Shown piece after piece: positions 1-64,000 of a DNA stretch of 64,000 nt. The stretch is taken from the IMG/VR virus record IMGVR_UViG_3300007609_000010, positions 1 to 64,000 of that record; one strand, 5' to 3'. Positions within the stretch are counted from its first letter, which is position 1. The number at the start of each line of letters is the position of its first letter. The notes beneath the pieces were generated by a model. That model was given only the letters and a program-made list of their open reading frames with translations. It made no database searches and was not told the DNA's origin. This DNA is from a virus. A program made the translations under genes and the position numbers.

Positions 1-468
1 ACTGCACAATTTACCATCGGTGATTTAACAGTTAATCTGCGTCCTTTAGATTATAAAACAACTACTAAATTTAATATGCAACAGTATCAGCTTGAAAAAA
101 CCATTGCAAATTTAAATCAAAGTGAGTTAACTACTGAAGAACGAGATTCAAAAATAGGCGAATTACTATTAGAATCTAGTAAACTCAATTTGTTAATAGC
201 TGTATCTCACATAGTCTCAATCGAAGCAGATGGCGAGGCAGAAAGTAATTCTGAAACTATCTATAATTTTATATCTGAAAATGATTCTGAATTTTATGGT
301 TCTTTAAAAGAAAATATAAAGACACTAACAGATAGATGGAAGCTTCCAAACATAGATGTACAATGCGCAAATGGAGAATGTCAAGTTTTATATCCTACAA
401 AACTAAACATGGATTATTCAAGTTTTTTCGGTCTACCCTCGTCGCGCTCTCGGACTCTGAAATTTTAG
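1..468 (+). CDS. 26: Baseplate hub assembly protein gp26-like (5' end cut by window)
   Basis: The reading frame is open from base 1, so the gene starts upstream of the window and 155 residues are visible. The protein has the composition and ending of the T4-type gp26 family seen in marine myoviruses: a helical body, a Cys-containing turn (VQCANGECQV) and a terminal D-Y-S-S-F-F-G motif. In T4, gp26 helps assemble the baseplate hub and is not an abundant virion part. After the FFG motif the zero frame adds only about 14 basic residues before a stop at 466-468, which looks like non-conserved tail. A slippery heptamer sits exactly on the FF codons, and the downstream gp51-like frame continues from it in -1. 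The family call is from memory of the motif pattern; the partial frame is certain. Confidence 0.7.
   Translation, partial: TAQFTIGDLTVNLRPLDYKTTTKFNMQQYQLEKTIANLNQSELTTEERDSKIGELLLESSKLNLLIAVSHIVSIEADGEAESNSETIYNFISENDSEFYGSLKENIKTLTDRWKLPNIDVQCANGECQVLYPTKLNMDYSSFFGLPSSRSRTLKF
423..429 (+). promoter_or_regulatory. Slippery heptamer T TTT TTC for -1 frameshifting
   Basis: In the gp26 frame the bases read T|TTT|TTC, the X XXY YYZ form needed for a -1 slip. Both Phe codons re-pair as TTT after the slip, and the next codon becomes CGG at 429-431. That enters the gp51-like frame, which stays open to the stop at 660-662. The 30 bases after the heptamer are clearly GC-richer than their surroundings, as for a stimulatory structure, but no strong hairpin could be drawn by eye. 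The heptamer is seen; its use in cells is inferred. Confidence 0.6.
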
Positions 469-662
469 AATTAGTCAAGCAGTACGAAAACGAAACTAAA
501 CAACTCAAAGATGATGTTTATCGCCTAGGATGGTACATGCGAGGATCTTTTTCTTACGACGACCTTATGTTTAGAATATCTCACGAAGATCGAGAAATAA
601 TAGGAAGAATAATCAAAGATAACATTGAAAGAGTCAATGAAACTAGGATGCCTTTGCTTTAG
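429..662 (+). CDS. 51: gp51-like baseplate hub assembly factor, read as -1 frameshift extension of gp26
   Basis: This 77-residue stretch (from RSTLVALSDSE to RMPLL) is helical and charged. It carries the WYMRG...DREII...DNIE pattern that I associate with the short gp51-type hub assembly protein of marine T4-like phages. In its own frame there is no ATG, GTG or TTG near the conserved part. The only upstream ATG, at 336, would add about 31 residues read out of frame through conserved gp26 sequence. Joining through the slippery site at 423-429 gives a fused gp26-gp51 protein, much like the G/GT tail chaperones of lambda. The end overlaps the converging gene on the minus strand by 20 bases. Alternatives are weak initiation at an internal codon or a sequencing indel. 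Confidence 0.6.
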   Translation, partial: RSTLVALSDSEILELVKQYENETKQLKDDVYRLGWYMRGSFSYDDLMFRISHEDREIIGRIIKDNIERVNETRMPLL

Positions 663-1500
663 CTTTAGCGATTACTTTTTTTAGTTTTGGATCTTTTAGA
701 ATACTTTTCTTTGTTTGTTTGATATATTTGTTAACCGGAAGTTTTTTTGGCAAAGTATCCTGTGCTTCGCCTATGTTACAGTTTGCTAAACTTAGCTTTT
801 TTAACACTGTTGGACCAAACATTGTATTCATTAATGCATTTGATAACCCTTTTACAAACCCAGTATCTTGAGACAATTTCCCTAATAGATAAGCTAGATA
901 TCCACCACTTGCTGTTCCAAGTATGGCCACTAACCAACCTAGGCCCGGAATAGTACCTAATAATCTAGAAAACAATGCTATAGATGCTGCTGTTGTTGCA
1001 GCAGTTGATAAAAATCCTACCAACAATCCTGATATTTCATCAACAAGATTTACCTGAGCAGCAATTACATACCTGTTATTAGGATTGCATCCACTAGCTT
1101 CATATGCATCACCGTATCTGTCTAATGCGTCAATTAAATCTCCAACAGAAAATATTGTAAAAAATATTTTACCTACAACCGTCTGAGCAGCAAATTTTGC
1201 AATTTGTGAACCTAAATTTTTTGCTTTATCCACGATACCGCCTTTCTTTTTTCTATCGGTATCGTCATCGTCATCGTCGGATCCAGTTTGCCCTTTTTTA
1301 TCATTATCTAAATTAGATGGACCAAGTTTAACATTTGCTTGTTTTGCAACTCGATCAGCTTGAGATCTTATTCTATATGTTCCTTCCTCAGCACCGGTAG
1401 CAGTGTTTACAACCTTCCAGCCTTTTTTAAGACCAAAAGTAGAAGGTACAACTTTAAAATTTTCAGTCACAGATAATTGAGTTATTTCAAATACTTTCAT
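643..1500 (-). CDS. Hydrophobic protein of unknown function (possible membrane protein)
   Basis: The 285-residue protein starts MKVFEITQL; an in-frame ATG 12 codons upstream (1536) sits in a hairpin and is less likely. Residues 1-70 look like a soluble domain with a WKVVNTATG segment, followed by an acidic run of six Asp and a Lys-rich linker near residues 80-90. Two to three hydrophobic segments follow (about residues 105-125 and 155-215, rich in Ala, Gly, Leu and Ile), then a Lys-rich end. This fits a membrane-inserting protein, but neither a signal peptide nor a holin-type layout is clear. A late-promoter-like AATAAATA (1506-1513) lies only five bases before the ATG and no good ribosome-binding site is seen. 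The family is not recognised. Confidence 0.65.
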   Translation of the reverse strand: MKVFEITQLSVTENFKVVPSTFGLKKGWKVVNTATGAEEGTYRIRSQADRVAKQANVKLGPSNLDNDKKGQTGSDDDDDDTDRKKKGGIVDKAKNLGSQIAKFAAQTVVGKIFFTIFSVGDLIDALDRYGDAYEASGCNPNNRYVIAAQVNLVDEISGLLVGFLSTAATTAASIALFSRLLGTIPGLGWLVAILGTASGGYLAYLLGKLSQDTGFVKGLSNALMNTMFGPTVLKKLSLANCNIGEAQDTLPKKLPVNKYIKQTKKSILKDPKLKKVIAKAKAKAS

Positions 1501-1505
1501 ATGCT

Positions 1506-1513
1506 TATTTATT
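1506..1513 (-). promoter_or_regulatory. Late-promoter-like AATAAATA next to the start of the hydrophobic protein
   Basis: Minus-strand AATAAATA differs from the T4 late consensus TATAAATA at one position. It lies five bases upstream of the ATG at 1500, so a transcript from it would begin at or near the start codon and be leaderless. The match may be chance in AT-rich DNA. Confidence 0.25.
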
Positions 1514-1518
1514 ACAAG

Positions 1519-1600
1519 AAATGAGCTTGCGCTCATTTAGTTTTCGCTTTCGCTCAAACTATGAACTTCGTTTAATATAACAACGAGCGTTAGCGAAGTT
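1519..1600. repeat. Cluster of small GC-rich hairpins with GCGNNAGC cores
   Basis: Three hairpins lie in 82 bases of non-coding DNA. The first is a perfect 8-bp stem AAATGAGC/GCTCATTT at 1519-1538, with a GCAA loop on the minus strand. The second is GCGAAAGC (minus) near 1546-1553. The third is AACTTCG (1564-1570) pairing with CGAAGTT (1594-1600) around a GCGTTAGC core. A fourth GCGCAAGC (minus) is at 1762-1769. GAAA and GCAA are GNRA-type tetraloops. No T run follows, so these are not classic terminators. Confidence 0.5.
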
Positions 1601-1619
1601 GTTTAAAGTTTCATGTAGA

Positions 1620-1935
1620 TCGTTTAGGTCAGACGGAACCTCTTTGGGTTCCATCAAAAAAAGCTTCATGTGAGTCATGCTCATGCCGAGACTTTGGAAA
1701 CAGGTATTTGGTTTATACACAACTCCCCGGGCTCTGACCTTTCCCAACCTGCGTCGACATTGCTTGCGCTACCCGTTGCCTCGTTCCAGTGCATACGGTT
1801 TTCGGGAGTGTTTGTGTTTTCGACTGCCGACAGTCAATCTATGTCAACCTACGCCCTGTGGGGTTTCGCTCAACATGTACGTGTCTGACTACATTTTCAT
1901 CAGTTTTTCCACAGCGGAATTTTATCTGGCCCGCC
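1620..1935 (-). ncRNA. Candidate structured non-coding RNA in a GC-rich gene-free stretch
   Basis: This gap between the GIY-YIG gene and the hydrophobic protein has about 50 % GC by eye, against clearly AT-rich surroundings, and holds no convincing gene. Perfect complementary pairs are visible: AGGTCAGA (1626-1633) with TCTGACCT (1733-1740), GGAACC (1635-1640) with GGTTCC (1647-1652), GACTG (1822-1826) with CAGTC (1831-1835), and CTGTGG (1856-1861) with CCACAG (1909-1914). GC enrichment and nested helices in AT-rich DNA are typical of structured RNA. The strand is guessed from the neighbours. I could not match it to tmRNA, RNase P RNA, tRNA or a group I intron core. Confidence 0.35.
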
Positions 1936-1939
1936 AACC

Positions 1940-2386
1940 TTATGTGTCGGTTGTTTTGCCTTGTTCTTGTTCTAATAAAGCCTGTCTAAGTTTTTCTGAT
2001 CCGCCTACCCTGACATTGATAATGCCATTGTAATAATCGTCGCTTTCTAATACTCGACGATCAAACTGCTCTCTTGCCTCAATGTAGGACATTTCTGCCC
2101 TGCTTTTACATAGATATAGAATTTCTCGTGTGAACTTGTCCTCGCCTAGTGCTTCAACATCTGCCTGTAGTCTATCTGAACTACCCCAATAGGTTTTCCA
2201 GTCTGACTCTTTGTATCCACGCCTGCGATTCTTTTTGCCTTTGAGAGGAGGTTTGCTTGTTTTGAACTTGGCTAGTTTTTTGCCTATGTATTTGCGCCCG
2301 TTGGTAGTATTGGTTATCAAGTAGACGAAACCTTCGTATTCATCGGATAGTTCGTCCACGGGTTCACCTTGATAAGTCCATTGCAT
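1940..2386 (-). CDS. GIY-YIG family endonuclease
   Basis: The 148-residue protein carries the GIY-YIG nuclease signature: FVYLITN near residue 20 (the GIY position) and YIGKK about 12 residues later (the YIG position), followed by a Lys/Arg-rich loop, a Trp-containing WGSS segment and an acidic helix near the end. Small proteins of this kind occur in T4-like phages as free-standing homing-type endonucleases. It lies downstream of hemC in the same direction with a 50-base gap, and directly before the candidate structured RNA. No interrupted gene is visible around it, so a true intron home is not shown. The nuclease call is firm; homing behaviour is inferred. Confidence 0.75.
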   Translation of the reverse strand: MQWTYQGEPVDELSDEYEGFVYLITNTTNGRKYIGKKLAKFKTSKPPLKGKKNRRRGYKESDWKTYWGSSDRLQADVEALGEDKFTREILYLCKSRAEMSYIEAREQFDRRVLESDDYYNGIINVRVGGSEKLRQALLEQEQGKTTDT

Positions 2387-2436
2387 GAACTTATATAACG
2401 TCGCGGCCTTGGTATCAGTCTGCCTTCTGACTTAGA

Positions 2437-3192
2437 TCAACAATCGAAATAAACTGCTCTAAGCTGTATGGGATTGTCCCCGCTAGCATACCCTGCTATG
2501 CGTGTGCTACAATCGCCTTGTATGCCTTTCAGTAATGCTCTTTCCAGCATTGCTTGCCTATAAGTTAGATCGTGATTGGCTGTTTTTGCAATCGTGCCTG
2601 CTTCTGTGCCTTTTAGAGTTTGTAATGCAATAATGCCTTGTCCTACAGCTGGAGTGCAATGATGTACAGGAAGTCTAATCCAACCTCTGTCTATACCCAG
2701 TGTTTGCAATCCTGCTTCTGCTAATACTATAGCATCATATTCTCCGTTGTCTAGTTTTTCTAAACGTGTGTCAATATTTCCTCTAATAGGTTTGATTTCA
2801 ACATTTAGATTTGAATAAAACTTTGATAACTGTGCAGTTCTTCTTGGACTGCTGGTGCCTAACCGAAATCCGTCAAAGATATTGCCAACTACTACATCGT
2901 ATGGACTGTTTCTTTCTAATACCGCAGATATTTCCAAGTCAGGGTGTTCTACATCACCTGGCATGTCCTTTAAACTATGCACAGCAATATCTACTTGGCC
3001 ATTTAACAGTGCAGTTTCGATAGCATTACAGAAAACACCTTTTCCTCCTATTTCGTGAATAGGAGTGTCGGCATTGATATCACCGTCTGTTTTTATAATC
3101 ACAATCTCAGTGTCGCAATCTAGTTTACTGCACACAAGGTCAGCATAAGCCAATGCAAGTTTACTGCCTCTAACACCTATACGCACAGTCAT
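2437..3192 (-). CDS. hemC: Porphobilinogen deaminase (hydroxymethylbilane synthase), short form
   Basis: Joins four porphobilinogen units into hydroxymethylbilane, a step of haem and chlorophyll synthesis. The 251 residues start with RIGVRGSKLAL, continue with the active-site Asp segment HSLKDMPGD and the substrate-binding Arg segment LGTSSPRRTAQL, and include the RGNIDTR and PAVGQG blocks. The dipyrromethane cofactor Cys is kept in GDCSTRIAGYA (about residue 228). Bacterial enzymes are about 310 residues; this one stops soon after the cofactor loop, so most of domain 3 beyond the loop is missing. It overlaps the small upstream gene by four bases (ATGA). In a phage it is an auxiliary metabolic gene acquired from a bacterium. 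Activity of the short form is uncertain. Confidence 0.92.
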   Translation of the reverse strand: MTVRIGVRGSKLALAYADLVCSKLDCDTEIVIIKTDGDINADTPIHEIGGKGVFCNAIETALLNGQVDIAVHSLKDMPGDVEHPDLEISAVLERNSPYDVVVGNIFDGFRLGTSSPRRTAQLSKFYSNLNVEIKPIRGNIDTRLEKLDNGEYDAIVLAEAGLQTLGIDRGWIRLPVHHCTPAVGQGIIALQTLKGTEAGTIAKTANHDLTYRQAMLERALLKGIQGDCSTRIAGYASGDNPIQLRAVYFDC

Positions 3193-3398
3193 TGATCTTC
3201 CGGTTTTTTGTCTTTGAGTTTTTGTTTTTCTTCTCGCAATTCTAAATTTCGAGCTTTTGCAATGTCTCTAATTTTTCTTGTGCATTGTTGCACGGCGGCA
3301 TAAGCACGAAAACTGTGCTTGCGCTCCCACCATTCATTGGCTTTAAAGTATTCTAAGTATGCTCTTACTAACTGTTCGTGTAAATCTTCGTCACTCAT
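3189..3398 (-). CDS. Small charged protein of unknown function
   Basis: The 69-residue protein is rich in Glu, Lys and Arg, with aromatic residues in YFKANEWWERKH and a helical, basic C-terminal half that ends in a Lys/Glu/Asp tail. It is probably mostly alpha-helical and soluble. It sits between gp46 (two-base gap) and hemC (ATGA overlap) and so is read from the same message. Similar short proteins are common beside the recombination genes of marine T4-like phages, but I know of no assigned role. Confidence 0.65.
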   Translation of the reverse strand: MSDEDLHEQLVRAYLEYFKANEWWERKHSFRAYAAVQQCTRKIRDIAKARNLELREEKQKLKDKKPEDQ

Positions 3399-3400
3399 CC

Positions 3401-5173
3401 TTATTCCACAATTTCCAAATCATTTGCATATGAAGTAAATCCATTCTCTTTGATAACTTTCAGCACATTATTCACACGACCTACCAGTTCGTCTTTGTGC
3501 GAAATAAGGAAAATGTTCTTCTTGCGTTCTCTGGTCATCTTCTTAAGAACCGCAATTGCATTTTCTACACCAGAACTGTCCATGCCTGAATCCACCAGCT
3601 CGTCAATAAACAACAAATTGATATTTTGATATAGGCTTTCCCAAACATCACGAAATGCAAAGCTCATGCCCAGTATCAGTCTGTTGCGCTCGCCTCTTGA
3701 TAGGTTATCAAAGTCTAAATCCTGTCCCAGCTGAGTGATTTCCACACTCAAGTCGTTCTGGAATGTCACCTGATGAGGAAGTCCTAGCAAGCTCAAATAA
3801 TATGTCAGTCGATTGTTTAGATACATTAGATTTTGATCAATAATCTTTTTGCGAATAAACGAATCCTTATTGGTTAACAGTTTCAACAAGAACTCTTGAT
3901 GGTCTTTGAATTCGCTCAGGCTGTTAACTGTGTCCCAATTGATCTCCTGCATCGCAGTAGAATTCAACTCGTCTATCTGTGCCTGATAAGGATCATCTTC
4001 TGTTTCTTTGTTGGACAATGCCTGCGTTAGACTGTCAACATTGTTTCTGTGTTCGTATGCTTCTTTGGCGCTTTCATAGAACGTGCTGGGTCTACCGTTG
4101 ATATCTCCGATTTTGTTTAGATCAGACAACACTAATTCCAGTTTGTCAGCAACTTCTGTTTGATATGCCATTGCATCAGACAGTTCTTTTTTCTTTCGAG
4201 ATAAGATTTCTTCTTTTTTGTCTGCATGCAATGCCTGTCCGCAGGTATAACAGGTTGCGCCATCTAATTCACCAATGTCAGTCTCGGCTTTCTTTACACT
4301 TTTGTCTGCACGAAGCAGTGCGCTTTCCAGTGTGCTCTTTTCTTTGTTAAGGGCCGAGATAGCATTGTTCATCTCAGTCCAATTGTTAAGCTTTTCATGA
4401 GCTTCAAGTTCTGCATCAATGTCTAGATGTTCCAGTTCTTCAATGGCATCCTGCAATTTTTCACAGTCTTTCTTTTTCTTAGCCTGCCAAGCACGCTGAT
4501 TTTGTTTTAGATTGTCAATTGTGCTCTGTATCTTCTTGTTAGACTCTTCAATGGCATTAATTTTAAATGTTTCTTCAGTGATTTTTTCTTTGATCTGTTT
4601 GATTTCGTCTTTGAGTTGATCAGCTTTCTCACTGAGGATTGTAATGCCCAACAGTTGTTCGATGATGTTTCGCTGATCGTTAGCCCGCATGCTCAAGAAA
4701 GGCTCTGTGTAAGTGTTCAGCGCCACAATGTGTTTAAACATATCGTGACTCATGCCTAACAGATGGTTAATGTCTTCTTGAGTTTTGCGGCTGTCGCCTT
4801 GCGATTCGTCTTCTTCTATCTGCTCTTCATTGTTGATAAAGAATTTCAGCACATTAGGAGAGCGACCCCGCTCTATCCTATAATCTGCTCCGTTCTTTTC
4901 AAAGGATAGGGTGACCAACATCCCTTTAGAATTAGTCTTATTGATAAGATTATTCCGTTTGATGTTGGTCAGTGCTTGGCCGTACAAAGCATAACTAAGA
5001 GCATTAATGATCGTAGTTTTACCCGTACCGTTGCGCGATCCTGAATCGTCACCTCCTTGGTCTAAATTTTCACCAAGCACTAAAGTTAAATTGGTTTGAT
5101 CGAAATCCACTGCCTGGGTTTGATTGCCCACGCTCATGAAATTCTTAACAGTTAAATCCTTAATTTTTATCAT
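3401..5173 (-). CDS. 46: Recombination endonuclease subunit gp46 (Rad50/SbcC-like ATPase)
   Basis: With gp47 this forms the Mre11/Rad50-type nuclease that resects DNA ends for recombination-dependent replication and helps degrade host DNA. The 590-residue protein has the expected order: a P-loop ending RNGTGKTT (about residue 50), a long coiled coil, a zinc-hook CYTCG near the middle (about residue 308), a second coiled coil, the ABC signature LSRGERNR (about residue 490), Walker B LLFIDE, and a late His in LISHKDE. T4 gp46 is 560 residues, so the length fits. The P-loop has a small acidic/Gly insert (QGGDDSGS) before GTGKTT. It overlaps gp47 by four bases. Confidence 0.95.
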   Translation of the reverse strand: MIKIKDLTVKNFMSVGNQTQAVDFDQTNLTLVLGENLDQGGDDSGSRNGTGKTTIINALSYALYGQALTNIKRNNLINKTNSKGMLVTLSFEKNGADYRIERGRSPNVLKFFINNEEQIEEDESQGDSRKTQEDINHLLGMSHDMFKHIVALNTYTEPFLSMRANDQRNIIEQLLGITILSEKADQLKDEIKQIKEKITEETFKINAIEESNKKIQSTIDNLKQNQRAWQAKKKKDCEKLQDAIEELEHLDIDAELEAHEKLNNWTEMNNAISALNKEKSTLESALLRADKSVKKAETDIGELDGATCYTCGQALHADKKEEILSRKKKELSDAMAYQTEVADKLELVLSDLNKIGDINGRPSTFYESAKEAYEHRNNVDSLTQALSNKETEDDPYQAQIDELNSTAMQEINWDTVNSLSEFKDHQEFLLKLLTNKDSFIRKKIIDQNLMYLNNRLTYYLSLLGLPHQVTFQNDLSVEITQLGQDLDFDNLSRGERNRLILGMSFAFRDVWESLYQNINLLFIDELVDSGMDSSGVENAIAVLKKMTRERKKNIFLISHKDELVGRVNNVLKVIKENGFTSYANDLEIVE

Positions 5174-6183
5174 TCTAGCCCGTTATAGATATCTAAAAGT
5201 GTTTTCTTGCTGTAATTTTCAGTGTCCAGCTCTGCAATTTCAGTAGACACGATTTGATCCACACTGCTGAATGCAGATATATCCAGGTCAGTGTTGATTT
5301 CTTCCATCTGCTTCTGAGGAATCAGTGTGATTTCTCTGCAATTGTACTGATTGATGTATGTTTCTTTGAGAAAATTAGCTTCTTCGAACGAAATTGGAAT
5401 GTCAATGGTCACTCGAAGATGCATTTTAGGCAGAATTATGTCTGCACTGGGGTCTAACAGTTGGCTTAACTTGATTGTGCGATACTTAGGACAGTCTGCC
5501 CAGTTGATGTATTGTGGCTCAAGGTCATTTTCTTTGTCAATGATCATCATACCACGCTCGTCGTCCCATGCATCAGCATAGTTGTGCGGAAAAGCATTGC
5601 CAATATAGTGCACAGAGCCCTGCTTTTGGCGTTTGTGGAAGTGTCCTGAGAACACATACTCCTGATGTTTGAAGTGTTCTTTCTTTAGATCACCGTGATC
5701 GGGCATTTGTACCATGGCATTCATATAGAAACTGGGCAGTTCAAAGTGTCCAAACATGTATTTGCTTTTGATCTTTTCAATTTTCTTCCATTCATCGCCT
5801 ACCAGCCACGGCACGATGGTCACATCGTCCTCGGTCACAATGGAATCGATAAATCTAATGCCAGGTATGTACCGTGCAAATGCTGTTGAGTTGACATTTC
5901 GCTTGTCTTTGTAGTATAAGTCGTGGTTACCATCAAAGAAAATAAACTGATCGAACCCTTCTCCCAGCTTTTCTAGACTGCGAATGGTAGAATCCATGGT
6001 GGTTAGATTTAAACTGTTGCGATTGTGATGCCAGTCACCGCAGAATATACCAGTTTCGCAACCATTTGCCTGCGCAGTTTCAATAAACCAGTCCACAAAG
6101 TCTTCACAGTCACGGTTATGTTGCTTAGAATTACTTTTCAATCCGAAATGGATGTCAGTAAATACAGCCGCCTTCTTAAACAA
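5170..6183 (-). CDS. 47: Recombination endonuclease subunit gp47 (Mre11/SbcD-like nuclease)
   Basis: The 337-residue metallophosphoesterase shows the full motif series: FTDIHFG, FCGDWHHN, FDGNHD, a GHFELP segment and SGHFHKRQ, which hold the two-metal active site. T4 gp47 is 339 residues. The start is a TTG at 6181-6183, supported by an AAGAGGA ribosome-binding site seven bases upstream (6191-6197); no ATG upstream gives a better start. It works with gp46, encoded directly downstream with an ATGA overlap. A sigma-70-like promoter overlapping the end of gp55 could drive gp47, gp46 and hemC separately from gp55. Confidence 0.95.
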   Translation of the reverse strand: MFKKAAVFTDIHFGLKSNSKQHNRDCEDFVDWFIETAQANGCETGIFCGDWHHNRNSLNLTTMDSTIRSLEKLGEGFDQFIFFDGNHDLYYKDKRNVNSTAFARYIPGIRFIDSIVTEDDVTIVPWLVGDEWKKIEKIKSKYMFGHFELPSFYMNAMVQMPDHGDLKKEHFKHQEYVFSGHFHKRQKQGSVHYIGNAFPHNYADAWDDERGMMIIDKENDLEPQYINWADCPKYRTIKLSQLLDPSADIILPKMHLRVTIDIPISFEEANFLKETYINQYNCREITLIPQKQMEEINTDLDISAFSSVDQIVSTEIAELDTENYSKKTLLDIYNGLE

Positions 6184-6209
6184 GTGTCAGTCCTCTTAGT
6201 TATACTACA

Positions 6210-6238
6210 AAAATATGACAGATTTCGCTAGTTGTCAA
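6210..6238 (-). promoter_or_regulatory. Sigma-70-like promoter upstream of gp47
   Basis: On the minus strand TTGACA (6233-6238) is followed after 17 bases by TATTTT (6210-6215). The -35 box overlaps the TGA stop of gp55. A start about seven bases further on leaves a short leader holding the AAGAGGA site used by gp47. The -35 box is perfect, and the -10 box has two mismatches to TATAAT. Confidence 0.5.
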
Positions 6239-7110
6239 TCGTTTTCTTCCTTTGGCTCCGAAGATTCTTGAGGAACATCAAAATCGCCACCGTCTACATC
6301 AGCTTCTCGCTTGAGTGCCGCTTCCCATTCGCCCGCATGCTGTCGAGTGTATGAAGGATTAAGGTCGTTCATTTCAAGAATATCGTCTCGAATGTTCTGA
6401 TTGCGTTTTTCTATGTTGATAACTCTCACAAATGAGTTAGTAACCGCGGCTGTATAGTATGCAAATGGATTGTTTGACTTGGATTCGTCAAACTGCAAGC
6501 CGATCTGTGTCAATTGTAAGATTGCCTGCCCTTTCATTTCGTCATTATAGGTATAGCCGCGAACATTACCTCTAGTTGCATAGCGTTCCACCAGTTTCAG
6601 CCACATAAGTGCTAGTTTGTTTGTGGTCTGTCCGTGATCTTTGGAGAATTTACCAGTTTTTACACCGCCCTTCCAGTGGCTTTTGCCCACACAGATTAAT
6701 TCCCCTTCGTCGTCGTACTTCCAATGCTGAAATGGAGGAAAATTCAGTTTGGTTTTGGTATCCGCAATGGTTTTAGGATTCTTTTTTCGACCGGGTTCAT
6801 CTGGAATGTGATCAAATGTCATCACTCGAAAGATTAATTCTTCTTTGGTAATGTCTTTGGCAAACACTTCGCATTCTGCCTGTTTGATTTTTTCACCCGC
6901 TTCCTTGGAAGCCTCGTATGCTTCGTAGCTCAAACGTTTTGCCTTTTCCTGTTTAGCCTCTTGAACTGTGGTTGCGTTGATATCGCTGGTGCTGGATAAT
7001 ATGAGATCGTATTGATGATATTCCTGCCTTGAATAACTGTTGTATGTGTTCTTTGATTTGTGTATTTCTGCTAACAAGTCTCTGTTGTTAAGATAATTCT
7101 TTTTTCTCAT
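6235..7110 (-). CDS. 55: Late-transcription sigma factor gp55
   Basis: T4-type sigma factor that directs host RNA polymerase to late promoters of the TATAAATA type, acting with the sliding clamp. The 291-residue protein has the sigma core in its C-terminal half: the Y-T-Y-N-D-E-M-K-G-Q-A segment, FDESKSNNPFAYYT and the VRVINIEKRNQ helix match the gp55 family. T4 gp55 is only 185 residues. The extra N-terminal part (about residues 1-110) is charged and helical, followed by a WKYDDEGE/HWKGG segment. Late-promoter-like boxes recur before the structural genes in this window, in keeping with a working gp55. It is divergent from the tail genes, with an 82-base gap holding its own promoter. Confidence 0.85.
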   Translation of the reverse strand: MRKKNYLNNRDLLAEIHKSKNTYNSYSRQEYHQYDLILSSTSDINATTVQEAKQEKAKRLSYEAYEASKEAGEKIKQAECEVFAKDITKEELIFRVMTFDHIPDEPGRKKNPKTIADTKTKLNFPPFQHWKYDDEGELICVGKSHWKGGVKTGKFSKDHGQTTNKLALMWLKLVERYATRGNVRGYTYNDEMKGQAILQLTQIGLQFDESKSNNPFAYYTAAVTNSFVRVINIEKRNQNIRDDILEMNDLNPSYTRQHAGEWEAALKREADVDGGDFDVPQESSEPKEEND

Positions 7111-7135
7111 ATAATTATTATTCTCCTAAGTTACT

Positions 7136-7164
7136 ATAATAATATACTCTGTTAATTTTGTCAA
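7136..7164 (-). promoter_or_regulatory. Sigma-70-type promoter for gp55
   Basis: Minus-strand TTGACA (7159-7164), a 17-base spacer and TATTAT (7136-7141) give one mismatch in twelve to the host consensus. A ribosome-binding site AGGAG (7123-7127) and the gp55 ATG (7110) follow. This lets unmodified host polymerase make the late sigma factor. Confidence 0.7.
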
Positions 7165-7171
7165 CTAAATA
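7164..7171 (+). promoter_or_regulatory. Late-promoter-like ACTAAATA before gp48
   Basis: ACTAAATA keeps the TAAATA core of the T4 late consensus and lies 21 bases before the ATG of the first tail gene. The AAAGGA ribosome-binding site lies between them. It abuts the -35 box of the opposing gp55 promoter. Confidence 0.45.
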
Positions 7172-7192
7172 CATCATAATAAAGGAATTTAA

Positions 7193-7999
7193 ATGGCCAC
7201 TAATAATGCTACAGATATAATTCGTCAGAAGTACAGTTTTGACTCTGCAAATGCCAGTCAAATTAACAATGACTCCAAGCAATTTAACAGTGGGTCCTAT
7301 GGCGAAGAACCTTCTACACGTCAACAAGCATTAAGAGATACTGGTGTTCCTCCGGGAGCTAATCCCACTGCTGCAAAAGCCGAAGTTGCAAAAACTCCGC
7401 AGTCTAGAGAAATAGATTGGCGAGTAAGTTTGCAAGTTCCTACGGAAATTAACAGTGGTCCTGTTTTATCACCGCTAAGAGAAACCAGTAACAAAATGGT
7501 ATTTCCTTTTAACCCTACTATTATTTTAGGACATTCGGCAAATTACGATAGCATTACTCCAACACATAATAATTATCCATTTAATGCATATCAAAGCAGT
7601 CAAGTTGATCAATTTACAATTTCCGGAAGTTTTATTGCGGAAAATTCCGCAGATGCAGCATACTGGATTGCGGCAATACACTTTTTAAGAACAATGACAA
7701 AGATGTTTTATGGAAATGGCAGTAATGTAGGAAAGCCGCCTCCCATGTCAAGGCTGAACGGGTATGGTAAACACGTTTTCAATAATATTCCTGTTCTTAT
7801 AACTAACTTTACAACAGATCTACCACAGGATATTGACTATATTCCCTGTATCGTAGACGGTGAAACAAATTATGTGCCTGTTGAAAGCTTGATCACTGTG
7901 AATTGTGTACCAAACTATGCAAGAACCAGTGTGAGTAAATTCAATCTAAGAGAATTTGCCGAAGGCAAATTTGTTGGCGGCAATGAAGGATTCGTTTAA
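7193..7999 (+). CDS. 48: Baseplate tail-tube protein, gp48-like
   Basis: The 268-residue protein has a polar, Gln/Asn-rich start (residues 1-75) and then a conserved body with FPFNPTIILGHSANY, NNYPFNAYQSSQVDQFTISG and a WIAAIHFLRTMTKMFYG stretch. This is the pattern of the tube-baseplate cap proteins (gp48/gp54 group) of marine T4-like phages, which have the tail-tube fold and start tube growth on the hub. It opens the plus-strand structural run and its stop codon overlaps the start of the gp53-like gene. I favour gp48 over gp54 by length and by the gp53 neighbour, but the two are related. Confidence 0.65.
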   Translation: MATNNATDIIRQKYSFDSANASQINNDSKQFNSGSYGEEPSTRQQALRDTGVPPGANPTAAKAEVAKTPQSREIDWRVSLQVPTEINSGPVLSPLRETSNKMVFPFNPTIILGHSANYDSITPTHNNYPFNAYQSSQVDQFTISGSFIAENSADAAYWIAAIHFLRTMTKMFYGNGSNVGKPPPMSRLNGYGKHVFNNIPVLITNFTTDLPQDIDYIPCIVDGETNYVPVESLITVNCVPNYARTSVSKFNLREFAEGKFVGGNEGFV

Positions 8000-8292
8000 T
8001 GGCAAATCTAAGCGTATATTCTAATACAGAAATAACACCACAGGGATATCTAGGAGTTTTTGTTCCACAACCTATACCGGCTTCACGTGACGATATAGAA
8101 TTTACAATTCTTGCTCAATATTCTTATAGACCTGATCTTCTTGCATTTGATCTGTATGGAACCAAAGACCTATGGTGGGTATTTGCCCAAAGAAATATGG
8201 ATGTGTTAAAAGATCCTGTGTTTGATTTCATAGCAGGCACAAAAATTTACCTTCCACAAGAACAGAATCTCAGAAAAAGATTAGGATTCTAA
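7999..8292 (+). CDS. 53: Baseplate wedge protein, gp53-like (short)
   Basis: The 97-residue protein carries LLAFDLYGTKDLWWVFAQRN followed by KDPVFDFIAGTKIYLP, the LysM-like block typical of gp53, which joins neighbouring baseplate wedges around the hub. T4 gp53 is about twice as long; here the N-terminal part is reduced to a short IPASRDDIEFT segment. The start ATG overlaps the upstream stop, and the next gene follows after one base, so the group is translated together. Confidence 0.75.
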   Translation: MANLSVYSNTEITPQGYLGVFVPQPIPASRDDIEFTILAQYSYRPDLLAFDLYGTKDLWWVFAQRNMDVLKDPVFDFIAGTKIYLPQEQNLRKRLGF

Positions 8293-8293
8293 T

Positions 8294-11200
8294 ATGTCAA
8301 AGCGTTTACCTATAAACAGCAAGTTCAATGTCGATAATATCGGTGTTGATGACATAAACGGATGGATTAACACAGCAGAATCTTTGGCAAGAAATTCCGG
8401 CTATAACACGGTGGGTAAATTTTCAACAATTCGCACCGTTACTAAATCTGTAAGCGAAATCACCGATGTTTTGCCTGCCACCCCTAGAACAGACAGATCA
8501 GTTGCTAATAGACAACCGGGTGTAGTCAGCAATTTTCCAAATTACAATCGCAGTGTTGTAAATTCCGCCGACAAAATCATTCAAGATCTAAATCAAGAAA
8601 CCGGCGGCTCTACAGGAGTAATTGATTCCAGAGGAAAAACATTATCCAGTGCAATGGGCAGTGTTACAGATGACGATACTGGCATAGAATACGACAGAAA
8701 AAAAGAAAACAACGGAAGAGCATCAAATGCCGCCACTTCTTTGAGCAGTAATTTAAGTGTTGTGCCCAGAAGCTTCAACGATTTAAACACAGCATACACA
8801 TCTCCGTTAACCAATGCGTTTGATTCCGGCAGAAATAGATTTCAAGATTTAGTTAATGGCACTTTGGCAAAAGTAGATCCAAATTTAGAAGCTGCTGCTG
8901 CTATAGGATTTGCAGTTGCCACAAACGAAGGCGGCATCAAAAGTCTTACAAAAAGATCCGGGTCAACAGCTGCCCTTGTGGGAATTCTTACAGGCAAAGT
9001 TGATTCGGTTACAGCGTCACAAAAAATAAGACAGATAACCTATCCTGAACGACGCAGAATGTCAACCACAGTGTCTAATGTTACTCGTCCATTCTCTGAA
9101 ATAGACAGAGATTTGTCCAGAGCAATATCAAATCCAATCGATGCTTTAGGGCGTGCCACTGGCACAGACACCCGTGCAATCAAATTAGGCACAGGCATAG
9201 CCAAAGAGCTGGGAGTATTTGGTAGCCAACCTTCTATTGGTCCTAGAAACGGATCACAGAACGACAGAAATTACAACACTGTGTTAAGTAGCGGCAATAA
9301 TTTTGAACAGCCTTCCGCTGTTAATGACCCTAGAATACAAAACATTATAGGAAGCAAAAATGCTGCTCTGATAAGTTCGGGTGCAAGCAACACAGACGAT
9401 CCTGTGCAAAATTTATCAGTGTTAGGAAAAAGTCTAGCTGATAATTACGAACTAGACAAAACAAGGGTGTATGATTATTCCCAAAAAGAAGTAGCCAGCT
9501 TTGTGGGAGGAGACTTGGATCAAATCAATGACAGAATAAAGTCCGAAGTTGCTGCCACAGAAGAAGAATTGGCAGGTTTTTCACAGCCAAGAGGCACCAT
9601 ACAAAAACAAGCAGAAGCACTGCGTTCACTGGGACAGCCTGAAAAGCAAGGTAACGACGGCAGCACCAAATTTGGAAATCAACTTGCCAAATATAACACT
9701 TACAATTATGTTCTTACCCTTGGAATTCTAAATGCAGAAGAATTTAACAATCCAAAATCGCTAGGCGAAAGAGGATTCAGCCAAATTATCGCAAAAAGCG
9801 GTGGCGGCGAGTTAGAAAAAAGAATTACAACCCTAGAAGAAGATGGACTTAGCCGCGAACTAGGCGGAACTGCACACGCAGAATACTTTATTGATGATTT
9901 AGAAATAGATGTTGTAATTGCACCCAGTCAAAACACGGGTGTGGGTGTAGGAACCAATATAACTTTCAATCTAATCGAACCATACAGCATGGGCAAATTC
10001 CTAGAAGCAATTAAACTTGCTTCAGAGGAACTGGGATTCAAAAATTTCTCCAAAGTGCCATTCTGCTTGAGAATTGAATTCAAAGGTTACGACCAGTACG
10101 GAAAGCCTGTTGCAGATTCTAGCACTATTAAACCTAGATACTTCCCCATAATGATCAACAATGTAGAGTTTGAAGTTAGTGGACAAGGAAGCACATACGG
10201 AGTGAGTGCTGTTGCTTATAATGATGTCCCCCATGAAGACATGATAAACTCAGTCAAAACAGATGTTAAAAGCAGCGGAAGGCTGGTCCACGAAGTTCTA
10301 GAAAATTCATTGGAAAGTGTTGCCCGTAACATTAATTCTCATGTGGAAACACTCGAAGAAGAAAAGAAAATTGCAGGTTATGATAGGGTTCTTATATTAT
10401 TCCCCAAAGACAAAAAAGCAATTCCAGAAGCAGTCAATGGAACAGGTGTAAATCAACAAGATTTAATCACAGTGCAGGATCAAGAAACCATAAGACGTGG
10501 TACAACGGAAAAAGCAGAAGTTGATGATCCGGACACTGTTCAGGTAAACAAAGAAAACCTGTTTTCGTCTCCGCCTAAAGTTTATAAAACACTGAAAGCA
10601 TGGAGCATGAACAAAAACAATGTAAACGAATTAGGACTTAGTCCTGTTGCGGTTGATTCTAACCAACCCAAAGGTGCTGACTTTCCTTCGGCAGCACAAT
10701 CCAATGATCCGGAAACACAAATAAACGACCCAAGCAAAGCTGAAACAGCTCCGCCTGTTAAATCAGCAGTTTTTCAATATGAGCAAGGCACGCGAATCAC
10801 AGAAATCATTGAAGATGTTCTACTAAGCAGTCAGTATGCGTTTGATGCGCCTGGTGAAAAGAGGGAAGACGGTAAGAAAAAATGGTTCAAAATTGAAACT
10901 TACACGTTTATTGAAACAGACGAAAAAGTAGAAGAGTCAATAGGCCGTCCCCGAATGACATATGTTTACAGTGTTATTCCTTATTATCCAGACGAAGCCA
11001 AATTCCAAGGAACCAAAGAAGCTCCAACAAACACCAAAGAATTAAAAGCAGTTGCGTTGAAAGAATATGATTACATTTACACTGGAAAAAATCAAGATAT
11101 TATCGACTTTGATATTAACTTTAACAATGCGTTTTTCCAGTTGGTTATGAGTGATTTAAACAAAGGTAACAGCAAGCCCGGCAATAGCACCAAAGGAACA

Positions 11201-11965
11201 GAAGAACAACCTGAACCTGCACTTACCACAGAAAAATCTGAAACAAATAACGAACAAGGTGGGAGCGTTTCTTTAAGTCCAAGACTGGACAGAGTTATAC
11301 CTAAAGGACAGCAGCTTGGACCGGAAAATTCTGCCAAACGTAGAATGGCAGAGCAATTCCATGACAGACTTATCAATTCAGAAGTTGACATGATAACCGC
11401 AAACATGCAAATTTGGGGAGATCCTTTTTATATTCCAATTGACACAGGAAATAATAGGGACGAAAGAGCAGGACCAAATGCAACCCAAAGCGGCAGCATG
11501 GATTACACTTATCATGAAGTTTGCTGTAATGTAAACTTCCTTACACCTTTGGATTATCCAAATAAACCCGGACATTTTGTAATGGATTTTCCGGAATTAG
11601 TTAGACCGTTTAGCGGATACTTTCAGATATTAGCAGTTACCAATTCATTTAGCGGTGGAAAATTTACCCAAGAACTTAAATTAGTTAGACGCCCTAGACA
11701 AACAGATAAAGAAACGGGCACCAAAGGAGTTACAGGAGGAACCACACTAGGAGGAAGTGCCGGCGATTTTGACGGCGTTTCCTTTGGCGGACGCGGTGAC
11801 GGTAATGCAGAAGTGCAAGCCCGCAAAGAACAAGCCGCTAAAACTAGAAGGCAGACGCAGGCATCCCAACCCGACGTAACTGAAGAAAACTCTAGAGGAA
11901 CTCGATACGAGCAACTGATCGCAAAGAAAAATAAGACCAAAGCAAGAGTGCAAGGACAGCAATGA
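8294..11965 (+). CDS. Large baseplate hub protein with gp27-like C-terminal part
   Basis: The 1223-residue protein begins with about 470 polar, low-complexity residues rich in Ser, Asn, Thr and Asp. A conserved block follows (about residues 519-690) with EYFIDDLEIDVVI, NLIEPYSMGKFLEA and a CLRIEFKGYD segment, a pattern I know from marine myovirus virion proteins. The end (about 1040-1150) has PGHFVMDFPELVRPFSGYF and SFSGGKFTQELKLVRR, which resembles the end of gp27/gpD-type hub proteins. The tail after residue 1150 is Lys/Arg/Gln-rich and probably disordered. It lies next to gp53 and before the hub lysozymes. The hub assignment is inferred from context and the C-terminal motif; no enzyme is seen. 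Confidence 0.55.
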   Translation: MSKRLPINSKFNVDNIGVDDINGWINTAESLARNSGYNTVGKFSTIRTVTKSVSEITDVLPATPRTDRSVANRQPGVVSNFPNYNRSVVNSADKIIQDLNQETGGSTGVIDSRGKTLSSAMGSVTDDDTGIEYDRKKENNGRASNAATSLSSNLSVVPRSFNDLNTAYTSPLTNAFDSGRNRFQDLVNGTLAKVDPNLEAAAAIGFAVATNEGGIKSLTKRSGSTAALVGILTGKVDSVTASQKIRQITYPERRRMSTTVSNVTRPFSEIDRDLSRAISNPIDALGRATGTDTRAIKLGTGIAKELGVFGSQPSIGPRNGSQNDRNYNTVLSSGNNFEQPSAVNDPRIQNIIGSKNAALISSGASNTDDPVQNLSVLGKSLADNYELDKTRVYDYSQKEVASFVGGDLDQINDRIKSEVAATEEELAGFSQPRGTIQKQAEALRSLGQPEKQGNDGSTKFGNQLAKYNTYNYVLTLGILNAEEFNNPKSLGERGFSQIIAKSGGGELEKRITTLEEDGLSRELGGTAHAEYFIDDLEIDVVIAPSQNTGVGVGTNITFNLIEPYSMGKFLEAIKLASEELGFKNFSKVPFCLRIEFKGYDQYGKPVADSSTIKPRYFPIMINNVEFEVSGQGSTYGVSAVAYNDVPHEDMINSVKTDVKSSGRLVHEVLENSLESVARNINSHVETLEEEKKIAGYDRVLILFPKDKKAIPEAVNGTGVNQQDLITVQDQETIRRGTTEKAEVDDPDTVQVNKENLFSSPPKVYKTLKAWSMNKNNVNELGLSPVAVDSNQPKGADFPSAAQSNDPETQINDPSKAETAPPVKSAVFQYEQGTRITEIIEDVLLSSQYAFDAPGEKREDGKKKWFKIETYTFIETDEKVEESIGRPRMTYVYSVIPYYPDEAKFQGTKEAPTNTKELKAVALKEYDYIYTGKNQDIIDFDINFNNAFFQLVMSDLNKGNSKPGNSTKGTEEQPEPALTTEKSETNNEQGGSVSLSPRLDRVIPKGQQLGPENSAKRRMAEQFHDRLINSEVDMITANMQIWGDPFYIPIDTGNNRDERAGPNATQSGSMDYTYHEVCCNVNFLTPLDYPNKPGHFVMDFPELVRPFSGYFQILAVTNSFSGGKFTQELKLVRRPRQTDKETGTKGVTGGTTLGGSAGDFDGVSFGGRGDGNAEVQARKEQAAKTRRQTQASQPDVTEENSRGTRYEQLIAKKNKTKARVQGQQ

Positions 11966-14346
11966 CAACTACAGTAGTAATTGCATTAGGAACAAATGAT
12001 GACGAAACAACAACATCATTAACCACAGAAAACATAACAAAAATAATAGAATCTCTTACCGTTAGAGGATACGAAACCTTTGTGGTTGTACCGCCTAACA
12101 CTGAAGAATATTCTTCTCAAAACAGTGCAGTTGTGGCAGGTGCAACAGGCGCCACAGTATACGATATTACTGACAAATACAGCATACCAGAACCCAGACA
12201 TTTAACAGCAGAAGCCGCCGCTGAAATACGAAATACATACCCGGATGCCTTGCTTGTTGGCGATCATAATGCAGTAAGAATAAACGGATTTAAGTCAACT
12301 GAAGTAGCAAAAACCACCAGCACATCTGCAGACATATTGCGTCGAGTAGAAGAACAAATGCCCGACCCAACAGACGGTGTTACAGAAGATGCAAATAACG
12401 CTGTAACAATTACTCAGCAAGACAAACAGTTGCTGGATCTTGTAACCAAAACCAACTTAGCAGGTAACACTTATTACTCGTATTATCTTGCACAAAAAGA
12501 ACCTAGACTAACTGAATGGACACTGGAACAGGTGCAGTTGTTTCAAGCAAGATTACTTAAACGAAGCGGCAAGTTAGGAACCAGCAGTGCAGTAGGCAAA
12601 TATCAAATGATAAAGAGTGCACTCAAGAAAGCATACACCTATCTTGGCTTAGACCCAAAAAAAATTAGATTTACCGAAGAAATTCAAGATGCTTTGATGA
12701 TTGCTAGGCTAGAAGACGTAAGAAAGCTTAAAGACTGGAAGGCAGGTAAAATGCCTGACAGTGATTTTTGTATACAACTAGCTATGGAATTTGATGCAGT
12801 GCCTGTTCCTAGACCCATACAGCCTAATGAAGTTAAGCAAGGCGTACCGCCCGTGGCTCTTATGAAAGGACAAAGTTTTTACAGCGGTGAATATATTTTC
12901 ACAGAAGGGCACAACTTAGATTCATTTTTGCAAACACTAAGTGATTTAAGAAAATCAGGACCTGGAAAAGTTTCAAAAGTTGATGTTACACTGGGAAGCA
13001 AAAACAGTGCAGCGCCACCTACTGGACGTTCTTACAAAAGAACTGCTGAAGTTGCAACAACTGGCGGTGACAGAGTATTAGGCGGCCGACGAGTTAATAC
13101 TAACCCTAATGAAAAATTAAATTTACCTGAAGCAGAAAATGTGTTTGAATATCAAAATGTGGATCCACAAGATGACAGGTATGATTTTAGAACAGGAAAG
13201 CAAGTTAAAGACGTAGGAATTAACGAAACTAACCCTGTACTAGAAAAAGAAAATTACACTGTTAGCGGAAATGATCCTTTATTCAATGCAGGAAATGCGC
13301 CTGAATTTACTCCTGTTTCTGCTACATCAATACCACCAAACAATACCATGGTAGATTATGAAACACAAGCACCTATAAATCCTACACAAGAACAAAAAGT
13401 AGAGTCAGCAAAAAAGATAGTGGATGAACTTAAAACACAAGGCATTACAGATCAAAGAGAACAAGCAAATATTCTAGCAGTGGTGGAAAACACCAGTCGG
13501 TTAAGCCATCGCACAACCAAAGTTTATTCTGGAGTAACAAACACAACTATACGCAGTGACTTTGGGTCTAGAGTCGCAAGTTATTCAGACACAGAACTAA
13601 CCAGCCTCAAACAAGATCCCGAAACATTTTATGATGCAGTATATGACGATATCGGAGGCTATGAGTATAGAGGACGCGGATTTATACAGGTAACCGGTAG
13701 AGATAATTATGTAGAACTAGGCGACAAACTCAATATAGATTTAGAAAACAATCCGGATCTTGCATTTGATGAAAACACAAGTGCAAAAATCACCGCAGAT
13801 TTTTATGCAACTCAGGATAACAAAATCAATTTAACCAGTACACGAAATTTGTATACAGCAACTAAAGGATACGATCCTTACATCACTACAGATCCAGTCT
13901 TGAGATCTAAAGGCATAAAAGATCTCAAGAGCATAGATGCACTATCTGATACTTGGTTTGCAGAATTAGAAAGACTAAATCCTACACAACCTCAGACAAA
14001 TACCACAACAAGCTTTGTTCAGCTTGCCGACGGCGGACTAGAAGGAGTGTCAGACAAGCCTTTACCAACTGGCAGAAGTTTACCAAGTCCTAGCAACACT
14101 TTAGAAATTACCCAAAGTATCCAGGATGAAATAGATTCTGTGAATGACAGTGATTATAATGAATTATTAGCGGCTGAATATTTAGGTGAAACGGATACAG
14201 ATATAATAGACATAACAACCGGTGCTTCATTAGGCAAAAAACCTAATCCTAGCAAGATTAAATATGATGTAAACGGAGATATATTTTACGATGATCCTGG
14301 ATTTAAATTTGCAGGTAATGGAAGCGGAGCAATAACGAATGTATAG
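11962..14346 (+). CDS. Multidomain virion peptidoglycan hydrolase (SGNH-like remnant, muramidase-like and GH19-like domains)
   Basis: The 794-residue protein appears to have three parts. Residues 1-110 contain VVIALGTND and PRHLT, like blocks III and V of SGNH hydrolases, but no GDS-type nucleophile is seen. Residues about 155-285 carry SSAVGKYQMI and FTEEIQDALMIARL, as in lysozyme or transglycosylase domains of phage tails. Residues about 480-670 carry EYRGRGFIQVTGRDNYVELG and NPDLAF, the hallmark of GH19 chitinase-type endolysins. The likely role is local cell-wall opening during injection or lysis. It overlaps the hub gene by four bases (ATGA) and the gp5 gene by eight. The GH19 call is strong, the middle call fair, the first weak. 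Confidence 0.75.
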   Translation: MTTTVVIALGTNDDETTTSLTTENITKIIESLTVRGYETFVVVPPNTEEYSSQNSAVVAGATGATVYDITDKYSIPEPRHLTAEAAAEIRNTYPDALLVGDHNAVRINGFKSTEVAKTTSTSADILRRVEEQMPDPTDGVTEDANNAVTITQQDKQLLDLVTKTNLAGNTYYSYYLAQKEPRLTEWTLEQVQLFQARLLKRSGKLGTSSAVGKYQMIKSALKKAYTYLGLDPKKIRFTEEIQDALMIARLEDVRKLKDWKAGKMPDSDFCIQLAMEFDAVPVPRPIQPNEVKQGVPPVALMKGQSFYSGEYIFTEGHNLDSFLQTLSDLRKSGPGKVSKVDVTLGSKNSAAPPTGRSYKRTAEVATTGGDRVLGGRRVNTNPNEKLNLPEAENVFEYQNVDPQDDRYDFRTGKQVKDVGINETNPVLEKENYTVSGNDPLFNAGNAPEFTPVSATSIPPNNTMVDYETQAPINPTQEQKVESAKKIVDELKTQGITDQREQANILAVVENTSRLSHRTTKVYSGVTNTTIRSDFGSRVASYSDTELTSLKQDPETFYDAVYDDIGGYEYRGRGFIQVTGRDNYVELGDKLNIDLENNPDLAFDENTSAKITADFYATQDNKINLTSTRNLYTATKGYDPYITTDPVLRSKGIKDLKSIDALSDTWFAELERLNPTQPQTNTTTSFVQLADGGLEGVSDKPLPTGRSLPSPSNTLEITQSIQDEIDSVNDSDYNELLAAEYLGETDTDIIDITTGASLGKKPNPSKIKYDVNGDIFYDDPGFKFAGNGSGAITNV

Positions 14347-17125
14347 TTATTCTAGAACCAGGGTTAAAGATGCACCTATAAGAGGATCAGGTCCTTACGA
14401 AGCAATGATAGTAAATCATCTTGACCCTTATATGCAAGGCAGTTTAGAGGTAGAATTACTCAGACAAAGCAGTGCGGCTAATACTCCGGAACGCAGCGGA
14501 CAGTTAGTTGTTGTGAAGTATCTATCGCCGTTTTATGGAGTCACCCCTGCCAGCGGACTTAAAGAAAACGACGGTTATGAAAATACCCAAAAGAGTTATG
14601 GCTTCTGGGCTGTGCCACCAGACTTTGGCACACGAGTTTTAGTGATATTTGCTGAAGGCAATCCTGCATACGGATACTGGATAGGGTGTATCCAAGACAA
14701 CAACATGAATTTCATGGTTCCAGATGGCAGAGCAAGCACAACGGCTACCACTGATGCAACTCCTGGAGACTTACAAGGTAAGAAATTGCCTGTAGGCGAA
14801 TATAACAAAAAACTAGAAACTGGCGCAAAAATTGATCCTAACTTTTTTGATAAACCATACAACAAAGATTTCACAGGTGTATTAACAGTTCAAGGACTGT
14901 TAGATGACGAAGCCCGCGGTACAACCACAACAAGTTCTAGAAGGGAAGTGCCTAGTATGGTATTTGGCATGAGCACACCTGGACCACTTGACAAACGTAA
15001 AGGTGCGCCCAAGGCAAAGTACGGAGAAAGCATCGGCGGAGCAGACATACCATACAATCGTCTAGGTGGTTCCAGCTTTGTAATGGATGACGGAGATGAC
15101 AAATTTATCCGTGCTACCCATGCAGAAGACGGTCCTCCTATATACATAAACCGTATAAGAAAAGAAGGCGGTGGCGACGAAACAATTCCCCAAAATGAAT
15201 TAACCAGAATTCGCACACGAACAGGACATCAAATACTTTTACATAACTCAGAAGATTTAATCTACATAGGAAATTCACGCGGCACTGCATGGATTGAATT
15301 AACGTCAGATGGTAAAATAGATATTCATGCACAAGACAGCATTTCTGTTATGAGTGACAATGATATAAACTTCACAGCAGAACGAGATTTTAATGTCGAT
15401 GCTGGTAGAAATGTAAACATAAAAGCCAGTGCTCGTTGGAGTGATTTCAAGAGCGTTGAAGAAGATTTGGAAAGCGGCAGGGTACAGATAGAAAGTGCGT
15501 ATAACACCAATTTACATGTTGGTAGAGATCACAAAGTCACTGTGAAAAGAGATAGACATTTGTATGTAGAAAATGAATATAAATCAAATGTAGGTGGTAG
15601 CATCAACATTGGCGGAGGCGGAGACATGATGATGAAAACCGCCGGTAGCGTGCATACCAATGCCGGCGGTAGTGTGTTTACCACCAGTGACGGAAGCACA
15701 CATAACATCACCGCAGGCAACGTCTATACCAAAGTGGAAGGTAAAATGCATGTGCGTGCTGGCGAAAGCATTCAAACTAACGCAGGCACAGATATTCACA
15801 CCATTGCCGGCAACAACATGTACACACGTACAATAACCGGAGCTATACATACCACCGCTGAAACAGCAGTTTTCAATGAAACTATTTTGGCAGAGCCCAC
15901 AAACGGGGAAATATTAGGAATTCACAACACCACACCGGCTGCAATGTTTTCTAATGCACTGCTAGGAATAAACAGCATCACACCTGCAGATATAAGGATG
16001 AAAGCAGATACTGAAATACATCTACAAGGCGGTAGTTTAATTTCGGGAGATGCAAGCGAAGTGCATTGGAACAGTGGTAAAACTGTAGACGCACTTCCTG
16101 CGATTCCTGCAGAAGATCCTGTACCAGCAGAATTTGCATTCCAAGCAGAAGATCCAAAGTCAGATGCCGAGCCGGTTAAGCCGCTACCCACAATCACATT
16201 GCCATATGTAATGCCAGGTGTGGATCAACCTATACCATATCCTAGCATTCTTGCCAGAGCACCTCAGCACGAACCTTGGCCACATCATGAAAACTATAAT
16301 CCGCTTCAATTTAAGAGGGACCAAACTGACAGAGAAGCAACAGGAGCTCTTGTAACTGCTGATAGATTCCAAACTCCAGACACGTTCTTGAAAGGCAAAA
16401 CCAACGGAGAAACCACTGTGCGTGTTATGGGTACAGGCGGTAATCTAAGTTCGCAAAATGTACCAGAAGAAGGTGACGGTTCTGGATCTGATTATAGAAA
16501 CAGTGATAGTTTTGATGATTCTGCAGCTATAGGTGAAGGACAGGTTGATCCAAGATTAAAGAGCAAGTCTGAAATAAGTGGTGACACTGACTTCGGTGCT
16601 CCTGGCGTTGATAAAGAAGAATTAGTTTATGAAAATCGGAATGCCACCCGCAATCTTGCTTGTGATCCTATACTAGAAGAATTATTAATCAAAGTAGCTA
16701 AAGAATTACAAGTGAAAGTGCATATCACCAGCGGCGGACAAATGCCTTATGATGAATGTATTGCACGTGGCGGATATAAAGCGCAGAATTCTAAGAAATG
16801 GTATGTGGGCGGCAAAGCTGTCAGAACAGGTTCTGTAAGACACGATGGCGGAGCAGCTTGTGACTTATACCTTACAAAAGACGGTATTCAAATCCCCAGC
16901 AACAATCCTATATTCAATAAGTTCGTGGAATTGTTTATGAAAAACGGCGGCCGAGCAGGAGGATCAAGTCCTTCGTATATGGGTCCTTATGTAATGCACC
17001 TTGATATTGTTGGTTCAGATAGAGGCGGTGGCGTTGTGTGGTTAAGCACTAGAGAATTTGAACGTGCACTGCGCAAAGGTCTATCACAGCAAACTGTACC
17101 GCTTCGTCCTGGTACGGTTGCCTAG
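14339..17125 (+). CDS. 5: gp5-type hub spike protein with C-terminal M15-like peptidase domain
   Basis: The 928-residue protein starts with an OB-fold-like segment (residues about 15-125, with GSLEVELL, GFWAVPPDFGTRVLV and YGYWIGCI) as in gp5/VgrG spikes. A repetitive beta-helix stretch follows (about 320-520) with runs such as GGSINIGGGGD, AGSVHTNAGG and AGNNMYT, which would form the needle. The end (about 780-925) has HITSGGQMP, VRHDGGAACDLYL and VMHLDIVG, matching the His/Asp/His metal site of M15-type D-Ala-D-Ala peptidases. T4 gp5 instead carries a lysozyme in the middle; here wall cleavage seems moved to this terminal peptidase and to the upstream hydrolase. Confidence 0.8.
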   Translation: MYSYSRTRVKDAPIRGSGPYEAMIVNHLDPYMQGSLEVELLRQSSAANTPERSGQLVVVKYLSPFYGVTPASGLKENDGYENTQKSYGFWAVPPDFGTRVLVIFAEGNPAYGYWIGCIQDNNMNFMVPDGRASTTATTDATPGDLQGKKLPVGEYNKKLETGAKIDPNFFDKPYNKDFTGVLTVQGLLDDEARGTTTTSSRREVPSMVFGMSTPGPLDKRKGAPKAKYGESIGGADIPYNRLGGSSFVMDDGDDKFIRATHAEDGPPIYINRIRKEGGGDETIPQNELTRIRTRTGHQILLHNSEDLIYIGNSRGTAWIELTSDGKIDIHAQDSISVMSDNDINFTAERDFNVDAGRNVNIKASARWSDFKSVEEDLESGRVQIESAYNTNLHVGRDHKVTVKRDRHLYVENEYKSNVGGSINIGGGGDMMMKTAGSVHTNAGGSVFTTSDGSTHNITAGNVYTKVEGKMHVRAGESIQTNAGTDIHTIAGNNMYTRTITGAIHTTAETAVFNETILAEPTNGEILGIHNTTPAAMFSNALLGINSITPADIRMKADTEIHLQGGSLISGDASEVHWNSGKTVDALPAIPAEDPVPAEFAFQAEDPKSDAEPVKPLPTITLPYVMPGVDQPIPYPSILARAPQHEPWPHHENYNPLQFKRDQTDREATGALVTADRFQTPDTFLKGKTNGETTVRVMGTGGNLSSQNVPEEGDGSGSDYRNSDSFDDSAAIGEGQVDPRLKSKSEISGDTDFGAPGVDKEELVYENRNATRNLACDPILEELLIKVAKELQVKVHITSGGQMPYDECIARGGYKAQNSKKWYVGGKAVRTGSVRHDGGAACDLYLTKDGIQIPSNNPIFNKFVELFMKNGGRAGGSSPSYMGPYVMHLDIVGSDRGGGVVWLSTREFERALRKGLSQQTVPLRPGTVA

Positions 17126-17137
17126 GTAAATAGTACT

Positions 17138-17578
17138 ATGAGCACTTTAGAAAAAAATCTTTACAAAAGAATAATTGTTCCGGGCAAACCACAGCCTAAT
17201 AAATCTGGTACAGCATATCGGGGTTTTTCTACACTTAACCCTAATTCTAAGGAATATGCTCTTTACGATTTTGAACTAGTCAAACAGGATCTAATAAATC
17301 ACTTCCATATACGTCAGGGAGAAAAGTTAAGTGACCCCGAGTTTGGGACAATTATCTGGGACCTTCTATGGGAACCATTCACCGACGAAGTAAGAGATGC
17401 TATTCTTGATAATGTCACAGAAATTTGTAATTATGATCCTAGACTGCAAGTCACACAAATTCTTGTTGACACCTATGAAAATGGCATAGAAGTCAATTGT
17501 TTTCTTACCTATGTTCCGTTCAATCTTTCAGAACAACTACAGTTCAAATTTGACCAAGCAAATGCTCCAGTAAATTAA
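17138..17578 (+). CDS. 25: Baseplate wedge protein gp25
   Basis: The 146-residue protein has the gp25/GPW fold signature: LIN-HFHIRQGEKL, then DPEFGTIIWDLLWEPF, VRDAILDNV and a beta-rich end (GIEVNCFLTYVPF). In T4, gp25 sits at the centre of the wedge, bound to gp6 and the sheath. Length is close to T4 gp25 (132). It lies between the spike gene and gp6, as in other T4-like phages. Confidence 0.9.
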   Translation: MSTLEKNLYKRIIVPGKPQPNKSGTAYRGFSTLNPNSKEYALYDFELVKQDLINHFHIRQGEKLSDPEFGTIIWDLLWEPFTDEVRDAILDNVTEICNYDPRLQVTQILVDTYENGIEVNCFLTYVPFNLSEQLQFKFDQANAPVN

Positions 17579-17598
17579 ATGCTAGTTTAATTTTTGCT

Positions 17599-17606
17599 GA
17601 TAAATA
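17599..17606 (+). promoter_or_regulatory. Late promoter GATAAATA before gp6
   Basis: GATAAATA matches the T4 late box in seven of eight bases, 24 bases before the gp6 ATG. An AAGGA site (17618-17622) follows with normal spacing. A short inverted repeat CTTATA/TATAAG lies in the leader. Confidence 0.6.
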
Positions 17607-17630
17607 TCTTATATTATAAGGAATATCTAT

Positions 17631-20600
17631 ATGTCGTCTACTGATAGACAGTCAAGGTTGTTAGTAACTGAAGATTGGAAGAAAATTTATCAAAGTTTCA
17701 GAAATGCGGACTTCCAAAGCTACGATTTTGACAACCTCCGCAGAACAATGATAAACTATCTTAGACAGAATTATCCTGAAGACTTTAACGACTACATTGA
17801 AAGCTCTGAGTATCTTGCACTCATAGACCTTATCGCCTTCCTTGGACAAAACTTATCCTTCCGTGTAGATCTCAATGCTAGAGAAAATTTCCTTGAAACA
17901 GCAGAGCGCAGAGAAAGTGTGCTCAGACTGGCAAAACTTATTTCTTATAATCCTCATAGAAACAAGCCTGCAAACGGACTGTTAAAGTTTGACACTATTA
18001 CAACAACAGAGTCTGTCAAAGACAGCACAGGAACTGATTTATCAGGCACCACCGTGTTATGGAACGACCGGGCTAATCCCAACTACTTCGAACAGTTTGT
18101 TAAGATTTTAAATGCAGCACTTCCTGCCAGCGGCGGCATAGGACGTCCTTTGAAAAATGCAAATATTCAAGGAGTCAGCACTGAACAATATAGATTTAAC
18201 AGTCTAAACACAGATATTCCTGCATACGGATTTAACAAAGATGTTGAAGGACTAACCACACGATTTGAAGTTGTAAGTACATCACTTGATGGGACCAGTA
18301 TTGTAGAGGAACCGCCACTTCCAGGTAATAACCCTAGCTTCCTGTACAGAGACGACGGACAGGGAGCAGGTAGTTCAAACACAGGATTCTTCATGCATTT
18401 CCGTCAAGGAACTCTTGAAAGTGCAAACTTCACAGTTAACAAACCCATCCCAAATCAGGTAGTAGGAATTGATGCGGCAGATATCAATGACAGTGATATT
18501 TGGGTATACGGAACTGATTCTAATGGGTTTGAAACAACCCTATGGACTAAACTGGACAGTGTGGAAGGCAACAACATAATTTATTCAAGCATTTTTGAAG
18601 ACACAAAAAATGTTTATGCTGTGAGCACCAGAACAGACGACAGAATTAATTTGGTATTTTCAGACGGTGTGTTCGGCAATTTACCATCTGGCAGTTTTCG
18701 TATATATTATAGAACATCTGACAATCGAAACATGGTTATAAATCCCAGTGCGCTTCAAAGCATTTCGGTTGAAATTCCTTATATCAGCAGAACAAACAAG
18801 CAAGAAGTTTTGACAATAGGGCTTAGCCTTAAAACAACAGTAAACAATTCCAGACCGAGCGAAACTAATTCGGACATCAAAGCAGATGCTCCTGCAACAT
18901 ACTACACACAAAACAGATTGATCACAGCAGAGGATTATAATGTAGGACCTCTTGGTATTGATCAGGACATAATTAAAACCAAGACAGTTAACAGGATCAG
19001 CAGTGGCATAAGCAAATACCTAGACTTAAAGGATCCTACAGGAAAATATTCAACAACCAGTTTGTTTGCCACGGACGGTGTATTGTACAAACAAGAGTTC
19101 GTGGAAAAAATAAATTTTGATTTTGTTACACAAGCAGATATTGAAGGTGTAATTTATACGGAAATAGAACCGTTAATTAACAGCAATACTGTTAAAGCAT
19201 TTTATCAACAAAACTTCAATAGAAAAAATATTGAAGATCTAAATGCTACTTGGAGACAGGTTACAAACTCCACAAATAGAAGCACTGGTTATTTTCAAGA
19301 AATCCTAAACACTGCACAGCTATTCACAGCTGCTAACGGCACGCCTATTCAAGGTGCGGCAGTATATCCTGTTGCATCATATGCACAAAACAATTTAAGT
19401 TTCTTTGAAACCGGCGCACTTGTAAAATTTAAAGCGCCTAAAAATCAAAATCAAGTACAACAGTATTATCTAGAAGACGGAACATTAACCACTTTGGCAA
19501 CTGCTCCCGGTGCAAGCCTTTATAACTGGACAATAGTGCAATCAGTAAACAACGATGGAACTGCAATTGACGATAACGGATTTGGTCCAATTGTGTTTAA
19601 TGACATTATTGCAGAAGGGTCTGTGTTGGTTGAGATACTTCCTAGATATACTCGCAGCATTTCTTCAGATATCAAGCGACAAATAGTAGATAGAGCATTT
19701 GCTTTTAGAGATTTTGGATTGCGTTACAGTCAAGAAGATCGCGAATGGAAGATTATAACCGCAGAAAATATTAATACCTATTCTGGATTTTCAAATCAAA
19801 ATGCAGGAAACAACATCGGACAAAATCTTGACTCTAGCTGGATTTTCTATTTTCAAACAGACGGTAGCAAATACACAGTGTCCTATAGGAATCTAAGGTA
19901 TGTATTTGAAAGTGCCGACGAAGTAAAATTCTTTTTCGACAGTGCTGATAAAATATATGATCCTAAAACAGGACAAGTACAAAAAGACGTAATTAAGGTT
20001 CTAAATATTAATACTCGTCCTAATGCAACACAGCCTTTCAATAAAGACTTTGACTGGAGTATTTCTGATGCATACAAAGATGCAGGCGGATACAACGACA
20101 CTCGTAAAATTCAGTTGGCCCTGTTTGACAAAGACGATGACGGCATTGCTGACAATCCGGATATATTCAAAGACATAGTAGACGAGTTTAATGTTCCTCT
20201 TGATAAAAGATTTATATTCCAACAGAGATATGCAACTTCTGACGGAGTAGACGATTATCGATATTTTGACAATTCTGACAACACTGTTAAAATCAGACAA
20301 AATGAAAAAGATCCTATTAACCCTAGTGTTGAGTCAGAAGGACAAGTATTCTATTTTTCAGATTTTGATTTGTTCAAAGTGCTGAATAAGTCGCAAAATA
20401 ATATGACAGTGACAACCGATTATCGTGCATTTGTAGGCAGAGATAAATTAAAGTTCCAATATGTTCATGTAGCCGATCAAAACTACAGAATTGATCCGAG
20501 CAGAAGCAATATAATGGATACATATCTGTTAACAAAAAGTTATGACAGTCTAATGAGACAATTCCTGGACGGTGGCATAACTGAAAAACCATTGCCACCT

Positions 20601-22895
20601 AGCACAGATGAACTATTTTCAACCTATGGCACAGCCTTAAATAAAATCAAAAGTATCAGCGACGAAATAGTATATCATCCTGTTAAGTATAAGATACTGT
20701 TTGGCGACAAAGCTGACAATAACTTGCAAGCCACATTTAAAGTTGTGAAAAACAGTGAAGTTTCTGTAAACAACAATGAATTAAAAGCAAATATAATTGA
20801 TTTAATAAACAGATTTTTCAGCATAGAAAATTGGGATTTTGGCGAAACATTCTACTTCCAAGAACTATCCACATACATAATGAATCAACTTACTCCGGAG
20901 CTGGTAAGTTTTGTGATAGTCCCTACTCAAGCACAGCAAACATTTGGAAGTTTATTTGAAGTTAAATGCGAAAGTGATGAAATCTTTATAAATGGTGCAA
21001 CAGTAGACAACATAGAATTTATAGATGAACATTCAGCCAGTGCGTTGCAATCTACTGGCAGGGTGTTTACAGGAATCAGTGCGCCACAACAAGGTGTGAT
21101 AACAAGAACAACTTCCTCACCGTCAATACTGCCAAGCTCAACTGTGTTAACAAATATAGATACTGGAAATACAGGAGGCACACTTGTTCCCTCAGCCGCT
21201 GTCGAAGAACAGTTAACTACCGAACTTGGTGATCCATTTGAAGGAGTGTTAGGAAATCTTGATCCGATTGATCCGACATATAGCCTAAGTGCACCATTGG
21301 TTGTAGATGAAGGAGATTCGTTTACAGTAAATCTTACAACAACTGATATTCCAGACGGAAGTGTCCTAAGTTATAATATTACTGGTATTTCTGCTAGTGA
21401 CATTGGTGGTGAGCCATTAACTGGGCAATTTGTAGTTAATGCTAACAGTGCATTTGCTACATTTACTTTGACTAATGATTTAGGATTAGAAGGTCCGGAA
21501 AAATTTGTGCTCACACTGAATAATCAACAGGCATCTGTAGAAGTACAGTTCTTGGATACCAGTGTGCCAACAGACCCTGTTGATCCTACAATTTTAGCAG
21601 TTTCTAACACAACTGGAACTTACCCAAGCCGGACTTCAATCATCGATACCAGTACAACTTTGAGATTTATTGCTGATGCTGATCCTTATCCTGCAAAAGC
21701 AGGAATCCCGTTAGTCAATGACGGTGTTACTGCTAGAGAATTTTCAGACAGCACTGCGTTAATCACTGATAAGACATATGACGTGACTTTTGATTTTAAA
21801 GCAGGTAACAATCTATACAATAGCACTAATGATACATTTGATACGCTACCATTACCTAATCCAGAAGTTCTGGGCACAAACTCGGTAGGAATAATGCTTA
21901 ACGGTGTTGTGTTCCACGGACCTGATTTTGTGTCTTCTACCTTGCCAGGCGGTAGCAATGTAGCAGAATCTGGGTTTGTTTGGAACTCTGTGTTTAACGG
22001 CAACCTATTTGGCGAAGACGGCGCCGGCGGCTATCCAGAAAGCAATGGTGAATATCATTATCATAATGGCAAGTTCTTATATAGAGCATGGAACAATGAA
22101 AAGTTTATTTCGTCCAGCAGTTATTTTGCTGACACTGCTAGCAACGACGGCGACAATCTTAGACACAGTGACGGCCATTCTAAGATAGTAGGATTTGCAT
22201 TTGACGGATATCCCATATACGGACCATTTGGGTATACAATTCCTGGCGATAACACATCGGGCATAAGCCAGCAAAGTTCCAGTTACAGGACTAAACCGTC
22301 GGCTGCATCTGGTAGAGGTTATTTGTACTCTGAATTGCCTGCAGGCACATTTGTACAGGACTATGAGTATATAGAAGGACTTGGGTCGCTGGATGAATAC
22401 AACGGAAAATACTGTAAAACCCCTGATTATCCTGCAGGAACATATGCTTACTTCTTGACATTTGAAGATGGCGACTTAAACACACCAGTATATCCTTATA
22501 TCGTTGGTCCTAGCACACGAGATCAAAGAACACCTACAGGAACAGTAACGCAATTAACAAACTTTGGACAAACCTATTCAATTGCAGTAACCAACAATGG
22601 TGCAACTGCATATGTGTTAGCGGGTGCCGACAGAGCGGGATTAGTTGACGGCGAGAATCCTACGGTGACAGTTAATATAGGTGATACATTAGAGCTAAAC
22701 ATGAACACTGTTGGATACAGACTTTACATCAAGACAGCAGCAGTTATCGGAACAGGAAGCGCAGTTACAACTCCTGTTGTTAGCAGTAATGGTTCAGAGA
22801 CAGGAACTATTTCTTGGACACCAGATACAGCAGGAACATATTATTATGTTGCTGAAAACAGCACAAGCATGATCGGCGAAATCATAGTACAATAA
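17631..22895 (+). CDS. 6: Baseplate wedge protein gp6 with Calx-beta-like, YHYH and cupredoxin-like C-terminal domains
   Basis: Residues 1-110 carry the gp6 start pattern (NYLRQNYPEDFNDYIESSEY, LIAFLGQNLSFRVDLNARE), and the body to about residue 1180 is the wedge protein that forms the inner baseplate ring. T4 gp6 is 660 residues; this one is 1754. Added at the end are a Calx-beta-like domain (about 1214-1313, VDEGDSFTVNL to EGPEKFVLTLNN), a YHYH domain (about 1417-1624, GVVFHGP, GEYHYHNG, GFAFDGYPIYGP) and a cupredoxin-like domain (about 1644-1754, GDTLELNMNT, SWTPDTAGTYYY, MIGEIIV). The copper-site His residues of true cupredoxins seem replaced (GYRLYIKT). The extra domains probably decorate the baseplate surface. 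Confidence 0.85.
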   Translation: MSSTDRQSRLLVTEDWKKIYQSFRNADFQSYDFDNLRRTMINYLRQNYPEDFNDYIESSEYLALIDLIAFLGQNLSFRVDLNARENFLETAERRESVLRLAKLISYNPHRNKPANGLLKFDTITTTESVKDSTGTDLSGTTVLWNDRANPNYFEQFVKILNAALPASGGIGRPLKNANIQGVSTEQYRFNSLNTDIPAYGFNKDVEGLTTRFEVVSTSLDGTSIVEEPPLPGNNPSFLYRDDGQGAGSSNTGFFMHFRQGTLESANFTVNKPIPNQVVGIDAADINDSDIWVYGTDSNGFETTLWTKLDSVEGNNIIYSSIFEDTKNVYAVSTRTDDRINLVFSDGVFGNLPSGSFRIYYRTSDNRNMVINPSALQSISVEIPYISRTNKQEVLTIGLSLKTTVNNSRPSETNSDIKADAPATYYTQNRLITAEDYNVGPLGIDQDIIKTKTVNRISSGISKYLDLKDPTGKYSTTSLFATDGVLYKQEFVEKINFDFVTQADIEGVIYTEIEPLINSNTVKAFYQQNFNRKNIEDLNATWRQVTNSTNRSTGYFQEILNTAQLFTAANGTPIQGAAVYPVASYAQNNLSFFETGALVKFKAPKNQNQVQQYYLEDGTLTTLATAPGASLYNWTIVQSVNNDGTAIDDNGFGPIVFNDIIAEGSVLVEILPRYTRSISSDIKRQIVDRAFAFRDFGLRYSQEDREWKIITAENINTYSGFSNQNAGNNIGQNLDSSWIFYFQTDGSKYTVSYRNLRYVFESADEVKFFFDSADKIYDPKTGQVQKDVIKVLNINTRPNATQPFNKDFDWSISDAYKDAGGYNDTRKIQLALFDKDDDGIADNPDIFKDIVDEFNVPLDKRFIFQQRYATSDGVDDYRYFDNSDNTVKIRQNEKDPINPSVESEGQVFYFSDFDLFKVLNKSQNNMTVTTDYRAFVGRDKLKFQYVHVADQNYRIDPSRSNIMDTYLLTKSYDSLMRQFLDGGITEKPLPPSTDELFSTYGTALNKIKSISDEIVYHPVKYKILFGDKADNNLQATFKVVKNSEVSVNNNELKANIIDLINRFFSIENWDFGETFYFQELSTYIMNQLTPELVSFVIVPTQAQQTFGSLFEVKCESDEIFINGATVDNIEFIDEHSASALQSTGRVFTGISAPQQGVITRTTSSPSILPSSTVLTNIDTGNTGGTLVPSAAVEEQLTTELGDPFEGVLGNLDPIDPTYSLSAPLVVDEGDSFTVNLTTTDIPDGSVLSYNITGISASDIGGEPLTGQFVVNANSAFATFTLTNDLGLEGPEKFVLTLNNQQASVEVQFLDTSVPTDPVDPTILAVSNTTGTYPSRTSIIDTSTTLRFIADADPYPAKAGIPLVNDGVTAREFSDSTALITDKTYDVTFDFKAGNNLYNSTNDTFDTLPLPNPEVLGTNSVGIMLNGVVFHGPDFVSSTLPGGSNVAESGFVWNSVFNGNLFGEDGAGGYPESNGEYHYHNGKFLYRAWNNEKFISSSSYFADTASNDGDNLRHSDGHSKIVGFAFDGYPIYGPFGYTIPGDNTSGISQQSSSYRTKPSAASGRGYLYSELPAGTFVQDYEYIEGLGSLDEYNGKYCKTPDYPAGTYAYFLTFEDGDLNTPVYPYIVGPSTRDQRTPTGTVTQLTNFGQTYSIAVTNNGATAYVLAGADRAGLVDGENPTVTVNIGDTLELNMNTVGYRLYIKTAAVIGTGSAVTTPVVSSNGSETGTISWTPDTAGTYYYVAENSTSMIGEIIVQ

Positions 22896-22908
22896 GAGGT
22901 TATATTTA

Positions 22909-25900
22909 ATGTCATCAAACAGTCAAAACGAATTTGGAGCACCAACACAGGGAGAAAGCAATCGCACTAGTGCAAGATTTCTTCCTAGGTTTTTCAGATC
23001 GGAAGCTAATCTCAAATTTTTGCAGGCAACCGTTGATCAATTAACGCAACCAGGTGTTGCTGAAAAATTAGGCGGGTTCTTTGGAAGAAAAATTGCCAAA
23101 GGTTATAGACCTGGAGATGTTTATGTAGGTGATGTTAACAGCCAACGAGAAAATTATCAACTGGAACCTGCTCTGGTTATCAAAAATGAATTAGGTAATG
23201 TAACATATTATAAAGACTACAATGATTATATAAATTCGCTGTCGTTTTTCAATGTGAACACTGCTAACCACGACAAGTTGAATCGACAAGAAAGTTATCC
23301 GTGGAATCCCAACATTGACTGGGACAAGTTTGTAAACTTTCGTGAATACTATTGGCTACCGGACGGTCCCCTAAGTGTACCTGTAAGAGGACAAGCTAGA
23401 GAAATCCAAAGCACGTTTACTGTTTCCGTTGAAGAAGCAGATGGAGATTTTTCCTATGTGTTTAATAATAAATTCACTCGCAACCCTAGCCTGAAGTTGT
23501 ATAGAGGACAAACATACAGATTCGAAATTAACTGTCCTGGACATCCTTTTGCAGTAGCAGTTACTAGAAGTTTCACTCCAGGAAATGCAGTGGTCGTTGC
23601 AGGCAACGAAGGAATCAGACAAGACGGTCTGTTTGGCGCAGATTTATATGGCAATAATTATGACATAGGTGATTGGCTGGTGTTGCCAGACAGCGGAAGC
23701 GTGACGTTCGACGATGATGAAAATGTGAGCACTCTTTATCCAGACGGTATAAGAAAACTGGGCGAAGGCGGAGAAGAAATTGCAAACGTTTATATCGAAC
23801 AAGGAGTCCTAGAGTTTACTGTGCCAGTAAATTCTCCAGATAGACTTTTCTACATATCTAAAAATGACATTGACGTTAGCGGCCTGTTCAAAATATACGA
23901 CATTGAAGAAAACAGTTTTATTGATGTCGAAGAAGAAGTTATAGGCAAAAAATACTACACCAGTTCAAACGGTGTTGAGTTTACAAATGGACTTAAGGTA
24001 TTCTTCAGAGGAGTTACAGAACCCGTAACATATCAAGAAGGAGAATATTATGTCGAGGGTGTAGGTCATGCAATTAAACTGATACCTGCAGATGACTTAG
24101 TAATCACACAAACATACAGTAACGATGTTTTGCAACCTTTTGACGAACAAGCATTTGACGAGATGCCATTCGGCGCGGCCAATTCTTATCCTGTGAAAAA
24201 AGACTATCTCACCATAAGTCGTGCCAGTAATGATCTTAATGCTTGGTCAAGATCTAACAGATGGTTCCATAGAGATGTAATAGAACAAAGTTATGTTTAC
24301 AATGAAATACCAATTGATGTTGAAGAAACAGGAAAAGCAAAGCGTCCTATTATAGAATTTGAACCCGGGTTAAAACTTTATAATTACGGAACATTTACAA
24401 AACAGAGTGTTGATGTTATAGATACATTCACCACTGATGTCTTTAGCACCGTCGAAGGCACAACTGGTTACAATGTCGATGGCGTAGAGTTGATAGCAGG
24501 TATGCGTGTGCTATTTGCCGCAGACACAGATATCATTGTTAATGGTGCAATATATGAAGTTAAATTTGTAAAAGTTGGAAACGAAGAAAGAATTACATTT
24601 GTAGAGACCGCAGACAGTTTTCCTTTGGAAAATGAAAATGTCCTCGTAAAACAAGGCAATCAGTTCGCAGGAAAACTTTTCTTTTATAATGGCGAACGTT
24701 GGATTCAAGCGCAAGATAAATTAGATGTAAATCAAGCTCCGCTGTTCGATTTATGTTGTCCAGCAGGAAACTACTATAGTGATTTAGAAGTATTTGATTC
24801 CTCAACGTTTACAGGATGTAAAGTATTCTCGTATAAAGAAGGAACAGGAACTAATGATACAGAATTAGGATTTCCGCTTACCTATCGCAATATTAATAAC
24901 ACAGGCGATATTCTTTTCGAATTCAACTTACTCACAGACAGTTTTACGGTGCAAAACGAAGATGAAATTGTCACTGTAACTACCGATACATCATTTCTAA
25001 GATCTTATTCTACAAGGACTGATTTTGAGTATCGTAATGGATGGAGTACTACACCAGTTGTAAGTCGTCAAAAAGTTCTTAGACATTATGATGCCACAGA
25101 ATCTCAAACAAACAATTTTGAAATTGATGTATACAATAATGCAGGCGATCTAAATGATCTAAAGATTGCTGTTTTTGTAAATGAAGTATTCAAGCAACAA
25201 GGTCTGCACTATGAAATTGATAGGCTAAATGGCAGAGCTTATGTGCGCTTTCTAGATAACTTGGCACCAAACGATGTTGTCTTAATCAAAAGCACCAGTA
25301 GTACTGCAAAAAATGCCAACGGGCATTATGAAGTTCCGTACAATCTAGAAAGAAATCCACTTAATCAAAATATCTCAGACTTTACACTAGGTGAAGTTAT
25401 AGATCATGTAGATTCTATGATAGAGGATATACCAGAATTTTCTGGGTCATATCCTGGTCGTAGTAATTTACGTGATGTAGGAAAACTAGACGGATACGGA
25501 AAGCGTTTTCTTAAGCACGCTGGTCCTCTCAATCTTCCAATGTATAGCATAACCACAAAAGAATATAATATTGTTCGAGCTATAGAATATGGAAAAAACG
25601 AGTATACAAAATTTAAAAGAAACTTTTTGATTACAGCGGCTGATTTAGGAGTGGATGCAGAAATACCTGTTCATGTAGATGCAGTTTTAGAAGAACTAAA
25701 CAAAGATAAAGTAAACACCCAGCCATTTTACTTTTCGGACATGTTAGGTTATAAGTCTAGTAACACAATATATTATAATGTAGTTGATAACGAAAATCCT
25801 TACTACGGCTTACCTGACGAATTTAGTTTAAACAATCTTAATAACAAATCGATACTAATTTACCTTAATGGTAATCAATTAATTTTCAATAAAGATTATC

Positions 25901-28900
25901 AATTTACAGATGAACAATTTGCTTATATTCAAGCCGGGCAACAAATTGGGGATGAGATAGAAATAGTCGAATACGAAAGTACCGACGGCAGTTACATACC
26001 TCCTACTCCGACAAAATTAGGACTATATCCTAGATTTGAACCTGAGTTAGTAATTGACGAACAATGGCTAGACAATCAGCAAGATGTAAATGTTACCCGA
26101 CCATATGCCGTTTACGGAGAAAACCTAAACAATCATTTAGACAGGGGTTGGTTTTATCCTTTATATCTTGATAGAAAAACAGCAAAAACTGACGATCCTG
26201 ACGAAAGCGTAATTCAAATAATGTTTAAAGGGTCTAGCAGAATATTTTATGCCCCCGCAAGTAAAATAAATCTAGGAACATCAGTTCCGCCTGAACAGTA
26301 CACAGAGTTTCCTATAGGAGCTACATTTGTTAAAGGCCACGATGGCAGTTTATTTAAATGTTATAAAGACTATAGAGATCTATTATTACTAGAATTAGAA
26401 ACAAGAATCTATAATAACATTAAAGTCGATTATGATAAAACACAAATTAATATACATTCATACGTTGGCGGCAGATTTAGAGACACAGGGTTATCAAATG
26501 CAGACATTGACAGAATATTAATTAAAGATTTTGCCGACTGGAATAGAGTAGCAAACATTGACTATACTGCAAACACTGTGTTTCAGAATCAAGATCAATT
26601 TTCATATAATTATAGCACAGCTGGTTCTATTGTGGATAATAATTCTTTACCGGGATATTGGAGAGCTGTTTATAAGGACGCATTTGACACAGATCGTCCG
26701 CATACTCATCCTTGGGAAATGCTAGGGTTTTCAATAAAGCCTGTTTGGTGGGACGAAGTATACGGCGTTCCTCCTTACACTAGTAATAATACAATACTAT
26801 GGAACGATTTGCAAGAAGGAATAGTTCGCGAGCCAGGCAAAGGAGTAGTGATTAAAAGCGATTATGCACGACCAGGACTTGTTAATTTCCTACCGGTAGA
26901 CAATCAAGGTCAATTAAAGGCGCCAATAAACGCCAACTATGCCAAAAACATAGTGCTTAGAAATACGGACGACAGTTTTGAGTTTGGCGATCAAGCACCG
27001 GTAGAAAGTGCATGGCGCCGAAGCTCCGAATACCCATTTTCTTTAATTAAAGCCATTATGTTAAATCGTCCAGCAGATTTTATAGGTAAAGCATTTGATG
27101 TTGCTCGTATTTCTAGAAATTTGGCGGGACAGTACATTTATTCCGAAACCGGTAAACACTTAGAACTAGATAAATTGGTATTCCCTAATACATATCAAGA
27201 CAATAGACGAATTCCTGCTAGCGGGCTTGTCAATTACATTTATAACCTTGTTGGCAGCAATGTATTGACAGTATACGAAGATTATAAGAACAATATAAAG
27301 AATATTAGAAACCAACTGGGGATAAAGTTAGCAGGATATACTGACAAACAAAAATTAAATTTGCTTTTACAAAGCAAAAGTCCCAGCGAAGAAAACGCAC
27401 AAGGAATATTTATTCCAGAAGAAAACTATGATGTGTTTTTGAATGTATCTAGTCCTGTGGACAATGTAAATTACAGCGGAGTGTTAATAGAAGTTAGGCC
27501 AGACGGATATATTATTCAGGGTTATAATGCAGATACTCCTATGTTCCGTTATTATACACCTGTCGGCAAGCAAGGAGACATCACAGTGGTAGCAGGCGGC
27601 GAATCTGCAAATGTTGTGCAATGGCAACCGAACAAATTGTATGTAAATGGACAGATTGTAGAAAATAATTTCTCATATTTTAGAGTTACACAAGATTTCA
27701 CCAGTGGTCCTGCTTTTTCAGACGACAACTTGGCTAAATTGCCAGAACTGCCTATTACAGGCGGCCAACGTGCTCAAATTAAAACAGGATTCAACAAGTC
27801 TAGGGTATTAGAATTAAATTACGGTGCAAAATTAAAAACTGTTCAGGAAGTAGTAGATTTCTTACTTGGATATGGAGAGTATCTAAAAGACCAAGGATTC
27901 CGGTTTGAGTACTTTGACCAGAATTATCAAAGAGTAGAAGATTGGAAATCAGCCGCTAAAGAATTTTTATTCTGGAGCTCACAAGGGTGGGCCGCTGGTA
28001 CAGTGATTGGGCTTAGTCCAAGTGCTTACGAAATACAATTTAGACGTGATTTTGCTGTAGTTGATGATATATTTGACAACTTTTATAGATACAGTTTGTT
28101 GGCTGAAAATGGAAACCCTCTAGAACGCAGATTTAGTAATGTTCTTAGAGAAAAAAATTCCTTTAATTTATCAGTTTCACAAACTGATAACGGTATCTAC
28201 AATCTTACATTGCCCACTGTGCAAAAAGAACATGTTATATTATTGGACAACGAAACTATCTTTAATGATATTCTGTATCAACCTTACTCAGGTTATAGAC
28301 AGGAGAGAATAAAAGTTCTTGGATACAGGAGTGACAACTGGGACGGCAGTTTAAACATCCCTGGATTTGTTTTTGACGATGCAACAGTTACAGAATGGGA
28401 ACCATGGCAAGATTATTCAATCGGTAGCCTGGTTAAGTATAAAGAATTTTATTATGTGTCGTTGTATCAAGTATATGGCAGTGCTGAATTTAATCCTAAC
28501 TTTTGGAGTCGTCTAAGCGAAAAGCCAGAATCACAGTTAATGACTAACTTTGACTTTAGGGTAAACCAATTCGCAGACTTTTATGATGTAGAAAGTATAG
28601 GCTTTGATGAAGATCAGCAACGTCTTGCACAACATCTCATTGGCTACCAAAAACGAGATTACTTAGCCAACATAATCAATGACGAAGTTAGCCAATTTAA
28701 ATTCTATCAAGGATTTATTCAAGATAAAGGAACTAGAAATTCTATTGATAAACTGTTTAATTCTCTAGAAGGTCAAACTGAAAGTTTAGACTTCTATGAA
28801 GAGTGGGCAGTCCAGTCGGGATTTTACGGAGACTTTGACAAAATTAAACAGGTTGCTATTCCTCTGCAAGAAGACAAAATGTTAGAAACTCCGCAAGGCA

Positions 28901-31900
28901 TTGAACTAGTGGATTACATACCGCAAGGTGTGTTTGATACCACTTATAGAGTGCGTCCCTTCCAATTAGAAAATAAACCTGCAGATTTCACAGTAAATTG
29001 TTTTCCTACCACTAAGCTTCAGGAGTATGTGCTCACAGGTGGATATGTTCACGAAGACGATGTTGATTATAAAATTCAAACTATAAGTGAACTAGAAACA
29101 GTTGATAATAATCTTATCTCTATAGGGGAGTATCTCTGGGTAACAGACGAAGAACCAAACAATTGGAATGTTTACAGGGTATTAGAATCGTTAATAACAA
29201 TTAACTCGTTTGCAATAAATGAAGATCTTAATGAACTGGGACAAACAATTGCAACTGTTGAATTTAGCGGAGCCGAAGTTGATATAATTGCAGGCGATGT
29301 AATCGCAATTAACGATGCTCAACTTTATAATATTCTTGGGTTCTTTATTGTAGACGAAATAGATTCCTCTACTTGCACATTGGTAATTCCTGAAGAAAAC
29401 AATTTTAAGGATTTTGTAGACGAAAGTTTTGCGTGTGTTGTTTTAAAGTCTGCAAGGGTTAGCAACTTTACAGAATTTAACACAGTGGCAGAAACTTTCG
29501 ATTTAGACAGTCAGAAAATCTGGATTGATTCCTACGAAGGTCCCGATCTTTGGGCCGTTCTTCAAAACGAGCCTGTGTATGAAAACACATATGAGCTGTT
29601 AAATCCTGCCGACGTTGCAGAATCTACTGAAATATTTGATGAAACACAGTTATATGCTAAAGATTTTGCAACCAGTTTAGATAATAAGTTATTGTTTACC
29701 AGCGCCCCGGGACTAGATAACGGAGTAGTATATCTATACAGAAGAGATCAAGACGTAGACGAACCTATTCTGTCACAGACAATTAATAATCCTAATCTTA
29801 ATTTTGATGGTACGGAATCTAAGTTTGGTGAATCCGTAGCAGTGACAGAAGACGGCGAATATGTTGCAATTGGTATACCAGATGCAAGCTCAATTAAAAC
29901 AAAGTATCAAGGAATTTACAGAGTTTCTCAAGATTATAACAAAGGCGACATTGTAAAGCACAAAGGAAGTCTATGGCAAGCAGTTCGTCAAGTGTTTGGA
30001 CAGCAGTCTAACAGACAATATAGTACCTTTGATAGCTATATTGACATCGATGCTAGAACATTCGAAGACTCTAGTGTAATTAAGTTGTTATTGACAGGTT
30101 CACCTGGATTGCAAAATCGTCAGGTAAACCACTTCTTGGTTAGAGCTCCTGCAGATATGTATCTAGGATCTAAGATAGGTGATCAATTAAAATTAGAATG
30201 GAACGAGTTTACGTACTTGAATGGTGATATTAATACACCTTATTATCCGTGGAATAATTCTATACCTGAACTAGGGTATAACAGTTCTACAGATAATATC
30301 TTTATAGAAGACTTCCACGAAATTAAAGGTAAGATTGACAAAGTTCTGATACTGCCAGAATATAAGAGAGCTGTTCAAGTTGGTGATCAAGTACAAACAG
30401 AAACAGGATTTGCAGATGTAGCTTATGTTGATATATCAGCAGGCACAATGGTATTGTATATTAATAATCTGCGAGGTTCATTTAGCTCTGCCGATACATT
30501 GCAGTTCTTTGACTTCAATACAGCTATTACAGAAGAAGTTGGAGAGTATACAGAAGTAGATTATGGGTTCACAGATGACTTTAATGGATTTTGGATTGTG
30601 CAACTGGACAGCAGTGATAGCGGGTTTGCATTTAATGAGAATAATTCTAATTACGATAATGGAACAACATTTTATGAAGTAGGAACTGGCTTGGTAATTG
30701 CCGATGTTATACAAAGCGAAGAGTTTGATTCAGCCGGCCGCGAACGTAATCTGTATTTCAACGTTATCGACAGTATTAAATCTATAGGAGCAGTTCCCAG
30801 TAATAATCTAAAATCCAGCATGATACACAACCTGGGTGACAAATATATGGTGAGAATGTCACCGGAGATGACTGCTGAACTAGAATATAGATTTGCAAAG
30901 CGTAAACAAAATTTAAATGCAACATTTGGAGACACACCGGCTGTTAAGGATAGTCTAAATGGTTCATTTATTAATCTTGTATTAGGCGAATACGATGAAA
31001 TATATGAGGATAGCGACGATTATCTACCAATAAGTTCAAGACCCCAAATCAGATTTAATTTGTTTGACTATGTAGGATCTCCGTTTTATAATGAAGCAGA
31101 CGATGCTGGTTTATTTTTCCAAGCTGTAAATGGTCGTAAGACTGTGACAGACCTTTGGGACGGATACATTGATGTGACTCTTAAAGAAGTAGATCCTGAA
31201 ACTGGAAACCTTTATAGATTTAAAGCAAATGATACTATAAGCGATGTTCAAAGACCTTTTGACATATTCCAAAGACCTAGTGCAGTTCCATTTAACACAA
31301 TACCTGAAAATATAGCTGTAGTTACATCAGTTAAAGATAACATTGATGGAAGATTTGACAGGCAACGATTGTATATAAAAATTAAAAGCGGCGCATGGGA
31401 ATTAGAAAACAATATTGCACAGATTGAGTTAGAAAGGCGTAGAGAATTTGATGCCGATAGAATAATTGGCGAAATAGAAAACTACGCCAACGATGTAATT
31501 GTTCCTAGTCGTTTTATTGGTAAATTTATGGTCATTGACAGTGCCGATTTAGGCACAGGGTCAAATTATGTTTTGGAAAATGCTGAATATTTCATTACTA
31601 CTGAATCCTTAAATGAATTAGGTGCAGATTCTGTACCTAGCGTGCCTAGCAGTCTAAATAGAGATTATGAACAGGTGTACAATATAACAACTAACAACGG
31701 GGGTACACCGGGCAAAGCTAACGAAGGATGCGTGGCAATTTTCCAAAGATCCGGACCGGATAATTATAACCTAAGCCGAATTATAGTAAGCGAGCAAAAC
31801 TTCGGAGTGTTAAACAATCGTTTCGGAAAAAATGTTAAGTTTGTTAAAAATGGATTGCAGTATAGACTGAGCGTGGCCAGCGACGGAGACTTTAATACAA

Positions 31901-34900
31901 CAAATCCTGGACTTATAGAATTTTTTGAACATGGCCCATTAAACGACGCAACTTATAAAGGAACATGGAATCCGAATCTTTCTTACAATGTAAATGATAC
32001 AGTAAAATATGATGGAGATTATTATGTTGCTAAGATCAATATTCTTATTCAAAATGACGGCACTATTTTAGATAGAAATATCTGGGAAAATGTCAGCTGG
32101 AGAAGATCAGTAGATCCCAACTTCAAGGGCGTGTGGGAAGTCGAAGAAGAATATGCAAGAGACAGCATTGTTATATATAACGGCGAGCAATATGTGTCAC
32201 AAACTAATCTCGGAGCAGGAAATCTTGCCGACGCAGGCATCAGGAATCCAGTTGCAGCTAATACCAGTTGGACAAAACTGGAAAACAGTGTTGAATATGC
32301 TGGATTCATTCCTAGAATAATCGATCCAGTTTTGACTGAGATTTTAGATGATGAAACTGTGTTCAATACTGCTAACATTAGAGAGTTCACTGAAGATTAT
32401 GTGCTAAGTCAAAAAGGAGAAGTGCTAGTAACAAAAGTCAGACAGGCAGCACAAGTTGATACGGTGCAGTTTGTTGTTTATAGACAAGACCTGAACGGCA
32501 GATATGTCAAAAGCCAAACCATAGTGTTTGAAGATAAAACCAAAGGTTATGGAACCAGTTTTGATATATCTGCTGACGGGGCTACATTTGCAGTATCGGA
32601 ACCGCTTAATGCTGAACAGGGTACAGACATCGGAAAAGTCTATGTGTATGCAGTTTCCGGAGAACAATTTGATACTGAAAATGTAAGCGTATTATTCCCT
32701 CCTAGCGGTCAAACTGCAAAATACTTTGGATACAGTCTTGCATTCAATACAGGAAGTTTAAACATTGCTGCCATTGACGAAACTAACTCCATTGGCGAAG
32801 TTCTAGTTTATGAAAGCATTCAAAACACTTTGGTGTACAGCGAAAAACTGACTTATCCTGTGAACGATACTGACAGGGATCAAAAAGTATTTGGCTCGGC
32901 GAACCATGTTTATGTAGGCATGCCAGGAAAGCCTAACAACCAATTTGCTGGATCTTTGATAGAATACAGAAAAGACCTTAATGCAAAAGGGTGGGAGAGA
33001 ACAAGAAGACTGATCAGTCCTGTAGATGTGGATAAAATACGAGGAGTATTCCTTTACAACAAAGAGTCAGAACAGAAAATTACCTATCTTGATTATATCG
33101 ATCCTGTCCAAGGAAAAATTGCAGGACCTGCTGAACAAAACCTCAGTTACAAAGTACCATATGATCCTGCTCAATACAATGTCGGCAATACAGCCAATGA
33201 CGTAAACTGGGCAGACGAACATGTAGGAAAACTTTGGTGGAATACAGGCAATGCAAGATTTACATATCCATATCAGGGCGACATAAACTATCAAAGATCT
33301 AACTGGAACGAACTCCAGCCAGGTGCAACAATAGATGTTTATGAATGGGTAGAATCGTACTTGTTACCTAGTGCATGGGATTCAATAACAAATACTGCTA
33401 AAGGTACTGAACTTGGTGTTACCGGTGTAACACTTTATGGTAATGACAAATACAGTAAGAAATTTGAGTTTGATAGAGAAGCACAAACCTTTAGAGAAAA
33501 ATATTACTACTGGGTAAAGAATAAGAGAACTGTTCCTAACATTGAAGGAAGAACAATCAGCGCACTTGATGTTGCTCGACTGATAGCACAACCCAGAGAG
33601 CAAGGATATAGATTTATAAGTTTCCTTGCAGACAACAGAATTGTTTTAAACAATTGTAAGTCACTTGTATCCGGTGATACCACCGTGTTAAACATTGATT
33701 ACATTACCAGTGATATCAGAGAGCAAAATGGGCATAGTGTGTATCAAATTATCACAGACGGCTTGGCGACAAGCTCTCCTAATGAAACTATTGAACTCAA
33801 ATGGTTTGACAGTTTAATAGGTTTTGATGTAAACGACAAACCTGTTCCCGATATTGCTTTAGCTGAAAAGCAAAAATACGGAGTACAAGCCAATCCAAGA
33901 CAAGGCATGTTTGTAAACCGTATTGAAGCCCTAAAACAGTTTGTGGAAAGAACAAACAGCGTTCTTACAAATCATCTTGTGACTGAAAACTACAATTTAG
34001 CCAATTTATCTTTGCAAGACGAAATTCCAGTTAGCTCACTGGGCGAATACGACGTGACTGTTGCTACCAAAGAAGAACTGTTTTTGGTAGGAACCAAAGT
34101 TCAACGGGCAGAGATTAATCCCATAATTGTAAATGGCAAAATAGTCAGGGTAGAAATCATCAACCCAGGAAGAGGATATAAACTTCCTCCTACTTACGAA
34201 ATTACAGGTACAGGAGGTTCTGCAACACTGGAATTCCAGATAAACAATCTAGGACAGATTACCAGTGCTACTGTTACTAATCCAGGCGAAAATTATTCTG
34301 CAAATACCAGAATACTTGTGAGACCATTCTCGGTGCTGGTCGAATCCGACAAAGACGCTCTTAATAAGTGGGCGATATATGCTTACAATTCCTTCTCCAG
34401 TTCCTGGGATAGAGTAAAAGTGCAATATTTTGATGTGACTAGGTATTGGGAATATCAAGATTGGTTCGACACCGGGTATAGCGAAATAACAGAAATAGAT
34501 CATTATATTGATGCCCAATATCAATTGAGTTCCTTAAATGATAAAGTAGGAGATATAATTAAAATTCAAAATGTAGGTTCCGGCGGCTGGCTAGCTCTCA
34601 GAAAAGTAAATGACAGAACAGACGATAACTTTGCTCTAAATTATTCTGTAGTAGGCAGGGAAAAAGGAACAATACGGTTGTTGCCTAGTCTTTACAACGC
34701 TGAAAGCAGCACCACAGGATTTGACAATCGCAGTTTTGATAACAATTTCTATGATGTAGACCCAAGAATAGAGTTAAGAGTAATTTTAGAAACTTTAAGG
34801 GATGAAATATTTGCAAGCGAATTGAGAAGAGAATATAATCAGCTGTTTATTGCCAGCCTTAGATATATCCTCAACGAGCAAAAAAATCCAGATTGGTTCT

Positions 34901-37218
34901 TTAAAACCAGCTTTATAAAAATTAAACATTTGGCCGGTACACTGGAACAAGATATCACTTATAATGCCGACCTGCTGAAAAGCTATACGCAATATGTTGA
35001 AGAAGCAAAACCTTTCAAAACTGTTATTAGGGAATTTGTAAGCAAATATGCCAAAACAGAAGAAAGTCCAACCACTGTTACAGATTTTGACCTAGCTCCT
35101 TATTATAACACACAACAGGAAAAAATAATACCTGCAAAAGTAAAACTAACAAGTGGTCAACCAGTATATAATGATTCTGTAATAGATCAATATCCTCGTA
35201 GACATTGGCTAGATAATTTTGGTAATGCTGTTACTGAAATCACCGTGCTAGATGGCGGTAGTGAATACAGATTTAAACCTGAAGTTGAAATTGTAGGCGG
35301 ATACGGCGAAGGCGCTCGCGCTGAAGCATTTATAGGATACGGACAGGTTACAAAAGTTATTGTAACACACGGCGGCTCAGGATATACTAGATCTCCGCAA
35401 GTCAGAATTGCACCTCCTAGCAACAGTGCTGGAAAAACTGCTACTGCTGTGGCTACCCTAGGCGACAGTGTGGTAAGAAGTGTATCCAGTTTGATAAAGT
35501 TTGATAGAAATACAATTACAAATTTGTATGAAACTGATACCTTGCAATCCACAGAAACATTTACTGGCACAGGAGCCGACGTTGAGTTTAAACTGAAATG
35601 GCCGATGGATCTAGATCGAAAGACGGTGCTAATAACCATAGACGGTGAAGAAATATTCGGCAGCCGATACAGCTACGAAAACATAAAGGATACGTCTAAG
35701 AGCTATACACGACAAATTGGAAAAGTTACACTGGTAAATCCGCCAAAAACCGGCGCCAACATTGTTATACAATACAGCAAGAATATTTCACTGTTAAACG
35801 CTGTAGACAGAATAAAATTTGCTTACGCCCCGCAAGAAGGTATGTTTGGCAAAGACATCAGTCAGCTTATGGAAGGCGTAGACTTTGGCGGAGTAGAAGT
35901 AAAGAGCTTTGATTTTGTAACCAGCACAGGCTGGGACACAGAAGGATGGTTTAATGATATTTGGGACAATGCTGAACAGCCTCAAGATGAAATTGTAACT
36001 TTAGATGGATCCACTAGTATAATCATATTAGGCGAGCCGTTAGAAGATAATGTTGATTATAACATATACAGAGTAAGCTACACTTTAAATGCAGAAGGCA
36101 TTGAAGAAATCTATTCTAACGTAAGACTTGATGATCCTGCATATGGGACAGCTCAACAAAAAAATCTTAATGCAGTTTGTCGCACCTTGCGCGGCGACGG
36201 AAGCACACAGGTTGTGGATTTAGATGATCTGGGCATTAGAGTAGATCCGCAACCAGAAGAAGACAGAGTTACTATTGTGGTAAGAAAATCTACCAGTGAT
36301 GGTGCTGTAACTCCAGATAGAAACATTTACGATGCGGACATTGACGGCGGTAGATTAGATTACGGTAACGCCAAGGGTGTAAATGCAGAAGAAATAGTGA
36401 TCGATGGCGACGGCTTTGTTACAGAATTCAATGCAGGCGGAGTAGAAGAACTTGTTCCAGGACAGGTAATGGATACCCTAGATATGCAGGTAACTACCAA
36501 AGGAGAAGATTCGACCACGGTGGTTAGATACAGATTGTTCAAAGATATTCTGAACAGAACTGCGTATAAGAGAATAGACAGTCCTACAACAACTTTGGTA
36601 GAAGATTTAGGACAGGATGATCTCAGCATTGTTGTTGATGACGCAACTGATTTACCTGAACCTAACAGGAACAAAGCACTGCCTGGAGTAATATGGATTG
36701 GCAAAGAAAGAATAGAATATTTTGTCAAGGAAGACAACTTGCTGCGCCAGATTCGCAGAGGTACACTGGGCACAGGAGTTGCAAACATTCATCCTGTTGG
36801 CACCGAAGTATATGATCAAAGTGCAATAAAAAATATTCCGTATGCAGACAGTGAGCAATCACAGGTTGCAGTAAATGTAAACGAAATACCGTTAAACTTT
36901 GAAGCTTCTAACAATAACGAATTTGAAGTTTTTGTTAATGGTACTAGATTAAATGGGGTTGCTATATCTAAATTTGATTCAGCATTAGACCAAGATTCTC
37001 CTGAAGGAGACGTCATAATACCAGCCGACTACACACTGGAATATGTAAGTGGTACAACAGGACAGGTCAAGGTTGTGTTTACTAATCCTGAAATTATTGC
37101 TTTGACAAATAAAAACATTGTAATTGTAAGAAAACAAGGAACTTTGTGGAAAAATATCGGAGAATCACTTGCAGATACACAAACAAATATAGGATTTTTC
37201 TTAAGATCTGGAAACTAA
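22909..37218 (+). CDS. Giant virion structural protein (4769 residues), probably gp7-position baseplate/fibre protein
   Basis: One uninterrupted frame of 14.3 kb. Near the start (about residues 165-310) is a cupredoxin-like module (SLKLYRGQTYRFEINCPGHPF...VLEFTVPVN). Short Trp/Tyr modules resembling CBM5/12 carbohydrate-binding repeats recur at about 1569, 1828, 2334, 3016 and 3072 (W...Y..G..V.Y....Y pattern). FG-GAP-like beta segments lie at about 2250-2330 and 3210-3350. Two GxGY-type beta repeats (NPGRGYKLPP, HGGSGYTRSP) lie near 3750 and 4117-4170. Coming right after gp6, it takes the place of gp7 and is far longer than T4 gp7 (1032). It likely forms a baseplate-attached, glycan-binding structure. 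No enzyme is recognised. Confidence 0.7.
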   Translation: MSSNSQNEFGAPTQGESNRTSARFLPRFFRSEANLKFLQATVDQLTQPGVAEKLGGFFGRKIAKGYRPGDVYVGDVNSQRENYQLEPALVIKNELGNVTYYKDYNDYINSLSFFNVNTANHDKLNRQESYPWNPNIDWDKFVNFREYYWLPDGPLSVPVRGQAREIQSTFTVSVEEADGDFSYVFNNKFTRNPSLKLYRGQTYRFEINCPGHPFAVAVTRSFTPGNAVVVAGNEGIRQDGLFGADLYGNNYDIGDWLVLPDSGSVTFDDDENVSTLYPDGIRKLGEGGEEIANVYIEQGVLEFTVPVNSPDRLFYISKNDIDVSGLFKIYDIEENSFIDVEEEVIGKKYYTSSNGVEFTNGLKVFFRGVTEPVTYQEGEYYVEGVGHAIKLIPADDLVITQTYSNDVLQPFDEQAFDEMPFGAANSYPVKKDYLTISRASNDLNAWSRSNRWFHRDVIEQSYVYNEIPIDVEETGKAKRPIIEFEPGLKLYNYGTFTKQSVDVIDTFTTDVFSTVEGTTGYNVDGVELIAGMRVLFAADTDIIVNGAIYEVKFVKVGNEERITFVETADSFPLENENVLVKQGNQFAGKLFFYNGERWIQAQDKLDVNQAPLFDLCCPAGNYYSDLEVFDSSTFTGCKVFSYKEGTGTNDTELGFPLTYRNINNTGDILFEFNLLTDSFTVQNEDEIVTVTTDTSFLRSYSTRTDFEYRNGWSTTPVVSRQKVLRHYDATESQTNNFEIDVYNNAGDLNDLKIAVFVNEVFKQQGLHYEIDRLNGRAYVRFLDNLAPNDVVLIKSTSSTAKNANGHYEVPYNLERNPLNQNISDFTLGEVIDHVDSMIEDIPEFSGSYPGRSNLRDVGKLDGYGKRFLKHAGPLNLPMYSITTKEYNIVRAIEYGKNEYTKFKRNFLITAADLGVDAEIPVHVDAVLEELNKDKVNTQPFYFSDMLGYKSSNTIYYNVVDNENPYYGLPDEFSLNNLNNKSILIYLNGNQLIFNKDYQFTDEQFAYIQAGQQIGDEIEIVEYESTDGSYIPPTPTKLGLYPRFEPELVIDEQWLDNQQDVNVTRPYAVYGENLNNHLDRGWFYPLYLDRKTAKTDDPDESVIQIMFKGSSRIFYAPASKINLGTSVPPEQYTEFPIGATFVKGHDGSLFKCYKDYRDLLLLELETRIYNNIKVDYDKTQINIHSYVGGRFRDTGLSNADIDRILIKDFADWNRVANIDYTANTVFQNQDQFSYNYSTAGSIVDNNSLPGYWRAVYKDAFDTDRPHTHPWEMLGFSIKPVWWDEVYGVPPYTSNNTILWNDLQEGIVREPGKGVVIKSDYARPGLVNFLPVDNQGQLKAPINANYAKNIVLRNTDDSFEFGDQAPVESAWRRSSEYPFSLIKAIMLNRPADFIGKAFDVARISRNLAGQYIYSETGKHLELDKLVFPNTYQDNRRIPASGLVNYIYNLVGSNVLTVYEDYKNNIKNIRNQLGIKLAGYTDKQKLNLLLQSKSPSEENAQGIFIPEENYDVFLNVSSPVDNVNYSGVLIEVRPDGYIIQGYNADTPMFRYYTPVGKQGDITVVAGGESANVVQWQPNKLYVNGQIVENNFSYFRVTQDFTSGPAFSDDNLAKLPELPITGGQRAQIKTGFNKSRVLELNYGAKLKTVQEVVDFLLGYGEYLKDQGFRFEYFDQNYQRVEDWKSAAKEFLFWSSQGWAAGTVIGLSPSAYEIQFRRDFAVVDDIFDNFYRYSLLAENGNPLERRFSNVLREKNSFNLSVSQTDNGIYNLTLPTVQKEHVILLDNETIFNDILYQPYSGYRQERIKVLGYRSDNWDGSLNIPGFVFDDATVTEWEPWQDYSIGSLVKYKEFYYVSLYQVYGSAEFNPNFWSRLSEKPESQLMTNFDFRVNQFADFYDVESIGFDEDQQRLAQHLIGYQKRDYLANIINDEVSQFKFYQGFIQDKGTRNSIDKLFNSLEGQTESLDFYEEWAVQSGFYGDFDKIKQVAIPLQEDKMLETPQGIELVDYIPQGVFDTTYRVRPFQLENKPADFTVNCFPTTKLQEYVLTGGYVHEDDVDYKIQTISELETVDNNLISIGEYLWVTDEEPNNWNVYRVLESLITINSFAINEDLNELGQTIATVEFSGAEVDIIAGDVIAINDAQLYNILGFFIVDEIDSSTCTLVIPEENNFKDFVDESFACVVLKSARVSNFTEFNTVAETFDLDSQKIWIDSYEGPDLWAVLQNEPVYENTYELLNPADVAESTEIFDETQLYAKDFATSLDNKLLFTSAPGLDNGVVYLYRRDQDVDEPILSQTINNPNLNFDGTESKFGESVAVTEDGEYVAIGIPDASSIKTKYQGIYRVSQDYNKGDIVKHKGSLWQAVRQVFGQQSNRQYSTFDSYIDIDARTFEDSSVIKLLLTGSPGLQNRQVNHFLVRAPADMYLGSKIGDQLKLEWNEFTYLNGDINTPYYPWNNSIPELGYNSSTDNIFIEDFHEIKGKIDKVLILPEYKRAVQVGDQVQTETGFADVAYVDISAGTMVLYINNLRGSFSSADTLQFFDFNTAITEEVGEYTEVDYGFTDDFNGFWIVQLDSSDSGFAFNENNSNYDNGTTFYEVGTGLVIADVIQSEEFDSAGRERNLYFNVIDSIKSIGAVPSNNLKSSMIHNLGDKYMVRMSPEMTAELEYRFAKRKQNLNATFGDTPAVKDSLNGSFINLVLGEYDEIYEDSDDYLPISSRPQIRFNLFDYVGSPFYNEADDAGLFFQAVNGRKTVTDLWDGYIDVTLKEVDPETGNLYRFKANDTISDVQRPFDIFQRPSAVPFNTIPENIAVVTSVKDNIDGRFDRQRLYIKIKSGAWELENNIAQIELERRREFDADRIIGEIENYANDVIVPSRFIGKFMVIDSADLGTGSNYVLENAEYFITTESLNELGADSVPSVPSSLNRDYEQVYNITTNNGGTPGKANEGCVAIFQRSGPDNYNLSRIIVSEQNFGVLNNRFGKNVKFVKNGLQYRLSVASDGDFNTTNPGLIEFFEHGPLNDATYKGTWNPNLSYNVNDTVKYDGDYYVAKINILIQNDGTILDRNIWENVSWRRSVDPNFKGVWEVEEEYARDSIVIYNGEQYVSQTNLGAGNLADAGIRNPVAANTSWTKLENSVEYAGFIPRIIDPVLTEILDDETVFNTANIREFTEDYVLSQKGEVLVTKVRQAAQVDTVQFVVYRQDLNGRYVKSQTIVFEDKTKGYGTSFDISADGATFAVSEPLNAEQGTDIGKVYVYAVSGEQFDTENVSVLFPPSGQTAKYFGYSLAFNTGSLNIAAIDETNSIGEVLVYESIQNTLVYSEKLTYPVNDTDRDQKVFGSANHVYVGMPGKPNNQFAGSLIEYRKDLNAKGWERTRRLISPVDVDKIRGVFLYNKESEQKITYLDYIDPVQGKIAGPAEQNLSYKVPYDPAQYNVGNTANDVNWADEHVGKLWWNTGNARFTYPYQGDINYQRSNWNELQPGATIDVYEWVESYLLPSAWDSITNTAKGTELGVTGVTLYGNDKYSKKFEFDREAQTFREKYYYWVKNKRTVPNIEGRTISALDVARLIAQPREQGYRFISFLADNRIVLNNCKSLVSGDTTVLNIDYITSDIREQNGHSVYQIITDGLATSSPNETIELKWFDSLIGFDVNDKPVPDIALAEKQKYGVQANPRQGMFVNRIEALKQFVERTNSVLTNHLVTENYNLANLSLQDEIPVSSLGEYDVTVATKEELFLVGTKVQRAEINPIIVNGKIVRVEIINPGRGYKLPPTYEITGTGGSATLEFQINNLGQITSATVTNPGENYSANTRILVRPFSVLVESDKDALNKWAIYAYNSFSSSWDRVKVQYFDVTRYWEYQDWFDTGYSEITEIDHYIDAQYQLSSLNDKVGDIIKIQNVGSGGWLALRKVNDRTDDNFALNYSVVGREKGTIRLLPSLYNAESSTTGFDNRSFDNNFYDVDPRIELRVILETLRDEIFASELRREYNQLFIASLRYILNEQKNPDWFFKTSFIKIKHLAGTLEQDITYNADLLKSYTQYVEEAKPFKTVIREFVSKYAKTEESPTTVTDFDLAPYYNTQQEKIIPAKVKLTSGQPVYNDSVIDQYPRRHWLDNFGNAVTEITVLDGGSEYRFKPEVEIVGGYGEGARAEAFIGYGQVTKVIVTHGGSGYTRSPQVRIAPPSNSAGKTATAVATLGDSVVRSVSSLIKFDRNTITNLYETDTLQSTETFTGTGADVEFKLKWPMDLDRKTVLITIDGEEIFGSRYSYENIKDTSKSYTRQIGKVTLVNPPKTGANIVIQYSKNISLLNAVDRIKFAYAPQEGMFGKDISQLMEGVDFGGVEVKSFDFVTSTGWDTEGWFNDIWDNAEQPQDEIVTLDGSTSIIILGEPLEDNVDYNIYRVSYTLNAEGIEEIYSNVRLDDPAYGTAQQKNLNAVCRTLRGDGSTQVVDLDDLGIRVDPQPEEDRVTIVVRKSTSDGAVTPDRNIYDADIDGGRLDYGNAKGVNAEEIVIDGDGFVTEFNAGGVEELVPGQVMDTLDMQVTTKGEDSTTVVRYRLFKDILNRTAYKRIDSPTTTLVEDLGQDDLSIVVDDATDLPEPNRNKALPGVIWIGKERIEYFVKEDNLLRQIRRGTLGTGVANIHPVGTEVYDQSAIKNIPYADSEQSQVAVNVNEIPLNFEASNNNEFEVFVNGTRLNGVAISKFDSALDQDSPEGDVIIPADYTLEYVSGTTGQVKVVFTNPEIIALTNKNIVIVRKQGTLWKNIGESLADTQTNIGFFLRSGN

Positions 37219-37224
37219 TAAATA
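37217..37224 (+). promoter_or_regulatory. Late promoter AATAAATA
   Basis: AATAAATA, one mismatch from TATAAATA, overlaps the stop of the giant gene and lies 19 bases before the next ATG. An AGGAAA ribosome-binding site lies between them. Confidence 0.5.
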
Positions 37225-37243
37225 CACGTATAGGAAATTTAAA

Positions 37244-37858
37244 ATGAACAGTCTACAAGATTTAAACGGAATTTCAGTACAGGGTCATATTAAAATATAT
37301 GATCCACAAAGTCAAGAAATTTTTGTCCAAAAAAGAAATGCTATCCACTATGAAAACATGAGTGTAGCCTTAGCGGAAAGCGTGTCAAATCAAGGACAGG
37401 GCTTTATCTATGAAATGAGTTTTGGTAACGGCGGCACAAGTGTTGACCCTACAGGAATTATTGCATACCTTACTCCAAACTCAACTGGCACCAATGCTGA
37501 TCTGTATAACCAAACTTATTCCAAAGTGGTAATTGACGACGGAACGCTGAATACAAATCCTGCACAAAATTTCCTAGAGACACGACACGTCAGCGGCACT
37601 AACTATACTGATGTTGTTGTAAGCTGTTTATTAGATTACGGAGAACCCGAAGGCCAAGAAGCATTTGATAATGCAACAGATATGCAAAGTGACTTTGTGT
37701 TTGACGAACTAGGACTTAGAAGTCGAGCTGCTGATCCTAACAGCCAGGGCAGGCTTATTACACATGTAATTTTCCATCCTGTGCAAAAAAGTCTTAACAG
37801 GCTTATACAGATTGATTACACTGTGAGAATTCAAAGTCTAAGCGGAGGTAATCTATAA
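37244..37858 (+). CDS. Virion structural protein, baseplate wedge region (gp8 position)
   Basis: The 204-residue protein has HIKIYDPQSQEIFVQKRNAIHYENMS and a YEMSFGNGGTSVDPTGII stretch, a pattern I know from virion proteins of marine T4-like phages, plus a beta-rich end (HVIFHPVQKSLNRLIQIDY). It sits where gp8 lies in T4, between the gp7-like gene and the fibre genes, but is shorter than T4 gp8 (334), and I cannot show homology. Its stop overlaps the start of the next gene by one base. Confidence 0.6.
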   Translation: MNSLQDLNGISVQGHIKIYDPQSQEIFVQKRNAIHYENMSVALAESVSNQGQGFIYEMSFGNGGTSVDPTGIIAYLTPNSTGTNADLYNQTYSKVVIDDGTLNTNPAQNFLETRHVSGTNYTDVVVSCLLDYGEPEGQEAFDNATDMQSDFVFDELGLRSRAADPNSQGRLITHVIFHPVQKSLNRLIQIDYTVRIQSLSGGNL

Positions 37859-40200
37859 TGCCATACGAAATTAGATATACGGACTACCAAAACAAGGGAG
37901 AAATCTTCGTAGAAGACAGTACCATAAACACTGATACTTCGTTGTCTATTCCTGGCAAAGGTGCTACAGGGTATGGAAAGGCGATTGCCGAAAACTTTTT
38001 GCATGTGCTGGAAAATTTTGCAGGTCCAAGCGAGCCGCTAAATCCCATAGAAGGACAACTTTGGTATGACACTTCTAATGGAGCAGATCAGCTTAAAATT
38101 TATGATGCAACACAATGGAAGCCAGCCGCAGGATTTACAAAATCAGCAAGTCAACCAGCTCCTAGCCAATCAGATACTGGCGATTTATGGGTAGACACAA
38201 ATAATCAACAACTTTTTGTTTATACAGGCAACAGTTGGACACTGATTGGTCCAGAATTTGGATCTGGGTTGCTTACTGGCGGAATAGCTGAAACTGTAAT
38301 AGACGTTAATAATGTTGAACGACAAATTTTTACTCTGAAAATTACAGATATTCCTTATTTAATTTTAAGTTCAGAAGAATTTACTCCAAAAGCAAAAATA
38401 TCAGGATTTACTACTATTAAAAAGGGGGTAAATCTGCGCAATGAATCTCCCAGCGTAGCTAATAATCCTATCAAGTATGCAGGAATATCTGATTCCGCAA
38501 AGGCATTAACTGTGGAAACTGCTGGCGGATCCGAAACTGTGCAGTCAGAAAACTTTTTGAGAAGAGATGCTGCCGGTATTATTAACAGTACTTTCAAAGT
38601 TAAAACCAATGAAGGAATGAATGTTGGATTAGACGACCAGTTTGGCATAAGTCTTAGCGGAAATTCCGTAGAGCTTAGAAATCGCAATCAGGATGCATCT
38701 TCTATTGACATGATTATTAACAATGATAATGTTCTTAGAGTGAGAGACGGTCAACGAGTTGGCATAAACAATTTAAATCCAACAGTTGCTTTAGATGTTT
38801 TAGGAAGTGTAAAAATAGGCCCATTGTCAGACAATGCTGATTCGGGTAAATTAACTATTGAAAGCGTAGACGACAGCGAAGGACTAGAACAAGGAAGTTT
38901 TGTTACCAAAGGCGGCGCAAGCATCAGTCTAAATCTAAATGTTGGAGCCAACATGTCAGTGGGAGGTACGTCCACATACCAAGGAAACTTAATTCCGGCA
39001 GACGACAGTCAGTATAATATTGGTGCTGAATTGCAAAAATTCAACAACATTTATGCAGTAAACTTTGTTGGTAGCATGCAAGGAGATGTCACAGGACGTC
39101 TTAATGGAATTGCAGAGCGTGCAAATCAATTAACAAATGCAACTACATTCGGTGTGACTGGAGATATAGAAGCAGACAGTTTTGATTTCGACGGCTTGAC
39201 CGGCGGCAATACTAAAACATTTAACATGTCTATCAAAAACAGTTTTATTGCAAACAAAGATCAAGTCAGTAATGTTGACAACACTGATGAGATTTTGGTT
39301 AATAAGATCACAGGCAATACTGGTGTATTCAAAGTTAGTAAATTTGATTTTCTAAAATCAGTGCCCGTTACTCCAGTTGGTACTGTGGTTCCTTATGCTG
39401 GACAAACTCCGCCAACAGGCTGGTTATTATGCGACGGCTCCGTTGTTCTAAAGAGTGACTATAATGATTTATGGCAAGTGATAGGACACAGTTTTAGAGA
39501 TCCTGTGCTGTTAGCAGACGGCGGATCATTGAGCTTTGCCTTACCTGACATGAGAGGTAGAATGCCTCTAGGTTTAGATGATATGGGAGGCCAAGTTGCT
39601 AACAGAGTTACTACATCAGTACAAAGCTTTACAAATGTGAAACCACAAAACACATTAGGAACAGGTGTAAATGCAGTATTTAATGTGCAAACAAATTCAG
39701 GAAATTACAGTTTACAAGTTTCAGAAGCAGGTCAAAATTATCGCGTAGGTGATAGACTTATTGTTACAGGTGACATATTCGGCGGCGCAAGTCCTACACA
39801 TGATTTAGAAATCACAGTTACCAGTGTAACCAACGGCGGCATTACAGCATTTAACTTTACAGGAACAGCTTTCCGAGGATTTGTGCCAGACGAAGTAGGC
39901 GCAAGCGGCGGCTCGCAAAGTCGCAGTATCGGGGTTGAGAATTTACCAGAACACGAGCATGACCTACAAGGTGACCAGAGCCAGTTTTATGCTGTGAGTC
40001 AGCGTCCACAAGATCCTGCAAATCCAGGACAACTAGAAACAGATCCTGACGCGATTCCTCTTGCAATTGAACAAGGTGCTACGTCGTATCAAGGAGTACC
40101 TAATACAGGCGGAGTAGGCGGCAGTAGTACGCTAGGGGTTCCAGTCAATGTAATGAACCCATACTTAGCATTGAATTACATAGTTTACGCAGGGGCTTAA
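37858..40200 (+). CDS. Short tail fibre protein with collar domain (gp12-like)
   Basis: The 780-residue protein opens with a module shared by the next two genes (GYGKAIAENFLHVLENFAG, then GQLWYDT and a second DLWVDT repeat). A beta-rich shaft follows, with a VALDVLGSVKIG segment typical of trimeric fibres. The end (from about 510) is a phage tail-collar domain (VGTVVPYAGQTPPTGWLLCDGS, LPDMRGRMPLG, ENLPEHEHD, PYLALNYIVYAGA), as in T4 gp12 and other adhesins. It probably contacts the host surface. Confidence 0.82.
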   Translation: MPYEIRYTDYQNKGEIFVEDSTINTDTSLSIPGKGATGYGKAIAENFLHVLENFAGPSEPLNPIEGQLWYDTSNGADQLKIYDATQWKPAAGFTKSASQPAPSQSDTGDLWVDTNNQQLFVYTGNSWTLIGPEFGSGLLTGGIAETVIDVNNVERQIFTLKITDIPYLILSSEEFTPKAKISGFTTIKKGVNLRNESPSVANNPIKYAGISDSAKALTVETAGGSETVQSENFLRRDAAGIINSTFKVKTNEGMNVGLDDQFGISLSGNSVELRNRNQDASSIDMIINNDNVLRVRDGQRVGINNLNPTVALDVLGSVKIGPLSDNADSGKLTIESVDDSEGLEQGSFVTKGGASISLNLNVGANMSVGGTSTYQGNLIPADDSQYNIGAELQKFNNIYAVNFVGSMQGDVTGRLNGIAERANQLTNATTFGVTGDIEADSFDFDGLTGGNTKTFNMSIKNSFIANKDQVSNVDNTDEILVNKITGNTGVFKVSKFDFLKSVPVTPVGTVVPYAGQTPPTGWLLCDGSVVLKSDYNDLWQVIGHSFRDPVLLADGGSLSFALPDMRGRMPLGLDDMGGQVANRVTTSVQSFTNVKPQNTLGTGVNAVFNVQTNSGNYSLQVSEAGQNYRVGDRLIVTGDIFGGASPTHDLEITVTSVTNGGITAFNFTGTAFRGFVPDEVGASGGSQSRSIGVENLPEHEHDLQGDQSQFYAVSQRPQDPANPGQLETDPDAIPLAIEQGATSYQGVPNTGGVGGSSTLGVPVNVMNPYLALNYIVYAGA

Positions 40201-40203
40201 TAA

Positions 40204-42102
40204 ATGAGTTATCAACTTAACAAAACAGACGGTAGTATATTAGTAGACCTCATAGATGGAAAGATAGATACTTCCAGTACTAACTTGGCATTGGTTGGTA
40301 GAGGTTACAGAGGGTACGGCGAAGTATTCAACGAAAACTTTATTAAACTATTAGAAAATTTTGCCAACACTGCCGCACCTAGCAATCCGCTAGCTGGACA
40401 GATATGGTGGGACACTGCTACAGACAAGCTAAAAATTTATACAGGAACCCAGTGGAAGTCGAACGCAGAACCTTATGTTCAGGCAACTGAGCCCTCAGAA
40501 TTATTAAACGGAGAATTTTGGTTTAACAATAGAGATAAGCAACTATTCTTTTCGGATGGAGGAAATCCAGTCTTAATTGGACCTAGCTATACAACTAGCC
40601 AAGGTAAAAGTGGCCTGTTTATTGAAAACATTACCAGTATTGATGCTCGAACTTTTCCTGTTGTCAAGCTGTTTATAGGCGGAATTGCAGTAGGAGTATT
40701 CAGTGACAACGAATTTACTCCTGATGTAACACAGCGTGTTGAAGAATTAGTTACAGATCAAAACCCGCAGGGTATTATATTCAAAGGTTTTAACGTTTTT
40801 GATAAAGATAATTTCCGTTATGTAGGCACAGCTGAAAGTGCAACCAAAATACTACAAGCAGACGGAACATTTGTAACAGCAGATCAAATTGTGCGTGCAG
40901 ACCAGAATACTTTAACGACTGGTAACTTTGAAGTTCGTAATCAAAATGGCATTGTGTTTTCAACACCTGCCAGCACGTATGTAAATATGCGTCCACAGGG
41001 TGCAAATTTCTTTATTGAAAACCAATTAGCAAACTCTGATCTTGCATTACGAGTGAGATCTTCAGCCTTTCAAGGCAGCATAGTCAACGGTATATATATT
41101 GATGCCAGCGAAGGTAGAGTGGGAATATTTAACAACAATCGTCTGCCAGCATATACTATGGACGTTGAAGGCGACATGCGAGTGACAGGCAACTTACTGG
41201 TAGAAGGTGAGCAGTTATCTGTGGAAGTAACAACCTTGCAGGTATTAGACAAAAGTATTAAACTTGCTGTTACAGCAGACGGCGATGCAGAAGATGACGC
41301 TGTGGCCGCAGGCGGTGGTGTCATTCTTAGATCTGACGATGGCGATAAGACTATTACATGGGAACTTCCTACAAATTCATGGACATTTAACAAAAGCGTT
41401 GATTTAAGCGATGCTGGCACTCACTTGTCTATTGCAGGGAGCACAAAGCTTACTGACAATACTTTAGAAAACATTGCATTTGCCGAAGACCTAGTTCGGA
41501 TAGGAACATTAGAATTTCTAAATGTAGATGCTTTAACCCTAGACGGCAACAAGATTTCTGCCGCAACTACTATGACTGTTGAGTCTAATGCCGCAGACGG
41601 TAACGGCTTCAGTTTGTTCTTAGATCTAGCAGGAAACGTAAGATTTACAACTCCTAGACAGATTAAAAATGTTTTAGAACCAGAGCTAGCAGGCGACGTA
41701 TCAAATAAAAAGTATGTTGATGACAGTATTCTGCAAAGTCCTATCGTTTTAACATTTGATGTAACAGGGTTAGATGTCCAAGCAGGATTCTTACAGACAC
41801 TGGCAGGATTCATTGACGATCTTGTTCCGGCTGATGCTGAAAATATCGGAAAAATAGCAAGAATTCATACTTACAGCTATTCAGATGTTGAGATTAATAT
41901 CGAAGCGGCTAAAAATGTTTCCACGGTGGCTGTAGATGCTAATGGTACACTAAATCAACCAGTTGTGCGAGACATTGCATTTAGTAATATTCAATTTGCT
42001 AATCCAGACAGACAATTACTAGAATATCGAGTAGAACTGGTAGATCCAGGAACAGGAATACCGATTCCTCAGTGGACGCACCAAGACACAACTAGTTACT
42101 AA
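40204..42102 (+). CDS. Tail fibre protein, second of three related fibres
   Basis: The 632-residue protein shares the N-terminal module with its neighbours (GYGEVFNENFIKLLENFAN, GQIWWDTATDKLKIY, then GEFWFNNRDKQLFF). The shaft has trimeric-fibre motifs (YTMDVEGDMRVTGNLLVEG and SNKKYVDDSI). It lacks the collar domain of the upstream gene and ends in a beta-rich domain of unknown type (from about 520). It probably arose by duplication with swapping of the tip. The start ATG lies three bases after the upstream stop. Confidence 0.75.
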   Translation: MSYQLNKTDGSILVDLIDGKIDTSSTNLALVGRGYRGYGEVFNENFIKLLENFANTAAPSNPLAGQIWWDTATDKLKIYTGTQWKSNAEPYVQATEPSELLNGEFWFNNRDKQLFFSDGGNPVLIGPSYTTSQGKSGLFIENITSIDARTFPVVKLFIGGIAVGVFSDNEFTPDVTQRVEELVTDQNPQGIIFKGFNVFDKDNFRYVGTAESATKILQADGTFVTADQIVRADQNTLTTGNFEVRNQNGIVFSTPASTYVNMRPQGANFFIENQLANSDLALRVRSSAFQGSIVNGIYIDASEGRVGIFNNNRLPAYTMDVEGDMRVTGNLLVEGEQLSVEVTTLQVLDKSIKLAVTADGDAEDDAVAAGGGVILRSDDGDKTITWELPTNSWTFNKSVDLSDAGTHLSIAGSTKLTDNTLENIAFAEDLVRIGTLEFLNVDALTLDGNKISAATTMTVESNAADGNGFSLFLDLAGNVRFTTPRQIKNVLEPELAGDVSNKKYVDDSILQSPIVLTFDVTGLDVQAGFLQTLAGFIDDLVPADAENIGKIARIHTYSYSDVEINIEAAKNVSTVAVDANGTLNQPVVRDIAFSNIQFANPDRQLLEYRVELVDPGTGIPIPQWTHQDTTSY

Positions 42103-42105
42103 TAA

Positions 42106-42113
42106 GATAAATA
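42106..42113 (+). promoter_or_regulatory. Late promoter GATAAATA
   Basis: GATAAATA, seven of eight to the T4 late box, 27 bases before the ATG of the third fibre gene. Confidence 0.55.
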
Positions 42114-42140
42114 TACTATACAACAGGGGTTTAAAACAAA

Positions 42141-43670
42141 ATGGCTTATCAAATTGATAGATTCGACAATTCATTGCTAGCAGTTGTAGAAGACGGAACG
42201 CTTGATCAAACCACTAACCTTAAGCTAATTGGTAAAAATTATGCAGGTTATGGCGAAATTCAAAATGAAAATTTTCTTTTTCTTTTAGAAAATTTTGCAG
42301 GCGGCAATCCTCCTACACGAGCAATTAGAGGGCAAGTGTGGTATGATACTACACAAAATAAATTAAAATATTTTGTAGCAGAAGATGCCGCGGCACCTGG
42401 TATAGGATATTGGAAAAGCACAGGCGGATCATCTGTATCTGCTACAGAGCCAACTGGTCTGTCAGAAGGAGATTTCTGGTGGGATAGTGTAAACGGACAA
42501 CTGTATGTTCTTGATGCTGCAGGTAATTTTGTTCTTGTAGGACCGCAAACAGCGGGCACCGGTGTCACTAGCATGATCAGTGACGAAGTTCAGGACAGTG
42601 TAGGCACAGTGCGCAGTATTATCAAAGCTGTAGTAAATGACGAAGTTGTATACATTATTAGCCCTAGTGAGTTTACCTTAAACGAATTAACCCCTATTCC
42701 AGGTTACGATAGAATTAGAAAAGGTCTTACTTTAAAGTGGACTAAAATTCTTGACAATGGCGTAACCAACAGAATCAATGAAACAGATAAAGATTTTGAA
42801 TTCCACGGAACTGCATCTAATGCAGAAAAACTAGGCGGAGTTGATGCAAATCAATATGTTCTAAAGAATGCAGTAAGCTTTACTGGTGCTGTAAATTTTG
42901 AGGATGCTGGCCTTACTGTAGGTGACGGCAATGATTTGCGCATTTATGTTGAAAATGATAATAAAGCTGTTCTAGAAAATCAAACTGGCGCCAGTAGTGA
43001 AATCAGAGTTAAAACTACAAATACATCTGGTGTAACTGTTCATACATTTACGTTTGATAATAATGGGTTAATTCCTAATGCAGATAACGCAGTTGATCTT
43101 GGCGCATCTGGCAAGCGTGTAAAAGATATTTATGCAGTAAGATTGCGTGGCGAAGCAGACCAAACTCAATTCTTAAAGACTGCTAATGCAGATACTGCAA
43201 CAAATGGATATCTGCCAGGCGATGTACAGGCATTAGCGAACACAGTAGCTGCAAGAGACGGCGACGGCAATATAAGAGCAAATTTATTTGTAGGTACAGC
43301 TACCCAAGCACGGTTTGCTGACTTAGCAGAAAATTACACCACGGGCGAGGAATTGCCAGTCGGAACAGCAGTAGCAGTGTGCAGTCATCTAGATCACGAA
43401 GTTCATCCTGCAAAAGCGAGTGATCTATGTGTTGGTGTTATCTCTGCACACCCTGCATATTTAATGAACGCAGAAGCAGAAGGGCAAGCAGTTGGTTTAA
43501 AAGGTCGTGTACCAGTAAGGGTAAACGGACCCGTTTCAAAAGGTATGGCAGTTTATGCATACGAAAACGGCGTGTGTTCTACTATAGCAAGCGCCGCTTT
43601 AGTAGGAATAGCATTGGAGACAAATCAAGACGAGGGCGAAAAACTAGTAGAATGCATACTTAAAGTATAA
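42141..43670 (+). CDS. Tail fibre protein, third of three related fibres
   Basis: The 509-residue protein has the shared N-terminal module (GYGEIQNENFLFLLENFAG, GQVWYDT, GDFWWDS) and a beta shaft (IPNADNAVDLGASGKRVKDIYAV). The end (about 394-509) carries DLAENYTTGEELPVGTAV, GVISAHPAYLMNAE and GLKGRVPVRVNGPVSKGM, a C-terminal domain found on many phage fibres. That domain may help trimer folding or form the tip. No autoproteolysis site was seen. The gene follows a late promoter. Confidence 0.75.
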   Translation: MAYQIDRFDNSLLAVVEDGTLDQTTNLKLIGKNYAGYGEIQNENFLFLLENFAGGNPPTRAIRGQVWYDTTQNKLKYFVAEDAAAPGIGYWKSTGGSSVSATEPTGLSEGDFWWDSVNGQLYVLDAAGNFVLVGPQTAGTGVTSMISDEVQDSVGTVRSIIKAVVNDEVVYIISPSEFTLNELTPIPGYDRIRKGLTLKWTKILDNGVTNRINETDKDFEFHGTASNAEKLGGVDANQYVLKNAVSFTGAVNFEDAGLTVGDGNDLRIYVENDNKAVLENQTGASSEIRVKTTNTSGVTVHTFTFDNNGLIPNADNAVDLGASGKRVKDIYAVRLRGEADQTQFLKTANADTATNGYLPGDVQALANTVAARDGDGNIRANLFVGTATQARFADLAENYTTGEELPVGTAVAVCSHLDHEVHPAKASDLCVGVISAHPAYLMNAEAEGQAVGLKGRVPVRVNGPVSKGMAVYAYENGVCSTIASAALVGIALETNQDEGEKLVECILKV

Positions 43671-43680
43671 GGAATAGTTT

Positions 43681-44760
43681 ATGGCCGTCGGAGATTTAGT
43701 TACAGCATCAAGGTTTAACCTTCTACAGAATAGAATCGCAGGAATTCTAGGCTTTGGAGCAGGGTCGAACGGTTATGGCCAAGGATTGTCAGGTTATGGA
43801 GGAGCTGTAGCCAGTGCAGAAGTATCAAATATCACAGATACTCTAAATAATACTATTACTGCGCAGAATATTAATGATCTTTATATTGATCTACTTAGAG
43901 CTCGTATCCATCAAATTGGAACTGCTAATGTAGAAATAAAGCAAATTGTTGATAATTTGCTTACAGATGATAGAGACGTTTTACTTAAAAAAGATCTTAA
44001 CACTGTTGCTGAGGAAACAAGTGTGTTTGTCGATCAACAAGGCAACGAAAGTGTAGATCCTTTAGGAAATTTCAAAGGCTTTGCAGATTTTGAAGCACTA
44101 ATGGATCGTGTAGAAAGTAACAAGTTTGTTATGCATTCTACACAAGGACAATACGATCAAGGTGCTGAGAGCGTTAGAACAGCTACATGGAACACACAAG
44201 TGGCTCATGAAGTTAAAGTTACTTTTAGAAATGCAGACCATAGACGACATTTTTTCAATTCCGGTGGTGAAATTAGATTGAATCCAACTTTGGACAATCC
44301 TCTTAACTCAAAAGCAGATGACTGGGCAGGGCTCTTGTATACTGCAGGCGTTATTATCTTTAATTATAATGGAACCCGTAAAAAAGAAGTGAGTGCATCT
44401 GTATATGGCTCACTATATTCGCAAATAATTCCGCCGCAGGAGTTTGGTGTGGGAAATTTGTCAGTAAACAGCAGTTATCAACTTTGTTTCAGAAAAACCA
44501 GTAATTCTATCAACGACGCAGGAATTTATTCAAGTAATGCACTAGAAATATATGCTAAAGAAAACAGCGATAGAGAGTTACAATTTAGAATTTTACTTAA
44601 TGATTCGTCTGCAGATCCTATTATTGATAACTTAGTGCAAGGAACAGTTACAAGCAGAATCGGACACTTCCGTGCAAAAGGCAATTTTACCCAAAGTGAC
44701 GACCTTTTCCTTAATATTGAAGTTCCTCCCCCACTTTATCAAAATGTTTCAAACCTGTAA
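43681..44760 (+). CDS. Virion-associated protein, first of a related pair
   Basis: The 359-residue protein starts RFNLLQNRIAGILGFG, then has DLYIDLLRARIHQIG and, after a linker, HFFNSGGEIRLNP and a beta-rich end. The next gene shares all these landmarks, so the two are paralogues. The HFFNSGGEIR block occurs in phage structural proteins near fibres. The AAGGA site and position downstream of the fibre genes fit a late virion or fibre-accessory protein. Exact role unknown. Confidence 0.65.
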   Translation: MAVGDLVTASRFNLLQNRIAGILGFGAGSNGYGQGLSGYGGAVASAEVSNITDTLNNTITAQNINDLYIDLLRARIHQIGTANVEIKQIVDNLLTDDRDVLLKKDLNTVAEETSVFVDQQGNESVDPLGNFKGFADFEALMDRVESNKFVMHSTQGQYDQGAESVRTATWNTQVAHEVKVTFRNADHRRHFFNSGGEIRLNPTLDNPLNSKADDWAGLLYTAGVIIFNYNGTRKKEVSASVYGSLYSQIIPPQEFGVGNLSVNSSYQLCFRKTSNSINDAGIYSSNALEIYAKENSDRELQFRILLNDSSADPIIDNLVQGTVTSRIGHFRAKGNFTQSDDLFLNIEVPPPLYQNVSNL

Positions 44761-44761
44761 T

Positions 44762-44798
44762 CTTTGGTAGTTATTTCTTTATAAATAAATTACCAAAG
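44762..44798 (+). promoter_or_regulatory. Hairpin covering the ribosome-binding site, with the late promoter inside it
   Basis: CTTTGGTA (44762-44769) pairs perfectly with TACCAAAG (44791-44798), and TTATTT (44771-44776) with AAATAA (44783-44788), leaving a six-base loop. The 3' arm overlaps the AAAGGA ribosome-binding site (44795-44800) of the gene starting at 44806. The late box at 44780-44787 is inside the hairpin, so late messages would begin about 44793 and lack the 5' arm. Confidence 0.6.
44780..44787 (+). promoter_or_regulatory. Perfect late promoter TATAAATA
   Basis: An exact match to the T4 late consensus, 18 bases before the ATG at 44806. This is the best late box in the window. 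Confidence 0.75.
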
Positions 44799-44805
44799 GA
44801 ATTTT

Positions 44806-46269
44806 ATGAGCCAGCGTGTCACTGCACAAAAATATAATAATCTCCAACAGCGAATTGCCGCAATTTTAGGAAATTCGTCGGGCTCTACACCTCTTACAGG
44901 ATATGGGCAAAATGTTGAAAGTACCGTGCATTACCCAGTTCAAGCTGATGTATCTAAAATAACTGCTAATCAATATAGAGATTTATATATAGATTTAGTT
45001 AGAGCAAGAGTCCATCAGATTGGATCTTCTAATTTTAACATAGACGACTTTGTATCTAACACGGCTAAAGGAATTAGCAGGGCAGATAAAGTTGAACTTT
45101 CATATATAAACAGTTTAGAAAGTTTAATGACAACCATAGAAAATGATAAATTCGATGTGCACGGTACACAGATTAATTTAGAATTATTTGATCCTTTAGG
45201 GCGGGGATACACTGACAGACGAGTTAGTAGCTGGAACACTGAAATTACTCAAGTATTCAGAATATCGTGGGGATCAACATCGGCTAGAAATCATTTCTTT
45301 AACGCAGGCGGCGAAATTAGAATGCAAATATCGCTTACAAACGGTTCTGGTGGTAAAGCTAGTGATTGGGCAAACTTGTTTCAAACAGCCGGAACAGTCC
45401 GTTTTGCTCAAAATCAAGTATTTGCATCTAGCGGGCTGACAAGCCTAACCGGTAACAGAGTCCTTACACAATTGTCGCCTGGATTTCATACAATATATAG
45501 TAAAAGGAGTAATTCTGTAAGCAACAGCGGAGCGTATTCCCAAAATATCATGAGAATTAATGCACGCAATATAAATTCCGCTACTATTGAATTTGAGCTA
45601 ATATTTAATGACCTCGCCGGCGACAACAATATTGATAATTTAGTCATAGGAACAGTATCTACTTCTATACAAAGTGCAACTCCATTTGGCTCGGTTGTAA
45701 TAGACGGTCAATCTTATCCTACTGTGCAATTGCCTGCACCGATCTATAGTGGTATCACTAGTATAAGCGATGGCACTGCAACTATAGAAACCCCACCGCC
45801 TGCACCGGTATATGATCCTGCAGGAACATTTTTGGGTGATTTTTGTCAAGGATTTGATTTAGTAGGTACATATGCAGACGGCTCTGGCGGAACATATACG
45901 CAGACTATCGAATCTAACAGTGCTAGTTGTGGTTACGAACCCCCTTGCCAAAATCCACCTAACATCACTGCTTCAAGAGGTACTTACGCACAAGACAGCA
46001 GAATTATTTGGAGCAATGGAAGAGATTCGGGTTATTTAGACATGCTGATTACTCCTTTTGATAGTCGAGGCGCCACAATAAAAGGATGGTACTTGACTTA
46101 TTTAGGACGTGATGCCGACTGGGATGGTTGGAATTATTGGTATGACGAATGGGATATATACGGCGAAAGCGGCACCTTAACAGCGTTCTTAAATGCGGTG
46201 GCAATAGAACAGCAGTACGGCACTCCTACAGTATATACCTACTGTGAGTATCAAGATCTCATATCATAA
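44806..46269 (+). CDS. Virion-associated protein, second of the pair, with extra C-terminal modules
   Basis: Residues 1-330 parallel the upstream gene (YNNLQQRIAAILG, DLYIDLVRARVHQIG, HFFNAGGEIRMQ). A Pro-rich linker then leads to a Cys-containing module (about 345-385: DFCQGFDLVGTYADGSGG to CGYEPP) found repeatedly in phage structural proteins. The end (about 420-487) has YLTYLGRDADWDGWNYWYDEW, close to the DUF4214 repeat (LGR..D..G..YW) of secreted and virion proteins. The added modules suggest surface display or carbohydrate contact. Expression seems late-restricted by the promoter and hairpin just upstream. Confidence 0.7.
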   Translation: MSQRVTAQKYNNLQQRIAAILGNSSGSTPLTGYGQNVESTVHYPVQADVSKITANQYRDLYIDLVRARVHQIGSSNFNIDDFVSNTAKGISRADKVELSYINSLESLMTTIENDKFDVHGTQINLELFDPLGRGYTDRRVSSWNTEITQVFRISWGSTSARNHFFNAGGEIRMQISLTNGSGGKASDWANLFQTAGTVRFAQNQVFASSGLTSLTGNRVLTQLSPGFHTIYSKRSNSVSNSGAYSQNIMRINARNINSATIEFELIFNDLAGDNNIDNLVIGTVSTSIQSATPFGSVVIDGQSYPTVQLPAPIYSGITSISDGTATIETPPPAPVYDPAGTFLGDFCQGFDLVGTYADGSGGTYTQTIESNSASCGYEPPCQNPPNITASRGTYAQDSRIIWSNGRDSGYLDMLITPFDSRGATIKGWYLTYLGRDADWDGWNYWYDEWDIYGESGTLTAFLNAVAIEQQYGTPTVYTYCEYQDLIS

Positions 46270-46270
46270 T

Positions 46271-46299
46271 TTGACATTTAATGTTTTGTTTGCTATAAT
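46271..46299 (+). promoter_or_regulatory. Perfect sigma-70 promoter for the radical SAM/glycosyltransferase operon
   Basis: TTGACA (46271-46276), exactly 17 bases, then TATAAT (46294-46299): no mismatch to the host consensus. An AGGAG ribosome-binding site (46313-46317) sits six bases before the ATG at 46324. It contrasts with the late boxes before the structural genes and implies transcription by unmodified host polymerase. Confidence 0.85.
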
Positions 46300-46323
46300 T
46301 AATTATAATTATAGGAGACTAAA

Positions 46324-46674
46324 ATGGACGAACGTCTATCAAAAGCGTTAGAGTTTGCAAACTACTCAGTCACAATTAATAATCAAAAAAGAATTCTAAA
46401 AGAAAAGTTTTTTGAAGATCTTGTATACTTTATTCAAGGAAGTCAATTCACAATTACCAAAGAACTAATTAACTTTGTGTCCTTTCTAGTGGAAAAAGGA
46501 TACACCCAAGATATTGTGTTGGTCGACGACAATGATCTTCCTACATCAATTAAGGACCTAGAAGACTTTCAGGATAATATTCTTGATCAATATTTCCAAG
46601 CATCAAACACATACCACGAAAAGTATTTAGAATTATCAAAAAAAAGAAGCGTAGAGAAATTAGTAGATGAGTAA
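46324..46674 (+). CDS. Small conserved phage protein of unknown function, first gene of the operon
   Basis: The 116-residue protein is charged and mostly helical (KALEFANYSVTINNQKRILKEKF, then FTITKELINFVSFLVEKG, a VLVDDND turn and a long C-terminal helix). I recall similar short proteins in marine T4-like phages, without a role. It has the best ribosome-binding site of the cluster and follows the sigma-70 promoter directly. Its stop overlaps the next start by eight bases. No catalytic motif is visible. Confidence 0.7.
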   Translation: MDERLSKALEFANYSVTINNQKRILKEKFFEDLVYFIQGSQFTITKELINFVSFLVEKGYTQDIVLVDDNDLPTSIKDLEDFQDNILDQYFQASNTYHEKYLELSKKRSVEKLVDE

Positions 46675-47512
46675 GGGTGTAGTCCTAATAGCTAATAATA
46701 ATGGACATATAGACTACGTTAAGCAAGCAGTCTTTCTGTCACATCGAGTAAAACAATATTTAAATCTTCCTGTAACAGTTATTACAGACTCGCCAAATTA
46801 TCTAAAAAATAATTTCGACACAGATCATCTCGACCAAATAATCACAATAGATTACAAAGAAACTACTAATAAGCGGTTCTACTTCGACGGAGCAATGTCG
46901 CATAAAACTCTACAATTTAAAAATCAATCAAGAACATTGTGTTACTTCCTGTCGCCCTATGATAAAACTTTGGTAATGGATACTGATTATATTATATGCA
47001 ATGACGTTTTGTTAAAATGTTTTGACAGCAACAGTGATTTAATGTTGTATAGAAAGTCTTACGATATATCTAACATTCGAGACACACATGAATTTAAATA
47101 TGTTAGTGATCAAAGCATAATATTTTATTGGGCTACAGTATTATATTTTACAAAAAACAGTAAGAATGATGCATTTTTTGGGTTAATTGACCATATTCAA
47201 GAAGAATGGCATCATTATAGAAAAACATATCAAATTTCAAACTCGATGTTTAGAAATGATTTTGCATTCAGTATTGCTTTGCATATTATGAGAGGGTTTG
47301 AAAACAGCACAGAAATTGCCGACGAACTCCCAGGCAAACACTTCTATACCGCCGATAAAGATATTTTGTGGAAATTAAATGATGATAAAATGATGTTCCT
47401 GGTAGAAAAGAAAGATTATGTTGGGGAATATACTCCAGTCTCGACCCAAGGTATGAACGTGCATGTTATGAATAAGTTTAGTTTAGAAAGATGTATGGGG
47501 AACGTTAAATGA
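46667..47512 (+). CDS. GT-A-type glycosyltransferase-like protein
   Basis: The 281-residue protein has the layout of a GT8-like sugar transferase: GVVLIANNNGHIDYVKQAVFL at the start, VTVITD, and the metal-binding DxD motif in TLVMDTDYI (about residue 105). A His/Trp-rich acceptor region follows (EEWHHYRKTY), then an NDFAFSIALHIM block. Such enzymes move a sugar from a nucleotide donor to an acceptor in the cytoplasm. It overlaps both neighbours and is the first of two enzymes of this type here. Donor and acceptor cannot be told from the sequence. Confidence 0.7.
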   Translation: MSKGVVLIANNNGHIDYVKQAVFLSHRVKQYLNLPVTVITDSPNYLKNNFDTDHLDQIITIDYKETTNKRFYFDGAMSHKTLQFKNQSRTLCYFLSPYDKTLVMDTDYIICNDVLLKCFDSNSDLMLYRKSYDISNIRDTHEFKYVSDQSIIFYWATVLYFTKNSKNDAFFGLIDHIQEEWHHYRKTYQISNSMFRNDFAFSIALHIMRGFENSTEIADELPGKHFYTADKDILWKLNDDKMMFLVEKKDYVGEYTPVSTQGMNVHVMNKFSLERCMGNVK

Positions 47513-48924
47513 GTAGAGGTTTTTTGGTACTAGCACAAAATAGTGTTAACAAAGATTTCAACATTAAACCAGTGCATTACCTAAATGAAGAGTACACTGG
47601 AGTTTTTGTAGATGTTTGGTATAAAGAACTAGCACACACAAAAGGACAACATGTTTATTATAACGGAACTGTTTATAAAGTTAAGGAAACCTGTTTACCA
47701 AATACCGATTTTGACAAAAGTAAGTACGAAATATTAGTAAAAGACGTGAGACTTATTGATGATAAAAATAAACAGTTAGAATTTCATCGAGCATTCAAGG
47801 ACGACATTGTACTAGATAATAATAAATTATATTCAGTACAAAAAGTAGATGACGAAGTTGATTACGCTCTTACTCCAATACATGAAGATAAACACATTGA
47901 TATTTGGTACAAAGACACAGAATATGAAAAAGGATCTTTTGTATGGTGCAATAACACTGTATATGAATTATTAGAATCTGTAAAGGGCGATACAGCACTT
48001 TCACAAGTTCACAAGAAAGTTGCGCATGAAAATATTTTGTTATATGCCGACAATAATAAATCCTTATTTTTTTCAGATCCGAGGAAAAGTGCAACAGTAT
48101 TGTATTATAATAAATTAAATATTCTTACCCCAGTTTGTGTAGAAAACTACGTGCAACAAGCATGTCTTCTAGCCAGCACGTTAAAAAAACATTGTCCCGA
48201 AGAAAAAATATCAATTGTTACAAATGACGAAGTTCCTCCTAAACAAAAAAAATTGTTTGATAGGATAATTCCTATCCCATTCGGTGACGACGCAACTGAG
48301 TCTGCTTGGAAGGTCGAAAACAGATGGAAACTCTATCATTGTAGTCCGTACGAAAAAACCATAGTTATGGATTCAGATATGATAATATTAGAAGATATAA
48401 CTAGGTGGTGGAAGTATTTAGAAAAGTATAAGTTATTCTTTACGTCTAACGTACAAACATATAGACAAGAAACTGTGCAAGATAATTATTATAGAAAAAC
48501 ATTTATAAAAAATAATCTTCCTAACATTTATACTGGTTTGCATTATTTTGAAAAATCCGAGCTTCCAGAAAGATTTTATAACTATTTGGAGACTGTTTGC
48601 AAGAATTGGGAAGAATTTTATTCTAAGTTCCTACCTAACAACACTCCTCCCAGATTGAGTATAGATGTTGCATCTGCACTAGTAGTAAAAATACTAGATA
48701 TAGAAAATCAAGTTACATCTACAAATTCAAATGTCACTTTTACACATATGAAGTCATTTGTGCAGAATTGGAGATCACCTACAGAAAGCTGGCAACAATC
48801 GGTATCTGTGTACATACCGGAAAATCTTCAGCTTAAAATAGGAAATTATGTGCAACGTGGGGTATTGCATTATACAGAAAATAGTTTTGTAAACAACAGC
48901 GGTATTGAAAATTTATATGGATAG
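47509..48924 (+). CDS. Glycosyltransferase-like protein with two N-terminal carbohydrate-binding-like modules
   Basis: The 471-residue protein begins with two tandem Trp/Tyr modules (about residues 30-85, VDVWYKELAHTKGQHVYYNG; and about 125-175, IDIWYKDTEYEKGSFVWCNN) resembling CBM5/12-type binding repeats. The rest is a GT8-like transferase: LTPVCVENYVQQACLLASTL, SIVTND, WKLYHCSPYEKTIVMDSDMI with the DxD at about 287, and an acceptor domain. The modules recur in the next gene and, in looser form, in the giant virion protein. The fusion suggests that the enzyme binds a glycan while extending it. ATGA overlap with the gene before. Confidence 0.7.
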   Translation: MSRGFLVLAQNSVNKDFNIKPVHYLNEEYTGVFVDVWYKELAHTKGQHVYYNGTVYKVKETCLPNTDFDKSKYEILVKDVRLIDDKNKQLEFHRAFKDDIVLDNNKLYSVQKVDDEVDYALTPIHEDKHIDIWYKDTEYEKGSFVWCNNTVYELLESVKGDTALSQVHKKVAHENILLYADNNKSLFFSDPRKSATVLYYNKLNILTPVCVENYVQQACLLASTLKKHCPEEKISIVTNDEVPPKQKKLFDRIIPIPFGDDATESAWKVENRWKLYHCSPYEKTIVMDSDMIILEDITRWWKYLEKYKLFFTSNVQTYRQETVQDNYYRKTFIKNNLPNIYTGLHYFEKSELPERFYNYLETVCKNWEEFYSKFLPNNTPPRLSIDVASALVVKILDIENQVTSTNSNVTFTHMKSFVQNWRSPTESWQQSVSVYIPENLQLKIGNYVQRGVLHYTENSFVNNSGIENLYG

Positions 48925-49864
48925 TCTTAAGTCGGTTCTTGAAACCATTAGTAAAAGCATTAATAAAACAAATATAAATTTTGTTTATTATGATAACAAC
49001 ACTGGTGAAATAAAGCGTATCACAAATAACTATGAAGAAACTGATGATCTTGTTTGTATAGAAGTTCCGCATGATACTGTTAAAGATATAATTACTGGAT
49101 TACATAGAATCGAAGATTATGTTGTATCCTACGACAAGGAAACTAAAAGCGTATCTGTAAAACACAAAGACGTAATTAAAGACAAAGTAAATTATTTCTT
49201 TCAAGTTCAAAAGCAGACAATCAATAAAAACGATTATGAAAGACACGTAAAAAACAAAGATAATGTGTATGATGGACAGATTCCTATCTATCAGGATATA
49301 TTTGTTGATGTTTGGTATAATGAACTTGAACATTATGCAGGACAACATGTTTGGTATAATAATTCTGTTTATAAAATTAAACAATATCAAGAAGCAAACA
49401 CGGACTTTAAACGATCAAATGCTGATGTACTTTTAGAATACGTAAAACTCTTTAATGATAAAAATAATGATTTGTTTTTTGACAAAAACATAGAAGGTGG
49501 TGATAAGTTCCTTTCTTTTAACAAGTTGTATCTATATAAACAAAGTCTTCTTGACACCGATGTTGACATGTTAATTATTCAGCATTTACAAGATTCAAAA
49601 TGGAAAATATTTTTGTCTGAAAAAGTATTCAAAACATTGAAAGAGTTATATCGATCTGAAAATAGCTATGAGATGAAGTTGAGTATAACAGCTAATAATG
49701 ATCCGAATATTCTTTATAGGAGTTTAGAACTAAATGTAAACGACTTGATAGTTTCAAAAATAGTCGAAATACCATTCGAATATGACTGGGAAAAGAATGG
49801 AAAAAGTGTAAGTATATTTGTTGACAAATATTTTGATTCGTACTTCTATGGAGTTGTTCAGTGA
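48917..49864 (+). CDS. Protein with one carbohydrate-binding-like module, otherwise unknown
   Basis: A TTG at 48905 would add four residues, but the ATG at 48917 fits the usual eight-base overlap with the upstream stop. The roughly 315-residue protein has a charged N-terminal part (VKHKDVIKDKVNYFFQVQ), a single Trp/Tyr module (about residues 130-180, VDVWYNELEHYAGQHVWYNN) very like those of the upstream transferase, and a beta-rich end (MKLSITANNDPNILYRSLEL). No catalytic motif is visible. It may be a binding partner for the neighbouring transferases. Confidence 0.6.
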   Translation: MDSLKSVLETISKSINKTNINFVYYDNNTGEIKRITNNYEETDDLVCIEVPHDTVKDIITGLHRIEDYVVSYDKETKSVSVKHKDVIKDKVNYFFQVQKQTINKNDYERHVKNKDNVYDGQIPIYQDIFVDVWYNELEHYAGQHVWYNNSVYKIKQYQEANTDFKRSNADVLLEYVKLFNDKNNDLFFDKNIEGGDKFLSFNKLYLYKQSLLDTDVDMLIIQHLQDSKWKIFLSEKVFKTLKELYRSENSYEMKLSITANNDPNILYRSLELNVNDLIVSKIVEIPFEYDWEKNGKSVSIFVDKYFDSYFYGVVQ

Positions 49865-50772
49865 GTGATAAAAAATTTAGAGTTGTAGATTACGATATTA
49901 TCTATCTTAGCTACGACGAGCCTAACGCAGAAAAAAACTATGCAGATCTGTTAACAAAAGTTCCATGGGCTAAAAGAATTCACGGAGTGAAAGGAAGTGA
50001 CGCTGCACATAAAGCCTGTGCAGAAATATCAGAAACAGACAGGTTTATCACAGTAGATGGAGATAACATAGTACATGCTGATTTCTTAAATGTTGAACTA
50101 GATTTCAGCGAGAACGAATATCTTGAAAAAGCTGTGATTTCTTGGTGCGGCAAAAATATCATTAATGATCTAATGTACGGTAACGGTGGACTAAAATGCT
50201 GGCCTAGAGAATATGTACTCAGCATGCGTACACATGAAAATGCCGACCCTGATAACGCACACGCTCAAGTTGATTTCTGTTGGGATGTAGAGTACATTCA
50301 AATGAACGAATGTTTTTCTACAGTTTACAATAATGCTACGTCTCAGCAAGCATGGAGAGCAGGATTTCGTGAAGGTGTAAAAATGGCATTAAATCAGGGA
50401 GTAAAGCCCACAGTAGAGGAGTTTTACGAAAATCACTGGAGATGTTTACACTGGTTATATATTTGGATGATGGTAGGCTCGGACGTAGAGCACGGTGATT
50501 GGGCAAATCTTGGTGCACGAGCAGGACTTTACAAGACAATGTGCACTGATTGGAATTATGTTCAGGTTAGAGATTTTGACTATTTAAACAATCTATGGGA
50601 CGAAGAATTTGTAGATTTTGAAGGTCATGAAGTGTACGACGAGAGTTGTAATTATACAAAATTACTTTCTCAAAACCTAAATATTCCTGTAGCGGATCCT
50701 CTATCCGCAGGACAAAGTAAATTTTTCAAAAGTGTTTATAAAAGTCCGCCTAGAATAGATAAAGGATTATAA
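49861..50772 (+). CDS. Possible glycosyltransferase, first of a related pair
   Basis: Starts at GTG, overlapping the upstream TGA. The 303-residue protein has YDIIYLSYDEPNAEKNYADL, AKRIHGVKGSDAAH, and an acidic FITVDGDN motif (about residue 62) in the position of a GT-A DxD. A Trp/Cys-rich half follows (LKCWPREYVLSM, WRCLHWLYIWMM). The gene at 56133 has the same order of motifs, so they are paralogues. The GT-A-like start and the company of two transferases support a sugar-transfer role, but the family is not firmly recognised. Confidence 0.55.
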   Translation: MSDKKFRVVDYDIIYLSYDEPNAEKNYADLLTKVPWAKRIHGVKGSDAAHKACAEISETDRFITVDGDNIVHADFLNVELDFSENEYLEKAVISWCGKNIINDLMYGNGGLKCWPREYVLSMRTHENADPDNAHAQVDFCWDVEYIQMNECFSTVYNNATSQQAWRAGFREGVKMALNQGVKPTVEEFYENHWRCLHWLYIWMMVGSDVEHGDWANLGARAGLYKTMCTDWNYVQVRDFDYLNNLWDEEFVDFEGHEVYDESCNYTKLLSQNLNIPVADPLSAGQSKFFKSVYKSPPRIDKGL

Positions 50773-52193
50773 TGGACCTAGATAAAAAAGGTGACAAAGT
50801 TAAGCTTCTTAAAGGCAAGTTTCACTCTCAATATTTTGAAGATAGTAAAAATGTTCTGGATGAGCTCAACAAAATCAGTCCTAGCTTTTGTCTAGCAAAA
50901 TGGTATAATGTAAGCATACATATTCCTTCGGGGAAAACTCACAGTTGTTATCATCCCCCTAGTCATGCTATCCCTATTGAAGAGTTACAAAAAAACTCTT
51001 CTGCACTTCATAATACCAAATATAAAAAAGAACAACGACAAAAAATGCTTCAAGGGGAGCGTCCAGAAGAATGCAGTTTTTGTTGGGATATAGAAGATCA
51101 GGGTAATATAAGCGATAGAGCTTATAGGAGTCGAGATGTGTTTGACCCCGAGCTTATTCCTTTAGCACAAATAGAGGAAGATCCACAACCTCGTTATATG
51201 GAGGTAAACTTTAATCAAGCATGTAATCTTAAATGTGCATATTGCAGTCCTCATTTAAGCACAGAATGGTATAAAGAAGTTAAAAAGTTCGGCGGCTATG
51301 AACTTATAGGGCGCACACACAATGATCCTAGATGGGTAGACAGTTTAGGTATAGATAACTCGCCTGACAATCCCTATGTAAAAGCATTCTGGGATTGGTT
51401 TCCAGAAGTATATCCGACTCTAAAAACCTTCAGAATGACCGGCGGCGAACCATTAATGGATAAGAACACGTTTAAAGTCTTTGAATATGTTATACAAAAT
51501 CCTAATCCTAGTCTACACCTTAGCATAACAAGTAACTGTTGTCCTCCTAAAGGCCAATGGCAAACGTTTATGGAAAGACTAAAAGAGATTACTGACAAAA
51601 ATGCAATTGATCATTTCATGTTGTTTTGTAGTTTAGATTCCTGGGGGGAACAAGCCGAATATATTAGATCTGGGTTAGATTTTGAAGTGTTAAAACAAAA
51701 TATACAACAGTATCTGACAGAAAGTAGTAAACACAGCATCACATTTATTATTACAGCAAACATTCTAAGTTTGCCTAACTGGATGGAATATATACGCAAC
51801 ATACACAGCCTAAGGTGTAATTTAAACACAGACAGACAACTGGTCTGGTTTGATACACCAATGCTACATGATCCAAATTGGATGAGCATGAAACTTGCAA
51901 GTGATGACGAGTTAAAGCCATTACTTGCCAGTATAGAATTTATGAAAGCGAATATAGAAACTTCGCACTGTCGGTATAAAGGGTTTAAAGATTTTGAAAT
52001 AGACAAAGTCCAAAGACTTTATGACTGGGCAAAGACGCCTATGAATAAAGAGGAAAAAACAATAGCAATGAAAAATTTCGATATATACTTTAAAGAACAC
52101 GATCGTCGTAGAAATACTGATATTAGAAAAATGTTTCCTGAATTAAAAAATTTTATTATAGAGTGTGAGAATCTAAATGCAGAATGTAGATAA
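50772..52193 (+). CDS. Radical SAM protein with N-terminal twitch-like domain (A)
   Basis: The 473-residue protein carries the radical SAM cluster motif CNLKCAYC (C151, C155, C158), TGGEPLMD for SAM binding, and a TIM-barrel-like remainder. Before the core, four Cys (C40, C59, C101, C104) in SFCLAKW, HSCYHPP and ECSFCW form a half-SPASM or twitch arrangement likely to hold an extra Fe-S cluster. This N-terminal placement is a known phage-rich radical SAM group. Such proteins use a 5'-deoxyadenosyl radical to modify a peptide or small molecule; the substrate is unknown. It shares one base with the gene before and overlaps the next by 17. Confidence 0.85.
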   Translation: MDLDKKGDKVKLLKGKFHSQYFEDSKNVLDELNKISPSFCLAKWYNVSIHIPSGKTHSCYHPPSHAIPIEELQKNSSALHNTKYKKEQRQKMLQGERPEECSFCWDIEDQGNISDRAYRSRDVFDPELIPLAQIEEDPQPRYMEVNFNQACNLKCAYCSPHLSTEWYKEVKKFGGYELIGRTHNDPRWVDSLGIDNSPDNPYVKAFWDWFPEVYPTLKTFRMTGGEPLMDKNTFKVFEYVIQNPNPSLHLSITSNCCPPKGQWQTFMERLKEITDKNAIDHFMLFCSLDSWGEQAEYIRSGLDFEVLKQNIQQYLTESSKHSITFIITANILSLPNWMEYIRNIHSLRCNLNTDRQLVWFDTPMLHDPNWMSMKLASDDELKPLLASIEFMKANIETSHCRYKGFKDFEIDKVQRLYDWAKTPMNKEEKTIAMKNFDIYFKEHDRRRNTDIRKMFPELKNFIIECENLNAECR

Positions 52194-53556
52194 TATAAAA
52201 AAAACTAGAGATCGATTAAACGACATTGGCCCGGGTATGTGTGCTATGAAGTGGTTACACGAAACACTATATCTGCACACTGGTGACAATCACAGTTGCT
52301 ATCATCCTAGACCCCATCATATTCCTGTGCACGAAGTCAAGGCCAATCCAAGTGCCCTTCATAATACTGAATGGAAAAAACAACAAAGAAAAATAATGTT
52401 GGAAGGCGGCCGGCCAGACGAATGTTACTATTGCTGGAATATTGAAGATTTAGAAGGTGAACATATATCAGATAGAATGATTCATAGTTCGAGTAATTTT
52501 GCAGTTAATGAAATCGAAAAACTAGGCAAAATGTCTTGGGACAAGGATATAAATCCTAAATATTTAGAAATTAGTTTTGGAAACGGGTGTAATTATCGTT
52601 GCGGGTATTGTTGTCCCCAAGCTAGTACACTATGGATGGATGAAATTCAAAAGCATGGAAATTATGACTTGTCTTATAATCAATATGGCATTGAATTCTT
52701 AGAAAGCGGCACGTATTATGGGCCCAAAGATGATAATCCTTACATAGAAGCTTTCTGGAAGTGGTGGCCAGATTTGCGTAAAGATTTATGGACTTTACGA
52801 ATCACAGGGGGAGAGCCTTTAATGAATCCAGGAGCAATGCAGTTTTTTGATCTGTTAGAAGACGAGCCTGCCCCTCAGCTAGAAATAAGTATAAATTCAA
52901 ACCTTGGTGTAACTGAAAATAAAGTCAGTAAGATGTATGATAGAGTAGAAAGTTTATTAGATCAAAAAAAGATTAAAAGTTTCAGTATGTTTACCAGTAT
53001 CGAAGGGTGGGGCCCCCAGGCTGAGTATATGCGTACTGGATTACAATGTGACCACTGGGAAAAGAATTTTAAGCAAGCATTAGATAGAGGATTCAAGGTT
53101 GGTATAATGTGTACTTTTAATGTGCTATGCGTTGCTACATATACAAATTTTTTGAATAGAGTAATTCACTGGCGGAAAGAACTCCTAGAGCAAGGCAAGG
53201 AACGGCTTCTGCAAATTGATATACCGTATCTAAAAGAACCTCCTCATTGGATGTTAAATATTTTACCGCAAGATTTTTTAGAAGAACACATGGATAACAA
53301 TTTACAGTTCATAATCGATCACAAAGAATTTTTTGCCGATGTAGAATTAGAAAAAATGCGCAGAGTAAGGGATTACGCATTTCAAAATCCTATCTCCCAG
53401 GATAAGATATTGCAAGGAAGAAGAGATTTCTACAAATTCTTTTCAGAAAATGATCGCAGGTTAGATACAAACTTGTTAGAAACTTTTCCAGAATACACAG
53501 AATTTTATAACAGTTGCAAAGAATTAAATGAAAATGTTATAGCCCGAACAGTATGA
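52177..53556 (+). CDS. Radical SAM protein with N-terminal twitch-like domain (B)
   Basis: A paralogue of the gene before: the 459 residues have twitch-type Cys at C22, C41, C83 and C86 (GMCAMKW, HSCYHPR, ECYYCW), the cluster motif CNYRCGYC (C138, C142, C145) and ITGGEPLMN. The pair also share a HNT..KK..R..ML spacer between the twitch Cys. Their adjacency suggests duplication and then work on related substrates or as a heterodimer. It starts inside the upstream gene and ends with an ATGA overlap into the SGNH gene. Confidence 0.85.
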   Translation: MQNVDNIKKTRDRLNDIGPGMCAMKWLHETLYLHTGDNHSCYHPRPHHIPVHEVKANPSALHNTEWKKQQRKIMLEGGRPDECYYCWNIEDLEGEHISDRMIHSSSNFAVNEIEKLGKMSWDKDINPKYLEISFGNGCNYRCGYCCPQASTLWMDEIQKHGNYDLSYNQYGIEFLESGTYYGPKDDNPYIEAFWKWWPDLRKDLWTLRITGGEPLMNPGAMQFFDLLEDEPAPQLEISINSNLGVTENKVSKMYDRVESLLDQKKIKSFSMFTSIEGWGPQAEYMRTGLQCDHWEKNFKQALDRGFKVGIMCTFNVLCVATYTNFLNRVIHWRKELLEQGKERLLQIDIPYLKEPPHWMLNILPQDFLEEHMDNNLQFIIDHKEFFADVELEKMRRVRDYAFQNPISQDKILQGRRDFYKFFSENDRRLDTNLLETFPEYTEFYNSCKELNENVIARTV

Positions 53557-54395
53557 AACAAATTAAAAAAATTATAGTAGGAGGTGATAGCTTTACAGCC
53601 GGCGACGAACTAGACGGAGATTTGCACATTCCGGGATATTCTGCAATAGTAAAAGATGGAGCAAACGAAAATGAAAGAAAAAATGCTTGGCAAAGATATA
53701 AGGAAAAGTTAAAAAAACTTTCTCGAGATGATAGTTTTAAGTATGATGATATTAGAAAAAACCGCGCTTGGCCAGCAATACTTTCCAAAAAAATAGGAAT
53801 TACTGTTGAGAATACAGCCTCTCCTGGAGCATCTAATCAGGATATTTGTCACAGAATTCTTATGACAGTTATAAGAGAGCTTAATAAAGGCACACCGTCA
53901 ACTGAGTTAGCTTGTTTAATTATGATTACTCATCCATTGAGGTTCGGAGCACCTATTTCTCAAGATGCTGATTGGTCAAATGAATATAATTACGAAACAA
54001 TTCATTTTAATGGGTTAGAAAAACAAAGGAAAGAAAAGGCACAATTTGGAAAATATGTGTTAACTCACTATGATTATTATGATCTATTCTGGCATAGCTA
54101 TTGCCACATACAAGGATTAAAAGGATTCTTAGATGCTCATAAAATTCCTGTGATGTTTTTTGACAGTAGTTTGTGGTCATGGGGAATTAAAGATCAAAGT
54201 ACATATCATACTAACGATGAGAGACACGGATTAACTCATCTATGTGGAAATATTATAAATCCTAAGTTTAGACTCTCTGATCACAATATCAAACATCATG
54301 GGTTACCTGGTGGGCACTTTGTAGAAAAAGTTCATGAGTACTTTGCTAATAGATTACACAAGGAGCTATTTAATGGTATACGAAACTCTTCCTAA
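53553..54395 (+). CDS. SGNH/GDSL-type hydrolase
   Basis: The 280-residue protein has block I as GGDSFTAG (nucleophile S13), an NTASPGASNQDI segment for block II with its Gly/Asn, ITHPLRFG further on, and a C-terminal HHGLPGGHFVEKV segment with the catalytic His. The FEGXN-type Asn block is less clear. The family removes acyl, often acetyl, groups from sugars and lipids. Next to glycosyltransferases it could edit acyl groups on a glycan. It overlaps its neighbours on both sides, though the next gene's true start lies only 23 bases inside it. Confidence 0.75.
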   Translation: MKQIKKIIVGGDSFTAGDELDGDLHIPGYSAIVKDGANENERKNAWQRYKEKLKKLSRDDSFKYDDIRKNRAWPAILSKKIGITVENTASPGASNQDICHRILMTVIRELNKGTPSTELACLIMITHPLRFGAPISQDADWSNEYNYETIHFNGLEKQRKEKAQFGKYVLTHYDYYDLFWHSYCHIQGLKGFLDAHKIPVMFFDSSLWSWGIKDQSTYHTNDERHGLTHLCGNIINPKFRLSDHNIKHHGLPGGHFVEKVHEYFANRLHKELFNGIRNSS

Positions 54396-55167
54396 AATAG
54401 AAACTCACAGCAATCTTTTTTTCACATACAAGCATTCAACTGAAAGTTTAGGTATAGCAGAATTTTCTAAGAATGATTTTAACTACAGATCTTTTGATTA
54501 TTTGCCTAAAACTGTTGAAAATTTCTTCACCACAGGTATGCATTTACCTAATTACTTAGATATTATGGATAACGACCCAACAAAGTGGAGAGCAAATATT
54601 GAAAATTATGTAAAATTGGTATGGCTTGCTCGTGAATATATACAGGCTGATTATATATTTAAAAATCCTATTGGTGCTATATATAATCCGCCTAAGCAGA
54701 TTTGGGAGATCCATCCCGGCGGATCTAGACAAATTGTTTATAAACTTTTTGGCCCTGATACTATCCTCGCTCTAGCCTTCAATACTAAAGGCAAATCTTG
54801 CCAATTTAAAAAAACATTTTCTAGCGAAGAGGAACTAAATGAATATTTTCCAAATACCGGCATATTTTTGGTAGTTTGTGCCGAGTGGGGAAGCTTAATA
54901 CCCCATGTACATTTTGACCAAGGAAGGCTTACCAACAGTGTAAGAAAAGAATCCAAGCGAATTATTGATTTTTGGCAAACTACTAATGTGCAAGGAAACG
55001 TACCCGATTGGGTTTTAAAAAATAATAACAAAAATAAATCCAAAACATTAAAATTAAATTTAAAAAACCCAGATGATTTTGAAAATATCCTAAAAGGGTT
55101 AGTTTTATTGCCGAATTATGATTACTATAACGACCATGGAGTAAAAATTACAAATGTCGGTGCCTAA
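54373..55167 (+). CDS. Protein of unknown function within the radical SAM operon
   Basis: The ATG at 54373 has AAGGAG 8 bases upstream and is preferred over the ATG 13 codons earlier. The 264-residue protein has VYETLPKIETHSNLF at the start and a conserved-looking IWEIHPGGSRQIV in the middle, then VVCAEWGSLIPHVHFDQG and a Lys/Asn-rich end. The HPGGSR and HVHFDQG segments could be ligand-binding, but no family is recognised. Its place between an SGNH hydrolase and a SPASM enzyme suggests it is part of the same pathway. Confidence 0.6.
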   Translation: MVYETLPKIETHSNLFFTYKHSTESLGIAEFSKNDFNYRSFDYLPKTVENFFTTGMHLPNYLDIMDNDPTKWRANIENYVKLVWLAREYIQADYIFKNPIGAIYNPPKQIWEIHPGGSRQIVYKLFGPDTILALAFNTKGKSCQFKKTFSSEEELNEYFPNTGIFLVVCAEWGSLIPHVHFDQGRLTNSVRKESKRIIDFWQTTNVQGNVPDWVLKNNNKNKSKTLKLNLKNPDDFENILKGLVLLPNYDYYNDHGVKITNVGA

Positions 55168-56128
55168 ACTGGAACGAGCAGTCATAGAAGTATTTGGCGG
55201 ATGCAACTATACATGCCAAATGTGTCCTCAAACTACAGGTCGTGGCAAAGAGTGGACACGTAAGATGCCTTTGGATATGTTTGTAAACATTCTTGATCAA
55301 CTACCAGGTAAGCCTGTAATTAATCTAGAAGGTTCGGGCGAACCCACAATGGCTAAAGACTTGCCTTTATACATTGCAGAGTGCACGAAGAGAGGACTTC
55401 CTAGTTTTATGTACACCAACGGCAGTTTCTTTAGTGGACACTTTATGCAAGATTGTGTTGACGCCGGCCTTACCTTTGCTCGGTTTAGTTGTATAGGTTA
55501 CGACAGAGAAAAGTATAAAGAATGGATGGATGTTGATAACTTTGATCTATTAAAAACAAATGTAACAAAGGCCAAAGAATATATCAAACAACAAGATGCA
55601 AAATGCACTTTATCAAGTTACCATTTGATATTAGATAACACACAAGTAGAATATGAAGTTGATCAGTATCGAAATAACTTTATAGGACCGACCGGAGTGC
55701 TCGGTTATATTTGGAAAATGCATAACTGGAGCGGCAACTACCAGCCGTTATACGTTAGAGATCCTAGTCAGCGAAGAACATGCGGTAGACCTTTTGCTCC
55801 GGAGATTACTATTAGAAGCGGTGGCAACGGAGGACTTAAAGGAGCAGTCACTCCTTGTTGCCAAACAATGGGTCCACCGAACGAAAGTCTAAGTGTGCTC
55901 GGACATGCGGAAACACAAACCATCGAAGAAATATGGAATGGAACAGAATACCGCCAGCTTCGTAAAGCCCATGCCGAGAAAAACTTTGACAGCATCGAAT
56001 ACTGCAAGAATTGTGATTTCTTATACGAAGATCCCGAAGTGCTTGTATGGAGTAATGACCCGGCTGCTAGTACAGACTATATGCTCGGTACACAGTTTAC
56101 TCTTAAAGATTATATGGAAGGACATTAA
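55154..56128 (+). CDS. Radical SAM/SPASM-type protein (C)
   Basis: The 324-residue protein begins almost at once with the cluster motif CNYTCQMC (C17, C21, C24), with LEGSGEPTM as the SAM-binding GGEP block. Its C-terminal part has Cys in RTCGRPF, TPCCQT and YCKNCDF together with ETQTIEEIWNGTEYRQLRKAH, the classic SPASM end that binds auxiliary clusters. SPASM enzymes commonly make thioether or C-C links in peptides or oxidise side chains. No RiPP precursor was seen nearby. It overlaps the gene before by 14 bases. Confidence 0.85.
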   Translation: MSVPKLERAVIEVFGGCNYTCQMCPQTTGRGKEWTRKMPLDMFVNILDQLPGKPVINLEGSGEPTMAKDLPLYIAECTKRGLPSFMYTNGSFFSGHFMQDCVDAGLTFARFSCIGYDREKYKEWMDVDNFDLLKTNVTKAKEYIKQQDAKCTLSSYHLILDNTQVEYEVDQYRNNFIGPTGVLGYIWKMHNWSGNYQPLYVRDPSQRRTCGRPFAPEITIRSGGNGGLKGAVTPCCQTMGPPNESLSVLGHAETQTIEEIWNGTEYRQLRKAHAEKNFDSIEYCKNCDFLYEDPEVLVWSNDPAASTDYMLGTQFTLKDYMEGH

Positions 56129-56132
56129 TTGT

Positions 56133-56804
56133 ATGTATGATATAGCTTTCATATCGTATAATGAACCTAATGCAGAAGAAAATTGGATTAATTTAAAGAG
56201 CAAATTCTCAAGAGCACAAAGAATTAACGGTGTTAAGGGAATACATCAAGCACATATCGCCGCCGCCAAAAAATGTTTTACTAAAATGTTTTGGGTTGTA
56301 GACGGCGATGCTGTTATACAAGACGATTTTAATTTTTCGCATATAGTTGATGACTTTGATATAGAAACAGTGCATGTTTGGCGGAGTATAAATCCAATAA
56401 ATGATTTAACATACGGTTATGGAGGCGTTAAATTACTTCCTAGAAAGTTAACGAAAAATATGAGAGTTGACAGTCCGGATATGACAACAAGCATTGGAAA
56501 GTATTTTAAACCAATGCAACAAATATCTAATATAACAGCTTTTAATACTGATCCCTTTAATACTTGGAAAAGTGCATTTAGAGAGTGTGCTAAACTTGCA
56601 TCAAGAGCCATCGACAGACAAAATGAGGAAGAAACAAATCAGAGACTTAAAATCTGGACAACCGTAGGACACAACAGACCGTTTGGTGAATATGCTATTT
56701 TAGGAGCAACAGCAGGAAAAGCATACGGTGAAAATAATAGATTAAATATCTCTCTTATAAATGACTTCGATTGGCTAAAAGAAAAATTCGATGCAACTTG
56801 TTAA
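56133..56804 (+). CDS. Possible glycosyltransferase, second of a related pair (short)
   Basis: The frame is open from 55893, but homology begins at the ATG at 56133, four bases after the upstream stop, giving 223 residues. YDIAFISYNEPNAEENWINL, AQRINGVKGIHQAH and a FWVVDGDA motif line up with the gene at 49861, and NDLTYGYGGVKLLPRK matches its NDLMYGNGGLKCWPRE. It lacks about 80 residues of the longer copy, including the C-terminal tail. The duplication inside one operon is notable. Sugar transfer is inferred from the DxD-like motif and context only. Confidence 0.55.
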   Translation: MYDIAFISYNEPNAEENWINLKSKFSRAQRINGVKGIHQAHIAAAKKCFTKMFWVVDGDAVIQDDFNFSHIVDDFDIETVHVWRSINPINDLTYGYGGVKLLPRKLTKNMRVDSPDMTTSIGKYFKPMQQISNITAFNTDPFNTWKSAFRECAKLASRAIDRQNEEETNQRLKIWTTVGHNRPFGEYAILGATAGKAYGENNRLNISLINDFDWLKEKFDATC

Positions 56805-57840
56805 AAATATAAAAACAGTTCATATAGAACTAACTGATAAGTGTCAAGCACAATGTCCTATGTGTGCTAGAAATTATCATGGCGGCGCAACCAGACCGTT
56901 TATTAAAAATGGCGATATCGGCATTAACGATTTTAAATCTTGGTTTCCGCCTCAGTTCTTAGCTCAATTAGACAATTTCTATAGTTGTGGCAATTACGGT
57001 GACCCTGCATTTGCAAAAGACTGTTTGGAAATTTACTCTTATGTTAGATCCTGCAACCCAGGTGTAAGACTCGCTATACATACGAACGGCGGCATGCGAG
57101 ATACAAAATGGTGGAAAAAATTAGCTGAGCAAAACGTTCAGGTGGTGTTTGCTGTTGACGGCTTTAAAGGAAAACATGAAATTTATAGACGCAACACTAA
57201 TTTTGACAAAGTAATACAGAACTTAACAGCATTTATAGATGCAGGCGGAACGGCCCGTGTAGATAGTCTTGTGTTCGCACACAACGAACATGACACAGAA
57301 GAACTAGAAAAGTTCCTGTTAGATTTAGGAGTAGAGCAGGTTAATTTTGTAAGCACAACTCGTTTCTATGAAATGGAAAAATTTCCTGTACAAAATGAAA
57401 ACGGTATTCATTTATATGACTTAGAACCTGCACAGCGGCAGGAATACAAAAAGACTCCTAACAGCAGGCTAGACGTTTTAGTAGACAAAAAAGTACGGGA
57501 CACTGTGTTAGAAAATGCAGAAATAACGCCATTGTGCGAAACTGATCAAGGAATATATGTGGATCCTTATGGAAGTGTATTTCCTTGTTGCTGGATAGGT
57601 GGAGATTATTTAGAAACACCAGTTGAAGAACAACTTCCTATACATGTCCTTAGAAACCTCAGTGTACAAAATTCCAAAGACATAATGAATGCTGTAGGTA
57701 TACCAAAATGTCAAGACGGAGTTTTAAACATTCCTAATCTAATGTTGTTTGAAACATTAAATTCTTACTGGGAAGGACAAAACAAATGTATGACATGCGT
57801 AAAAGTGTGTTCTAAGGCGTTATACGATACAAGAAAATGA
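56791..57840 (+). CDS. Radical SAM/SPASM-type protein with altered GGEP motif (D)
   Basis: The 349-residue protein has the cluster motif CQAQCPMC (C18, C22, C25). The usual GGEP is replaced by CGNYGDP, a variant seen in some SPASM proteins. The C-terminal part has PLCETDQGIYVDPYGSVFPCCW and NKCMTCVKVC, an auxiliary-cluster domain. FAVDGFKGKHEIYRRNTNFDKV is the usual barrel segment of the family. It overlaps the transferase-like gene before by 14 bases and the next radical SAM gene by four (ATGA). Confidence 0.85.
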   Translation: MQLVKNIKTVHIELTDKCQAQCPMCARNYHGGATRPFIKNGDIGINDFKSWFPPQFLAQLDNFYSCGNYGDPAFAKDCLEIYSYVRSCNPGVRLAIHTNGGMRDTKWWKKLAEQNVQVVFAVDGFKGKHEIYRRNTNFDKVIQNLTAFIDAGGTARVDSLVFAHNEHDTEELEKFLLDLGVEQVNFVSTTRFYEMEKFPVQNENGIHLYDLEPAQRQEYKKTPNSRLDVLVDKKVRDTVLENAEITPLCETDQGIYVDPYGSVFPCCWIGGDYLETPVEEQLPIHVLRNLSVQNSKDIMNAVGIPKCQDGVLNIPNLMLFETLNSYWEGQNKCMTCVKVCSKALYDTRK

Positions 57841-58841
57841 CAGACTTTCAAAGCATTCCGTGGGACAATATAGTTCGATTTGGTCAGAAAACCCTTCTAG
57901 ATAATCGTCTTTTCACTGTCTCCTGGATAACCACAAGATATTGTAATTATAACTGCTCATACTGCTGGCCATACGCAAGATCTAGTGTCCCAGATAAGAA
58001 ACCGCTAGAATTATACTTAAACACCATTGATAGTATCAAGGCACAGGCAAGAGCTAATGACTTTACAGACTTCCATTTTAGCTTCAGTGGCGGTGAACCG
58101 ACGGCACTTAAAGGCTTTCTTGATGTTATCGAATATTATGCAAATGACACTGTCCCAGAATATCAAAGCATACATATGACATCAAATATTTCGCCGGGAC
58201 CTAAGTGGTGGGATAGATGGTTGACCACTACACAAAGTCTACAACGTAGAAGTATAACTGCCAGTTTCCATGCCGAATACGCAGATGAAACAGAGTTTGG
58301 TGATAAATGTCTTATGCTAGCAGATGCAGGAGTGTTTGTAACCGTAAACCAAGTTATGGTTCCTGGTATGTTTGACGAGTATTACAATAGATGCCATAGA
58401 CTTTCAGATAGAGGTATAAACGTCACGTTAAAGCCTCAAAGCGACCCTACAGCGAGTTTTATTGTGGACGGCTATACACAAGAACAGCGTGACCTTATGC
58501 AAACAGGATTCCCTCAAATAATCCCCGATGAGTATAAAAAACTCATTCCTTTATATCAGGTCGAACTGGAAGATGATAAACATAATAAGTATTATCTTGA
58601 TCAAGCAGAAAGGTTTAACGCATTTGATTTTAATAAGTTCGAAGGATGGACTTGTAACGCAGGATACCAAGGGATAGTAATAAGAGACACAGAAGTAAAG
58701 AGAAGTTACAGTTGCGATGACGAGACCATTGGAACACTTGAAGATGGATTTAAGATATTTGACAAGCCTCGTAAATGTATAACAAAGTCCTGTGTAAGCT
58801 CTGCCGATAGTAAATTGCCAAAGGTAAAATATGAAAGTTGA
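57837..58841 (+). CDS. Radical SAM protein with short C-terminal Cys domain (E)
   Basis: The 334-residue protein has CNYNCSYC (C36, C40, C43), FSFSGGEPTAL and a barrel that follows. The end has GWTCNAGYQGIVI, SYSCDD and KCITKSC, a short Cys-rich domain shared with the genes at 60832 and 61838. It probably binds one auxiliary cluster. The three form a third radical SAM class in the cluster. Overlaps: four bases before, eleven after. Confidence 0.85.
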   Translation: MTDFQSIPWDNIVRFGQKTLLDNRLFTVSWITTRYCNYNCSYCWPYARSSVPDKKPLELYLNTIDSIKAQARANDFTDFHFSFSGGEPTALKGFLDVIEYYANDTVPEYQSIHMTSNISPGPKWWDRWLTTTQSLQRRSITASFHAEYADETEFGDKCLMLADAGVFVTVNQVMVPGMFDEYYNRCHRLSDRGINVTLKPQSDPTASFIVDGYTQEQRDLMQTGFPQIIPDEYKKLIPLYQVELEDDKHNKYYLDQAERFNAFDFNKFEGWTCNAGYQGIVIRDTEVKRSYSCDDETIGTLEDGFKIFDKPRKCITKSCVSSADSKLPKVKYES

Positions 58842-59433
58842 TATACAAGATGTGTTGTTCTGGATGGATGCAATCCGCAACAGTGACGATCGGTACCGAA
58901 CACTGGAAAGTTTTTGGAAAGGGCAAGTTAATAGTAAGATTTGGTTGATTGAAAATCTACAGAAATTTCAAGACAAAAAATGGGAACACATCGTTATTCA
59001 CGGTGGCTGGAACGGTGTATTAGCCAGTCTTATCTTTAACAGCGATATACAAGTGGATAGAATAACCAGCGTGGACATAGATCCTGCTTGTGAAGAAACA
59101 GCATACACCGTCAATAAGAGGTACGAAATAGAGGGCAGATTTCGTGCAGTAACCGCAGACATGTGTAAACATGTAGAACAAGCAGATGTGATTATAAATA
59201 CAAGCTGTGAACATATTCCGCAACTGAATTACTATTATTGGCAGTATATTCAGCCTAACAGTTCTTTGTACGTTTTACAGAGCAACAATTATTTTGATTT
59301 AGATGAACACATAAATTGTGCAGACAGTTTAGAAAATTTCGAACAGAAGGCAAATTTAGATATTATATTCTCAGATAAATTAGAATTGCCCAAATACGAT
59401 CGTTATATGATTATAGGAAAACAGAATGTCTAA
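58831..59433 (+). CDS. SAM-dependent methyltransferase-like protein
   Basis: The 200-residue protein has a Rossmann-type start at HIVIHGGWNGVLASLIF (motif I-like Gly loop), an acidic ITSVDIDPACEETA (motif II), TADMCKHVEQADVIINTSCEH (motif III/IV) and an LPKYDRYMIIG end. It fits a class I methyltransferase of small size. The target is not evident. It sits between two radical SAM genes with overlaps at both ends, so it likely acts in the same pathway. Confidence 0.65.
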   Translation: MKVDIQDVLFWMDAIRNSDDRYRTLESFWKGQVNSKIWLIENLQKFQDKKWEHIVIHGGWNGVLASLIFNSDIQVDRITSVDIDPACEETAYTVNKRYEIEGRFRAVTADMCKHVEQADVIINTSCEHIPQLNYYYWQYIQPNSSLYVLQSNNYFDLDEHINCADSLENFEQKANLDIIFSDKLELPKYDRYMIIGKQNV

Positions 59434-60835
59434 ATTTTGGTATAATGCAGAAAATTCTAAATTAGGAAAATATCAAAGAGATATAGAAAGTGTTGCAGGA
59501 ACTCCTACATTCTGTGTATTACCTTGGATACATTTCGCTACTCGTCCGAACGGGGATATGAGATTGTGTTGTAGCGCAAATGCTAGCGGTGCAGGAGAAG
59601 ATCACGAAGTAGGCCTTGTTAAAATGGAACATGGCCGCCCTGCAAACTTTGGCAGAGAAACTCCTATGGAGGCATGGAACAATGAATACATGAAAAGTGT
59701 TCGTACAACTATGTTAAAAGGAGAAATACCTAACAGTTGTCGTAAGTGCTTCGAAGAAGAAAAGGTAGGAGTAGTAAGCAAACGTGTTTGGGAAACAGGG
59801 ACATGGCACGAAGATGGAGTAGATATTCCTGAACTTATAAGACAGACCAAAGAAGATGGCACTGTGCCTGAAGAATTGGTGTATCTTGATCTAAGGCTAG
59901 GACATACCTGCAATATTAAGTGCGTAATGTGTTCGCCCCATGACAGTTCAAAATGGGTTAAAGATTGGAAGCAACTAATTCCTGTGCTTCAGATAGATGA
60001 AGTTAAGCAACAGATGCAATGGGATCAATCTGAGTTCAATAACAAGTGGCACGAGAAAGATACATTTTGGGAAGAAATGTATCGTCAAATACCAAATCTA
60101 AAACAAGTGTACTTTGCCGGCGGCGAACCTCTAATGATCAAAGAACACAAACAGTTTATAGAGGAAATAGTACGTCAAGGATATCAAGATAAGATTTTGT
60201 TAAGATATAACTCTAACGGACTATTAGTAGATGAAGATTTAATTGAATTGTGGAGCAAGTTTAAAAAGGTTAAGTTTGCAGTAAGCATGGATGCTGCATA
60301 CGAACGGGATGAATACATTCGCTTCCCTACAGATTGGGACACTGTGGATCGCACACTACATTTACTAGATAATACGCCTGATAATATACAGACAAGTCTT
60401 GCAACAGCAATTCAAATATTCAATGTAAAACACCTACCCGACTTCATGAAGTGGAAAGTAGAAAGCGGATTCAAAAAGTTAAACAGTGGCACAGTTCCGG
60501 GAGGTGTACAAATGGGTGGTGGACTGGTGAATATGCATCTGCTATACATACCTACATTTCTAAGTATACAAATACTTCCCAAAGAAGACAAACAAGAAGT
60601 TCGCGATTTATATATGAATTTCAAAGACTGGCTTTGGAAGAACTACAGACAGGACGACGACTTCTGGAAAATTAATCCTTACGGATGGCGTAGATGGGAA
60701 GCAGTTCTTGATCATATGGATGCACAAGACAACAGTCATCTGCTTCCGGGATTCAAAGAATATACTAATAAGTTAGACGATATTCGTGGATTAGATGCAA
60801 AGAAAATATTTCCAGAATTAGCACATTTATTATGA
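59426..60835 (+). CDS. Radical SAM protein with N-terminal twitch-like domain (F)
   Basis: The 469-residue protein has the canonical phage twitch pattern before the core: FCVLPWIHFATRPNGDMRLCC (C30, C48/C49) and NSCRKCFEEE (C105, C108). The radical SAM motif is CNIKCVMC (C162, C166, C169), with YFAGGEPLMI and RYNSNGLL further on. The end has YLSIQILP-like LSIQILPKEDK. Of the four twitch-type proteins in the window this is the most typical. It overlaps the methyltransferase by eight bases and the next radical SAM gene by four. Confidence 0.88.
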   Translation: MSKFWYNAENSKLGKYQRDIESVAGTPTFCVLPWIHFATRPNGDMRLCCSANASGAGEDHEVGLVKMEHGRPANFGRETPMEAWNNEYMKSVRTTMLKGEIPNSCRKCFEEEKVGVVSKRVWETGTWHEDGVDIPELIRQTKEDGTVPEELVYLDLRLGHTCNIKCVMCSPHDSSKWVKDWKQLIPVLQIDEVKQQMQWDQSEFNNKWHEKDTFWEEMYRQIPNLKQVYFAGGEPLMIKEHKQFIEEIVRQGYQDKILLRYNSNGLLVDEDLIELWSKFKKVKFAVSMDAAYERDEYIRFPTDWDTVDRTLHLLDNTPDNIQTSLATAIQIFNVKHLPDFMKWKVESGFKKLNSGTVPGGVQMGGGLVNMHLLYIPTFLSIQILPKEDKQEVRDLYMNFKDWLWKNYRQDDDFWKINPYGWRRWEAVLDHMDAQDNSHLLPGFKEYTNKLDDIRGLDAKKIFPELAHLL

Positions 60836-61854
60836 CAGATAAAATTAAAATTATTGAAAATCAACCTATTAGAATTGTTAATTTGCAACCAAAGGAAGTC
60901 TTAGATGTAAGATTTTGGCCAACAGACATATGTAATTTTGAGTGTACATATTGTTTTCCCAATAGTAAAGATGCTGTCTACCGTTATCCTAAAAACATAG
61001 ATACGGTTATCAAAAATTTTAGATTATTGTTTGATCTCTATAAAGAAAAGTATAATAAAACCAAATTTGATATTAATCTTGTTGGGGGCGGCGAGCCTAC
61101 ACTTTGGCCGCACTTTAACGAATTTTGCAAAGGTATTAAAGCAACACACAATGTTGAACTCACTGTAACAACTAACGGCAGTCGTACATTGAGATGGTGG
61201 GCAGACAACTCTCAATATCTAGATAAGGTAACTCTTAGCGTTCATCATGAATTTGCAAACATTGCTCATTCAATCGAAGTTTTAGATTATTTGTATTCGC
61301 AAGACATATCCTGCACTGCACTGATTTTAATGGATGCAGAAGAATTCAATAAATGTAAACAGATAGAACAGGAAATGCAAAAAAGTAAATATCCTTGGTT
61401 CATAGAAGTAAAACCTATTGTAGATTTTGCAGGAAAAGATAGTAAAAGTTACACCGATGAACAAAAATCTTATATGACTCCAGATTTAAAAAGATTGCCG
61501 GATAGTAAATTTTTGTTAAGCCATATGCAAAATTTTAGAGTGCATGACAGTGTAGCAATTTATGATGAGTTTTCTGTAGAGCCAAAAAGAACAAGCGATT
61601 ATATTAATGAAGGAACTAATTATTATACAGGATGGAATTGTAATGTAGGATTAGAAAATTTAGTTATTGAATATGACGGACAAGTAAAGGGGTCTTGTCA
61701 GGCGCAATTGTTTAAAGATACCAATTTAAATGTATTTAGCGAAGATTTTGAAACCCAATTTAATAAAGTTGCTTTTAATCTGGATACAATTACCTGTCCG
61801 TTTAACAGTTGCGGTTGTCAACCAGACACACACATAACTAAGTGGCGCTCTTAG
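60832..61854 (+). CDS. Radical SAM protein with short C-terminal Cys domain (G)
   Basis: The 340-residue protein has CNFECTYC (C34, C38, C41), NLVGGGEPTLW and TVTTNGSRT. Its end has GWNCNVGLENLVIEYDG, GSCQAQ and TCPFNSCGC, like the genes at 57837 and 61838. It is the last gene of the plus-strand operon, and its end overlaps the converging radical SAM gene by 17 bases, so there is no room for a terminator between them. Confidence 0.85.
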   Translation: MTDKIKIIENQPIRIVNLQPKEVLDVRFWPTDICNFECTYCFPNSKDAVYRYPKNIDTVIKNFRLLFDLYKEKYNKTKFDINLVGGGEPTLWPHFNEFCKGIKATHNVELTVTTNGSRTLRWWADNSQYLDKVTLSVHHEFANIAHSIEVLDYLYSQDISCTALILMDAEEFNKCKQIEQEMQKSKYPWFIEVKPIVDFAGKDSKSYTDEQKSYMTPDLKRLPDSKFLLSHMQNFRVHDSVAIYDEFSVEPKRTSDYINEGTNYYTGWNCNVGLENLVIEYDGQVKGSCQAQLFKDTNLNVFSEDFETQFNKVAFNLDTITCPFNSCGCQPDTHITKWRS

Positions 61855-62731
61855 ATATAGGAATGTCTGCGGCACAGGTACACCAATTACGAGTACAAAT
61901 TACCGCATCCTCTGGCACTTCAAAACTGCCATCATAAATATTTCCCAAACTGCCGCCGACTCGGCAAGTTGCACGATGAACATCACCGTCCCAATTTATC
62001 ATTAAACTTTCTAAGCCAATATTACAAGTCCATCCTTTAAATTGGTTTTGATGAGTTTTGATTATATCGTTAGCCACATATAGATTGCCGTCCTCGTCAA
62101 CTACGTTTTCTTTCACAGTGCCTTCAGTGCTTAAAATCCAGTCTAAGTCCTCAGGCTTATATCGTAAATCATCAAACCAGTCATGATCGCCTTCTGTCCA
62201 TCTTATTCTTCTTACTACAGCGGGAATATTCATAGTGCGCAACATGTCCCATGCCTGTCTAACTTTATCCATGTGTTCGTGATGTGCCATTACATGAGCT
62301 ACAATTTGTCTATCGTATTCTTTACCGACGTTAATTGCATTGTTTAAACTTTTAGACCATTGTGCGTTATCAAAGTGCAAGCTGAACACATATTGATTTA
62401 CAGGCTGTTCAATATACCAGCGAACAGGCCGCAGAGCATTTGTGGTCATGCTTAGCCAGTCTATGTGTTCAGACTGTTTTATGTGTAAGATTAATTCTTC
62501 TATTTGTGGGTGTACGCTAGGCTCACCACCTGTTAAACTAAGTCTCACTGGATTTGCTAAGTCGTCTAGTTTATCTACAGCATCTAGCATGTGTTTAATT
62601 TCTCTGTGTGGACTGAAGTTGTCATGTATGCTAGGAGGACAATAGGCGCAGTCTAAGTTACATCTTTTACCTATGTTCCATTCAATCTTGACAAATTTTT
62701 CATGACCCCATCTACTGACTAAATTACGCAT
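61838..62731 (-). CDS. Radical SAM protein with short C-terminal Cys domain (H)
   Basis: The 297-residue protein has CNLDCAYC (C24, C28, C31), LSLTGGEPSVHP and MTTNALRPVRWY. Its end has GWTCNIGLESLMINWDG, ATCRVGG, and ICTRNWCTC. It is a paralogue of the gene it converges with, but on the other strand, which points to inversion or independent insertion. It overlaps the upstream unknown gene by 13 bases. Confidence 0.85.
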   Translation of the reverse strand: MRNLVSRWGHEKFVKIEWNIGKRCNLDCAYCPPSIHDNFSPHREIKHMLDAVDKLDDLANPVRLSLTGGEPSVHPQIEELILHIKQSEHIDWLSMTTNALRPVRWYIEQPVNQYVFSLHFDNAQWSKSLNNAINVGKEYDRQIVAHVMAHHEHMDKVRQAWDMLRTMNIPAVVRRIRWTEGDHDWFDDLRYKPEDLDWILSTEGTVKENVVDEDGNLYVANDIIKTHQNQFKGWTCNIGLESLMINWDGDVHRATCRVGGSLGNIYDGSFEVPEDAVICTRNWCTCAADIPISKSAT

Positions 62732-63516
62732 ACATCCTTTATCCTATCAAACTTATAAAGATATTCTAACTCTACATTGTGGTTAATATCTGCAACAGGA
62801 ATCATTCCTAAATTCAAATTTTCAAAATTAAACTTTTGAAAACATAACCAAAACTTTATAAGAATTTTTCTAGCAAAAAAGTGTAGTGTACTTACAGAAG
62901 GACCAAACTTTATCATAAAATCTGCACTGTAATGGCTTTGAGGAAGAATAACTTCTGCAATAGAGTCTCTATCTTTAAACACATCTAATATTGGTTTCCC
63001 TACATGAGGGTAATTTATGTAGATTGTTCCATGAGACCATTTAAAGGTAAAATGTTTTACATCTTTATCTGTCAATTTCAGCAGTGGAGGATTTTTGTAG
63101 GTTACAACAATAGTAGGATGATCGCTTTTTCGAATCTGAGATTCTAATTCGTGAATTAAAATATTCAATTTACTTATTGAATGCTGAATATCATCGGGCG
63201 CATTGTTATACCATTCTGAATTGCCTTCTCCCCCTTTTAAATCTTCAAAAAATTTATGTAGATAATTCAAATCCTTCTGTTTGGTATTTTTGTCAACTTT
63301 GTAGTTAATAAGTTTTTCATAGGAGTTAATATGATCTATTTTTTCATTCAACTCATTTATAATATTCTTATATCCCCAATTAGTGAATCTATCGATAGCG
63401 TCTAAACAGTAGTTCTTTTGTACTTCATTTAGCCATTTTTTTGCAATATCCGTATCACGAACATTAAAGTATAAATTATAGTCTTCCTTACCATTAGTGA
63501 TTGTTATTTTAAGCAT
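62719..63516 (-). CDS. Protein of unknown function between two radical SAM genes
   Basis: The ATG at 63516 (MLKITITNG) overlaps the upstream stop by eight bases and is preferred over a start 17 codons earlier. The 265-residue protein is helical at first (LNEVQKNY, then Lys/Glu-rich), with LHKFFEDLKGG, a helical ISKLNILIHELESQ stretch and a beta-rich half with VVVTYKNPPLLKL, YINYPHVGKPILDVFKD and ADFMIKFGPSV. I recall similar proteins beside radical SAM genes of marine phages but know of no function. It may be a partner or substrate carrier. Confidence 0.65.
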   Translation of the reverse strand: MLKITITNGKEDYNLYFNVRDTDIAKKWLNEVQKNYCLDAIDRFTNWGYKNIINELNEKIDHINSYEKLINYKVDKNTKQKDLNYLHKFFEDLKGGEGNSEWYNNAPDDIQHSISKLNILIHELESQIRKSDHPTIVVTYKNPPLLKLTDKDVKHFTFKWSHGTIYINYPHVGKPILDVFKDRDSIAEVILPQSHYSADFMIKFGPSVSTLHFFARKILIKFWLCFQKFNFENLNLGMIPVADINHNVELEYLYKFDRIKDVCVI

Positions 63517-64000
63517 AACGTTTAAACTCGGGATTAACTGAAAAGAACTCTTGATTCCTAGTGGCATCTAAGCTTAAATTGAAGTCTATGCAATCTTGCC
63601 AAAACTCGCTAAGATCGTTTGCTTGTAAAAAATTTATGTTATCTTGTATTTGTTGCAGGGTCACTTGTTCTAGAAGTTTATGTTCTTTTACCATTGGATA
63701 TTCTAAAACTGTTGTTTTCATATCTTCTAGTTCTGCGATAACTCTTTTCTTTAACGGCAGAGGTAAAGTTTGCGCACTCAATGCTCTTGGATAATTAACG
63801 CGATGAGAATAGAACACTATGCCCATTTTGTTTATGAAGTAATCTATTACTTCTGCAATCTGTAAGATATTATTTGCTTGTACTGTAAATGCACCTACCA
63901 CTCTACTAACATTAGGAAACGATTTAAATACCTTTATATTTTCTTCTATTTCCGAAAACTTGCCATTGCCTCTAATATATTCATAAACATTGTGTATGCC
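63509..64000 (-). CDS. Radical SAM twitch-type protein, C-terminal part (5' end beyond window)
   Basis: The minus-strand frame is open to the window edge, giving about 163 residues. It reads YEYIRGNGKFSEIEENIKVF, then VGAFTVQANNILQIAEVIDYF and an LSAQTLPLPLKKRVIAELED segment. These match the C-terminal barrel segments of the twitch-type gene at 59426 (EYIRF, ATAIQIFNVKHLPDFMKW, LSIQILPKEDK). The cluster Cys lie beyond the window, so the radical SAM call rests on this similarity. It is the ninth radical SAM gene of the cluster and shows that the cluster continues to the right. Confidence 0.7.
   Translation of the reverse strand, partial: GIHNVYEYIRGNGKFSEIEENIKVFKSFPNVSRVVGAFTVQANNILQIAEVIDYFINKMGIVFYSHRVNYPRALSAQTLPLPLKKRVIAELEDMKTTVLEYPMVKEHKLLEQVTLQQIQDNINFLQANDLSEFWQDCIDFNLSLDATRNQEFFSVNPEFKRYA

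Follow-up and report, generated by a model that had tools for sequence, protein, structure and literature searches.

The first 64,000 bases of the virus record IMGVR_UViG_3300007609_000010 (hereafter the window) begin inside a gp26-like gene of a T4-like contractile-tailed phage. This gene very probably encodes the tail assembly chaperone of the phage in two forms, a short one (TAC-N, corresponding to gp26) and a long one (TAC-NC) that is reached by -1 programmed frameshifting. The arrangement of frames and slippery site is deeply conserved, the -1 frame is under selection as a protein, and a tape-measure-like gene adjoins the locus in close relatives.

Reading frames at the end of the gp26-like gene

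Base 1 of the window is the start of the record, and the gp26-like (PF12322-family) zero frame occupies positions 1..468 on the + strand. Alignment with full-length relatives, in which gp26 has about 285 amino acids, places its 5' part beyond the record start. Towards the end of the gene, the codons GAT TAT TCA AGT TTT TTC GGT contain the heptamer T TTT TTC (423-429, +; 421-431 read AG TTTTTTC GG), which has the X XXY YYZ phase required for tandem -1 slippage. Beyond Phe-Phe, the short product continues through a dual-coding C-terminal extension (430..468, +), so that TAC-N ends in FF-GLPSSRSRTLKF, followed by the zero-frame stop TAG at 466-468. The -1 extension, TAC-C (423..662, +), reads FFRSTLVAL...WYMRGSFSYDDL...RMPLL over 77-79 codons and is closed by TAG at 660-662. 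The part past the heptamer translates as FFRSTLVALSDSEILELVKQYENETKQLKDDVYRLGWYMRGSFSYDDLMFRISHEDREIIGRIIKDNIERVNETRMPLL, and the -1 frame is free of stops from position 336 up to that TAG.

An earlier note on this DNA had placed a probable -1 frameshift at 423-662, and its coordinates, heptamer and frames all hold on re-reading of the sequence. Its further observation that the heptamer lies exactly where the conserved part of gp26 ends is strongly supported by the reading frames and by alignments with relatives. The last 20 nt of the -1 extension (643-662) are shared with a convergent gene (643-1536, -); convergent genes in an equivalent position are also found in the related loci L005, L006 and L021.

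Truncated at its 5' end, the window gp26 alone had no Pfam match, and searches for relatives with it yielded nothing useful; the -1 tail was the better probe. The family assignment comes from full-length close relatives, which match PF12322 (E=4.3e-16 for L005 and 2.4e-28 for Atu_ph07) and with which the window gp26 can be aligned (45% to L005). In BFVD, an AlphaFold model of the L021 gp26 (pLDDT 88) matched baseplate hub proteins of the T4-like type, that of phage SP-15 among them, and unnamed phage proteins, while a Foldseek search of the PDB with the same model gave no match.

Conservation of the heptamer

The mere presence of the heptamer proves nothing, because the bare 7-mer is no more common in the window than in shuffled sequences (33 found against 33.1 expected). 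T TTT TTY is rare in coding phase; the 20,099 codons of the window's other predicted genes contain it once, and only 1 of their 39 Phe-Phe pairs is written in this way. IMG/VR was scanned with the tail alignment, using patterns built on the WYM motif together with the C-terminal region and excluding the slippery site, which gave 45 loci. Of these, 44 extend far enough to include the site, and every one has T TTT TTC in phase where gp26 ends, at the same Phe-Phe. The comparison with related genomes that the earlier note had proposed thus reveals a conserved heptamer, and this conservation is the decisive argument that the heptamer is no local accident.

The same was seen in a set of IMG/VR loci and annotated phages from which near-duplicates had been removed, comprising 42 loci from jumbo phages, cyanophages and uncultured marine phages. 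Of these loci, 39 carry TTTTTTC and three TTTTTTT; they share ancestry, and their counts are therefore not independent events. The codon preceding Phe-Phe specifies N, S, D, H, Y, R or A, yet its third base is T in 42/42. Of the two Phe codons, TTT serves as the first in all 42 loci and TTC as the second in 39 of them; elsewhere in these gp26 genes, the TTT:TTC ratio for Phe is 197:73.

Among annotated records, T TTT TTC was found in Phosso, Atu_ph07, Callisto, Vibrio phage 2.275.O, Munch, CBB, 121Q, RaK2, SNUABM_19, S-RIM8 and S-SM1, and likewise in KVP40, phiAS5, DLP_6 and AG-345-D19. The variant T TTT TTT is present in RAS14, XacN1, C48C1, phiM7 and Melnitz-3, and T TTT TTG in the Rhizobium phage RL2RES. 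When the S-SM1 tail was used as query, 569 phage records were matched, 560 of them covering most of the tail, and the matches usually span the annotated gp26/gp51 boundary.

The breadth of this distribution bears on the possibility that a base is missing from the T run through a sequencing or assembly indel and that the locus is really one in-frame gene. The junction does lie in a homopolymer run. The out-of-frame arrangement recurs, however, in 44 metagenomic loci and in many independently sequenced isolates, and an indel was rejected as an explanation with hardly any probability left to it.

A different frame is used in the Bacillus phage SP-15 (NC_031245.1). Its Phe-Phe is kept at GAA TTT TTT CAC (L016 2200-2217, about record 35713-35730), but its tail, unlike the -1 tails of the other relatives checked, lies in the other frame and would therefore need a +1 or -2 shift. 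The extension is annotated just as a separate small ORF, and the genes follow one another as sheath, tube, gp26, small ORF, tape measure.

The -1 frame as a protein

Between the window and L021, the tails of which are 87% identical, substitutions number 8/1/23 at -1-frame codon positions 1/2/3, and other pairs of tails have a similar codon-position bias. These patterns indicate that the -1 frame evolves under protein-level selection. The TAC-C tail belongs to no family in Pfam or PHROGs; it is predicted to form three helices, and its model had no structural match.

An alternative reading takes the downstream ORF as a separate small gene, expressed from a start codon within it or through translational coupling to the gp26 stop. 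A separate gene (gp51 or hypothetical) is annotated in S-SM1, S-RIM8, phiM7, RL2RES and others, and in Phosso, Atu_ph07, KVP40 and AG-345-D19 an ATG occurs 3-4 codons into the -1-frame homology, overlapping or adjoining the gp26 stop. Such starts are nevertheless not conserved. The window has no ATG, GTG or TTG in the -1 frame from the heptamer to the conserved WYMRG motif, and in many relatives this stretch likewise lacks any possible start codon. Further upstream, inside gp26, the ATGs in the window's -1 frame (336, 363 and 378) are not conserved; in L021, this frame is open for just 7 codons upstream, with no ATG there. Moreover, -1-frame homology among distant tails reaches back exactly to the heptamer itself, which argues against a separate gene, and a coupled restart needs no in-phase T TTT TTC, yet the heptamer is the most conserved feature of the locus. 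We therefore regard a separate gene as very improbable. The missing start of the gp51-like sequence, to which the earlier note had drawn attention, is confirmed for the window and many relatives but not for the four phages with an ATG. Programmed -1 frameshifting, as that note had proposed, is strongly supported by the phase of the heptamer, its 44/44 conservation and the codon bias of the -1 frame.

RNA structure downstream of the heptamer

In many relatives, a stem-loop of stimulatory type is predicted, with its first base 13-15 nt from the start of the heptamer and hence 5-7 nt past its end; the corresponding region of the window is 436..520 (+). The predicted stem arms are GGCUCUUUGU/ACAAAGAGCC in Atu_ph07, GGCUCUUG/CAAGAGCC in Phosso, GGCUUCUAAA/UUUAGAAGCC in the related locus L055 and CCAUCAAGUCC/GGACUUGAUGG in XacN1. 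Fold stability was scanned in segments of 70 nt moved in 20-nt steps. In the 33 loci that do not belong to the focal group of the window's own relatives, the segment beginning 10 nt past the heptamer start was the only one with unusual stability, at a mean z of -1.75. At that position, z was below -2 in 13/33 loci, compared to 0-6/33 at other positions. The effect was weak in the focal group, and the window's own downstream RNA had no significant structure (fold z = +0.83; best -0.67). A Shine-Dalgarno-like stimulator upstream of the heptamer was not found (2/42 loci versus 26/420 control windows).

The stem-loop also helps to separate ribosomal frameshifting from transcriptional frameshifting, in which RNA polymerase would slip on the T run and make a fused message. 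A run of six T residues, extended to 7-8 in XacN1, RAS14, C48C1 and Melnitz-3, offers some room for this. Polymerase slippage usually needs runs longer than six, and the normal length of six with a conserved final C speaks against it, as does the position-conserved stem-loop predicted about 6 nt downstream in relatives, arranged as in stimulators of ribosomal frameshifting. Slippage by the polymerase thus appears just as improbable as a separate gene, and frameshifting by the ribosome remains our preferred reading.

Neighbouring genes

In 19 of the 20 related loci examined, a long protein of 637-1373 aa is encoded divergently beside gp26. Most of these long neighbours, though not the most distant ones, are related to each other in sequence and weakly to RaK2_00088, which is annotated as similar to tape measure protein. 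No library names the long neighbours themselves as tape measure, and it is for this reason that we infer their identity rather than assign it. The side of the window upstream of gp26 lies beyond the record, and the neighbour is seen in the loci of relatives only.

Several other genes of the window were recorded. Downstream of the chaperone locus lie a SegE-type GIY-YIG homing endonuclease (1940-2386, -; PF19835, E=1.5e-35) and porphobilinogen deaminase, hemC (2437-3192, -; PF01379, E=1.3e-62), the latter likely a host-derived metabolic gene. Between neighbouring ORFs, 1537-1940 contains no convincing gene, and repeated-looking motifs occur near 1520-1610. An exceptionally long ORF of 4769 aa (22909-37218) is located in the putative tail module. 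Downstream of the tail fibre genes, a cluster that is unusual in a phage encodes at least six radical SAM proteins, one of them with SPASM, in window positions 50772-62731 and, further along the record, in L075 (record 64001-82491) at 3818-5077.

Relation to T4 genes 26 and 51

T4 gp26 (residues 1-206 of 208) and T4 gp51 (residues 1-201 of 249) both match PF12322, and the last ~50 residues of gp51 form a tail that is fused in frame to the gp26-like domain. In hhalign comparisons, the -1 tails of the cyanophage and KVP40 type scored 96.6% against full gp51 and 97.5% against its C-terminal part, while the tails of the window's lineage have a moderate link to the T4 gp51 tail (61% over 32 columns). 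Given that both T4 proteins belong to PF12322 and that the gp51 tail matches the -1 tails, T4 appears to use gene 26 as the short and gene 51 as the long counterpart of the single frameshifted gene found in most relatives examined. The in-frame fusion in gp51 indicates that domain plus tail is a real protein architecture. Both genes are also carried separately in 44RR and EC-F2. The window locus differs from this T4-type arrangement, with the tail in the -1 frame of the one gp26 copy seen.

These relationships require a correction to the earlier note, which had described the locus as gp26 joined to gp51. The -1 ORF appears to correspond to the tail of gp51 only, and T4 gp51 itself carries a gp26-like domain. 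The note had also counted separate gp26 and gp51 genes in relatives against a frameshift. T4 does have separate genes, but they do not refute the frameshift here, because both of them carry the gp26 domain.

For the PF12322 chaperones as a whole, we consider it possible, though somewhat short of probable, that a Phe-Phe slippery site with a stem-loop 5-7 nt downstream was the ancestral signal of the entire T4-like family. It would have been reworked repeatedly, as in the unrelated 3' stem arms, the +1/-2 frame of SP-15 and the U UUU UUG of RL2RES, and replaced by gene duplication (26, 51) only in the T-even-type lineage. The loci form a natural series in which one can study a frameshift signal that persists, that switches direction or that gives way to gene duplication. 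In practical terms, the label 'gp51 baseplate hub assembly catalyst' in cyanophages, KVP40-like phages and jumbo phages very probably denotes the frameshifted end of a chaperone and not a separate gene.

Proposed mechanism and comparison with known systems

During translation of the locus, the majority of ribosomes would read gp26 to its own stop and produce TAC-N. A minority may slip back by one base on U UUU UUC, with tRNA-Phe re-pairing on UUU UUU. The slipped ribosomes would then read the -1 extension and release TAC-NC as a minor product that ends in a predicted helical domain with the WYMRG motif. By analogy with lambda gpG/gpGT, TAC-N and TAC-NC would act as chaperones, their mixture coating the tape measure protein and recruiting tail tube subunits.

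Tail assembly chaperones of T4-like phages were identified by Vladimirov, Gautam and Davidson (Virology 2022, 566:9-15). PMC12846349 cites this study on the poly-T slippery sequences of T4-like TAC-N genes, and PMC10885494 reports from it that some T4-like phages have a short gene and a longer fusion gene without frameshifting, with which the arrangement of T4 genes 26 and 51 agrees. The suggestion in the earlier note that the frameshift theme would be extended here to a T4-like hub is thus superseded, as Vladimirov et al. had, to the extent related in these two papers, proposed chaperone frameshifting for T4-like phages in 2022. Since chaperone frameshifting in T4-like phages was already published, the window locus is a further member. 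It shares with those chaperones, as far as they are described there, the gp26/PF12322 TAC-N, the poly-T slippery end and the -1 TAC-C. Its lineage consists of uncultured marine relatives of the jumbo phages Atu_ph07 and Phosso and may lie outside the 2022 study. T4 gp26 and gp51, hub factors that had long lacked an explanation, are tied to tail assembly chaperone function in the same way as in the part of that work related in these papers.

With T4 itself, the locus has the PF12322 domain family in common, and gp51 has a C-terminal tail that may be homologous to TAC-C. T4 differs in having two separate paralogous genes and no frameshift, the tail being fused in frame; T4 gp26 ends in EFFELL, with no slippery heptamer there. 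In the TAC locus of phage Adele and other Vandenendeviridae/Andersonviridae, a -1 frameshift is placed at GTTTTT at the TAC-N 3' end, and the tail is often annotated as a hypothetical gene, according to PMC12846349. A -1 shift on a T run at the 3' end of TAC-N is common to both loci, whereas the phage families and the slippery motif differ.

The analogy with lambda G/GT, which the earlier note had drawn, is strongly supported. Both systems would combine a short form with a -1 frameshifted long form, in lambda beside the tape measure gene and in relatives of the window locus beside a putative one. Xu, Hendrix and Duda reportedly treated lambda gpG/gpGT, along with further frameshifted chaperones of tail assembly, in 2004. 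The lambda slippery site is GGGAAAG, in contrast to U UUU UUC (TTTTTTC in the DNA) in the window. The proteins have no detectable sequence relation, with relatives of the window locus matching PF12322 only, and unlike in lambda, the tape-measure-like gene of the window's close relatives is on the opposite strand. The window locus would work like lambda gpG/gpGT and is not a member of the lambda family.
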